Part shown: positions 1-42,396 of the stretch, in pieces
Numbering within the stretch: the stretch's first letter is position 1
How the letters are laid out: the number at the start of each line of letters is the position of its first letter
Assembly: GCA_027621915.1 (NCBI GenBank)
Contig: JAQCAD010000027.1
Coordinates: 1-42,396, forward strand
Source of the DNA: Pseudomonadota bacterium
GTDB taxonomy: Bacteria; Pseudomonadota; Gammaproteobacteria; Steroidobacterales; Woeseiaceae
DNA length: 42,396 nt
Direction: 5' to 3'
Translations under genes and position numbers: made by a program
Notes under the pieces: generated by a model
The model's database searches: none
Told to the model about the DNA's origin: nothing
The model's input: only the letters and a program-made list of their open reading frames with translations

Positions 1-2498
1 TACATCATTCCGCCATTGCTTTCCGGTTCCCCTTCGTCGTGGCATTCGAGGAGCGGTACGTAATGGTCTTTGTCGAATTCTGTAAAAGTGTATCCGTTGC
101 GTTCCTGCACCCAGTTATCGAAATCGGCCGCAACAATTTTGTTGGGAAAATTAAATAGTGGATGATCGGGCTGCAATATGGTGACCGGCGCGGCCTCATC
201 GATTGTGCGAACGCTTGGTTGCATGCTGGCGGGAAACGGTGGCAGTCCGGCGGAAAAATAATCTCCCTGCTGGTATTGAACGACTAGCGTCCCGCCCTGT
301 TCGGCGAATTCAAGCAAGCGGCCGTTATTGGCAACAAATGCCGGACGGGTTCCGGATGCACGAATGCCGACAATGATGATGTCGAATCGGGTGAGGTCAC
401 CTACCGCAAGATCATTGTCGTCCAACAGGACGACATCGACGCCCAGCCGTCGGATTGCTTCGGGAACGGCATCGCCGCTACCCATGACGTATCCAACCTT
501 CACGGGAGCAACCTTGACGTCAATCAGCTGAACCGTCAGCGCTGAGGGACGATAGACTCGGTGTGACTGAATATGCGGGTGGGCAATCTGTTGCATTGCC
601 TGTTGGTACTGCCGGCCGTCGACCGATGCAGTTGCCATGATTTCGTACTTGCCAGGTGATGTGCCGCCCGGAACACCGATTGTGAAGCCGAGCGTGGTGC
701 TCGCCGATCTGCCTCGCAGCAAGAAAGGCAGAGCTGCCGGCGCCTGTATCCACCCGCCAGGTACGTCGAACGTCGCCGTTCCCTCCAGAACATTATCCGT
801 GTTGTTGCTGATGGATTGTAACAATTCATAGGTCTGGTCCTGGCGGGATGTTGGCACAATCAGCAGCTCGGTTGCCGGCGAGACAGAAACGGCCGGGACC
901 ACGTCAATTGACCTTCTCAGTTCGCCACGTGCGCCATCAGCAAATCGGAATTCCACCGCTTTGCGAATCTTAAGGTCCGCGCCAGCAACGGTTACGCTGA
1001 CTTCTGCGGTCAAAAGAGGCGGACGAAACGGCTGATTTCGTGCGTCCCCTGCCATCGACCAGTCGTAACCGAAATTTCGGCTCGGGTGCTCGAGCCAATA
1101 CGGTTGTGTTATGTCGGCATCATCCGGGACCTTGACGAGGAAGCGCCACTCGGCGGTCGGCCGCTCATTGCGACACGCTTCGCAACCGTCTGAACCAGAG
1201 TCATCGTTGACTAAAGTGGCGGTCCAATTATCCGGCACGACCAGGTTGACGCTCGACACGGTGACATCAACGTCGTCGTCGAGGAACACGTGAACGGTCG
1301 CGTTCAGCACGCTTCCAGCTACGACTGTCTCGGAGTCACCAAGCGCATCGACCACGATGCCGGAAGCGAGGCGCAGGGCGGTCTCAAATTCGGTTGATTT
1401 CTGGCGAAGCAGGCGACGCGTGTCGGACTGTTGTGCGGTGCTGGTCGCGGTGCGGGTGATGTCGAGTCCCCGGGCCAGCACCGGGATCAGTTTTTCGGGA
1501 GCGCGAGGGTCGTACGTTTCGAGCGCATCAGCGGCCACGTTTTCGAGTTTCGTCAGCTGTTCTACCAGGGCAGAACCCGCAACCGTTTCGTAACGGGAAA
1601 TGCCAGTCACCGTCGTATCAATGCCGTCGAAAACGCTTGTTTCCGAATGGGGCGCCTGCACGCGAGATTCTATGAGCCGGACGCCGGACGTCTGCGGCCC
1701 ACGGTATTCGAGTGATCCCATCTGCTGGGTCTTCTGTTGGCTGCGGCCCTGCATCGCGATTTCAAAATAGCTCCGGCCAATGACCGGTGATACTTCGCCG
1801 GTGTTCAATGCCAGTACGGCCGTGTCGTTTGAGGACGAATCCATTCTCTCCGTGACATAGGTTTTCTGTGTTTGCCAGGGCATGAGCCCCTCTGCAATCT
1901 GATCTGTAAATCGGCTCGGGTCTGCGGCTGCTTCGATTGCCAGCGGCGTCAGGTACCCCGCGAACTGATGATGTCCATGACCATCAGCAGGCGTACCGGT
2001 AAAACGTGAGACGACGACCATGGGTCGAAAAAGCCGAATCGCCCTGACCATGTCTCCGAGGATGGTTTCCTCGTCCCACAGCCTTGCCGCCTCAGCGCGC
2101 TGCTCCGAGAATCCGAAGTCGACCGCACGCGTAAACAGTTGTTCGGCACCATCCAGGCGCCTGGCCTGTAATAACTCCTCGGTACGGATAACTCCCAGCT
2201 GCTCGAAGAGTTCAGGGCCAACCAGGTTCTGCCCGCCGTCACCTCGCGTCAGAGAGAGATAAGCGGTGCGCGCGGACTCGCGCCGAGCCAGATAAGCCAG
2301 CAACGCCGAGTCCTCATCGTCCGGGTGCGCCCCCGTCTGCATTGCGCTGGCCGTCGTCTGCAACTGCTGCAGCACGCGATAAAGACCCATTACACCATTG
2401 TCGTATTCAGACCGAACCTGTGCGTAAGCCGACGAAAATATCAACGACATGCCGCAGACAGCGGCGCATATAATCCGGGTCAGAATATTTTGAGTCAT
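1..2498 (-). CDS. Secreted PIG-L (LmbE-like) deacetylase, large form, C-terminus cut by window edge
   Basis: An open frame runs from an ATG at 2498 to the left edge without a stop, giving at least 832 residues. Residues 1-26 form a Sec signal peptide ending ASAYAQ-like (SSAYAQ). The PIG-L zinc motif AHPDDE is at residues 57-62, a GDGGQN segment follows near 86-91, and the second metal motif HGHHQ is near 174-178. Family knowledge: PIG-L enzymes are zinc-dependent N-acetyl hydrolases acting on amino-sugar conjugates. The long remainder (about 190-832) contains beta-rich stretches and, near the end, a segment that reads like a Rossmann or glutamine-amidotransferase-like fold ([20 protein letters not shown]). 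This matches the 800-900-residue PIG-L subfamily. Its ATG overlaps the symporter stop as ATGA, so translation is probably coupled. The natural substrate cannot be read from sequence. Confidence 0.85.
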
Positions 2499-4183
2499 GC
2501 GACATCCTTTCTTGCAAGCAGGCTGATCAGGTAGCCCGAAGCGACCGTAATGAGGCAGCCAAGCAGGTTAAACCACAAAAACGCGATATCGGTAAATGTA
2601 CTGGCAATCCACACAGACGCAATGCCCAGCAGCAATCCCGAGAATGCACCCAGGGAGCGCGCGGCCGGCACAGCGAACGCCAGCACAAAGACGCCAAGCA
2701 ACGATCCGTAAAAGAACGAACCGAACTTGTTCACAACCACGATAAGAGAACCAAGATTGGTCGCAAATGTGGCCGCAATACACGCAAATATTCCCCAGAG
2801 CAAAGTGGCCGCCTTTCCAAAAGCTACGTACTGTCGGTCTGTGGCCGATGGCCGGATGTGCCGCTTGTAGAAATCGATCGTGGACGCTGTGGCCAGGGCG
2901 TTAAGCTCCGCTGCGACACTCGACATGGCAGCCGCCATGATAGCGGCTATGATCAGGCCAACAACACCGATCGGCATCCTGGTAATGACGAACATGGGAA
3001 AAACATAATTTACATCACTGAATGACTCGTTGCCGTTTGATGACTTAATGAAGTCGATTGCGTTCTTGCGCGTCGTTGCGAATGTTTCGTTCGCTAGTGT
3101 GTAATTGGCTCGAGTGGCATTAATTTCCTCTATCGCACCGACGTGCGTGGCGGAAATAAACGCACGCGCAGCAAGATCGCGAGCTTCGTGTACGTCCCGA
3201 AAATCAGATTCGAGACGTTGATACTCAACAGGCTGACTGATGGCGGCTCGCGATGCGTCGACGTCGTTAAAAATCATCGGCGGGGTTTGAAACTGATAAA
3301 AAACGAATACGAGTACACCGATCAGGAGAATCAGGAACTGAATCGGGATTTTCAAGACAGCAGACATTAAGAGCGATGTACGTCCTTCATTGATCGACTT
3401 CGCGCTAAGGTAACGCTGGACCTGGCTCTGGTCGCAGCCAAAATAAGACAAGAACAGAAACACGGCGCCGAAAAGGCCCGTCCAGATTGTGTACGGTTCA
3501 CTTAAATCGAAGCTGGTGTCGATTGTTGTCAGCTTCCCACTGATACCGGCCAGTCGCAATCCGTCTGCTAAAGATACGTCAGGCGGAAATCCCTTGACGA
3601 TCAGGACAGCGCAAATGCCGAGGCCAATAATGATGATTGCCATCTGCTTGACGTCAGTCCAGGTGACGGCCTGCACGCCACCGACCATCGTATAAACCGT
3701 GGTCGAGAGTCCAATTACAAAAATCGTGATGATTTCATTCCAGCCTAAGACGATTGACAGAATAACTGACGGGGCAGCGATAATTACGCCAACCGCAAGG
3801 CCGCGAGACACCAGGAAAAAGAAACTGGTCAGCGTGCGAGTTTTCGCATCAAAGCGCTGTTCGAGATACTCGTAGGCTGTGAACACTTTGGCGCGATAGA
3901 AAAAAGGTACCGCGGTCACACACAGGATAATCATTGCGAGTGGCAGACCATAATAGAACTGAATGAAGCGCATGCCATCGTCATAGGCCTGACCGGTCGT
4001 GCCCACTAACGTAATCGCCGACATCTGGGTTGCCATGACCGATAGTCCCACTGCCCACCAGGGGAGTGCTCGCTCGGCCAGGAAATAGCCCTCGGTGGTC
4101 TGCGCGTTTCGGGTCATGCGAAGTGCGTGCCACACGACGTAGACCAGGTAAGTGATAACGATCAGCCAGTCGAGTTCGTGCAT
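2495..4183 (-). CDS. Sodium:solute symporter (SSF family)
   Basis: This 562-residue protein has about 13 hydrophobic membrane segments and SSF hallmarks, including [14 protein letters not shown] in the middle of the protein and a conserved N-terminal helix region ([17 protein letters not shown]). SSF carriers couple inward sodium flow to uptake of sugars, sialic or amino acids, or other small solutes. A hydrophilic insert of roughly 80-90 residues lies between membrane segments, around residues 300-390. It is charged and alanine-rich and could form a periplasmic helical hairpin. The gene sits between a 53-residue membrane peptide (3 bp gap upstream) and the PIG-L gene (ATGA overlap downstream). 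It may therefore import the product released by the deacetylase. Substrate is not predictable from sequence alone. Confidence 0.88.
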
Positions 4184-4186
4184 GAT

Positions 4187-4348
4187 CTACTGCGAGAAAT
4201 ACCGGGAAAAACCGGCGAGGGCGAGAACAGTGACGATCGAGCCGGCTATAACGGCCAGGTAAATGCCAGCCCAGCCCGACTCTGACGGCACCTGGTCAGT
4301 CTTCGGTTCCTTATCTGGAATGGACTCGCGTCCATGGCCTTTTTTCAT
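4187..4348 (-). CDS. Small single-pass membrane protein preceding the symporter (53 aa)
   Basis: A 53-codon frame starts at ATG 4348 and stops at TAG 4187-4189, three bases before the symporter start. The first 25 residues are charged and hydrophilic (KKGHGRESIPDKEPK). Residues 26-46 form one clear membrane helix (GIYLAVIAGSIVTVLALAGF), and a short tail RYFSQ follows. This suggests an inner-membrane protein. No strong Shine-Dalgarno sequence precedes the ATG, which lowers certainty about the start. Small membrane proteins encoded directly upstream of SSF carriers are known in other systems (for example YjcH with ActP, YhdT with PanF), but this one has only one helix and I do not recognise its family. 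By position it is most likely an accessory or stability partner of the symporter. Confidence 0.6.
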   Translation of the reverse strand: MKKGHGRESIPDKEPKTDQVPSESGWAGIYLAVIAGSIVTVLALAGFSRYFSQ

Positions 4349-4705
4349 ATTGTTTATGCGTCGGCTGGCAGGTCACCGCAATGATACATGTTGTTGCAGA
4401 AGTTCCAGCGACAGGCAAGTTTTCGAAGTGTCGGGGGAGGGTCTCCCCTGACGTAACACAAGTTCGCATATCGTGGTCAACGATGCCTGTGCGGGTCAAA
4501 ACAAGTGTTTGGGAAGCTGAATCCCGGAGCGATACCGGCAGTTACCTGGAATTGGGTAGGCACCGCCCCGACAGTAGACGCACCACGGGACCACTCCCGG
4601 CGTTGCACGCCAGTAACTAAAGCGATGCACTCATCAACGTGGGGCTCGATGTTTTCGACCCTCGGCTGAAATCATCGTGCGAGCGTGAATACATCAGGTT
4701 GTGTA
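4349..4705. other. Intergenic stretch without a recognised gene
   Basis: These 357 bases separate two minus-strand genes. They should hold the promoter of the small-peptide/symporter/PIG-L operon and the 3' end signals of the DUF6544-like gene. A perfect 6-bp inverted repeat (GGGGAG, loop GGT, CTCCCC; 4434-4448) is visible but is not followed by a T-run on either strand. No open frame here resembles a known protein. Confidence 0.5.
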
Positions 4706-5554
4706 TCAGTGGGGAAATTGAATGGATCTTACGTTCGCTCGGAAAAACGCGAAGTAGTCGTCTGTTGCGAAGAAATTTCCTGCCTCAATCCTGGTCGGTA
4801 AACAAAATCCGTCGAAGTCTTTGTATTCCGATAAATAGCCACCAAACGGCTGCAGTTTGAAAATCTTCTCGGCGTTCGCGTTCGACCAGCGTTGGAATAC
4901 GACCTTGGTCAATCGACCATCGACGTCGACGGAAAGATCAACGGCCTGTTTCAGTCCCAGGTAGGTCAGGGTGACACGTGCGGTCGAATCGTCGATTTCC
5001 TCCCACCGAATATTCTCGTGAGGTAGCAGGGCTGCTGGCGTCCAAAAGACCGTTTCGGCAACGTAACGCCCGAATGCCGATCGCGCATGATCCGCGTTGT
5101 TGCCCGCTCGAGCTACAGGCACAATCCCCAGCAGCCAAAAGCGGCTCCAGCTGTGTCCATCCATAGCAGCATCGGAGCCCGATATCCGCATCACGCCGCT
5201 CCCTGCTCTTAGTTTCCAAACGAAACCGCGAGGAGCGGCCAATATCTGCTCCGCGTACATTTGCAGGTAGTCCGGCTTGGTCTTGGTCCCGTTACTGAAA
5301 TCACCGTCCATGGAGATTTCTGCAACCGTATAAAGCGGTGTCCCCGGTTTGATGGCAAATCGGAAGAAGCGCTGCGCCGTATCCGGCAGATCAGCGATCA
5401 ATGAGTAGTCGAAAGTGCCCGGAGCAGGCGACTGATGCGAGACCAGTTTGGCCCACACTGCCCGATCCGATTTCTTGTCTGCCCATCGCCACACGGTTAA
5501 CCAAATCAGTATTGCAGCCATCACGCCAGGCAATTCGAGTAATAATTCTGTCAT
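4706..5554 (-). CDS. DUF6544-like protein with N-terminal membrane anchor
   Basis: This 282-residue protein begins with a hydrophobic helix (about residues 5-22, LELPGVMAAILIWLTVW). A soluble domain follows with the pattern seen in the DUF6544/DUF6920 family: LPDTAQRFFRFAIKPGTP near 55-72, then a long beta-rich region ending in LPTRIEAGNFFATDDYFAFFRA. Such proteins are thought to adopt an RseB/LolA-like beta fold facing the periplasm. Their biochemical role is unknown. The gene diverges from the alpha/beta hydrolase gene with about 160 bp between the starts, so the two may share a control region. The family assignment is from recalled sequence pattern only. Confidence 0.65.
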   Translation of the reverse strand: MTELLLELPGVMAAILIWLTVWRWADKKSDRAVWAKLVSHQSPAPGTFDYSLIADLPDTAQRFFRFAIKPGTPLYTVAEISMDGDFSNGTKTKPDYLQMYAEQILAAPRGFVWKLRAGSGVMRISGSDAAMDGHSWSRFWLLGIVPVARAGNNADHARSAFGRYVAETVFWTPAALLPHENIRWEEIDDSTARVTLTYLGLKQAVDLSVDVDGRLTKVVFQRWSNANAEKIFKLQPFGGYLSEYKDFDGFCLPTRIEAGNFFATDDYFAFFRANVRSIQFPH

Positions 5555-5712
5555 TGCAAAGTTGCTTCAAGGGTGGGGCAAATATTTCATCTCATGTTCC
5601 AGCCAGCCTATTGCATATCTCGCGACTGCTCTGCGCTATACGGAAATACCGAGGCTTACTGATTTTCGCAGCGTGATATTGTTCTTTCGAATAGCAAAGG
5701 GCTCAGAGTGAA

Positions 5713-6678
5713 ATGGACAGGCCGGTAAGAATTCGACGTTGGGTTGTGGCGGGATTACTCATCGCAGTAGTTTTTGCTTCGGCGGCATATTTCCTGGATA
5801 TGCACCGCTCTTACGAAAGAGTCACGAACAAAGGAAATGTAATACCGTCACTGTTTGGTGATATTGAATTCACGGAAGGCGGTTCAGGTCCTGCTGTCCT
5901 GGTAATCCATGGCAGCGGTGGCGGCTACGATCAGGGCGAACTCATTGCGCAGGCTGTGCTGGGCGACAAGTTTCACTGGATCACGCCGTCGCGCTTTGGC
6001 TACTTGCGCTCGGACGTGCGCGAAGGTGCGACATGGGACGACCAGGCGCATGCTTATGCGTATTTGCTCGACCATATGGGTATCGAAAAAGTCGCGGTCG
6101 TCGCGATGTCGCACGGCGGTCCATCAGCTTTACTTTTTTCAGCATTACATCCTGAAAAGGTATCTTCGCTGACGCTCGTCTCTTGCGGCGTGGCTTCTTC
6201 AGCAACACAAAACCAGGCGCAGGCGAACGAGAAGGGCGACATGCTGACCACTATCTTCAGACATGATCCTCTCTACTGGTCAATCTCAAAGCTATTCAAG
6301 ACACAACTCATGTCATTGATGGGCGCCGACGATGCTGTCATTGCGAGCCTTACACCCGATCAGCGAGAATTGTTCGAACACTTCATTGATTACATGAATC
6401 CGGTGTCGCTGCGGGCCGCCGGTGCCGCTTTCGACAACCAGGCGATGTTGCCAGGCGAGCGGATCGCAGCAATTGTGGCCCCGACCCTTATTTTTCACGC
6501 CGCAGACGATTTATTGCAGCTTTACCACAATGCAGAATTTGCCGCGGCCACGATTCCCAATGCAAAACTGGTTCGTTTTGAAAGTGGCGGCCATTTCCTC
6601 ATAGGAGTGGAGCAACCGTCGATTCGTACAGCCGTTCGGAATCATATTCTCGATAGTATGGCCGGTGATTCGCGGTGA
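5713..6678 (+). CDS. Membrane-anchored alpha/beta-fold hydrolase
   Basis: This 321-residue protein starts at an ATG preceded by a GAG-containing weak ribosome site. Residues 9-28 form an N-terminal membrane anchor or signal. The oxyanion-hole motif HGSGGG is at 66-71 and the nucleophile elbow AMSHGG at 131-136, giving Ser133. The elbow has Ala in place of the usual first Gly of GxSxG, which occurs in this superfamily. An acidic residue in HAADD (265/266) and His294 in SGGHF complete the triad. The family includes esterases, lipases, lactonases and C-C hydrolases, so the substrate is open. It stands alone on the plus strand, divergent from the DUF6544-like gene and convergent with phoD. Confidence 0.85.
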   Translation: MDRPVRIRRWVVAGLLIAVVFASAAYFLDMHRSYERVTNKGNVIPSLFGDIEFTEGGSGPAVLVIHGSGGGYDQGELIAQAVLGDKFHWITPSRFGYLRSDVREGATWDDQAHAYAYLLDHMGIEKVAVVAMSHGGPSALLFSALHPEKVSSLTLVSCGVASSATQNQAQANEKGDMLTTIFRHDPLYWSISKLFKTQLMSLMGADDAVIASLTPDQRELFEHFIDYMNPVSLRAAGAAFDNQAMLPGERIAAIVAPTLIFHAADDLLQLYHNAEFAAATIPNAKLVRFESGGHFLIGVEQPSIRTAVRNHILDSMAGDSR

Positions 6679-6739
6679 GTTGGTTGCGGGTGAGATAATT
6701 TGTACTGGATCGCTCTTAAACGATCGTCAAGCCAGATAG

Positions 6740-8410
6740 TCACACGTATCGCAGCGTGCCGCCGCGGCTCTCGACGTTCACCGAATGCACTATTCGAGTG
6801 TCGTAATTTAGTGATTCAACGGTGGTGACGGTGACAAAATCAGCCTGCGCGCCGTCGTGATCAATCTCCAGTCGAATGAATCCACGATAGCGGCCCTCCG
6901 TCCATACGACTTCCCTGTTACCGGCGGCATTCAGTTCGTCGTAGCGTTTGAGTCCGTCTTGCCCCAATTCCAGTAGCGAACGTGGCGACGTGATACCGGT
7001 TGAGCCCAACTCGATACCCATCGATTCGCCGGCGGCATCGTATAACTCGTTTTGCCAGTAACTGTGACTATCGCCAGCAAGCACCAGCAAATCGCGAGCG
7101 CCGGCGTTCTTGCTGATTTGATAGAAATTTTCGCGAGCGGCCGAATAGCCGTTCCATGAGTCCAGGTCGACCGGCAGCCCAAGGTTGCCAAGCTGTGTCA
7201 GGCTATCAAGCAGGTTCGCTGCCTCATCATCCAGGTTGGTTTTTAACGTCGCAAAAAATGGGTCATCCAGTTTTGGCGCGATGCGTCTCGCCATCACGGA
7301 TTGATTGCCAATGACACGCCAGCGACGATTTGCACGGACGGATTCGGCGAGCTCGTCCGCGAGAAATTGTTCCATCTCTGCGGACAATAGTTTGCGTTCG
7401 GGCGCGCCGACGACCGTATTGATGAACGCCTGTGCGTCCACTTTGGTATTGATGTCACCCAGGTAATCATTGATTTCGATTTGTTTGCTGCGGCCCGTGT
7501 GCCGGCTTTCCAGCGTGATCAGACTCGCCAGGTCGCCAAATTCGAAGTGCCGCCAGTATTCCTCACGGGCACGGCCGCCGTGCGGATCCCGAACAGGCAG
7601 CCACTCGAAGAACGCCTGCAGCGATTCTGCGCGTCTTGTTTCCCAGACTCCTTCGCCATCCTGGTGATTTTCCGCACCGCCCATCCAGGGATTGTTGGCG
7701 CTTTCATGGTCATCCCAGATCACGATCAACGGATGCCGGGCGTGCATCGCTTTTGAACCCTGGTCCGTTCTGTATTGTGCATGGCGCTGCCGATAGTCGG
7801 CGAGCGTCAGTGTTTCATGCGATGGCTGGTGGTCGCGCCCGATGCGTCGGCCGGTTTCTCCGCCATAGCCATCGCGTCCGTATTCATAAATGTAATCCCC
7901 GAGGTGAACGACAACGTCGACGGTCGGGTCATTCGCAATCGCCTCGTAGGCGTTGAAGTAACCGAACGGATAGTTCGAACAGGTGGCGACAGCCAGCACA
8001 AGTCGATCGACATGACCCACGGGTAGCGTCTTTGTCTGACCGGTTGGCGACAGGACACCGCCAACATCAAACTGATAGAAGTACGCACTACCCGGGCTGA
8101 GATTATCCGCGATGACTTTAGCCGTGTAGTCGCGGCTTCCATCCGTTCTGAGTCGGCCCCGCACAATGACGTTTCGAAAATCAGCATCGGTGGCAACCCG
8201 CCATTCGACGTCGACAGGTCGAAACGTATTGCTGACTCGAGTCCAGATCACGACACTGTCGGTATCCGGGTCCCCACTGGCTACGCCATGCAAGTAGGCC
8301 GCATCGGAGGGAGCATCTGGCGCGACGCTGGTCTGACTGCAAGCCGCCGGTAGCAGCAAAGTGGTCGAGACGCCGATCAGTGCCTCTCTGCGTGTCAATT
8401 TTCTGGGCAT
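6740..8410 (-). CDS. phoD: Alkaline phosphatase D family protein (PhoD), Tat-exported
   Basis: This 556-residue protein has a twin-arginine signal (LTRREALIG, residues 5-13) followed by a hydrophobic stretch ending PAACS, so it could be a Tat lipoprotein. The N-terminal PhoD domain with HGVASGDPDTDSVVIWTRV (41-59) precedes the catalytic core. Core motifs are Cys144 in ATCSN, GDYIYEYG at 171-178, WDDHE at 232-236, and GDSHSYW in the C-terminal third. Family knowledge: PhoD is a calcium- and iron-dependent phosphomonoesterase/phosphodiesterase made under phosphate limitation and exported folded by Tat. I did not find a convincing Pho box upstream. The gene is convergent with the alpha/beta hydrolase and divergent from the DUF1428 gene. 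Confidence 0.93.
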   Translation of the reverse strand: MPRKLTRREALIGVSTTLLLPAACSQTSVAPDAPSDAAYLHGVASGDPDTDSVVIWTRVSNTFRPVDVEWRVATDADFRNVIVRGRLRTDGSRDYTAKVIADNLSPGSAYFYQFDVGGVLSPTGQTKTLPVGHVDRLVLAVATCSNYPFGYFNAYEAIANDPTVDVVVHLGDYIYEYGRDGYGGETGRRIGRDHQPSHETLTLADYRQRHAQYRTDQGSKAMHARHPLIVIWDDHESANNPWMGGAENHQDGEGVWETRRAESLQAFFEWLPVRDPHGGRAREEYWRHFEFGDLASLITLESRHTGRSKQIEINDYLGDINTKVDAQAFINTVVGAPERKLLSAEMEQFLADELAESVRANRRWRVIGNQSVMARRIAPKLDDPFFATLKTNLDDEAANLLDSLTQLGNLGLPVDLDSWNGYSAARENFYQISKNAGARDLLVLAGDSHSYWQNELYDAAGESMGIELGSTGITSPRSLLELGQDGLKRYDELNAAGNREVVWTEGRYRGFIRLEIDHDGAQADFVTVTTVESLNYDTRIVHSVNVESRGGTLRYV

Positions 8411-8693
8411 TCTCGAAAAGCCTGTTTCAGGTTACGATCCGCATCAGTCGTTTGCGGTGTTAGTTGCAATCAACAGTATCCTAACCTTAACTGGTGCCGA
8501 TTGCCCTGTTTCGGCGAGGACCCCGCGTTAATTCGAATTTGGTCTGCGGAAGAGAGAGCGGAAAAAAAATTCTGATGATTTAATTTATGCTTGTGCAGCC
8601 AGCAGGCACCGCCCGGCCCGGGAATCGGGCGGACCCGGCTGCGAGAGAAATGGCGGTAACAGGTTTCGCAATTTTCAACAAAGGAGAACCGGC

Positions 8694-9047
8694 ATGGCTT
8701 ATATCGATGGATTTATGGCGGCGGTACCGACAGCTAACAAACAGAAATATCTGCGGCACGCGAAAAAGATGTCATCTCTGTTTAAGGAGCACGGCGCACA
8801 ACAACTGGTGGAATGCTGGGGCGACGATATACCGCCTGGCAAGCTGACGTCGTTCCCGATGGCCGTCAAGTGCAAGAAGAATGAAACGGTTGTGTTCTCG
8901 TGGATCCTCTGGCCGTCACGCGCCGTGCGAAACAAAGCATGGAAAAAAATGATGGCCGATCCACGCATGCAGCCCGGTAGCTCACCAATGCCCTTCGACG
9001 GCAAACGAATGATCTTCGGCGGCTTCAACGTTGTGCTCGAAAGTTGA
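8694..9047 (+). CDS. DUF1428 family protein (YbaA-like)
   Basis: This compact 117-residue soluble protein has a strong ribosome site (AAGGAG, 7-8 bases before ATG). It matches the DUF1428 pattern: N-terminal YIDGFMAAVPTANKQKYL, a central VECWGDDIPPGKLTSFPMAVK, then FSWILWPSRAVRNKAWKKMM and PFDGKRMIFGGF near the end. The family has a dimeric alpha/beta-barrel (ferredoxin-like) fold and no assigned reaction. It appears monocistronic and divergent from phoD. Confidence 0.9.
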   Translation: MAYIDGFMAAVPTANKQKYLRHAKKMSSLFKEHGAQQLVECWGDDIPPGKLTSFPMAVKCKKNETVVFSWILWPSRAVRNKAWKKMMADPRMQPGSSPMPFDGKRMIFGGFNVVLES

Positions 9048-9275
9048 TCGAATGTGCAAGGTCCTGCGATCGGAGGTGTTAGAACACAAGCAATTACCCA
9101 ACAAGTAAACAGCGACCGTGCTTCCAGATTCAGGGGCACTGTCGCCAGGGTGCACGAAACGGGACTGAAGTACTGTGGAAAGAACTGCAGTAAAGTCGAT
9201 GATCTTTCTGGCGACACTGACGTCGATTCGCGACAGTAGCGCAAGCTGGGAGATTTTTTACGCAACGGAGGAAAT

Positions 9276-9737
9276 ATGAGACTTGGAAGTTGGCTTCTAT
9301 TGCTTCTCTTGCTCGTCGCGGGTGGCGCAGGTTCGGAACAGAACGAAAAAGCGGTTTCGGGTTTCATTAATTTGCAGGCCGAAGACGTACTATTTGTTGC
9401 GTCTCCCGATGTTGCTGGGCTGAGTTACGCGATTTTGTCAGGCGACCCCGACAGTGCCGGCGTGTACGTTATTCGTCTCAGAATCTCTCCGGGACTTGTG
9501 TTTCCTCCCCATTTTCACGACCAAGATCGACACGTCACCGTCATATCTGGCGATTGGGCATTTGGAACAGGGAAGTCGGGTGAATGTGAAGACACCTTGC
9601 TGTTGACGGCTGGAGCTTACGCGTTGCACTCGAAAGAAGCGGTTCACTTCGACGGCGCGTGCGGCGACGAGCCTGTCGAGGTTCAGATCATCGGGTTGGG
9701 ACCGGTTGCCACTACCTGGGTTGCTGACTCTGACTAA
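9276..9737 (+). CDS. Exported cupin-domain protein
   Basis: This 153-residue protein has a good ribosome site (GGAGG, 5 bases before ATG). Residues 1-19 are a Sec signal with a leucine run ending GGAGS. A single cupin barrel follows: PHFHDQDRHVTVISGDWAFG near 79-98 carries the metal-binding His residues of motif 1, and HSKEAVHFDGAC near 117-128 carries motif 2. Proteins of this type are small periplasmic metal-binding cupins of unknown reaction, often annotated as cupin domain-containing. Two cysteines, in GECED and GACGD, could form a disulfide. The gene ends directly next to a transposase remnant. Confidence 0.8.
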   Translation: MRLGSWLLLLLLLVAGGAGSEQNEKAVSGFINLQAEDVLFVASPDVAGLSYAILSGDPDSAGVYVIRLRISPGLVFPPHFHDQDRHVTVISGDWAFGTGKSGECEDTLLLTAGAYALHSKEAVHFDGACGDEPVEVQIIGLGPVATTWVADSD

Positions 9738-9743
9738 TATCCA

Positions 9744-9905
9744 CTGAAGAGGTGCGAGCGGGGCTTCTTCGATGACCGGTGTGTCCGACTGCCAACAAGA
9801 CAGCGTTCGCAACGTGCCATGACGCTGGCAGAGCGCGCGGAGATCTCGCGGCGTGTCGCCGCTGGCCGGTCACTGCGCTCTATTGCAGCAGCGCAGCGAC
9901 TAGCG
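9744..9905 (+). pseudogene. IS30-family transposase remnant (N-terminal HTH only)
   Basis: Right after the cupin stop, the plus strand in the same frame reads LKRCERGFFDDR, then a basic stretch, then MTLAERAEISRRVAAGRSLR and SIAAA. The latter is the N-terminal helix-turn-helix signature of IS30-type transposases (LTLxEREEISRxLAAGxSxRxIA). The match stops where the family continues into the APSTISRE recognition helix; the frame then runs on antisense into the lectin-like gene. No DDE catalytic domain or terminal inverted repeats were seen. It is a decayed insertion-sequence end of about 55 codons. Confidence 0.6.
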
Positions 9906-9929
9906 TCCAGGGCTTGCGTATATGCCGGC

Positions 9930-10568
9930 TTACTTTTGTACGGCGAAGCAGTAAAACAAACCATCGCCACCGGAGCTGATCAGCGCAGCCTGGCTGCAAC
10001 CCCTGGAGTCATGAGCCGAGTTCCAGGCTGCATAGTCATGATGACCGACCCTTGCTTTACGTTCGTCACTGCTGGTCGTCCAGTTATTGCAGCTCATGTC
10101 TTCGCCGGCAGGATAGGCCGTCCCATCGGTTTGTGAGCCAGTGAGGATGTCATGTCGGTTGGGCATAAATCCACTGCCAGGTATTGTTCGACCACGTTCG
10201 TCGACCGCAGTAAAGGCACTCACCCGATTCAGCACGCTATGAAGCTCGTTCACGTCCGCTGCAATTCGTGCACCTTTCGCATTGAACCAGGGGCCCGGTC
10301 CGATTCGGTCTCGAGCATTGACGGCATTGCTGCCTTGCGTGCTGAGATAAGCGCGCCACTCGAGGTTGCCCTGATCGACGCTTTCCGCCAGGTTTTTACA
10401 AATGGCATCGGCGCCTTTCAGTCCGCCTAAGTTGCCGCCATCGCCGGAACCGGCACTGGTCAGGAAAAAGGACAGCGGCCCTGTCGCCATTTGAGTTTGA
10501 GCCAGGCCGCCCAGAAGCAACCCGCACACTGCCAAACCTGTCATTACGATTTTTCGATTCTTATACAT
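9930..10568 (-). CDS. Secreted lectin-like (C-type-lectin/endostatin-like fold) protein
   Basis: This 212-residue protein has a Sec signal (residues 1-24, MTGLAVCGLLLGGLAQT). The mature part has the signature FFLTSAGSGDGGNLGGLKGA with DAICKNLAESV, then WRAYLSTQG, DRIGPGPWFNAKG and a C-terminal region with paired cysteines (DMSCNNWT, SRGCSQ, GLFYCFA). Proteobacterial proteins with this pattern are commonly annotated as lectins and resemble the endostatin/C-type-lectin fold; binding activity is not proven. Its ribosome site and start lie in a 16-bp tandem duplication (10565-10596). The stop is close to the IS30 remnant on the opposite strand. Confidence 0.75.
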   Translation of the reverse strand: MYKNRKIVMTGLAVCGLLLGGLAQTQMATGPLSFFLTSAGSGDGGNLGGLKGADAICKNLAESVDQGNLEWRAYLSTQGSNAVNARDRIGPGPWFNAKGARIAADVNELHSVLNRVSAFTAVDERGRTIPGSGFMPNRHDILTGSQTDGTAYPAGEDMSCNNWTTSSDERKARVGHHDYAAWNSAHDSRGCSQAALISSGGDGLFYCFAVQK

Positions 10569-10596
10569 TGTTTTATTCCTACATTGTTTTATTCCT
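10565..10596 (-). repeat. 16-bp tandem duplication of the translation start region of the lectin-like gene
   Basis: The plus-strand unit acattgttttattcct occurs twice without a gap (10565-10580 and 10581-10596). Read on the gene strand, each unit carries AGGA, a short spacer, and ATG. The copy nearer the gene gives the real start at 10568. The upstream copy gives ATG at 10584 followed at once by TAG, a start-stop pair made by the repeat boundary. Confidence 0.9.
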
Positions 10597-10655
10597 GAAG
10601 TAAGCGTGTTGGTGACCAGGTCAATACTACAACAAGACTATTCGGATTGAACCCT

Positions 10656-11996
10656 TCAGGGTCGATCAGGAACGTCTCCACCGGCCGCACCATGGACTGG
10701 TGGCCGGAACGCAACCGCGAGCAGCAACGCGGCAAGTATCGATATCGTCATCGGAATCATGAACATCGACTTGAAGTCCGTGACGCCATCCACCGTGTAC
10801 ACGGTCTGTAACAGCCAAGGGCAGATACTGTTGGCGATTAACGCGCCGACGCCGAGGATCATCACATTGAACAATCCCTGCGCACTGGAGCGCACGTCTT
10901 TGGGAAAATGGGCGTCAACGAAAATGTAAACGGTCGCGAAGAAAAAGGCGTAGCAGATGCCGTGCACGAGATTGACGAGCACGATGAACAAGGTTGATTC
11001 CGGGAACCAGGCAAATACGGCGAATCGAAAAGCATAGCCGAGGATGCCGACCATCATCGTAGTGCGCCAGCCGAGTTTCTTCAGCACCGTGCCAAGCACA
11101 ATCATCGTCAGTATCTCAGCGACCTGGCCAATACTCATGACCGGCATGATCCAGTTGCCCGGAATGCCGACGGCATCGCTGCTGAAGAAAACCGCCGCCC
11201 AGTTAAAAAATGCGTTGTGCACAAACGAGTCGGCGAGCGTGACGATCCACAACACCATGATGAATGGATGCTTGAGCAACTTGGCCGCCTCGAGCCAGGC
11301 CAGCTTGTCCATGCTCTCGCTTACCGCTTTGCGAGCCGGCGTGTGTGGCAGGAGCAGGGCGTAGGCTGCGAGCGCCAGGCTCGCGAATCCCGCGACGCGG
11401 AACGTCCAGGGCGTTGCGGCACGGAGCGCATCGCCGGTAAGCCCGGAACCGAGCGCGGTGCCGATCAGATCAATAAGTCCCACGGGCTCTGCAGCGCGGA
11501 CGGCTGCCCAGTCAACCAGGATAAACGCGAAAGGCCACGCCGCGAGGATCCAGCCGACCGTGCCTCCCATACGTATCGGGCCGAATTCCGATGCGGGATC
11601 TTTCATGTGCGCGAACGCGATCGAATTGGTGATCGAAATGGTCGGAACATAGAACAGGCAGTGCACCCACATGAGAATAAGGAACGGCCAGAATTCGGTG
11701 GTCATCGTCAGTCCGAACATTGACAGGCCGCCAACGAGGTGACTGAAGGACAGGAATTTTTCGGCGGCAAAATTTCTGTCTGCAAACTGGTTGCTGAAGA
11801 ATAATCCGACGATCGCCGCGACCGGGAACGCGTTCAGGATCCATGATTGCTCTGATGGTGAGAAGCCCAGTGTTGGCAGGTAGCCAAAAATCAACGGAAG
11901 CCAGGCGCCCCAGATGAAAATCTGTAACAGCATCATCGTAAACAGCTTGGCTCGCGGCGTACGGGTCGTTGAATTGTCCAGGGCGTTAGCGCGCAT
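10656..11996 (-). CDS. MFS transporter, nucleoside:H+ symporter (NHS)-like
   Basis: This 446-residue protein has 12 predicted membrane helices. The N-terminus (MMLLQIFIWGAWLPLIFGYL) and the first-half signature (SPSEQSWILNAFPVAAIVGL, FFSNQFADRNFAAEKFL) match the NHS branch of the major facilitator superfamily. This branch includes NupG/XapB nucleoside carriers and many uncharacterised importers beside sugar isomerase genes. The start has a clear ribosome site (GGGGAAG). It diverges, with about 65 bp between starts, from an exported isomerase/epimerase gene. In this context it probably imports a sugar or keto-sugar product rather than nucleosides. Confidence 0.85.
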   Translation of the reverse strand: MRANALDNSTTRTPRAKLFTMMLLQIFIWGAWLPLIFGYLPTLGFSPSEQSWILNAFPVAAIVGLFFSNQFADRNFAAEKFLSFSHLVGGLSMFGLTMTTEFWPFLILMWVHCLFYVPTISITNSIAFAHMKDPASEFGPIRMGGTVGWILAAWPFAFILVDWAAVRAAEPVGLIDLIGTALGSGLTGDALRAATPWTFRVAGFASLALAAYALLLPHTPARKAVSESMDKLAWLEAAKLLKHPFIMVLWIVTLADSFVHNAFFNWAAVFFSSDAVGIPGNWIMPVMSIGQVAEILTMIVLGTVLKKLGWRTTMMVGILGYAFRFAVFAWFPESTLFIVLVNLVHGICYAFFFATVYIFVDAHFPKDVRSSAQGLFNVMILGVGALIANSICPWLLQTVYTVDGVTDFKSMFMIPMTISILAALLLAVAFRPPVHGAAGGDVPDRP

Positions 11997-12061
11997 AGTT
12001 ATTCTTCCCCTGTTTAGCTAGACTCAATAGTGCCTGCACTTTCTACAAGACGGATCATAAA

Positions 12062-12910
12062 ATGAAGAATTTCTCACTATCGCGTCGCGAGATGTTAGGC
12101 AGCAGCGCTGCGCTCGGTCTATCGACGCTGTTCACTCCATCAATCTTGCCGGCGGCGACCGGTACAAACAAGCGTTTACCCGGTATTCAACTCTATACAG
12201 TCCGGGCATCGATGGCGATGGATGTGCCGGGTACATTGCGGGCGATTGCCGGCATCGGGTATCGCGAAGTCGAATTCGCTGGTTACGGCGATCACTCGGC
12301 CCAACAGATTCGGCGGCTGCTCGACAATCTCGACCTGAAGTCGCCGAGCTCACATATGGATGCGCGGCAGTTACGCGATAATTCGCGCCCATTGCTCGAT
12401 ACAGCGGCTGAAGTAGGACACGATTACGTGACCATCGCTTGGTTGAGCCCGGAAGACCGTCAGACCATTGATGACTACAAGCGTTGGGCAAATTCGTTCA
12501 ATCAAATCGGCGAGTTGTGCCGCAAAAATGACCTGCGATTGGCCTATCACAATCACGACTTCGAATTCATGTCGCTGGGTGGCCAGGTGCCGTTTGATGT
12601 TCTGCTCGACGAAACGGATCCGGCGCTCGTTGACTTTGAACTGGATTTTTTCTGGGTACGCAAAGCCGGACAGGACATTACTCAGGTCCTGGGCAAGGCG
12701 CCCGATCGTTTTACGATGGCGCACATCAAGGATATGGACGCACAAGGCGACATGGCGGACGTTGGCAGTGGTGTGATCGACTTCGGAAAGATTCTCGATA
12801 GCAAAGTCGCATCCGGACTCCGGCATCTCTTCGTGGAGCACGACCAGCCGTCAGACCCATTCAAGTCAGTGGCAATCAGTCACCTGGCGCTGGCGTCCCT
12901 TCTGGACTGA
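12062..12910 (+). CDS. Exported sugar phosphate isomerase/epimerase-like TIM-barrel protein
   Basis: This 282-residue protein opens with a twin-arginine signal (LSRREMLGSS, then a hydrophobic core to about residue 31). The AP-endonuclease-2-type TIM barrel shows the expected metal ligands: Glu in GYREVEFAGYG, His in YHNHDFEF, Asp in VDFELDFFWV, and a final Glu in LFVEHDQP. Tat export implies that it folds with its metal in the cytoplasm and works in the periplasm, so it acts on free sugars or keto-glycosides, not sugar phosphates. Members of this family near GMC and DUF1080 genes have been linked to 3-keto-glycoside isomerisation or beta-elimination. Its stop lies one base from the stop of the convergent cytosolic paralogue. 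Confidence 0.85.
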   Translation: MKNFSLSRREMLGSSAALGLSTLFTPSILPAATGTNKRLPGIQLYTVRASMAMDVPGTLRAIAGIGYREVEFAGYGDHSAQQIRRLLDNLDLKSPSSHMDARQLRDNSRPLLDTAAEVGHDYVTIAWLSPEDRQTIDDYKRWANSFNQIGELCRKNDLRLAYHNHDFEFMSLGGQVPFDVLLDETDPALVDFELDFFWVRKAGQDITQVLGKAPDRFTMAHIKDMDAQGDMADVGSGVIDFGKILDSKVASGLRHLFVEHDQPSDPFKSVAISHLALASLLD

Positions 12911-12911
12911 C

Positions 12912-13964
12912 TTAATCCAGACCCAGGATGCGGCGGTTCCGGTCGCGATCCGGCGCTGCGCCTGCAAAGTCGTCAGCGGCCCGGTCCGTTACGCGAATCA
13001 TGTGATCAGTTATGAATGGCGCCCCTTCTGCGGCGCCCTGATCCGGATGCTTCAGGCAGCATTCCCATTCGAGTACCGCCCAGCCGGGATAGTCGTACTG
13101 TGCGAACTTGGAGAAGATCGCGCAAAAATCGATATGTCCGTCGCCGGGTGAACGGAACCGGCCGGGCCGATCCTGCCAGTCGAGATAGCCCCCGTACGCA
13201 CCGCACTTGCCAGTCGGATTGAACTCGGCATCCTTAACGTGAAACGCCCGAATGCGCTCATGGTAGAAGTCAATAAATTGCAGGTAGTCGAGTTGCTGCA
13301 GCATGAAATGACTGGGGTCATAAAGAATGTTGGCACGCGGGTGGTTATCGACAGCATCGAGAAATCGCTCGAACGTCACGCCGTCATGCAAGTCCTCGCC
13401 GGGATGTAGTTCGAAGCAGGCATCGACGCCGGCATCTTCAAAAGCATCGAGAAGCGGCCGCCAGCGCCTTGCCAGTTCTGCAAAACCTTCTTCGACCAGT
13501 CCGACGGGCCGCTGTGGCCAGGGATAAAACGTGTGCCAGAGAAGCGCACCGGAAAATGTCGCATGTGCGGTGAGACCGAGATTGCCGCTCGCCTTCGCGC
13601 CCATCCTTACCTGTTGCTCGGCCCATTCCCGCTTGGCCTTCTCGTTACCGCGAATCGATTCCGGTGCAAATACATCGAACATATCGCCGTAGGCCGGGTG
13701 GGCCGCTACCAGCTGGCCTTGCAAATGAGTCGACAGTTCTGAAATCTCGACGCCAGCGTCGGCGCAGACACCCGCGATTTCGTCGCAGTAAGTCTTGCTC
13801 GTCGCAGCACGTTCAAGATCGAACAGGCGCGTATCCCAGGTCGGAATCTGTATACCTTTGTATCCCAGGCCCGCGGCCCAGGCGGCCATCGTGCCAAGTT
13901 CATTGTAGGGTGGTTCGTCGCCGGCAAACTGGGCGAGAAATATCGCAGGTCCTTTCATAGTCAT
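12912..13964 (-). CDS. Cytosolic sugar isomerase/epimerase (TIM barrel)
   Basis: This 350-residue protein has no signal peptide. The xylose-isomerase-like TIM barrel carries FELHPGEDLHDG (Glu/His), NILYDPSHF (Asp/His), AFHVKDAEF and a C-terminal catalytic Glu in WAVLEWEC. It lies 33 bp downstream of the Gfo/Idh/MocA gene on the same strand and is probably cotranscribed. Family members interconvert ketoses or 2-/3-keto sugars with divalent metal. With its exported paralogue next door, the locus has isomerases on both sides of the inner membrane. Confidence 0.88.
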   Translation of the reverse strand: MTMKGPAIFLAQFAGDEPPYNELGTMAAWAAGLGYKGIQIPTWDTRLFDLERAATSKTYCDEIAGVCADAGVEISELSTHLQGQLVAAHPAYGDMFDVFAPESIRGNEKAKREWAEQQVRMGAKASGNLGLTAHATFSGALLWHTFYPWPQRPVGLVEEGFAELARRWRPLLDAFEDAGVDACFELHPGEDLHDGVTFERFLDAVDNHPRANILYDPSHFMLQQLDYLQFIDFYHERIRAFHVKDAEFNPTGKCGAYGGYLDWQDRPGRFRSPGDGHIDFCAIFSKFAQYDYPGWAVLEWECCLKHPDQGAAEGAPFITDHMIRVTDRAADDFAGAAPDRDRNRRILGLD

Positions 13965-13997
13965 TCCTTACAAAATTCCAGTTCGCGGCGCTGCTCC

Positions 13998-15149
13998 TCA
14001 GCCGCTGGCCAGCTTCGTCCAGGCCGATTGATTGCGACTGCTCGTCAATGCCGCACGAATGAAACGCATGGTGGCAATGCCATCGGCGACCGAGGCGCAG
14101 CCGGTGCCGTTTTGCGCCGGGTAGTCGCGCACGGCGCGGGCAAATCCGGCATAAAGATTCGCGAAAGCTTCGATGTACCCCTCCGGGTGCCCGGCGGGCG
14201 TCCGGCATACGGCAATCGCCGCGTCCGACAGGTAGCCGACGTTGGCGCCGGGACGAAATACCTGGTCGGGTTGACCGCGATGCCGGATCGTCATCGTATT
14301 GGGTTCTTCCTGAGCCCAGCAAATGCTGCCGGAATCGCCGTAAATCTCGATCCGAAGCGCATTCACGGCGCCGCTGCATACCTGGCTTGCAGACAACAGG
14401 CCCGACGCGCCATTGGAAAGGTGGAACATTGCCGCGCCGTCATCGTCGATTGCTCGTCCCGGTATGACCGTGCGCAGTTCGGCCGCGACTTCCGTAATGC
14501 GAAGCCCGGTTGTGAACTCGACCAGGTTGAACGCGTGCGTACCGATGTCCGCGAACGCGCCGGATTCACCGGTGCGCGCAGGGTCGCTGCGCCAGATTGC
14601 CTGCTTGTTTGCCTTGGTATCCTCGTCACGCGAAAGCCAGTCTTGCAGATAGCTGACTGCGACGCGACGAACGTCGCCGATTTCACCAGCCGCGATTCGT
14701 TCGCGCGCTTCGATGACCAGGGGATAACCTGTGTACGTATGGGTCAGCCCGAACAGCAGTCCGCTGTCGGTAACGGCATCTTCAATCCGAATGGCGTCTT
14801 CCAGGTGTCCTGCGAGTGGTTTGTCGCAGATCACGTGAAATCCTGCTGCCAGAGCAGCGCACGAAATATCCGCATGTGAATCATTCGGCGTCACGATCGA
14901 CACGCACTGAATTCTCTCGTCCTGCGGCAGGTTCGCTTCCTTTGCGAACATTTCGGCAAACGTCCCGTAAGATCGACTCGCCTGCAACCCAAGCTCCACG
15001 CCGAAGGCTCTCGAGGCAACCGCATCGCTGCTGAACGCGCCGGCCGCGAGCTCGATGTCACCGGTCATCTCAGCGGCAGTGCGGTGCACCGCGCCGATGA
15101 ACGCGCCACTGCCACCACCGACCATCCCCATGCGGATTTTGTTAGCCAC
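13998..15149 (-). CDS. Gfo/Idh/MocA family NAD(P)-dependent sugar oxidoreductase
   Basis: This 383-residue cytosolic protein has an N-terminal Rossmann site (MGMVGGGSGAFIGAVHR, residues 7-23). The family lysine motif EKP appears as DKP in VICDKPLAGHL (Lys expected to be catalytic). The C-terminal alpha/beta domain contains GAFADIGTHAFNL with the conserved Asp/His pair. The family oxidises or reduces sugars at ring hydroxyls; relatives include the 3-dehydrogenases that begin oxidative deglycosylation. It is first in a two-gene operon with the cytosolic isomerase. It diverges from the first GMC operon with about 220 bp between starts. Confidence 0.9.
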   Translation of the reverse strand: MANKIRMGMVGGGSGAFIGAVHRTAAEMTGDIELAAGAFSSDAVASRAFGVELGLQASRSYGTFAEMFAKEANLPQDERIQCVSIVTPNDSHADISCAALAAGFHVICDKPLAGHLEDAIRIEDAVTDSGLLFGLTHTYTGYPLVIEARERIAAGEIGDVRRVAVSYLQDWLSRDEDTKANKQAIWRSDPARTGESGAFADIGTHAFNLVEFTTGLRITEVAAELRTVIPGRAIDDDGAAMFHLSNGASGLLSASQVCSGAVNALRIEIYGDSGSICWAQEEPNTMTIRHRGQPDQVFRPGANVGYLSDAAIAVCRTPAGHPEGYIEAFANLYAGFARAVRDYPAQNGTGCASVADGIATMRFIRAALTSSRNQSAWTKLASG

Positions 15150-15371
15150 GTAACTCCCTTACGGTCGTCCAGGATTTTCCGCAAACATCAGCTCGGGCCT
15201 TGATTGAATACGGAATTTTCAAGCATCGATATTACCAGCGCTCACAGCCGGTCGTGCAACAGAAGTGGCCCCTTACCGGTCATGGCGTGCCCGCCGGAGA
15301 GTACCCAAGTCGCCTGCCAGAACGTATGATCGGTGACATCGTGCTAATCCACCCCTGCAGAGGTCATATTC

Positions 15372-17057
15372 GTGGCGGAAGAAGAATTTGATGCAATAGT
15401 CGTAGGTTCCGGAATATCGGGCGGCTGGGCGGCCAAGGAACTCACGGAAAAAGGGCTGCGCGTGCTGCTTCTCGAGCGCGGCAAGAACGTCGAGCACATC
15501 AAGGATTACGTCAATGCCCGCAAAGGGCCGTGGGAATATGCACATCGCGGCGGGCGCACGACGGCGATGGAGGACGCCTACCCGGTTCTGAAGCGCGATT
15601 ATCCGCTCAACGAAAAGAATCTCGACTGGTGGGCCTCGGACAAGGATTCGCCCTATACCGAGATCAAGCGCTTCGACTGGTACCGCGGCTACCACGTCGG
15701 TGGTCGATCCCTGACCTGGGGGAGACAGAGTTACCGTTTGAGTGATTTCGATTTCGAGGCGAATGCCCGCGATGGCGTCGCAGTCGACTGGCCGATTCGT
15801 TACGCGGATCTTGCCCCCTGGTACGACCACGTCGAACGGCATGCCGGCATTTCCGGCTCGCACGAGAGCATGCCGCAGTTGCCTGACGGTGAGTTTCAGC
15901 CCGCAATGCCATTGAACTGCGGTGAGGAACTTGTCGCGGGGCGGCTTAAAGGCGCGTTTAACGGCCACCGCCGCATTATCCCGGGACGGACGGCCAACAT
16001 GACTCAGTCCCGGCCGGGGCGAAGTCCCTGCCAATACCGCAATGCCTGCTGGCTCGGCTGCCCGTACGGTGGTTATTTCAGCACGCAAGCGTCCACGTTA
16101 CCCGCTGCAGTGGCGACAAACCGGCTGACACTCAAAACATTCGCCATCGTCACTGACTTAACCTACGACCGCGATCGCAAACGCGCGACCGGCGTGAACG
16201 TGATCGATGCCGTTACCGAAAAGACCGTGCAATACAAAGCGCCACTGATTTTTCTGTGCGCCTCGACCCTGAACTCCACCTGGATCCTGATGCGCTCTGC
16301 CACCGATGTATGGCCCGGTGGCCTTGGCAGCAGTTCAGGGGAGCTCGGGCACAACCTGATGGATCATCACTTCCGGGTTGGCGCCTCCGGCTCACTCAAC
16401 GAATCGTCTCTGGATGACAAATATTACGTCGGCGAACGACCGACGGGTTTTTATATCCCGCGCTATCGCAATCTTTTCGGCGACAAGCGTGAATACCTGC
16501 GCGGTTTCGGCTACCAGGGCAGCGCCAGCCGGACGGGCTGGCAGCGCGCCGTCCGCGAGCTCGGTGTTGGCGCCGACTTCAAGGACGGGCTATCGCAGCC
16601 CGGCGAATGGCAAATTGGTGCAACCGCGTTTGGGGAGATGCTGCCCAGTCATGACAATTCGATTGGTATCGACGCGACGAAGACAGATAAATGGGGCTTG
16701 CCCGTACTCAAAATCGATTGTGAGATTGGTGAGAATGAACGGATGATGCGCGTCGACATGATGAACGATATGGCTGAGACACTCGATGCTGCAGGTGTGC
16801 GTAATGTAGAGGCGTACGACCGCGACTATGCGCCGGGCATGGGAATTCACGAGATGGGAACCGCTCGAATGGGCCGCGATCCGAAGACGTCAGTCCTGAA
16901 TTCGTGGAACCAGGTTTGGGATGCGCCGAACGTTTTTGTTACCGACGGGTCGGGCATGACATCGTCCGCTTGCCAGAATCCATCGCTTACCTACATGGCG
17001 CTGACCGCGCGTGCCGCCGACTATGCCGTCAGCGAACTCAAACGTCGTAATCTTTGA
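15372..17057 (+). CDS. GMC-type FAD-dependent sugar dehydrogenase, large subunit (copy 1)
   Basis: This 561-residue protein uses a GTG start preceded by an AGAGG ribosome site; the start is supported because the dinucleotide fold begins almost at once (DAIVVGSGISGGWAAKEL). FAD-binding features include HVGGRSLTWGRQSYR. A cysteine segment CQYRNACWLGCPYGG is typical of the periplasmic gluconate/fructose/glucoside dehydrogenase branch. The C-terminal GMC domain has the catalytic His in GIHEMGTARMG and the paired Asn in CQNPSLTYMALT. No signal peptide is present; such subunits are usually carried out by a Tat-tagged partner, here encoded 24 bp downstream. Expected reaction: oxidation of a sugar hydroxyl, likely C3, passing electrons to a membrane acceptor. 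Confidence 0.9.
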   Translation: MAEEEFDAIVVGSGISGGWAAKELTEKGLRVLLLERGKNVEHIKDYVNARKGPWEYAHRGGRTTAMEDAYPVLKRDYPLNEKNLDWWASDKDSPYTEIKRFDWYRGYHVGGRSLTWGRQSYRLSDFDFEANARDGVAVDWPIRYADLAPWYDHVERHAGISGSHESMPQLPDGEFQPAMPLNCGEELVAGRLKGAFNGHRRIIPGRTANMTQSRPGRSPCQYRNACWLGCPYGGYFSTQASTLPAAVATNRLTLKTFAIVTDLTYDRDRKRATGVNVIDAVTEKTVQYKAPLIFLCASTLNSTWILMRSATDVWPGGLGSSSGELGHNLMDHHFRVGASGSLNESSLDDKYYVGERPTGFYIPRYRNLFGDKREYLRGFGYQGSASRTGWQRAVRELGVGADFKDGLSQPGEWQIGATAFGEMLPSHDNSIGIDATKTDKWGLPVLKIDCEIGENERMMRVDMMNDMAETLDAAGVRNVEAYDRDYAPGMGIHEMGTARMGRDPKTSVLNSWNQVWDAPNVFVTDGSGMTSSACQNPSLTYMALTARAADYAVSELKRRNL

Positions 17058-17081
17058 TGCAGAAAAAACTGGAGTCTTGTC

Positions 17082-17705
17082 ATGTCCTCTGATTCGGAAC
17101 GTCATGAACTCATTACCCGCCGCGAGGCAATCCTGCGCGTCAGCGCGATGCTCGGCGGTGTTGCACTTGTCGGCCAGAGCGCTTTGCTTGCCGGGTGTGC
17201 GGCGGGACCTGCAAGCGAAAAGCGGCCGGCATCTTCGAATGCGCTGTTCAGGCAGAGTGACATCGTACTGCTCGATGAGATCGCTGAGACGATTCTGCCG
17301 GAGACGAGTACGCCGGGAGCCAAGGCAGCTGGTGTTGGGCCGTTTATTGCCATGATGGTGACCGATTCCTATCACGAGAATGATCAACAAATATTTCGTG
17401 ACGGCCTGCACTCACTGCAAGACCAATGTTTGCGTTCATACGGTGCGCATTTTCAGATAGTGACCGCGGCGCAACGGCTCGCGCTGGTTCAGGACCTCGA
17501 TGCCGAGCAACACTTTTATATGGAGAGCAGTGAGGAGGGCGCGCCGGCACATTATTTTCGCATGATGAAGGAGCTCACATTGCTCGGTTATTTCACATCG
17601 GAGATCGGATGCAAGCAGGCGTTGCGTTACACCGAAACGCCGGGACGATTCGATCCCTGTGCGCCTCTTGTACCCGGTGAGAAATCGTGGGCCAGGCACG
17701 CCTGA
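17082..17705 (+). CDS. Gluconate 2-dehydrogenase subunit 3 family protein (partner of copy 1)
   Basis: This 207-residue protein has a GGAG ribosome site. It starts with a twin-arginine motif (ITRREAILRVS) and a hydrophobic core ending in the lipobox-like LLAGC, so it is probably a Tat-exported lipoprotein. The mature domain carries the subunit-3 pattern: DEIAETILPETSTPGAKAAG, the FI.MMVTD segment, and a C-terminal MMKELTLLGYFTSEIG stretch. In known sugar dehydrogenases this small subunit provides the export signal and stabilises the FAD subunit. It lies between its GMC partner and a DUF1080 gene in one operon. Confidence 0.9.
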   Translation: MSSDSERHELITRREAILRVSAMLGGVALVGQSALLAGCAAGPASEKRPASSNALFRQSDIVLLDEIAETILPETSTPGAKAAGVGPFIAMMVTDSYHENDQQIFRDGLHSLQDQCLRSYGAHFQIVTAAQRLALVQDLDAEQHFYMESSEEGAPAHYFRMMKELTLLGYFTSEIGCKQALRYTETPGRFDPCAPLVPGEKSWARHA

Positions 17706-17723
17706 CAGGAGGGCAGCTGTGCG

Positions 17724-18578
17724 ATGATGAAATCAATGATGCTGATTGTTGGGACGCTGTTAACAACCAGCGCGTGTTTCGCTCAAACTGCGGACGAGGA
17801 AGAATGGCTCGCGCTATTCAATGGTCAGGATCTCGATGACTGGATACCCAAGATACGTCGCCACCCGGTCGGCGAGAACTTTGCGAATACGTTTCGCGTC
17901 GAAGATGGACTGTTTACTGTTTCATACGACGGTTATGAATCGTTCGACGAGCAGTTCGGGCATATCTTTTACAAGGATCCGTTCTCGCACTACCGCGTGC
18001 TGGTCGAATACCGATTCATTGGTGAACCAAAGCCGGGAGCACCGGAGTGGGCCCATCGAAACAGCGGTGTCATGGTGCATTCGCAGGATCCCGCAACGAT
18101 GCCACCCGACCAGGACTTTCCGATTTCGCTCGAAGTACAGTTCCTCGGGGGCCTGAGCGACGGGAAACCGCGACCGACCGGCAACATGTGTTCACCCGGC
18201 ACGCACATTGAATACCAGGGGAAATTCAATGACACGCACTGCATCAATTCGACGTCTCCAACGTTTGACGGCGATCAGTGGGTCGTCGCGGAAGCGCTCG
18301 TGCTGGGCAGTGAAAAAATTGTACATTTCATCAACGGCGAAGCCGTCATCGAATACGAAAATACAACGTTCGGCGGTGGCGTCGTGTCCGGCCATCGACC
18401 GGAGATGAAGCCGGATGGCGAGCCGCTGGGTGAAGGATATATCTCGTTACAGAGTGAGGGCCACGCGATTCAATTTCGGCGCGTTGAGCTTCTTAATTTA
18501 AAAGGTTGCATGGATCCTGAAGCCAGTAACTATAAGGACTACTTCCTGGCTGGCGATCCGGATACCTGTCGATACTAA
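17724..18578 (+). CDS. DUF1080 / 3-keto-disaccharide hydrolase-type protein (copy 1), with Cys-pair tail
   Basis: This 284-residue protein has a Sec signal ending ACFAQ; LTTSAC might act as a lipobox. The DUF1080 beta-sandwich opens with LALFNGQDLDDWIPK and contains NSGVMVHSQD and ISLEVQFLGG, which match the concanavalin-like family. Members have been shown to hydrolyse or lyse 3-keto-glycosides. It follows the GMC and subunit-3 genes in the same operon, so it probably acts on their keto product. The last 25 residues form a separate tail, GCMDPEASNYKDYF to DTCRY. This tail resembles the GC-DP-A-NY-C repeat often appended to secreted marine bacterial proteins. A GGAGG lies 11 bases before the first of two ATGs; either could start translation. 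Confidence 0.87.
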   Translation: MMKSMMLIVGTLLTTSACFAQTADEEEWLALFNGQDLDDWIPKIRRHPVGENFANTFRVEDGLFTVSYDGYESFDEQFGHIFYKDPFSHYRVLVEYRFIGEPKPGAPEWAHRNSGVMVHSQDPATMPPDQDFPISLEVQFLGGLSDGKPRPTGNMCSPGTHIEYQGKFNDTHCINSTSPTFDGDQWVVAEALVLGSEKIVHFINGEAVIEYENTTFGGGVVSGHRPEMKPDGEPLGEGYISLQSEGHAIQFRRVELLNLKGCMDPEASNYKDYFLAGDPDTCRY

Positions 18579-18587
18579 TACCGAAAG

Positions 18588-19313
18588 TTAACTCGGTAGG
18601 CTCAGACCGAGTTCATCCAGGACACCGGCGAGATGCGCCATCGCCTCGGTGCTTGGTCCAGGATAGTCACCGCTGATCGGGACATTGCCGATATACCCGA
18701 TGTCCTTTATGCCTGCTTCAGTGCTGTAGTACGCACCCACAGTTAGATACCTGAATCGCCTGAAGAATTCGATCAGCTTGTCATTGCCTGCCGCGGCCGT
18801 GTCCGGATAGGCGATGCTGTCGAGCAGTTCGGCAGCCTGATTACCGTTGGCGGATGAGAAAGTGGTGCCGAAATGGCTTTGGCTTTGTTGTTCGAGCCAC
18901 TCGAGGCCCCCGAGAATCAATTCGCGATCGTGTTGCTGTTGCTCATACGGCGCGCTAACCCACTCATCGATGAAGTCCGGTACGCCAACTGCACTGGCCG
19001 CCGGTGATTGGTCGTCCGCAGGCAGGATCATGTCGCAGGTTGTGGCCGCTGTTCTTAGCTGCGCATCGGTCATCGTTCTCGGCCAGGGCACGACGGGATT
19101 GATGAGGTCCGGGTCCGTGCCGTAACCAACATTGCTCGGCGTAGCCGCGACTCCGAGCAACGCTTTTTCTGCATTCGGCGCGGCCGGGATTTCGTCACCG
19201 AGGAATTTTGTGCTCGAGCTGCAACCTGTGTTGGCTGCCACCATTGTCGCAGCAAGCCATTTAATCGTCGTTCGCCGATCGACGCATGTTGGAGCTTTTC
19301 GTTCCGTCGTCAT
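18588..19313 (-). CDS. Gluconate 2-dehydrogenase subunit 3 family protein (partner of copy 2)
   Basis: This 241-residue protein has an N-terminal Tat-like motif (CVDRRTTIKWLAAT) and a lipobox-like ANTGC. The mature region shows the subunit-3 pattern AATTCDMILPADDQSP with VPDFIDEWV, and near the C-terminus RYLTVGAYYSTEAGIKDIGY. Its ATG overlaps the stop of the upstream GMC gene (ATGA), so the two subunits are translationally coupled, as expected for a heteromer. It is longer than the copy-1 partner and clearly diverged from it. Its stop lies only 9 bp from the stop of the convergent DUF1080 gene. Confidence 0.9.
   Translation of the reverse strand: MTTERKAPTCVDRRTTIKWLAATMVAANTGCSSSTKFLGDEIPAAPNAEKALLGVAATPSNVGYGTDPDLINPVVPWPRTMTDAQLRTAATTCDMILPADDQSPAASAVGVPDFIDEWVSAPYEQQQHDRELILGGLEWLEQQSQSHFGTTFSSANGNQAAELLDSIAYPDTAAAGNDKLIEFFRRFRYLTVGAYYSTEAGIKDIGYIGNVPISGDYPGPSTEAMAHLAGVLDELGLSLPS
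18590..18613. terminator. Inverted repeat at the convergent operon junction, possible bidirectional terminator
   Basis: AACTCGGT, an 8-base loop, then ACCGAGTT form a perfect 8-bp inverted repeat. It begins 12 bases after the stop of the plus-strand DUF1080 gene and lies over the last codons and stop of the minus-strand subunit-3 gene. There is no clear T-run, so intrinsic termination is uncertain. Confidence 0.45.
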
Positions 19314-21004
19314 AGCGCCCGGGTCCTCAGTTGTTCAGCGAGATAGTCGCTGCTCCGCCAGGCAAGGGCCATAATCGTGAGCGTCGGGTTCTTGTGGGCC
19401 TTCGAGGCGAACACACTGCCATCCGAAAGGAAAAGATTGTTGATATCCCACGTCTGCCCGAATTGATTGGTAACCGACGAGTCCGGGTTGTCACCCATCC
19501 GCGCAGTACCCACTTCGTGAATGATCTCTCCGCCTCTTGAAATGGATTGCTGCGGCGATGCGACGGATCCCTGGAGTCTTCCACCAAGGCGGTCAATGAT
19601 CTGGGCAGTCGTTTCTTGAAAGTGCCGCACCATCTTAAGTTCGTTTTCTGACCACTTGAAATGAAAACGCAGCGTCGGGATTCCCCACCGATCTTTAGTG
19701 TCGGGGTCGATTTCGCAGTACGACCCGGCGTTTGGAATCATTTCACCGCGACACACAAAGCTCAGAAAACTGCCATAGTAACGGCGCATGTCTTCTTTGA
19801 GCGATCGGCCATAGCCGCCTGCAAACGTTGCAACTTCGCCCAGGCCAACGCCGGGTTCCCGTCGTCCGATCGAGCCGAATTCGTAGTGATAACCGCGCTT
19901 GAAATCGAGCTCTCCACGCGCCTGTTCCTGGTATAGCCAGAACGGAATGTACATGTGCAATCCCATCGCACCGTCTTCGTTGTATGCCGGGCGATTTTCG
20001 AGCAACGGAAACTGAGCGCGCATGGCTGCACCCACTGTGTCCATCAGGTTCTGTCCAACCTGGCCGCTCGAGTTGCCGGCCCCGTCCGGGAACAATGCGC
20101 TTTTCGAGTTCAGCAGTATTCGTGCGGTCTCACCGGAACTCGCAGCAAGGACAACGGTCCGGCCCGATGCGACTTCGTGCTTGCCGGTATTCTTAGCGAT
20201 GTAGTTGACGCCATCCGCTTTGCCCTTGTCGTCGAGTCGCACCTCGTAAACCATCGCGTTGGTCATGATCGTCAGGTTGCCGGTCGCGAGTGCCATTGGG
20301 AGTAACGAGGTCGTCGATTGAAAAGCCGCACCGATTGAACAGCCACGACCGCAATCCGTTGCATAAAAACAGGCAGAACGGTCGCCGATAGGCCGCGTCA
20401 GGATCGCTCGTCGTGCCGGCACGCAGGGAATATCAAGATCGTGACATCCGGCCTGGATCAATAGCTCGCTAACGCGGGGCGCGGGTGGCTTGTGCAGGAC
20501 GCCCGGTGAAGAATCCGGGTGATTCTCGAGACCGTCGTTTCTGCCATAGACGCCAACGATTGCCTCAGTCTTGTCGTACCAGGGCGCAAGGTCGTCGTAT
20601 TCAATCGGCCAATCGACGCCGAGACCATCCCGCGTGCGCGGTTTGAAATCGTAAGGCCCCATGCGAAAAGAATTGCGTGCCCAGTGATTCGTGCGGCCAC
20701 CAAGCATGCGACTGCGCCACCACATGAATTCAGAACCTGGCGCGCTGGCATAAGGTTCGCCCGGCACTTGCCAGCCGCCATCGACGGTCGCGTCGTAAAA
20801 TCCGAATGGTTTATCCGGCGTACCTGTGCCGCGCAGCGGTGCGTCGCGCGGTGCTGCAAACATCGGCGTCTCGTCATAGGGATTGTAGTCGCGGCCGGCT
20901 TCCAGCATCAGCACACGCAGACCCTTCGAGGCGAGGACCCAGGCCGCCATGCCACCGCCCGCACCGGAGCCTACGATTACCGCGTCGTAGCGCTCGTTTT
21001 TCAC
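19310..21004 (-). CDS. GMC-type FAD-dependent sugar dehydrogenase, large subunit (copy 2)
   Basis: This 564-residue protein begins with the FAD fold DAVIVGSGAGGGMAAWVLAS near residue 7 and has LGGRTNHWARNSFRMG. A cysteine segment CFYATDCGRGCSIGA matches the gluconate/fructose/glucoside dehydrogenase branch. The C-terminal catalytic His lies in IIHEVGTARMG and the paired Asn in AHKNPTLTIMAL. It lacks a signal peptide and likely travels with its Tat-tagged subunit 3. Shared stretches with copy 1 (for example GVDWPI.Y.DLAPWYD) show common ancestry, but much of the sequence differs, so this is not a recent duplication. It starts three bases after the stop of the upstream DUF1080 gene. Confidence 0.9.
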   Translation of the reverse strand: MKNERYDAVIVGSGAGGGMAAWVLASKGLRVLMLEAGRDYNPYDETPMFAAPRDAPLRGTGTPDKPFGFYDATVDGGWQVPGEPYASAPGSEFMWWRSRMLGGRTNHWARNSFRMGPYDFKPRTRDGLGVDWPIEYDDLAPWYDKTEAIVGVYGRNDGLENHPDSSPGVLHKPPAPRVSELLIQAGCHDLDIPCVPARRAILTRPIGDRSACFYATDCGRGCSIGAAFQSTTSLLPMALATGNLTIMTNAMVYEVRLDDKGKADGVNYIAKNTGKHEVASGRTVVLAASSGETARILLNSKSALFPDGAGNSSGQVGQNLMDTVGAAMRAQFPLLENRPAYNEDGAMGLHMYIPFWLYQEQARGELDFKRGYHYEFGSIGRREPGVGLGEVATFAGGYGRSLKEDMRRYYGSFLSFVCRGEMIPNAGSYCEIDPDTKDRWGIPTLRFHFKWSENELKMVRHFQETTAQIIDRLGGRLQGSVASPQQSISRGGEIIHEVGTARMGDNPDSSVTNQFGQTWDINNLFLSDGSVFASKAHKNPTLTIMALAWRSSDYLAEQLRTRAL

Positions 21005-21007
21005 GAC

Positions 21008-21730
21008 CTAGAGTGCCCGTATCCGGATATTGCGAAACCACACTCTGTCGGTGTGATCCTGCAGGGCAATATGACCCTTACGATACCGGGCAAAGTGCTC
21101 CCAGTCGGCGAATTTTGATGCTGCCACTCTATCGGACCAGTCCCCGGAGCCGATCGTGTACTCGACAATCTTCTGCCCGTTCAGCCAGTGTTCGACATGG
21201 GCGTCCCGGACGAGCAACCGTACTTTGTTGTATTCGCCGACAGGCCGCGTGACCGGCTCAGAAGGTGGGTACAGTGCGTAACAGGCGCCCGCGCTGGTTT
21301 CCGGTAACTTGCCGTCTGCATGTTTGTCATTGTCCAGAATTTGCATCTCGATGCCGGTTTCATAAGCGACCTGCTGGTCCGCAATCTCCTGCACACCGAA
21401 GAAAATACCGCTGTTGCCACCTTCGGATATTTTCCATTCGAGCTCGAGTTCGAAGTTCTCGTATTGACCCTCCGTGATCAGGTCACCGCCGGTCATGTCT
21501 GTCGTGGATTCGTCCACATTGAGCACAATAGCGCCATCCTCGACAATCCAGGCGGATCCCGGTGTCGCTTCACCGTAGCTGCGCCAGCCCTTGAGGTCGT
21601 TCCCATTGAACAGCACGGTCCATTCCCCTGTGGCGTTTTGCGACACGCTCTCGTGCAAATATGTTTGACGAATGCAGCCGCCGAGAAACGCCAGGCAGAT
21701 AATAAACGCGGTGATATTTCTCATTGGCAT
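21008..21730 (-). CDS. DUF1080 / 3-keto-disaccharide hydrolase-type lipoprotein (copy 2)
   Basis: The frame is open further upstream. I choose ATG 21730 (or 21724) because GGAG stands nine bases before it, and the next residues form a lipoprotein signal, MRNITAFIICLAFLGGC. The product is about 240 residues. The mature domain has the DUF1080 opening WTVLFNGNDLKGWRSY, a central GGNSGIFFGVQE, EMQILDNDKH, and a C-terminal GHIALQDHTDRVWFRNIRI, which is very typical of the family. Members cleave 3-keto-glycosides. It leads the operon DUF1080-GMC-subunit 3, whose gene content mirrors the convergent plus-strand operon. Confidence 0.88.
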   Translation of the reverse strand: MPMRNITAFIICLAFLGGCIRQTYLHESVSQNATGEWTVLFNGNDLKGWRSYGEATPGSAWIVEDGAIVLNVDESTTDMTGGDLITEGQYENFELELEWKISEGGNSGIFFGVQEIADQQVAYETGIEMQILDNDKHADGKLPETSAGACYALYPPSEPVTRPVGEYNKVRLLVRDAHVEHWLNGQKIVEYTIGSGDWSDRVAASKFADWEHFARYRKGHIALQDHTDRVWFRNIRIRAL

Positions 21731-22079
21731 TTTCGGCATCTCCGACAGGCGATAACAAAGTCTATCGCGTTCCGAGAATGGACACACGGTCGCTGGCGTA
21801 ACCGGGCAGCGCATTATCATTGGATTTCCCCCGGCCTGGTGCACGATTAATGACGTAACGGGCAACTATTTTGCTGACTGCAATCAAGCTCCGCCTAACG
21901 CACAAATGCAGGATGATGAGATGGCTGCAAGACTTTGGACAGCCTTGGAAAAACCGACCGAAGACTACAGACGCTCAAATTAGGGACGACCTTTTTTGTC
22001 TGGTTGGGGGAGAAGTTGGAACGGCAGTTTTGTTGCCTGTCACGGGTTCTCGAAGCGCTTTCGTGTCTGTATACCAATA
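21731..22079. other. Intergenic stretch without a recognised gene
   Basis: The start should contain the promoter of the minus-strand DUF1080-GMC-subunit 3 operon. I found no frame resembling a known protein, no RNA gene and no clear repeat. The stretch borders two methyltransferase remnants and is part of a gene-poor scar extending to about 22927. Confidence 0.5.
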
Positions 22080-22328
22080 TTAATCAGGTGTTTCGCATTT
22101 TCGGCCGATAACACAGACCGCGGAAGGAGAAATATCATTCAGATACTCAGTCCTGATGTCTGTGAGTCCTACTGCCCGCATCGCCTCACAAATAAGACTA
22201 CCGACACGTATTGTGTCCTCGTCGTTCGCTCCCTTCATGCGTGGCTGGACGGTTAACGCGACCTGGCCCGATGGTCGCAGTCGTTTGACGAGTGTGGTGA
22301 GCGTTGCTCTTGAATTTGACCAGAACAT
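22080..22328 (-). pseudogene. C-terminal fragment of a class I SAM-dependent methyltransferase
   Basis: On the minus strand from about 22328 the frame reads FWSNSRATLTTLV, KRLRPSGQVALTVQPRMKG, then AMRAVGLTDIRTEYLN and SAVCVIGRK before a natural stop. This is the C-terminal half of a small class I methyltransferase (pattern FWPDP..L..LRRLLRPGG.VALT.QPR, then AGF..I). The AdoMet-binding N-terminal half is absent: upstream of 22328 the frame is antisense to a different fragment. The reading frame of the fragment itself is intact. Confidence 0.6.
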
Positions 22329-22655
22329 GGCGACTACCATGACCTGCACTGGCAGAAGCTCGACATGGTTCGCTGGAATAATTCCGTCTATCGAGCCTTG
22401 CGGCCTGGAGGCATATATATCGTTGCTGATCATCGCGCAGAGATCGGCTCTGGCGACAGAGACTCTGCTGAATTGCACCGAATCGATCCGGGGCTAATAA
22501 AAAGTGAGGTGCTTGCCGCTGGATTCGTATTAGTGGAAGAAGGCGATATATTTCGCAATCCGGACGATGACCACAAGCACATGATTATGGATCCTGTCGT
22601 TCGCGGACGGACTGATAGAGTTTTATTGAAATTTCGCAAACCGGATAGATCGTGA
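22326..22655 (+). pseudogene. C-terminal fragment of a COG4798-type methyltransferase
   Basis: From about 22326 the plus strand reads HGDYHDLHWQKLDMVRWNNS, then YRALRPGGIYIVADHRAE, LHRIDPGLIKSEVLAAGFVL, EEGDIFRNPDDDHKH, and ends RVLLKFRKPDRS. This matches the C-terminal half of the predicted methyltransferase family COG4798 closely (YHD..W...D...N..V...LRPGG, RNP.DDH, LKFRKP). A TGA at 22317-22319 closes the frame just upstream, and no N-terminal SAM-binding half is found. It meets the oppositely oriented fragment at the same point. Confidence 0.65.
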
Positions 22656-22927
22656 TCGATAATGATCCAATAGGCCTGCGACTTACGGAAAAAAGCCTCG
22701 TATTTTTAAGTCGTGCTAAATCATCGCTAATATTTGTAGCAAGACCGTGACAGTTTAGGAAACTGGCAACAATTCGGATCGCTGCACAAGAGTCGACCTA
22801 CGGGAATCACCACAGCTTGACGCCGAGTCTCGAGGGACCGTCTCGTATGGCAGCGGGCAACGGTCGGTGAGAACGGCCTGCGACGAGACTGGGCATTCGC
22901 TGTGGTTAGCGTAAGCGGAAAAACACG
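22656..22927. other. Gene-free stretch downstream of the methyltransferase remnants
   Basis: This is a partly AT-rich stretch between a plus-strand remnant and the 3' end of the minus-strand dppA-like gene. It contains a short inverted repeat (TGCTA...TAGCA near 22715-22742, long loop). I see no coding frame with family resemblance. Confidence 0.4.
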
Positions 22928-23782
22928 TCATGTCATGGTTGATGGGTAGACGCACGCCATCTCCAGGAACATGCTGATTTCGATGATGCTGCCCACAAAC
23001 CGCACAGTCCGGTTGTCGATCAGCTCGACGTTCGGCAAATAAGCGATGACTTCGGCGGCTTCGGCATTTTTGTAAGCCAGATCCAGGATCAATGAGCCCT
23101 TCATTCGAAATGGATTGAGTTCCCGACGACGGTCGAGTCCGGCTCTGACCTTTTCTCTGATCAGCGCCTGCGCTGCCGCCGGCATCATGGTGCGGCATGA
23201 CGAGTGGCTGTAGCTCCACTTTACAATCGCTTTCTCGATAGGGCCCACCATATCGGAAACTTCACACACGGCGGCCTCGTCCCCGCTAATCATTACTACC
23301 GGGACGCCGAAGTATCCAGCGATCAGAGCGTTTATCCCACCCTCACTCATTTCCTTTTCGTTGATCCTGATCGAGAGAAACGCTTTGCTTGATACGGTGT
23401 GAGCGACGATTCCTCCAACGTTGCTCGCCCCCGCGTGATAGCCGATAAACACCGCCGCAGCAAAACTATCGTCGATACCCTCCATCATGCCGAGAGGTCT
23501 TGGCCAGGACCTGACAAGTTGAATGTCCTGTGGAAGTTTGTCTATCAGCAGATTCAGGCCGGTACCGTGCGAGTCGCTGACAACGAATTCTGTGGCGCCT
23601 GCATCGCGCGCGCCCTCGATAGCCGCATTGACTTCTGCAGTCATGAATTCTCGAAACTGTTGGTACTCGAAGCCCTCTGGTCTCAGCTGCTCCGGGCCGG
23701 TGACACCTGCTATGCCTTCCATGTCTGCAGATACGTATACTTTTATAACGTCAGGATAGCTGCTTCGCGCCGATAAACTCAT
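22928..23782 (-). CDS. dppA: M55 family D-aminopeptidase (DppA-like)
   Basis: This 284-residue soluble protein has no signal peptide. It carries all M55 metal and catalytic residues: Asp20 and Glu22 in SADMEGIAGV, His72 in SDSHGTG, His116 in GYHAGAS, His128 in VAHTVSS, and Glu147 in SEGGINALIAG. Bacillus DppA is a zinc-dependent, self-compartmentalising decamer that releases D-amino acids such as D-Ala from short D-peptides. It lies downstream of an aminotransferase (86 bp gap) and a 2-hydroxyacid dehydrogenase on the same strand, so it likely belongs to a D-amino-acid or cell-wall-peptide salvage operon. A GGAA lies upstream of the chosen ATG. Confidence 0.9.
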   Translation of the reverse strand: MSLSARSSYPDVIKVYVSADMEGIAGVTGPEQLRPEGFEYQQFREFMTAEVNAAIEGARDAGATEFVVSDSHGTGLNLLIDKLPQDIQLVRSWPRPLGMMEGIDDSFAAAVFIGYHAGASNVGGIVAHTVSSKAFLSIRINEKEMSEGGINALIAGYFGVPVVMISGDEAAVCEVSDMVGPIEKAIVKWSYSHSSCRTMMPAAAQALIREKVRAGLDRRRELNPFRMKGSLILDLAYKNAEAAEVIAYLPNVELIDNRTVRFVGSIIEISMFLEMACVYPSTMT

Positions 23783-23868
23783 TGACTAGGGTTCCGATAT
23801 GTCGTCAACAGATTGTTCCACACAAGACATTGGCCGTCGACGACTGATATTGAGCACCAATTTTTACT

Positions 23869-25047
23869 CTAGCGCTGCGCCAGCAATTGGCGGTCGTGTT
23901 TTTCGTTTCCGAACCGATCGAAAACACTTCGAATTCTGGATATGCCCTCATAAATATCGTCGTCACGATAGTGAGCAAAACTTACGCGCAGGTAGTTGTG
24001 AAGTTGATCCTTGCTTGAAAACACAGCGCCGTCCTGGAAACCAGTCGCCAGCTCAGGCGCCATGTTCCGAAGAGGGGTAGTGTCCACCGATTGATTAAAC
24101 CTGAGCCAAAAGAAATACCCGCCTTTCGGTGGCGTCCACTCGGCGATGTCGGAGAAATGCTTTTTCAGAGCGCCATCCATCGCTTCAAGCCTGTCACGGT
24201 AGGCACGACGCAAACTTTCAATGTGCAATTTCAATGACCCGTCATTGATCGTCTGGCGGACAATATGGGAGCTGAAGTGGCTGATGCAGCCACCGCTATT
24301 TGCAAATCCGCTGGCCAGGAGCCTCTTTTTGAGTGCCACGGACGTTTGAATCCAGCCAACTCGCAGTCCGGGTGCCAGGATCTTCGAAAACGACCCGAGC
24401 GATATCACATTGCCTTTGTCGGTCATAGTGCCGTAGGCGATTGGCGGGGAATCGTAGTAGCTCAGCAGCTGATAAACTTCGTCCGCGACAACCAGAAAGT
24501 CGTGCTTGCTTGCCAGGTCAACGATCTCTCGTCGCCGAGGTTCCGTCGTACATCGTCCGCTTGGATTCTGGTAGCTCGGAATTGTATAAAAGAACGCCGG
24601 CTTGTGCGATTTGAGTTCACGATTCAGCGCATCAATGCAAGGGCCGTCCTCATCCATGGGTATACCGACGATCTTGAGGCCGTGATCGCGAAAGATCTGA
24701 AACGCCAGGAAGAAGCTGGGCTCTTCTACGAACACCGTGTCGCCGGATTTGGCAAACACCGTGGACACCATGTCGAGCCCTTGTGAGTTTCCACCGGTAA
24801 CAAACAAATTCTCAGTCCTGGCATCACTGCCGTAACCTTCCGTCAGAAAACCAGCCAGAGAATCAAGGAATCTCCCGTCTCCTTCAACTACCCCATAGTT
24901 CAGCTCAATCGATTGCGCCTTGTTAAAAAAAGTCTCGCTGGCGCGTCGTACCAGTTCTATTGGCAGGAGATCTGCAGATGGTTGGCCGATGCTGAAATTG
25001 ATCGTTCCCTCGGCGGGCTCGCTGTCAAATGTGACTATATCTCGCAT
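23869..25047 (-). CDS. PLP-dependent aminotransferase, class I/II (2-aminoadipate/MocR-type catalytic domain)
   Basis: This 392-residue fold-type I aminotransferase has Asn161 in YQNPSGR, Asp189 in ADEVYQLL, the PLP Lys222 in GSFSKILAPGLRVGW, and a C-terminal substrate Arg in LRVSFAHY. It resembles the stand-alone catalytic domain of MocR/LysN-type enzymes and lacks the GntR DNA-binding domain. The reaction moves an amino group from an amino acid to a 2-oxo acid; the substrate is not fixed by sequence. It follows the 2-hydroxyacid dehydrogenase by 12 bp and precedes dppA, which suggests sequential handling of an amino acid: release, transamination, then reduction of the keto acid. Confidence 0.88.
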   Translation of the reverse strand: MRDIVTFDSEPAEGTINFSIGQPSADLLPIELVRRASETFFNKAQSIELNYGVVEGDGRFLDSLAGFLTEGYGSDARTENLFVTGGNSQGLDMVSTVFAKSGDTVFVEEPSFFLAFQIFRDHGLKIVGIPMDEDGPCIDALNRELKSHKPAFFYTIPSYQNPSGRCTTEPRRREIVDLASKHDFLVVADEVYQLLSYYDSPPIAYGTMTDKGNVISLGSFSKILAPGLRVGWIQTSVALKKRLLASGFANSGGCISHFSSHIVRQTINDGSLKLHIESLRRAYRDRLEAMDGALKKHFSDIAEWTPPKGGYFFWLRFNQSVDTTPLRNMAPELATGFQDGAVFSSKDQLHNYLRVSFAHYRDDDIYEGISRIRSVFDRFGNEKHDRQLLAQR

Positions 25048-25059
25048 AATTTCCGTACT

Positions 25060-26043
25060 TCAGTTCAATACCTGGTGAACGTATTGGCGTACATTCTCAT
25101 GCCGGCCGTCCAGGAAGTTTCTGATATTGCGTGCTGATATGCCCCGACTTGCTGAAACTGACATGTCAGAGTTGAACGCAACATGCGGTGTCACAATCAC
25201 GTTAGATCGACCCATAAATCTGGAATTGTCAAGGTCTGGGGGTTCACCGCACAAAACGTCAAGGCCTGCTCCGGATATCTGGCCGCGATCAAGTGCGGCA
25301 ACCAGGGCGTCTTCGTCGATCAACTCGCCGCGAGCACAATTGATAAGAATTGGTTGCCGACTCATCTGCTCGAACGCATCGGCACCGATTAGGTTTCTGT
25401 TTTCCGGTGACATGCTGCAATTCAGGCTAATGACGTCGGAATTGGCAAGCAACGTCGGCAGGTCGCAGAACCGAACGCCTGCATCGTGGGTGGCGTTCGT
25501 TCCCACTTGATGATCGTGCGCCAGGATCGTCATGCCGAATCCCCTCGCTCGTTCCGCAACCGCGCGGCCGATTCGGCCGAAACCGACAATCCCCATCGTC
25601 ATGTCCCGTAGTCTGGAGAGCCCGGTCAATGATGCCGGCAGCCACAGTTTTTTCTCTTGTACTTGATAGTGATATTCGAGCAATCGTCGACACAATGTCA
25701 GCGTCATGAGCATGACATGATCGGCGACTTCGTCGGTACAGTATTCTTCGATAGCGCAGACGCTGATGTTCGCCTCCTTCGCCGCTTCCATATCAACGTT
25801 GCTATAGCCTGTACCCGCAATGGAAATAAGCTGACACCGATGTAACTCTGAAATTACACGACGTGTCAGCGGTGCCAGGTCTGTTAGAACGACATCGGCT
25901 GCGCGGCAGACGGAGATCAACAATTCCTCACTGTCCGCGCACAAAAGAGGTACAAGTTCCGTGTCAGCACCGAGAATCGCTTGCTCGACAGCCAGATCGG
26001 ACCACGCATGATCAGATACCTTTGCAATGACAATCCGAGTCAT
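25060..26043 (-). CDS. D-2-hydroxyacid dehydrogenase family protein
   Basis: The frame is open further upstream, but ATG 26043 gives a 327-residue protein of normal family length; no strong ribosome site was seen. The NAD-binding motif GFGRIG is at 154-159. The catalytic triad is Arg238 in NCARGEL, Glu267 in GEPPD and His287 in TPHVAF. The enzyme reduces 2-oxo acids to D-2-hydroxy acids, or the reverse, in the cytosol. It is first in a three-gene minus-strand operon with the aminotransferase and dppA. It diverges from the DSD1-type gene across a 431-bp region that contains a GntR-type operator. Confidence 0.88.
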   Translation of the reverse strand: MTRIVIAKVSDHAWSDLAVEQAILGADTELVPLLCADSEELLISVCRAADVVLTDLAPLTRRVISELHRCQLISIAGTGYSNVDMEAAKEANISVCAIEEYCTDEVADHVMLMTLTLCRRLLEYHYQVQEKKLWLPASLTGLSRLRDMTMGIVGFGRIGRAVAERARGFGMTILAHDHQVGTNATHDAGVRFCDLPTLLANSDVISLNCSMSPENRNLIGADAFEQMSRQPILINCARGELIDEDALVAALDRGQISGAGLDVLCGEPPDLDNSRFMGRSNVIVTPHVAFNSDMSVSASRGISARNIRNFLDGRHENVRQYVHQVLN

Positions 26044-26211
26044 TGTTGCATTTCTGATCGATGACAGGTGTGCAGTCGCGAGCGCGGAAATTCGTCGATG
26101 ACGACAAAGTCGGATTTCTCGCTGTCGCGGCGGATTGGAGTGTCCATATACGTCTAATCCTGACCAACTCGCTCTCAATGATTCTAGTTCGCCGATTGCC
26201 CGACGTGCTGC

Positions 26212-26256
26212 TTGACGGCAAATACCATGGCATGCAACATTGTATTCCAAATAACA
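26212..26256 (+). promoter_or_regulatory. Promoter-operator module, site 1 (divergent region, facing the DSD1-type gene)
   Basis: A -35 box TTGACG (26212-26217) is followed by 11 bases and then GGCATGCA (26229-26236) and AT.GTATTCCAAAT (to 26252). CAACAT lies 17 bases after the -35 box in the -10 position. The palindrome centre is at 26244/26245. Spacing is identical to two other sites in this window. It is the least symmetric of the three (TTG instead of TGG in the left arm). It points toward the gene at 26475. Confidence 0.7.
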
Positions 26257-26474
26257 AACACAAGAATTGCTCATCATAGCTGACAATTCATCCCTAAAGG
26301 GCAGGCTCGCAACGGTTTCCGGGGAGACGGTTCGGAAAATCGTAGCGCGACAACTTGCGTTCGACATAATTAAATTGGCACTGAGTTTCAGGACCTGGCA
26401 GTGCGAGGTGCGGTGTTCGAAATTGCCCGCCAATTAAATCTGGTCCGGTACATCGATTTCCAGGAAGCGAATAA
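26257..26474 (+). other. Long 5' leader between operator site 1 and the DSD1-type gene
   Basis: If transcription starts near the operator, the leader is about 220 bases. It contains a perfect 6-bp stem GCACTG (26378-26383)/CAGTGC (26399-26404) and an outer 7-bp pair AATTGGC (26373-26379)/GCCAATT (26429-26435), which cannot both form fully because they share two bases. An AGGAAG ribosome site precedes the ATG. I do not recognise a riboswitch family. The minus-strand operon must have its promoter in 26044-26474 too. Confidence 0.35.
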
Positions 26475-27587
26475 ATGATCAGCTACAAAGACTATTGCGT
26501 GGCCGATCCGGATGACCTGGAGACACCGGCGATGCTGCTTTTCCTGGATGTCATCGAACACAATGTTAGAAATGTCTGCGACCTCGTGGGTGGTGGACAA
26601 AATCTTTTCGTGCACGTAAAGACTCACAAGTCAGAGGCTGTAGCTCGAATACAGGTAAAACATGGTATCGACAGTTTCAAATGCGCGACGCTGAAGGAAA
26701 CGGAAATGGTCCTGAATGCAGGCGCACGCAGAGCCATTCTTGCGTATCCGCAGGTGCAACGAAAAAAGATTGAGCGACTATTCGATCTGGTTGCAGACTA
26801 CCCTGACGCCTGGATTGCCACGATTGTGAGCTCACCGTTACATCTTGAGCCGCTCGCAGATGCCGCCAGCCGACGCAAGCAATCGATGCGTGTAATGTTG
26901 GATCTTGATGCGGGCATGCACCGCACGGGTATCGGATTCGGCGCCGACGCGTCAACCTTGTACCGGAATATCACCGCGCATCCTTACCTGCTGGCATCCG
27001 GTCTGCACCTTTATGACGGGCATGATAACTACAGCGATCCGGTTGAACGTGAGGCTCATGCGACTAAGCACATCGCAGAGCTCCGGCAATTCGAGGAGCA
27101 GTTAAACGAGGCTGGAATGGAAGTTCCATGCGTGGTTGCCGGCGGCAGCTGGTCTTTTGCTTACTACGCCCGGACCGACGGCATGCAGGGATCACCGGGC
27201 ACGTTTATCTACTGGGACGCGGGCTACAGTGGCGACATGCCGGATATGCCGTTTCGCTGTGCAGCCATGGTCTTGACTCAGGTAGTAGATCGTTATCCCG
27301 ACGCAGGGACAATTACCACCGACCTGGGGTGTAAAGGGATCAGCTCGGATCTTCCCGAGCAGGAACGTGCTCACCTGCTCGGCTACGACACTGCAAGACT
27401 CATATTGCAAAGCGAAGAGCACGGTGTGTTCCGAATCGCGGGTGAATTGCCACATGTCGGCGACTATTTGCTGGCGATACCGGGTCATATCTGCCCGACA
27501 ACCATTCGTTACCCGGGGAGCCACGTTATCGACGCGACCGGGAAAGTAGTTGATTACTTTCTGCATACGGCGCGCGACCGGCAATGA
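26475..27587 (+). CDS. DSD1 / D-threonine-aldolase-type PLP enzyme (alanine racemase N-terminal fold)
   Basis: This 370-residue fold-type III PLP enzyme has an AGGAAG ribosome site. TPAMLLFLDVIEHNV (17-31) opens the barrel, and the PLP lysine is Lys49 in HVKTHK. GLHLYDGHDNY and the C-terminal metal pair His338/Cys340 in PGHICPT identify the branch that includes D-threonine aldolase, D-serine dehydratase and beta-hydroxyaspartate aldolase. All act on D- or 3-hydroxy amino acids with a divalent metal. I cannot separate these activities by eye. It is preceded by operator site 1 and followed by an amino-acid permease gene, which supports a catabolic role. Confidence 0.88.
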   Translation: MISYKDYCVADPDDLETPAMLLFLDVIEHNVRNVCDLVGGGQNLFVHVKTHKSEAVARIQVKHGIDSFKCATLKETEMVLNAGARRAILAYPQVQRKKIERLFDLVADYPDAWIATIVSSPLHLEPLADAASRRKQSMRVMLDLDAGMHRTGIGFGADASTLYRNITAHPYLLASGLHLYDGHDNYSDPVEREAHATKHIAELRQFEEQLNEAGMEVPCVVAGGSWSFAYYARTDGMQGSPGTFIYWDAGYSGDMPDMPFRCAAMVLTQVVDRYPDAGTITTDLGCKGISSDLPEQERAHLLGYDTARLILQSEEHGVFRIAGELPHVGDYLLAIPGHICPTTIRYPGSHVIDATGKVVDYFLHTARDRQ

Positions 27588-27640
27588 ACTGAGAGTCAGG
27601 CCGCAACAGCAAATGAATACGAAGTAACAAGGAATAAACA

Positions 27641-28951
27641 ATGGCCGGATCCGGCAGCGCGCAAGACGAAGGGCTGATACGCGTAATCGGCACCGGCGCC
27701 CTGAGTCTGAGCGTGGTCAACCTGGTCGTCGGCGCCGGTATTTTTGCGTTACCCGGTCTCGTCGCTGCCGGTCTCGGATCTGCAGCGATCCTGGCCTACC
27801 TTATTTGCTCGATTACTGTTGCGCTTGTCTTTATGTGCTTTGCCGAGGTGGGCAGTCGAGTCACGCGAACCGGGGGCGTCTATGCCTATGTAGAAGAGGC
27901 GTTCGGCAATTTCGTTGGATTCATCGCATCCATCCTGTTCTGGTTCGGCTTTTCTGCGCTGGCCGATGCTGCGATCACGGTTGTCATGGTCAATTCCATG
28001 GCTGTCGTTTTTCCCATATTCGGCGAAACCATTCCGCGGGTAATCTTCATCGCGACGCTGTTGTCGTTTCTGGCAGTAGTCAACATCCGTGGCGTCAGAG
28101 CAGGCGTGCGGCTTTACATTTTCAATACCCTGGTCAAACTGGTGCCGCTCCTGCTCCTGATCGGCGCCGGGTTACTCGTGATGGATTTCAACAATCTTGT
28201 TATTCGCGAATGGCCCTCGGCGACGAGCATTGGTGCAAGCACGGTATTGTTGTTCTATGCTTTCAACGGGGCAGAGTCCGCATTGAGCACCAGTGGCGAG
28301 ATAAAGAACCCGGCAAGGACTGTTCCACTTGGCCTCCTGTTCGGCCTTTGCGGTGTACTCTTGCTCTACGTCGGGCTGCAAACTGTGTCGCAAGGTGTGC
28401 TTGGACCGGAGCTCGCCAACAGCACCGAAACGCCGCTGGTCGCCGTCGCGACCGAAATATTTGGCGACTGGGGTGGCAAGATGCTGATTGCTGCCGCAGT
28501 CATTTCAATTTACAGCACCCTGAGCGGCGATATGCTGGCTGGACCCAGGGTGATTTTCGCATCTGCACTGGACAACAACCTGCCAAAGATTTTTGGCAAG
28601 GTACATACAGAATTCAAGACGCCGCATGTTGCGATTATTCTGTACGCGATTGTCGTTGGCGTGTTTGCCGTAAGTGGCACGTTCAAATACCTGGCAGTTG
28701 TCGCAACAGGTTCGTTGTTGCTGGTCGATCTCGGTGTGATTCTTGCCGTCCTTAGGTTACGCAGGCGCGACGGTTTGCCGGCCGAGGAAGAGTTCCGGCT
28801 CCCATTCGGGCCGCTAATACCGATATTGAGTTTCATTGTTGTCGGTTGGTTGCTGCTGCAGGTTCCTTCGGGCGAAGCGCTTAGCATCGCCATCTTGGTG
28901 GGTGTTTGCGCGGCCGGCTACGGCATTCGTTCAATCCTTGCGGCGAGGTGA
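27641..28951 (+). CDS. APC superfamily amino acid permease
   Basis: This 436-residue protein has an AAGGA ribosome site and 12 membrane helices. The first helix carries the APC substrate-binding signature VVGAGIFALPG (near 30-40), and helix 6 contains LLFYAFNGAESALSTSGEIK with the conserved NGAE unwound segment. APC carriers import amino acids with protons or by exchange. It lies 53 bp after the DSD1-type gene and is probably in the same transcript, so the likely cargo is the amino acid that enzyme uses. Confidence 0.9.
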   Translation: MAGSGSAQDEGLIRVIGTGALSLSVVNLVVGAGIFALPGLVAAGLGSAAILAYLICSITVALVFMCFAEVGSRVTRTGGVYAYVEEAFGNFVGFIASILFWFGFSALADAAITVVMVNSMAVVFPIFGETIPRVIFIATLLSFLAVVNIRGVRAGVRLYIFNTLVKLVPLLLLIGAGLLVMDFNNLVIREWPSATSIGASTVLLFYAFNGAESALSTSGEIKNPARTVPLGLLFGLCGVLLLYVGLQTVSQGVLGPELANSTETPLVAVATEIFGDWGGKMLIAAAVISIYSTLSGDMLAGPRVIFASALDNNLPKIFGKVHTEFKTPHVAIILYAIVVGVFAVSGTFKYLAVVATGSLLLVDLGVILAVLRLRRRDGLPAEEEFRLPFGPLIPILSFIVVGWLLLQVPSGEALSIAILVGVCAAGYGIRSILAAR

Positions 28952-28994
28952 CATCAGAGCAGTGGTCGCGTGCCGCACGGCGGGAGAGTCACAA

Positions 28995-31900
28995 ATGAAA
29001 GTCGAAGTTCGAATTATCCAGCTACTGCTGTTGATCGCGCTCACTGGTTGCGGTGCCGACGACAGCGACCGGTTCAGCGCTTCGAAGAGCGATGCGGTCA
29101 ATTATCCGAGCGTGGATGCGAACTTTCTTTCAGCAGTTGAATGGCGGTTCGTCGGGCCATACCGCGGTGGGCGGGTTCTCGCCGTAGCAGGACGTAGCGA
29201 CGATCCGCTGGTCTACTTTTTTGGAGCTGCTCATGGTGGCGTGTGGAAGACCGTTGACGCCGGTCAGCATTGGCGCAACGTCTCGGACGGATTCTTCAAT
29301 TTCCCTGCAATCGGCGCACTGGACGTGTCGCTTTCGGATCCCGGCGTAATCTACGCGGGGACGGGCGAGGGCCTCCAACGACAATATATCTCGCCGGGGG
29401 ATGGCGTCTACAAATCCTCCGATGGTGGTGAGACCTGGACTCACGTTGGTCTGCCAAAAACACGGCACATCTCGCGGCTTCGAGTACATCCGGGCAATCC
29501 CGATATCGTGTACGTGGCAGCAATGGGAGACATGTTTGGTCCCAATGCGGAGCGTGGTGTCTATCGAACCACCGATGGTGGAGAGACCTGGCAACAGGTT
29601 CTCTATAAAGGAGAGACAACGGGTTCGGTTGACCTGGATATCGATCGAAGGAATCCGGATGTGGTTGTTGCCGCAATGAATCACCACGTGACCTATCCAT
29701 GGGACGAAGAAAGTGGTGGATCAACAAGCGGCCTTTTCAAATCAGAGGACGGTGGCGACACCTGGGCCGATATCACTCGCAACCCTGGAATGCCTACGGG
29801 ACTGGTTGGAAAGATAGGGATTGCCATATCGCCGGCTGATTCGAACCGAATTTATGCATTCATCGAGTCAGACAAAGGAGAGGGTGGAATCTACCGTTCC
29901 GATGACGGAGGATCGTCATGGCAGATGACGCATCAGGATCTTTATGCGTTGGAGATTCCAAACTCCTACAATCACATCACCGCCGATCCGGTGGATCCGA
30001 ACATCGTCTATATCCAGCCTATCAGCGGTTTTCAGAAGTCGACTGATGCAGGCCGCACATTCGAACCCATGCACACGATGAACTGGGACCCGCATGCGTT
30101 GTGGATTCATCCCACGGATTCTCACCGAATGATAAATGGCGGGGACGGGGGTGCCGAAGTGTCATTGAACGGCGGCATCTCCTGGTCGACCCTTGAGAAC
30201 CAGCCTACCGCAGATCTACTGAGTCTGGCCGTTGACGACAGGGAGCCTTACTGGGTCTACTCGGCGCAAAACGATAACAGCCATATCGCGATACCTAGCC
30301 AAACTGATGACACCGCTATTGGCTGGATGCACTACCGCCCTTTGCCTGTCGGCGAGGCCGGCCACACGGCGGTACAGCCCGATGGTCGTATCGTATATGC
30401 CGCAGACCGGTCCAGGATGTTTCGGGTCGATCAGGAAACCGGCCAAGCGCCGGATATCAGTGTCTGGCCCGAGGTAGAGTTCGGGACTGCCGTCAAGGAC
30501 GTGCAGTATCGTTTCTATTACTCATACCCGGTTCATCTGTCCGCCCATGACAACGCGACGCTGTACAGCGCGGCACAGTACGTTTTCAAATCGACAGACG
30601 AAGGCAAAACCTGGACAAGAATCAGCCCCGATCTCACCCGTAACGTCCAGCAGGTCATGCAGGAAATATCCGGCGGGCCGGTCAGTTCCAATGCATCTTC
30701 GTTATTTCACGTGAGCGTGATCCGGACGCTTGTCGAATCGCCGCTGGTTGATGGAGAGCTATGGGTGGGTACCGACGACAGTACCATCCAATTTTCCCCT
30801 GATGACGGCGAAAGCTGGCACGACGTATCGCCGCCCACGCTTCCTGAGTGGACAACAATTACCGCTGTTGAAGTTTCGCCGCACCATCCGGGGACGGTCT
30901 ATGTCTCCGGTGAACGGCACAGGGTGAGCGATCGTTCGCCGTACCTCTACAAGACAACCGATTACGGTGAATCCTGGCAACAGATTACCAACGGCATTCA
31001 AGCAAATGACTACTCGTGGGTCGTGCGTGAAGATCCTGTTCGTCAAGGATTGCTTTACGCCGGCACAGAAACCGGCGTCTATGTTTCATTCGACGCGGGC
31101 GATTCCTGGCAGTCACTGCAGAATAACCTGCCACCGGTCATCGTCATGAATATGACGGTAAAAGACGACGATGTGGTGATTGCGACACATGGCCGGGGAA
31201 TCTGGATTATGGACGACATATCGTCGCTTCGGGAGATCACGCCGGAAGTTGTATCGGCGCCGGTACACCTGTTTGATGTTGCCCCTTCAATCCGCCGGCT
31301 GCGTGGGGGCAGAGGATGGACGAGGATAAATAGCCTTAATGTTGCCAAAAATCCGCCACGCGGTGTGGTGATTGAATACTTCCTTGCGCAGGCCGCGACT
31401 GACGAAGTAACGCTCACGATTCTGGACTCGGGTGGCGCTGCAATCCAACAATTCGACTTGCTGCAAGAGGATACGGACCGTCCTTCTGGCATGGCCGGTA
31501 TGAAGCGATTCGTTTGGGACATGCGATATCCGGATGTCGAATTGCCCGCATCCGCAGGGGCATTAACCGACTTTAAAAGTTCCGATCACTCGCCACCGTC
31601 CAGGCCGGTAGCGCCGCCAGGACAATATGCGGTGCGGCTGACCGTGGACGGCAATCGCGTTGAACGGCCATTCGAGATTCGGAAGGATCCGCGGATATCG
31701 GCGAGCAACGAGGACTTGCGAGCCCAGTTCGATCTGATGCTGGGCATTCAGTCTCAAGTCTCGGCGGTCGCGGATCAAGTGCTGAGACTCAGAGCGGTTC
31801 GGGACGAACTGAAAGAACGCCAGGCTGAGTTGCCAGAACAGTCGCAATCGGAAATTGCCGGAGTTCTGCAGCAACTCGATGATATCGAAGGCACACTCAC

Positions 31901-32123
31901 AATCTGGATGGGGTCGGAGGAACATCCCATGATGTTCGGCCCGCCGGGCCTGATCCAGAAATTGAGCCGGCTGTCTGGGGCAGTCATAGCGGGCGACGCC
32001 AGACCTACAGCGTCGATGGTTGGGGTTTTTGAAGATTTGTCGGAACGTTTCGACGATCGACGCCGGCAATTGAATCAGATTATTGATCAGGTATCTGTGC
32101 CGTCTCGGTCCACCGGGCAATGA
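28995..32123 (+). CDS. Large Asp-box (BNR/VPS10-like) beta-propeller lipoprotein
   Basis: An upstream extension of the open frame overlaps the permease gene in another frame. ATG 28995 is preferred because GGGAGAG precedes it and the first residues form a lipoprotein signal, LLLLIALTGC. The product is 1042 residues. I count eleven Asp-box-like units (SxDxGxTW), among them SSDGGETW, TTDGGETW, SEDGGDTW, SDDGGSSW, STDEGKTW, SPDDGESW and TTDYGESW, which imply one or two seven- to ten-bladed propellers over residues 50-780. A C-terminal part (about 800-1040) has a beta domain and a helical region. Such proteins are often labelled glycosyl hydrolase or sortilin-like, but no catalytic function is established. 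It probably sits in the envelope, and its gene lies beside a secreted peptidase gene. Confidence 0.8.
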   Translation: MKVEVRIIQLLLLIALTGCGADDSDRFSASKSDAVNYPSVDANFLSAVEWRFVGPYRGGRVLAVAGRSDDPLVYFFGAAHGGVWKTVDAGQHWRNVSDGFFNFPAIGALDVSLSDPGVIYAGTGEGLQRQYISPGDGVYKSSDGGETWTHVGLPKTRHISRLRVHPGNPDIVYVAAMGDMFGPNAERGVYRTTDGGETWQQVLYKGETTGSVDLDIDRRNPDVVVAAMNHHVTYPWDEESGGSTSGLFKSEDGGDTWADITRNPGMPTGLVGKIGIAISPADSNRIYAFIESDKGEGGIYRSDDGGSSWQMTHQDLYALEIPNSYNHITADPVDPNIVYIQPISGFQKSTDAGRTFEPMHTMNWDPHALWIHPTDSHRMINGGDGGAEVSLNGGISWSTLENQPTADLLSLAVDDREPYWVYSAQNDNSHIAIPSQTDDTAIGWMHYRPLPVGEAGHTAVQPDGRIVYAADRSRMFRVDQETGQAPDISVWPEVEFGTAVKDVQYRFYYSYPVHLSAHDNATLYSAAQYVFKSTDEGKTWTRISPDLTRNVQQVMQEISGGPVSSNASSLFHVSVIRTLVESPLVDGELWVGTDDSTIQFSPDDGESWHDVSPPTLPEWTTITAVEVSPHHPGTVYVSGERHRVSDRSPYLYKTTDYGESWQQITNGIQANDYSWVVREDPVRQGLLYAGTETGVYVSFDAGDSWQSLQNNLPPVIVMNMTVKDDDVVIATHGRGIWIMDDISSLREITPEVVSAPVHLFDVAPSIRRLRGGRGWTRINSLNVAKNPPRGVVIEYFLAQAATDEVTLTILDSGGAAIQQFDLLQEDTDRPSGMAGMKRFVWDMRYPDVELPASAGALTDFKSSDHSPPSRPVAPPGQYAVRLTVDGNRVERPFEIRKDPRISASNEDLRAQFDLMLGIQSQVSAVADQVLRLRAVRDELKERQAELPEQSQSEIAGVLQQLDDIEGTLTIWMGSEEHPMMFGPPGLIQKLSRLSGAVIAGDARPTASMVGVFEDLSERFDDRRRQLNQIIDQVSVPSRSTGQ

Positions 32124-32135
32124 AGGTAGGCAACA

Positions 32136-32267
32136 ATGAAAGCCATCAGCTCATCAGCATTCGCCGCCACGAATTGGACACCGGTTTTCAGCTGCCAGGA
32201 TAGTTATTCCATTGGATGCCAGGGCGTCGATCCGAGCGATCCATTACTAACACAGGAAATGAAATGA
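32136..32267 (+). CDS. Possible 43-residue peptide translationally coupled to the S9 peptidase
   Basis: ATG 32136 is preceded by AGGTAGG five bases upstream. The 43-codon frame ends in a TGA that overlaps the peptidase ATG (ATGA at 32264-32267). The peptide reads MKAISSSAFAATNWT, continues through a Cys pair (FSCQDS, IGCQG) and ends LLTQEMK. I do not recognise it. The ribosome site and the four-base overlap with the next gene favour real translation. Its short length and lack of a known family leave it uncertain. Confidence 0.35.
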   Translation: MKAISSSAFAATNWTPVFSCQDSYSIGCQGVDPSDPLLTQEMK

Positions 32268-34279
32268 ACAGGTACCTGCTAATCGCAATTGCATTATTTC
32301 TTGTTGCCGCGACCAGTCCTGCGATCGCGAAAGATGCGGAGAACCAACGACCTATCCAGATCGTGGACTATTTCAATATTGATTCGGTTGGCAGTCCGCG
32401 GGTCAGTCCCGATGGAGCGTGGGTCGCCTATACCGTGGGTTCTCAGGATCTCCAAAAAGACACCCGTGAATCCCGGGTCTGGATGATTGCGCAGTCGGGT
32501 GGCGATCCTCTCCCAATGACGGCAAAAGGATCCTCTGCGTGGAGTTCCGGCTGGAGTCCGGACGGCAAGCGCTTGTCATTCCTCGCCATGAGTGAGGATA
32601 GCGAAAGTTCACAGGTCTTCACGCTGAATGTGCGCGGTGGCGAGCGAGTGCAGTTGACCGATGTTGATGGCGGGGTTGAGGGCTACGAATGGTCACCCGA
32701 CGGGAAGCGACTGGTACTGGTTATCCGTGATCAGGAAGCGGACAAAGGGCCCGGACCCTGGGTCATCGATCGTTTGAAATTCAAGGACGATTATGTCGGT
32801 TATTTGAATCGGCTACGCGCTCACCTGTTTGTTTTTGATGTGGACAAGAAGACGCTGGTGCAGATTACAGCAGGCGACTACGAAGATTATTCGCCGGCCT
32901 GGTCTCCAGATGGAAGCAAGATCGCCTTTGTCAGCAATCGCACTGCCGAGCCGGACGCCAGTTCCAATTCCGACATCTGGTTGGTGGATCCGGGTACTCC
33001 TTACGAGCAACAGGAACCAGTCCGGGTAACCACGAACCCCGGCTCCGACGGTTCGCCGATCTGGCACCCCGATGGCAAGAGAATCGGCTACATCATGACG
33101 GCCACGGACCGGACCGACGTACCCGATTCCTACCTGCAGTCGAAAGTTGCGATCATCCGTCCCGGCGACGATGAACCCGTGCTGCTGACGACAGAAGCAC
33201 TCGACCGCAAGGCCTACGACCCGCAATTCTCTCCCGACGGAAGTCACATCTACGTCATGCTCGAGGATGACGGCCAGGTCCAGCTGGCCAGCGTGTCGGT
33301 CAACGATGGCACGTTGAGCCGGGTTGTTACGGGGCAGGTCCGGGTGGAAGCGATCGCCGTTGCGCCGGATGGCAGTGTCGTCCTCGCCATCAGCAAGCCG
33401 CGCCTGCCTGGAGAATTGTTCGTGCTTGACCCACCAGCATCCGGCGCTTCTCGCGAGCTGCGCCGCCTCACTCACGTCAATGATGAGTTGCTGAGTTCGA
33501 TCTTTCTGTCAGACGTTGAGGAGCTGCGTTTTCCCACGCTCGACGGCACCGAGATCCAGACTTTCGTCTACAAACCGGACTCCTTCAATCCGGATCATCA
33601 GTACCCGGCCATTCTCTGGCTCCACGGCGGGCAGGAATCCCAGTACGACTATGGTTTCAATTTCCGGGTCCAGTTGTTTGCGGCCAACGGCTATGTTGTG
33701 GTGATGCCGAATGTTCGCGGTTCTGGTGGCCGGGGGCTCGACTTCGCACTCTCCCTTAACAAGGCTTATGGAACGCACGATGTCGAAGATGTGATCGTGG
33801 CGACTGACTACCTCATCGAACAGGGGTATGTCGATCCCGACCGGCTCGGCGTCGGCGGCTGGTCGTCTGGCGGGACGCTTACGAATGTAGTGATTGCCAA
33901 GACGGATCGATTTGCCGGCGCCATCAGTGGCGCCAGCGTCGGCTGGTATACGTCCACCTACGGTCACGACCCCTACGTGCTGTGGTGGCATACGGAACTC
34001 GGCTCGCCATGGGAGAACCGCGATCTCTGGGATTCAATCTCGCCGTTCATGCTGGTGGAAAACATCACGACGCCGACGCTGTTCATCGGCGGGGAGAAGG
34101 ACTGGAATCAGCCGATTATCCACTCCGAGCAGATGTACCAGGCGATGAAGTACCTCGGCCGCGAGGTGTCGCTGGTTGTTTATCCCGATGCGCACCACGG
34201 CATCAGACGGCCTGTTTATCAGCAAGATCTGCTCGAGCGATTTATCGACTGGTTCGACAAGTACGTTAAGCGAGACTAG
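32264..34279 (+). CDS. S9 family peptidase (prolyl oligopeptidase/acylaminoacyl peptidase type), secreted
   Basis: ATG 32264 follows an AGGAAA ribosome site and starts a Sec signal peptide (IAIALFLVAATSPAIA), giving 671 residues. The N-terminal half has PD40-type propeller repeats (SPDGAWVAYTVG, WSPDGKRLSFLA, WSPDGKRLVLV, WSPDGSKIAFVS, WHPDGKRIGYI). The C-terminal hydrolase domain holds Ser534 in GWSSGG, Asp613 in GGEKDWNQP and His645 in DAHHGI. These enzymes cleave short peptides after proline or release acylated N-terminal residues. It should act in the periplasm and supply amino acids to the permeases encoded nearby. The next gene begins only three bases after its stop. Confidence 0.93.
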   Translation: MNRYLLIAIALFLVAATSPAIAKDAENQRPIQIVDYFNIDSVGSPRVSPDGAWVAYTVGSQDLQKDTRESRVWMIAQSGGDPLPMTAKGSSAWSSGWSPDGKRLSFLAMSEDSESSQVFTLNVRGGERVQLTDVDGGVEGYEWSPDGKRLVLVIRDQEADKGPGPWVIDRLKFKDDYVGYLNRLRAHLFVFDVDKKTLVQITAGDYEDYSPAWSPDGSKIAFVSNRTAEPDASSNSDIWLVDPGTPYEQQEPVRVTTNPGSDGSPIWHPDGKRIGYIMTATDRTDVPDSYLQSKVAIIRPGDDEPVLLTTEALDRKAYDPQFSPDGSHIYVMLEDDGQVQLASVSVNDGTLSRVVTGQVRVEAIAVAPDGSVVLAISKPRLPGELFVLDPPASGASRELRRLTHVNDELLSSIFLSDVEELRFPTLDGTEIQTFVYKPDSFNPDHQYPAILWLHGGQESQYDYGFNFRVQLFAANGYVVVMPNVRGSGGRGLDFALSLNKAYGTHDVEDVIVATDYLIEQGYVDPDRLGVGGWSSGGTLTNVVIAKTDRFAGAISGASVGWYTSTYGHDPYVLWWHTELGSPWENRDLWDSISPFMLVENITTPTLFIGGEKDWNQPIIHSEQMYQAMKYLGREVSLVVYPDAHHGIRRPVYQQDLLERFIDWFDKYVKRD

Positions 34280-34282
34280 TTG

Positions 34283-35692
34283 ATGACAAAGCGAAAATTC
34301 AGAGTTCCACATACGCTTGTCATCCTCTTTTCGATGGTGGTGCTAGCGCAGTTGCTGACCTACGTCATTCCGGCCGGATCCTTTGAGCGGACAGAGATCG
34401 AGTCAGGTCGCATGCAAGTCGTTCCCGGCAGCTTCCACATCACCCCGGACGCCCCTGCGGTTTCGCCGTTTGCAGCGCTGACGGCGATTCCAAAAGGATT
34501 CAGCAGTGCGCACGAGATTATTTTTTTCGTCTTTATTATCGGCGGCCTGTTTGCCGTACTGCGGGCGACAGGTACTCTTGATGCCGGCATGGCCGCGCTT
34601 CTGCGGCGCTGGCGCAAACGACCATTCTTGTTGATCGCCGGCAGCATGACGCTGTTTGCATTTGGGTCCAGCACCGTGGGATTCGGAGAGGAGTACTATC
34701 CCTTCGTGCCGGTCCTCGTCAGTTTGTGCCTGGCGCTTGGTTACGACCGTATGACGGCCATCGGCATCATCATGGTCGGCTATGGCACCGGTTACGGACC
34801 CGCAATTATCAACCCGTTCACGACACTTATTGCACAGGACATTGCAGGACTGGAGCCTGCGTCCGGTCTCTGGTACCGGCTGATTTGCTTTTTCATATTT
34901 GTCGGCATCGGCATCCACCACGTCTGGTCCTACGCCAAGCGCGTCGGCAATGATCCTTCCAAAAGCCTCGTGGCCGACATCGACGTGCCGGCCGGTGCGG
35001 CGATACCGAGGGATCAAAGTCCGGCGGCCCTCGATGACCTGCCGCCGATGACGAAAGTTCAAAAGCTGATCATGACCGCGATCGTCGTCGCCATGGTCAT
35101 GCTGATCTACGGTATGACGGTCTGGAAATGGGGTCTGTTCGAGATGCAGGGCCTGTTCGCCGGCCTGACACTAATCATCGCCGTCATTGCCCGAATGAGC
35201 CCGGACGAAACGGCAACTGAGTTCAGTATCGGCGCAGGCAGTCTTACGAGTGTTGCCCTGTTGATCGGTGTAGCCCGGGCGATCCAGGTGGTTCTGGATG
35301 AGGGCGGCATCGTGGACACAATGGTCTACGGTATCAGCGTTCCCGTCCAGGAGTTGCCCGGGGCCATCGCCGCGATTGGAATGTTCTTCGTTCAAAGTCT
35401 CGCCAACTTTTTTATTCCTTCAGGTAGTGGGCAGGCTTACGTCACGATGCCGATTATGGCGCCACTGGCGGACCTCGTCGGAGTGAGCCGACAGGTCGCC
35501 GTGCTGGCATTTCAATTCGGTGACGGCTTCAGCAACATTCTGATCCCAACACAGTACGTATTGATTGGCATACTGGGGATGGCTGGCATTCCTTATGATC
35601 GCTGGTTGATATTCGTTATGCCCCTCATGATCAAGATTGCTATCGTCGGATCGCTTGCGTTGGTGGTGGCCGTACTGATCGGTTACGAGTAG
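34283..35692 (+). CDS. YfcC/DcuC-type ion-coupled carrier (C4-dicarboxylate or amino-acid transporter)
   Basis: From ATG 34283 (an in-frame TTG sits directly before it) the protein has 469 residues and about 12 hydrophobic segments. The motifs VIPAGSFER near the N-terminus, GFGEEYYPFVPVLVSLCLALG, GYGTGYGPAIINPFTT and FFIPSGSGQAYVTMPIMAPL are typical of the YfcC/DcuC group. Family members carry C4-dicarboxylates, citrulline/ornithine or other amino acids. The gene is almost contiguous with the S9 peptidase gene, so the carrier probably takes up its products or a related keto- or dicarboxylic acid. It seems to end the plus-strand transcript that begins at 26475. Confidence 0.85.
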   Translation: MTKRKFRVPHTLVILFSMVVLAQLLTYVIPAGSFERTEIESGRMQVVPGSFHITPDAPAVSPFAALTAIPKGFSSAHEIIFFVFIIGGLFAVLRATGTLDAGMAALLRRWRKRPFLLIAGSMTLFAFGSSTVGFGEEYYPFVPVLVSLCLALGYDRMTAIGIIMVGYGTGYGPAIINPFTTLIAQDIAGLEPASGLWYRLICFFIFVGIGIHHVWSYAKRVGNDPSKSLVADIDVPAGAAIPRDQSPAALDDLPPMTKVQKLIMTAIVVAMVMLIYGMTVWKWGLFEMQGLFAGLTLIIAVIARMSPDETATEFSIGAGSLTSVALLIGVARAIQVVLDEGGIVDTMVYGISVPVQELPGAIAAIGMFFVQSLANFFIPSGSGQAYVTMPIMAPLADLVGVSRQVAVLAFQFGDGFSNILIPTQYVLIGILGMAGIPYDRWLIFVMPLMIKIAIVGSLALVVAVLIGYE

Positions 35693-35709
35693 GTTGTGAC
35701 TCGACGACA

Positions 35710-35727
35710 ATTGTCTTCAACGACAAT
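35710..35727 (+). terminator. Weak hairpin after the transporter gene
   Basis: ATTGTC, loop TTCAAC, GACAAT form a 6-bp hairpin 17 bases after the transporter stop, followed by GTTCTTGG, which is only partly T-rich. It may end the 26475-35692 transcript ahead of the gntR promoter. The stem is AT-balanced and short, so this is tentative. Confidence 0.3.
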
Positions 35728-35765
35728 GTTCTTGGCGTGTGCAGATCACCGTGCGGGCTCAAAAC

Positions 35766-35810
35766 TTGACAGAAAAAAATACGGCATGCAAGATGGTATT
35801 CCAAATGGCA
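35766..35810 (+). promoter_or_regulatory. Promoter-operator module, site 2 (gntR promoter)
   Basis: A consensus -35 TTGACA (35766-35771), 11 bases, GGCATGCA (35783-35790), then ATGGTATTCCAAAT (35793-35806). CAAGAT occupies the -10 position 17 bases after -35. The operator is a 24-bp palindrome centred at 35798/35799: TGC (35787-35789) pairs with GCA (35808-35810) and TGG.AT.CCA forms the core. Its overlap with the -10 region implies repression of the adjacent gntR gene by its own product. Confidence 0.75.
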
Positions 35811-35822
35811 TTGGCATATGGC

Positions 35823-35827
35823 GGAGG
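35823..35827 (+). promoter_or_regulatory. Ribosome binding site fixing the gntR start
   Basis: GGAGG stands five bases before ATG 35833. The upstream in-frame ATG 35818 has no such site and lies directly against the operator, so 35833 is the better start. Confidence 0.7.
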
Positions 35828-35832
35828 CCATT

Positions 35833-36546
35833 ATGGCGGTCGAAAAACAGGAACCATTGATTGATAGCGTCTATGCCCGCCTCCGGGGCCTAATTCTTTC
35901 CAGTGTTTTGCGACCCGGTCAAAAGCTCGTGGACAGGGATTTGTCCGAACAGCTCGGTGTCAGCAGAACGCCGGTTCGTGAAGCGCTGGGCCGACTGGCG
36001 ATGATGGGTCTGGTTGAGGCTCGCAGTGGCCGCGGCTATTACGTCCGCCAATATTCGGCCGATGAGGTCTCCGATCTGTACGAATTTCGAAAGATCCTGG
36101 AAGTCAACGCCGCAATGCGTGCCGCCGAAAATCTGCGTCCGGAGCATGTCCGTGAATTCGACCGTATCCTGCGCGATATGGAGAAGATGGACTCAAGTAC
36201 GTCGAGCCGCGCACGGTCCGTCGAACTCGATCTCGAGATCCACCTCCTGATTGCAAAAGCCAGTGGCAATATCGAGTTGTACAAAGCGATCAAGAACCTG
36301 ATGGACAAGATCATGTGTTTTATCTGGGTGGACTGGCTGGATCCATCGAGTGCCAATCCGGAAACAGTGGCGGCAGCAAATCGCGAACACGAGGAGTTAA
36401 TCGTCAGTATCAAGAACCGGGATGCTGACAAGGCGGCAGCACAACTGGGCGCACACATCGATCATGCACGAAACGTTATGACCAAATTGCTCAGAGCACG
36501 GGAGGAGTATCGTGATGCCGTGCTGGCGGGTGCGGCGTCCCGATAA
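35833..36546 (+). CDS. GntR family transcriptional regulator, FCD (FadR-like) subfamily
   Basis: This 237-residue protein has an N-terminal winged helix (LIDSVYARLRGLILSSVLRP, then DLSEQLGVSRTPVREALGRL and LVEARSGRGYYVR) and a C-terminal all-helical FCD domain. The FCD metal site is visible as Asp/His in ELDLEIHLLIAKASGN, His in REHEELI and His in LGAHIDHARN. FCD regulators bind carboxylic or amino acids and usually repress catabolic genes. They recognise short palindromes such as TGGTAT-ACCA-like sites, and a matching palindrome lies in this gene's own promoter and upstream of two further genes here. It is followed by an SDR, an OCD homologue and a dehydratase remnant on the same strand. Confidence 0.92.
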   Translation: MAVEKQEPLIDSVYARLRGLILSSVLRPGQKLVDRDLSEQLGVSRTPVREALGRLAMMGLVEARSGRGYYVRQYSADEVSDLYEFRKILEVNAAMRAAENLRPEHVREFDRILRDMEKMDSSTSSRARSVELDLEIHLLIAKASGNIELYKAIKNLMDKIMCFIWVDWLDPSSANPETVAAANREHEELIVSIKNRDADKAAAQLGAHIDHARNVMTKLLRAREEYRDAVLAGAASR

Positions 36547-36606
36547 GAACACATAAAGCGAAACTGCACGCTGGCAACATGAACGAAGACAGCACTGGAG
36601 AACAAA

Positions 36607-37362
36607 TTGTATTTTACGGGTAAACGCGTCCTGGTGACGGGCGCCAGTCGCGGCATTGGTTTTGAAATCGCCAGGAACTTTATTCAAGCGGGCGCCCAAG
36701 TCGCGGTAAATGGCAGCAATGAAAAATCCGTCGACGCGGCGATTAAAGAACTTAACAAGGCAAAGCAAACTGTCGCAGCGCCTGGCAACATTGGCACGGT
36801 CGCTGGTTGCGAATCGACGGTAAGAAAGGCAATCGAGGCATTTGGCGGGCTCGATATTCTGGTGAACAACGCTGGTGTCGGTGCCGGCCGGCCGATTGCC
36901 GATTGCGATGAAGCAATGTGGGATGCGCATTGTGACGTCAATTTAAAAGGCCTTTTCTTCTGTTGCCGCGCAGCAATTCCTGAATTACGCAAATCTGGCG
37001 GTAACATTGTCAACATCGCATCGGATGCCGGATTGATGGGCGTGCCGGGCATTACTGTTTATTGCGGCACCAAGGGCGGCGTCGTCAATATGTCGCGGGC
37101 CATGGCTTTGGAAATTGCGCCCGACGTACGCGTGAATTGCGTGTGCCCCGGATATGTCGATACCGACATGATTCGCACCACTACAAAAAAGAAGCCGGAT
37201 CCCGAGGCGTACTGGCAAAAAATGATCGACTACGCGCCCCTGAAACGAATCGCCTCCACGGATGAGATTGCATACGCCGTCATGTATCTGGCATCTGACA
37301 ATGCCCGCTTTATCACCGGGACATCACTGGCAATCGACGGCGGCACGACAGCAGGCAAATAG
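36607..37362 (+). CDS. SDR family NAD(P)-dependent oxidoreductase
   Basis: This 251-residue protein starts at a TTG with GGAG six bases before it; the protein begins directly with the cofactor fold, so a downstream start would remove it. TGASRGIG (11-18) is the dinucleotide motif, NNAG lies near 87-90, and the active site shows Ser in NIASDAG and the Tyr-Lys pair in VYCGTKGG. Classical SDRs of this size oxidise or reduce a hydroxyl/keto group, for example 3-hydroxy acids or 3-oxoacyl groups. It lies between gntR (60 bp) and the OCD homologue (14 bp), so it likely works on an intermediate of the amino-acid pathway. Confidence 0.9.
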   Translation: MYFTGKRVLVTGASRGIGFEIARNFIQAGAQVAVNGSNEKSVDAAIKELNKAKQTVAAPGNIGTVAGCESTVRKAIEAFGGLDILVNNAGVGAGRPIADCDEAMWDAHCDVNLKGLFFCCRAAIPELRKSGGNIVNIASDAGLMGVPGITVYCGTKGGVVNMSRAMALEIAPDVRVNCVCPGYVDTDMIRTTTKKKPDPEAYWQKMIDYAPLKRIASTDEIAYAVMYLASDNARFITGTSLAIDGGTTAGK

Positions 37363-37376
37363 CGAGAGGAAAAATA

Positions 37377-38336
37377 ATGCCAAAAGTACTCAAGCTTGAC
37401 GAAATAAAAAATCAGATAAATGTTCCCGAGATGATCCAGGCCATCGAAGATGGTTTTGTTCTCTATTCCGAAGACAGGGTAGTTGTTCCACCAGTGGGGT
37501 TCCTGAATTTCAAGGATCCACCAGGCGACGTTCATATCAAGTATGGCTACGTCAAAGGCGACGACGTTTATGTACTGAAAGTCGCTTCCGGTTTTTACGA
37601 CAATGGGAAGATTGGCGTGCCGTTTGCAGACGGTGTGATCCTGGTATTCAGTCAGAAAACGGGACACCTTCAAGTGGTTCTTCACGATGAATGCTGGCTG
37701 ACCGATATGCGAACGGCGGCAGCTGGCGCCGTCGCCGCGAAACATCTTGCGCCAGACAACGTCAATTGCATCGGGATCATTGGCACGGGAGGGCAAGCCA
37801 GGATGCAGCTTGAATTGCTGAAAGACATCGTCGATTGCCAGCAGTGCGTTGTCTGGGGCAGGGATGCTGCGAAAGTCGACAAGCTGGTCTCTGATCTCAG
37901 GGCGAACCCAACCATTCAGAATTGGGGGTTGCAGATAGCAGCTGCGGGATCGGTTGAGGAGCTCGCGTCGAAAAGCAATCTGATTGTGACGACAACATCA
38001 GCACGGGAAGCGCTTGTGCTTGCCGACCATGTTCAAGCGGGTACCCACATCACAGCCATGGGATCGGACGATCATGGCAAGCAAGAGCTTGAGGCTGCGT
38101 TACTCGGGAAGGCCGACGTCGTCGTAGCCGACAGCATTTTGCAATGTGTCGATCACGGTGAGTGCTTTCATGCCGTGAAAAACGGTTCGATTTCCGAAGA
38201 CGCTATTGTGGAGCTCGGCAACGTCATCAAGAACCCCAGGCTCGGTCGAACAAATGACAGACAAATTACGGTGGCGGACCTCACGGGTATTGCTATCCAG
38301 GATATCCAGATCGCAAAGATGGCGAGCAGAGCGTAA
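37377..38336 (+). CDS. Ornithine cyclodeaminase / mu-crystallin family protein
   Basis: This 319-residue protein has an AGAGGAAA ribosome site. Lys55 in HIKYGY and Arg112 in LTDMRTAAAGAVAAKHLA match the family's substrate-binding Lys and Arg. The Rossmann motif is GIIGTGGQARMQ (133-144). Asp231/232 in GSDDHGKQEL is the catalytic acid region, and VADLTGIAIQD closes the fold. Family members include ornithine cyclodeaminase, imine and pyrroline-carboxylate reductases, the iminosuccinate reductase of the beta-hydroxyaspartate cycle (BhcD) and the ectoine-utilisation protein EutC. Adjacency to a threonine-dehydratase-like remnant and a DSD1-type gene in the window favours an imine-reducing role, but this is inference. 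Confidence 0.9.
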   Translation: MPKVLKLDEIKNQINVPEMIQAIEDGFVLYSEDRVVVPPVGFLNFKDPPGDVHIKYGYVKGDDVYVLKVASGFYDNGKIGVPFADGVILVFSQKTGHLQVVLHDECWLTDMRTAAAGAVAAKHLAPDNVNCIGIIGTGGQARMQLELLKDIVDCQQCVVWGRDAAKVDKLVSDLRANPTIQNWGLQIAAAGSVEELASKSNLIVTTTSAREALVLADHVQAGTHITAMGSDDHGKQELEAALLGKADVVVADSILQCVDHGECFHAVKNGSISEDAIVELGNVIKNPRLGRTNDRQITVADLTGIAIQDIQIAKMASRA

Positions 38337-38351
38337 ATCACGGGGAAATGA

Positions 38352-39108
38352 GTGTCAGCGGAAAAAACATTGGCAATTGACGTACCTAAACTCGTACTGG
38401 AGGCGCACGAGCGAACCAAAGACTATCTTGACCCCGACGCCGCTCGAGTTCTCGCGCCACCTGAGCGACCTCATCGAGGGTGAGGTCTGGTTAAAACTGG
38501 ACCTGGTTACTCACGGGGATCTTGCCTGGGACGCCGAGGTCGAAGCGCGTCGCGTCGGAGACGAGGAAGGCAAAGTCTATGTTTCGCCATACAACGATCC
38601 GAATGTCGTTGGTGGGCAAGGTACCTGCGGGTACGAGATTTCCGAGCAGCTTCCTGACGTGGACGCGGCGTTTTTCGCCTGTGGGGCAGGTGGTCTCTTG
38701 ACGGGGTCATCAGGCTGGCTGAAACACCACAGCCCGAGCATTGAGATCTACGGCGTCTCGCCGGCGAATTCGCCAGTAATGTATGAGTCAGTTAAGGCTG
38801 GCAAGATGATCTCGATGGACACTAAGCCGACGCTGGCAGATACATGCGGCGGTGGCGTCGACCTCGACAGCATTACGCTGGAGCTGTGCCGCCGCCACGT
38901 TGATGAAATCCTGTTGCTTTCGGAAAAAGAGATTGCCGCAGCAATTCGCCTGCTGTTCTATGAGCACCGACTTGGTGCGGAAGGTTCCGGTGTGCTGGGC
39001 ATTGGCGGCGTTTTGCAGCGGAAAGATAAATTCAAAGGTAAGAAGGTGGTTGCGGTCATTTGCGGCCGGAACGTCGATCTGGCGGTTTTCAAAAAGATCA
39101 TTGCGTAG
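38352..39108 (+). pseudogene. Broken threonine/hydroxyaspartate dehydratase-like gene (frameshift plus internal deletion)
   Basis: A GTG at 38352 with GGGGA upstream opens a frame reading SAEKTLAIDVPKLVLEAHER and TKDYL, then derails near 38430. One base over, the frame continues TPTPLEFSRHLSDLIEGEVW and LKLD, as expected for a fold-type II PLP dehydratase, so one extra base (around G38430) is the simplest cause. A second lesion follows. LVTH is joined directly to GDLAWDAEVEARR (about 38509-38518), skipping roughly 75-90 residues that should include the PLP lysine (SFK) and the SSGNHG loop. The rest is intact: VYVSPYNDPNVVGGQGT, ACGAGGLLTG and AEGSGVLGIG. The product cannot bind PLP normally. 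Confidence 0.85.
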
Positions 39109-39119
39109 GTCGCCGGTTT

Positions 39120-39140
39120 GGCATGGTGCCTGACACTTTT
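39120..39140. repeat. Possible REP/RAYT-associated repeat fragment
   Basis: GGCATGGTGCCTGACACTTTT resembles a GTGCCTGACAC motif that I recall as dispersed in proteobacterial genomes near REP-associated (Y1) transposases. It contains a 4-bp stem GGCA/TGCC. Only one copy was seen in this window, between the dehydratase remnant and the convergent gene. Confidence 0.3.
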
Positions 39141-39150
39141 CAGATTTACC

Positions 39151-39960
39151 TTAGAATCCGGTCATTGAAGTCGGACGCGCCCTCAATAACTTGAAACGAT
39201 GAAAGCCGAGGTTGATGTAAGGCTCGAGCGGAAAGTCGACCATACCCAGCAGGTCACGATCTTTGATCGGTTGAGAACATTGAAATTCTCCGCCTCGGCC
39301 TTTGTTCAATTTCGAGATAGACGGATAACATATTCTCGACGGGCAGGTTAGCGCACATCCAGCGTTCGCAAACAAAGTAATCTTGTTCTTGTTCTTTATC
39401 TCGGCGAGAAATTCCAGGTCTTCGTTCACCGGCATCGGTAACACGACCGAGTCGTACAACTCCATAGCCGCGTCGATCTTTTTGTGGGACTTGATATTCT
39501 TGATGACACTGCCGTCAATTCGGTAGTCAGGAAAGTCCTCACGTATCCAGCGGGCGAGATCGTCATTAGTGCATATGATTGAATTCCCCGCGACGTGATA
39601 CTTGCGAAGCAACCATTGGTTAAGCTTATATTCTTTACGTTCGACGACGTGATTCGACATCGGAATACGGATCCCGATTCCCGCGCCATTGAGCTGCTCC
39701 ACATCCTTGTCCGACAGCTCGCGTCTGACGAACTGTCGGCCCCCATAAAGTGTGCTTTTCTCGACAAACCCGAACAGGCTGTCAACTTCGTTGATTCGCA
39801 GATTGCCGTAGTTTTCCCGAAGGTACGCAAACACCGGATAATCGGGCGGTTTACCGCGTGCGGAAACGGTGAATGTCGCGATGGGCAGTGCGACCGGCTC
39901 CGCTTTGGTAAAAATGCGGTCGGCCCCGAAGTCAGTCAATTCGCCGTGTGTTTTGTCCAC
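39151..39960 (-). CDS. U32-peptidase-like TIM-barrel protein with cysteine cluster
   Basis: This 269-residue soluble protein has no signal peptide. The central part (LARWIREDFPDYRIDGSVIK, then YDSVVLPMPVNEDLEFL) and the segment ANAGCALTCPSRICY with a later FQCSQP resemble the U32-like barrel proteins with the pattern NEGCxxxCPxR. In the UbiU/UbiV and RlhA group such cysteines bind an iron-sulfur cluster. Four candidate ligands are visible (AGC, LTC, RIC, FQC). It is shorter than full U32 peptidases and ends with YINLGFHRFKLLRA, which suits a barrel strand/helix end. It is convergent with the dehydratase remnant, and its function is unknown. Confidence 0.5.
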   Translation of the reverse strand: MDKTHGELTDFGADRIFTKAEPVALPIATFTVSARGKPPDYPVFAYLRENYGNLRINEVDSLFGFVEKSTLYGGRQFVRRELSDKDVEQLNGAGIGIRIPMSNHVVERKEYKLNQWLLRKYHVAGNSIICTNDDLARWIREDFPDYRIDGSVIKNIKSHKKIDAAMELYDSVVLPMPVNEDLEFLAEIKNKNKITLFANAGCALTCPSRICYPSISKLNKGRGGEFQCSQPIKDRDLLGMVDFPLEPYINLGFHRFKLLRARPTSMTGF

Positions 39961-40265
39961 TTCTCTTTAATTTCAGCAGGTTAGGAGATTTCTGGGGCCG
40001 CTGCCAGTATCCGATCCGCGAGTCCTCATGTCGATCTACGGCCATGACGGAAACTCAACATGCCATGGTCATTGCGCTCTGCAATATCCGTATTTGTCAC
40101 AAAACGGATCCGATCTCCTGCGGCAGATCTGCTGAAGAAAATAGAGGAACTCAAGGTCAATTAATGGTTGCGATCGTTTGAGGCCGGAATGTCGACTGGC
40201 AGCATTCGAATAGCCATTCAGTCAGGCCCCATGCGTTGATTTCACTGGACTGGCCCGCCATGAGC
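39961..40265. other. Intergenic stretch upstream of the TonB receptor promoter
   Basis: About 305 bases between the minus-strand U32-like gene start and promoter-operator site 3. It should hold the promoter of the U32-like gene. A 34-codon frame (ATG 40060 to TAA 40164) ends DLLKKIEELKVN but has no recognised family and no clear ribosome site. Nothing else is apparent. Confidence 0.4.
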
Positions 40266-40310
40266 TTGACAACGTTTTTCGCGGCATGCAGTATGGTATT
40301 CCAAATCGCA
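40266..40310 (+). promoter_or_regulatory. Promoter-operator module, site 3 (TonB receptor promoter)
   Basis: A consensus -35 TTGACA (40266-40271), 11 bases, GGCATGCA (40283-40290), then ATGGTATTCCAAAT (40293-40306). CAGTAT lies 17 bases after -35. The palindrome is centred at 40298/40299, with TGC (40287-40289) opposite GCA (40308-40310). Layout is identical to site 2, although the 11-base spacers share no sequence. It lies about 100 bases before the receptor ATG. Confidence 0.75.
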
Positions 40311-40405
40311 TGTCGGCGTAGTCGATGCGGTTGTTTGCTGCTTAAATCAAAAATATGAGCCAATAATTATATAGGTTGATCGCACAGATCACGGGGGACT
40401 GCAAA

Positions 40406-42396
40406 ATGACGAAGAAACGCTCAGCACCTGTCGGCTCTGACAGGAATCGCTTTGTAATGACTCCTCTGGCTGCGGCAATAATGTATGCCCTGTATCCGGC
40501 CACCCCGGCGCTAGCGCAGGACCAGGACGCGCAAGAGAATGACGACTTAGGGATTGAGGAGATTCTCGTTACCGCTACAAAGCGGAGCGCTAGCATTCAG
40601 GATGTACCCCAGGCGATCACCGCCTTTTCAACAATGGAAATTGAACGCCGCGGCATGCTCGATATGGCCGATGTGGCAAACAACCTGCCAAGCATCTCGC
40701 TGTCAACCAGTAGAGCCGGTCGTAACGAGTTAGTTTATCGCGGCATATCAACTGGCGGCTCGTGGCGACTGGACAGTTCGGTCGCCATGTATCTCGATGA
40801 AATGCCGATGACGATGAGTACCACGCAGCTCGATGCCCGCATGGTCGATATCGAGCGTATCGAATCACTGCCCGGCCCACAGGGGACACTCTTTGGTTCA
40901 AGCTCCCAGTCGGGAACGCTTCGGGTCATCACCAACAAGCCCCGAATGGATGAGTTCTCCGGTCAGGTGATGGGCGAGATCAAAACAACCGATGGCGGCG
41001 AAGAAAGTTACGACTTAACCGGTCACCTGAATATTCCGGTGTCTGAAAATTTCGCCATCCGCCTGGTTGCCTACAAAAATAAAGACGGTGGTTATATCGA
41101 TAACGTCTACTCCGAAGCGCCCCACAGCGTGTGCGCGCCTGGCGCACCTTGTGACCTTGACTTCGCTCAGTACACAGTCGGTCCGTTCAACCCTGTTGAC
41201 CAACAAGGCTATCTCAACAGCGCCACTCCGGATAACGCCGGACTGGAACAAGAAGATTTTAACGACTACGAAATGTCGGGTGCCCGGATTTCAGCTTTGT
41301 GGAATATGAATGAGGACTGGAGTCTCCTCGGCTCTTACATCACGCAAGATTCGACCACAACCGGGGTCTGGCATTCCGACATGGCGATTGGCGACTATAA
41401 AGTTGCACGGTTCAGCGATGAATGGCGTAAAGACGACTGGTGGGTGGGTGCGCTCACGGTCGAAGGCGACCTCGGTTTCGCCACTCTCACTAATTCATTC
41501 GGCTATTCCGAGCGCGATCAATCCTATCAATTCGACAATACACATTATGAGGCCTACCACACGCGTCTTAAGGGCCAGTATTTGTCTGCCTATGCGAACT
41601 ATGCGGCGTACTGGGACAATTATTATAATGGGACGCCGATCAGCCAATACAACTATTACGACAAATACGATACTGGCTACAACGGTGGCGTGTACCGCAG
41701 CCTGCAGGAAGCGGAACGTATCACTAACGAAATCCGTCTGACGTCCACGACCGACAGCCGTTTTCAGTGGATGGTCGGCGCGTTCTTTGAAAATCACAAG
41801 GACGGCTGGGTCGACCAAGGCATCATCCAGGACCTGGATACCACGAAACACTGGCGCTACTCGCAGTGGAGGAGTTGTGACCTGGTTGACCAGGGATATG
41901 AAGGTGTGCAATGTCCTGCGCCACCGGTAAATAACGTCTGGTACCAGGACAGTTATCGCCGCGATACCACGCAAATAGCGGCGTTTACCGAGGTTGACTA
42001 TTACTTCTCCGATAATCTGAAACTTACCGGTGGCTTGCGTTGGTTCCAGTACGATCGCAATACCGTTAACGACCAGCAATGGCCTTTGGGAATGCCGGTC
42101 GAAGCCATAGTGATTGACGGTGAAAGTGCTTTCATCGAAGAAGGCAAAGAAGACGATACGTTCTTTAAGGTTGGTCTTAGTTGGAACTTCAGCGAAGATA
42201 AAATGATCTATGGCCTTTTCAGTCAAGGCTTCCGGCTGGGCGGCCATAACAATCCGAAAGCAGTCAGAGTTAACTTTGTTGAAGCAACATATGACCCGGA
42301 CAAATTGAATAACTATGAGGTCGGTATCAAATCGACATGGCTTGAGAATCGATTGCAGCTAAATGCAAGCCTCTTTTACATGGACTACGTGGATAT
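40406..42396 (+). CDS. TonB-dependent receptor, C-terminus cut by window edge
   Basis: ATG 40406 follows GGGGGA. At least 663 residues are encoded before the right edge. A Sec signal ends ATPALAQ (about residues 19-38). A TonB-box-like stretch IEEILVTATKR (50-60) leads into the plug domain: DVPQAITAFSTMEIERRG, the NNLPSISLST region, and GPQGTLFGSSSQSGTLRVIT at its end. The barrel follows with alternating aromatic strands and tyrosine-rich external loops (YNYYDKYDTGYNGG). The mature loops contain two Cys pairs (CAPGAPC and a CDLV...CPAP pair). It imports a ligand too large for porins, using TonB energy. Its promoter carries the same operator as the gntR and DSD1-type genes, so the ligand is probably peptide- or amino-acid-related. 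Confidence 0.93.
   Translation, partial: MTKKRSAPVGSDRNRFVMTPLAAAIMYALYPATPALAQDQDAQENDDLGIEEILVTATKRSASIQDVPQAITAFSTMEIERRGMLDMADVANNLPSISLSTSRAGRNELVYRGISTGGSWRLDSSVAMYLDEMPMTMSTTQLDARMVDIERIESLPGPQGTLFGSSSQSGTLRVITNKPRMDEFSGQVMGEIKTTDGGEESYDLTGHLNIPVSENFAIRLVAYKNKDGGYIDNVYSEAPHSVCAPGAPCDLDFAQYTVGPFNPVDQQGYLNSATPDNAGLEQEDFNDYEMSGARISALWNMNEDWSLLGSYITQDSTTTGVWHSDMAIGDYKVARFSDEWRKDDWWVGALTVEGDLGFATLTNSFGYSERDQSYQFDNTHYEAYHTRLKGQYLSAYANYAAYWDNYYNGTPISQYNYYDKYDTGYNGGVYRSLQEAERITNEIRLTSTTDSRFQWMVGAFFENHKDGWVDQGIIQDLDTTKHWRYSQWRSCDLVDQGYEGVQCPAPPVNNVWYQDSYRRDTTQIAAFTEVDYYFSDNLKLTGGLRWFQYDRNTVNDQQWPLGMPVEAIVIDGESAFIEEGKEDDTFFKVGLSWNFSEDKMIYGLFSQGFRLGGHNNPKAVRVNFVEATYDPDKLNNYEVGIKSTWLENRLQLNASLFYMDYVD

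Follow-up and report, generated by a model that had tools for sequence, protein, structure and literature searches.

FCD-type GntR regulators and their operators

Among the closest described systems are repressors of the GntR family with an FCD effector domain. Atu1419 of Agrobacterium fabrum (VanR group; PDB 6za3) is reported to repress its own gene and two others via two palindromes, one of 10 bp and one degenerate, and six (not seven) effector-domain helices are given in the same source as a criterion for the VanR group (PMC7797058). DgoR of E. coli is also an FCD GntR repressor; its inverted repeats overlap the promoter and its effector pocket is described as holding a divalent metal (PMC7674646). 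Operator boxes of the FadR subfamily are given as TKGT/ACMA, with extra half-sites 7 to 12 nt from the centre (PMC4494728). We analysed a 42,396-nt stretch of DNA (the window) from a Woeseiaceae draft genome that encodes a regulator of this type. Three sigma-70 promoters in the window very probably carry a 24-bp operator over the -10/start region, which is predicted to be read by the local FCD (VanR-group) GntR protein as a repressor.

Three promoter-operator modules

A sequence-only reading of the window had pointed out three modules of identical layout at 26212-26252, 35766-35806 and 40266-40306, and all three are present letter for letter. The pattern TTGACR-N11-GGCATGCA-NN-AT(K)GTATTCCAAAT has three exact matches in the window, all on the plus strand (none in 100 shuffles), and the same three sites alone were returned in the window when up to three mismatches were allowed. 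The source draft genome (3,564,879 bases, 3.56 Mb; 101 contigs, 95% complete) was scanned with the 24-base core at up to three mismatches; only the three window sites were found and the reversed-pattern control gave none. Chance origin of the modules was ruled out by the shuffles together with the genome count, and a global regulon by the genome count. The 8-site scoring matrix was built from the sites it scores, except in a leave-out test with a matrix from the five other genomes only. In that test the three window sites score 21 to 30 bits and the next-best window match 9.3 bits; 60 random first-order Markov windows reached at most 18.6 bits. A looser whole-genome scan returned eight further places (reversed control, five), near which the best matrix scores are 4.6 to 19.2 bits versus 25.5 to 32.4 bits for the three window sites. 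The open-frame status of these eight places does not discriminate, since sites 1 and 2 also lie within stop-to-stop frames of at least 150 aa, and at one of the eight the best matrix position differs from the pattern match. Scores alone were used here. An Rfam scan of the window gave no hits.

Site 1 has the -35 hexamer TTGACG (26212-26217, plus strand), which reads CTTGACA in promoter-coupled sites of the five other genomes, and after a 17-nt spacer the predicted -10 hexamer CAACAT (26235-26240, plus strand), which lies inside the unstranded operator 1, TGCAACATTGTATTCCAAATAACA (26233-26256, 25.5 bits). At site 2 the -35 hexamer is TTGACA (35766-35771, plus strand), the predicted -10 hexamer CAAGAT (35789-35794, plus strand) and operator 2 TGCAAGATGGTATTCCAAATGGCA (35787-35810, unstranded, 32.4 bits). 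Site 3 consists of TTGACA (40266-40271, plus strand), the predicted -10 hexamer CAGTAT (40289-40294, plus strand) and operator 3, TGCAGTATGGTATTCCAAATCGCA (40287-40310, unstranded, 30.8 bits). The 24-bp operator consensus is TGCAnnATGGnA|TTCCAAATnGCA and the operator spans about -14 to +10.

The proposed palindrome TGC....TGG.AT.CCA....GCA stands in part. Sites 2 and 3 retain the outer TGC/GCA boxes, which lie 10 to 12 nt from the centre in the window operators; the symmetry is incomplete, with matched pairs at 6, 8 and 8 of 12 positions in sites 1, 2 and 3, and site 1 departs from it with ACA on the right and TTG instead of TGG. The left box fits TKGT in six of the eight promoter-coupled sites, and the right box is TCCA in all eight, where the FadR-type rule is ACMA. 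The suggested overlap with the -10 region is supported by the position at which the symmetry breaks: in 8/8 promoter-coupled sites the mismatch falls on the position that has to be A for the -10 hexamer CAnnAT. There, in front of T(G/T)G, all eight have A, versus the symmetric T in both uncoupled operators (2/2).

The three -10 hexamers are weak (3/6 match to TATAAT), and a generic sigma-70 promoter scan for this reason called none of the three promoters. A perfect -35 box joined to a weak -10 hexamer could mean that the promoters need the GntR protein as an activator, as in the case of the FCD-family activator CitO (PMC4746285). We regard this as unlikely, as the operator is located where a bound dimer should block the polymerase. 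Activators usually bind further upstream. FCD repressors are known, too, in DgoR with its promoter-overlapping repeats (PMC7674646) and in Atu1419 (PMC7797058).

The regulator

The GntR-family FCD regulator is encoded at 35818-36546 (plus strand); orthologue alignment suggests a start at 35833. It has an N-terminal GntR winged helix (PF00392, 70.9 bits vs cut-off 27) and a C-terminal FCD domain (PF07729, 86.3 bits vs cut-off 24.3). The AlphaFold model (pLDDT 87.8) has PmiR, TM0439, McbR and VanR among its top PDB matches, and its effector domain is made up of six helices (residues 81-105, 108-122, 128-148, 152-172, 181-199 and 203-241). The His triad His142, His191 and His213, a putative metal site, is kept in all five orthologues. 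Compared with four orthologues, the winged helix-turn-helix is 89 to 93% identical (over 31 residues only for G056) and the FCD domain 60 to 87%.

Two residues count against the local GntR model, as does the TCCA right box. Wing residue 71 is Gly in the window regulator and Arg in the four orthologues. Position 40 of the helix-turn-helix we take to be Pro, from an alignment to E. coli FadR made by eye. A Pro here is reported to avoid G or C in the corresponding position of the box (PMC4494728).

Predicted target genes and neighborhood

The claimed targets, a DSD1-type enzyme gene, gntR and a TonB receptor gene, belong to the families as stated, and the first one could be refined. The gene behind operator 1 (26475-27587, plus strand) encodes a DSD1/D-threonine-aldolase-type fold-III PLP enzyme with Ala_racemase_N (PF01168, 84.9 bits) and D-ser_dehydrat (PF14031, 48.3 bits) domains. 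It is overall closest to D-threonine/D-3-hydroxyaspartate aldolases. The His-x-Asp metal pair of D-threonine aldolase is replaced in this enzyme by His-x-Cys: its PGHICPT aligns with PNHACAT of 3wqc and with PSHVDPT/PGHCDPT of four aldolases. His/Cys is described in a dehydratase and also in a predicted aldolase/racemase, and His/Asp in AxDTA (PMC4401734), so that the pair is no sure mark of a dehydratase. The 228-nt leader of the gene carries the remnant of a deleted ornithine cyclodeaminase (OCD)/mu-crystallin-family gene, of which N- and C-terminal pieces only are left (26303-26460, plus strand; tblastn with the G058 protein, E = 9e-5 and 0.002).

Downstream on the plus strand are genes for an APC-family amino-acid permease (27641-28951, by Pfam scan), a VPS10/sortilin-type BNR beta-propeller protein (28995-32123, scanned as 28836-32120), an S9 prolyl-oligopeptidase-family peptidase (32216-34279) and a DcuC-family transporter (34280-35692; YfcC-like, below that model's cut-off). 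gntR is followed, also on the plus strand, by genes for a short-chain dehydrogenase (36607-37362) and an OCD/mu-crystallin-family protein (37377-38336; PRK06823-like, below that model's cut-off), and by a broken serine/threonine-dehydratase-like PALP gene (38352-39108), which is shifted in frame close to its 5' end and has lost about 70 internal residues by an in-frame deletion; G056 has an intact relative. The TonB-dependent receptor gene behind operator 3 (40406-42396, plus strand) runs off the contig end.

Divergent from site 1, on the minus strand, are genes for a D-2-hydroxyacid dehydrogenase (25060-26043, scanned as 25063-26133), a class I/II aminotransferase (23869-25047) and an M55 D-aminopeptidase (22928-23782). 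In G059 an operator lies between a D-2-hydroxyacid dehydrogenase homolog and a divergent alpha/beta-hydrolase gene, and in G060 one lies beside an aminotransferase homolog. We speculate that operator 1 may also serve this divergent operon, which is the weakest step of the model.

Distribution across related genomes

The comparison set comprised 396 genomes of the order; the relatives are incomplete drafts, and all genomes involved belong to one family and are not independent draws. TTGAC-N17-GCAnnATKGnATTCCAAAT with up to two mismatches was found in 6/396 genomes (reversed control, 0/396); with the spacer shortened by one base, the pattern was found in a single genome of the 396, which is not among the six. 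A GntR orthologue at E ≤ 1e-40 is present in five genomes, all of them among the six pattern carriers, and the pattern occurs in 1/391 genomes without a detected orthologue (G058). The Fisher p-value of this co-occurrence is 8e-11 with relatedness ignored. A class-wide search for the regulator at E ≤ 1e-30 found the source genome alone among 369, and one search of genome contigs returned a protein of 27% identity besides three close relatives.

Each window site is mirrored before the corresponding gene in another species: gntR in G054 and G059, the TonB receptor gene in G027 and G056, and the D-amino-acid-enzyme operon in G058 (via a 158-nt alignment). In six ungapped pairs of matched promoters the -35 box is 86 to 100% and the operator 77 to 90% identical, with 17 to 38% identity upstream of the -35 box, 18 to 82% in the spacer and 30 to 75% downstream, where the gntR pairs extend into coding sequence. 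Orthologous TonB receptor promoters that are visible have the operator in 3/3 genomes with a GntR orthologue (G000, G027, G056) versus 0/3 without one (G005, G029, G035), the latter also being drafts (G029 85%, G005 and G035 90% complete). In the G035 promoter CTTGACA is retained and so are the outer TGCA boxes, in register, around a different centre. A regulator swap in G035 was considered and dropped, as near its nearest GntR gene there is just one 9-base match to this promoter. Core matches with three mismatches in G025 and G077 were dismissed (less than 10 bits by the matrix).

The boxes might be the operator of another regulator, a GntR paralogue or an unlinked factor, with the adjacent gntR merely a target. 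In G058 and G060 the operator is present and the GntR orthologue was not detected, which counts against the local GntR model, as does G059, where a different TonB receptor gene adjoins gntR without an operator in front. The source genome has four further GntR-domain matches (one below cut-off), and a PF00392 scan of G058 and G060 found other GntR proteins (five and three matches). G058 contig C80 starts inside the S9 peptidase gene and G060 contig C24 stops inside the permease gene; since these operons are cut at contig ends, the absent gntR may be an assembly gap. Against another regulator stand the 5/5 genomes with the orthologue that have the pattern, compared with the single one of the other 391, and the operator before gntR itself in all three genomes with that promoter visible (G000, G054, G059). 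In addition, gntR encodes the sole transcription factor among 30 window proteins scanned with Pfam (part of the ORFs). We consider another regulator quite improbable. Scanning for random spread or a tie to a different regulator, as had been recommended, placed the strong sites of the source genome in one 14-kb stretch and showed co-occurrence with the GntR orthologue across the 396 genomes.

The spacers had been called completely different; the 11-base spacers are in fact 9 to 55% identical pairwise, and those of sites 1 and 2 (55%) are not wholly unrelated. Despite this and the identical layout at three places, it is extremely improbable that the modules are copies of one promoter cassette or small repeat that moved recently, without common regulation, because they are 27 to 35% identical outside the boxes, have their separate counterparts in other species and have no further copies in the genome; recent duplication, which had been denied from the start, is ruled out on the same identity and counterparts.

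A predicted local GntR circuit

The comparative evidence supports the proposed single circuit of uptake, amino-acid catabolism and autoregulation. That the three sites are on/off switches for one local control protein of peptide/unusual-amino-acid uptake and breakdown is a well-supported prediction from the genome comparison. The effector-free GntR dimer would cover the -10 hexamer and silence three transcription units: the gntR operon, the operon of the D-amino-acid enzyme, permease and peptidase, and the gene of the TonB receptor. Release from the DNA would come from an effector bound at the FCD metal site (the His triad with Asp138), probably a carboxylate, for example an intermediate of the amino-acid or hydroxy-acid type. 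In this way uptake through the outer membrane, cleavage of peptides, transport over the inner membrane and amino-acid breakdown would be induced together, and the regulator would control its own gene negatively.

Woeseiales abound on the seafloor and are presumed to feed on detrital protein (PMC7082342). In this group the locus points to regulation that couples outer-membrane uptake to the breakdown of unusual amino acids, a link that can be tested, and the effector of the regulator would hint at the import substrate of the TonB receptor. It is possible, if rather doubtful, that the circuit is a dedicated Woeseiaceae device for sensing D-/beta-hydroxy-amino-acid-containing peptides of the refractory D-amino-acid pool of marine sediments. 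One regulator would then tie together the TonB receptor, peptidases, D-aminopeptidase, transporters and PLP/OCD amino-acid enzymes, and, with the -10 hexamer as the core of the operator, every promoter would be switched in the same geometry.

Comparison with known systems

The predicted regulon is new and its mechanism would be that of a standard local autoregulated GntR regulon, an ordinary type of bacterial circuit. Atu1419 shares the six-helix effector domain and the fold with the window regulator (about 25% identity); it differs in acting on hydroxycinnamate degradation, as a tetramer with DNA looping and with methylenetetrahydrofolate as effector (PMC7797058). DgoR is similar in its pocket metal, which here is a putative site from sequence, and differs in its D-galactonate operon and its metal residues Asp146/His150/His195 (PMC7674646). 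Of the solved structures, TM0439 (3fms/3sxy; 29 to 30% identity) and PmiR (7xp0; 26 to 28%) are nearest to the window regulator in sequence, and they are among the nearest in fold. They are not known to act on the same target genes. The TM0439 triad His134/174/196 (PMC4746285) corresponds to His142/191/213 of the window regulator, as read from the alignment.

The beta-hydroxyaspartate cycle cluster (bhcABCD with BhcR) resembles the window in its enzymes: the PLP enzyme has BhcC as its best NCBIfam match, and the weaker matches of the OCD and PALP proteins include BhcD and BhcB. The scores stay below the equivalog cut-offs for BhcB (125.8/550 bits, broken PALP protein), BhcC (116.9/690) and BhcD (183.3/500). 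The two clusters differ in their regulators, BhcR being of the IclR type and the window regulator an FCD-GntR protein.

Three promoter-operator modules and their layout

The window is the whole of contig C23 from a draft genome of 3.56 Mb. The closest named relative of its regulator comes from a Woeseiaceae MAG (JAHEFF010000048.1), so the source is probably a gammaproteobacterium of the Woeseiaceae. Pattern scans of the window and the whole genome confirmed that the three promoter-operator modules claimed in the sequence-only reading (module 1, 26212-26252; module 2, 35766-35806; module 3, 40266-40306; all forward strand) are exact and unique in the genome. All three share TTGAC(A/G), then 17 nt and then CAnnAT, and a 24-bp imperfect palindrome begins two bases 5' of CAnnAT in each. 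With a symmetric matrix, built from the same eight coupled sites that it scores, sites 1, 2 and 3 reach 25.5, 32.4 and 30.8 bits; the next best window position scores 9.4 bits and the top score across 60 random first-order windows was 17.6 bits. A relaxed pattern found 8 additional places in the whole genome (5 for the reversed control), with top scores close by of 4.6 to 19.2 bits. The boxes of the three modules share 88-92% identity, the 11-base spacers 9-55% and the flanking 60 bases per side 27-35%.

The left half of the coupled sites (operator overlapping the -10, TTGAC -35 in fixed spacing) reads (C/G)AnnATGG, with TTG instead of TGG in site 1; the right half is CCAAAT in six of eight. 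A fully symmetric operator would have T before TGG. This T is found in both uncoupled operators; all eight coupled sites instead carry A, which is base five of the -10 hexamer. Our reading is that the operator yields to sigma-70 at exactly the base that the -10 requires. A dimer on the operator would span about -14 to +10, and with this predicted cover repression by occlusion would be the simplest mechanism. The change from TGG in site 1 creates TACAAT on the opposite strand, speculatively a -10 directed at the divergent operon.

Co-occurrence of operator and GntR orthologue

An order-level sample of 396 genomes was searched for GntR orthologues (E≤1e-40) and for the promoter-coupled pattern with up to two mismatches. 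The orthologue is present in five genomes (G000, the window's own, and G027, G054, G056 and G059) and the pattern in six, i.e., these five and G058. The reversed pattern was found in 0 of 396 genomes, and the pattern with its spacer shortened by one base in one, which is not among the six. Coupled sites precede gntR in G000, G054 and G059, the TonB receptor gene in G000, G027 and G056 (in G056 the contig ends after roughly 70 codons of the gene), and the D-amino-acid enzyme operon in G000 and G058. Two uncoupled operators, which lack the -35/-10 arrangement, adjoin the D-2-hydroxyacid dehydrogenase gene in G059 and the aminotransferase gene in G060. No operator was found at the D-amino-acid enzyme gene homologue of G029 or at the receptor gene homologues of G029, G035 and G005, all drafts in which no GntR orthologue was detected. 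In G059 a different receptor gene adjoins gntR, and no separate operator precedes that receptor gene. The second receptor copy of the window genome (contig C56) is truncated by the beginning of its contig, which leaves the promoter out of view.

In G058 and G060 the operator is present and the GntR orthologue was not detected. The operator there is possibly read by a different regulator, since other GntR proteins are found in both genomes; however, both contigs break off inside the operon. In the window a single gene separates gntR from the S9 peptidase gene upstream; the G058 contig starts within the S9 peptidase gene and the G060 contig stops within the permease gene. A lost contig piece would explain the missing gntR in both. 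Together, the unique sites and the co-occurrence across the 396 genomes support the GntR regulon proposed from the sequence.

In G035, a genome in which no GntR orthologue was detected, the TonB receptor promoter (L090:1313-1370) retains CTTGACA and, in register with it, the two outer TGCA boxes, with a different central box; it is possibly a decayed or re-targeted operator. In G059 (L043:2-1228) the gntR open frame runs without a stop into sequence that by eye resembles a short-chain dehydrogenase, possibly a fusion or a sequencing error.

Candidate target genes and probable gene decay

Judged from strand and spacing, the candidate site 1 operon encodes a D-amino-acid PLP enzyme, an APC permease, a VPS10/BNR protein, an S9 peptidase and a DcuC-family carrier. 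The candidate site 2 operon holds gntR (35818-36546, forward strand), a short-chain dehydrogenase, an ornithine-cyclodeaminase/mu-crystallin family (OCD) protein and a broken PALP dehydratase-like gene; the candidate site 3 target is the TonB receptor. Divergent genes, possibly also targets, encode a D-2-hydroxyacid dehydrogenase, an aminotransferase and an M55 D-aminopeptidase. The PLP enzyme is closest to D-threonine and D-3-hydroxyaspartate aldolases, yet it carries a His-x-Cys pair. A D-serine/D-3-hydroxyaspartate-type dehydratase is favored only moderately, because PMC4401734 reports this pair not only in the dehydratase but in a predicted aldolase/racemase as well. On gene content, peptides containing D- or hydroxy-amino acids are the candidate substrate.

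The 228-nt leader of the D-amino-acid enzyme gene contains an internally deleted OCD-family remnant (26303-26460), and G058 still has this gene intact in the corresponding position (L044:7137-8114). The remnant matches the G058 protein in two pieces (E 9e-5 and 0.002), and the DNA is 71% identical over 158 nt, running through the promoter (E 3e-16). The PALP serine/threonine-dehydratase-like gene (38352-39108) shows a change of reading frame close to the 5' end and an in-frame loss of about 70 residues; a relative is intact in G056 (L046:373-1347), and in G027 (L047) the stretch from the OCD gene to the minus-strand gene holds no ORF of at least 180 aa for it. Assembly error is a possible alternative for either.

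A 269-aa protein without Pfam match is encoded at 39151-39960 (reverse strand), and in G027 the TonB receptor gene has as its neighbor a protein gene (L047:1924-2733) whose product is, by eye, very similar. A separate sugar-oxidation locus at 15372-21865 carries, on opposite strands, two gene sets, each with a GMC oxidoreductase, a gluconate-2-dehydrogenase subunit 3 and a 3-keto-disaccharide-hydrolase-domain gene.

The GntR regulator and comparison with known systems

The regulator has domains PF00392 and PF07729 (Pfam). Its AlphaFold model (pLDDT 87.8; input alignment of 26 sequences) gave PmiR, a Brucella GntR, TM0439, McbR and VanR/Atu1419 as best fold matches. HTH positions 28, 39 and 40 are presumably Arg40, Thr51 and Pro52 (FadR alignment by eye). 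Position 0 is FadR Ser-7 in the numbering of PMC4494728, so positions 28, 39 and 40 correspond to FadR 35, 46 and 47. By the same by-eye alignment and the rule in that paper, Arg at 28 agrees with G/C in the box and Pro at 40 disagrees. The distance of the outer TGC/GCA boxes from the operator center is 10-12 nt; the same paper reports weaker extra half-sites at 7-12 nt. No GntR regulon with such gene content was described in the open-licence literature searched. The evidence supports a real, local and probably autoregulated GntR regulon of a known kind.
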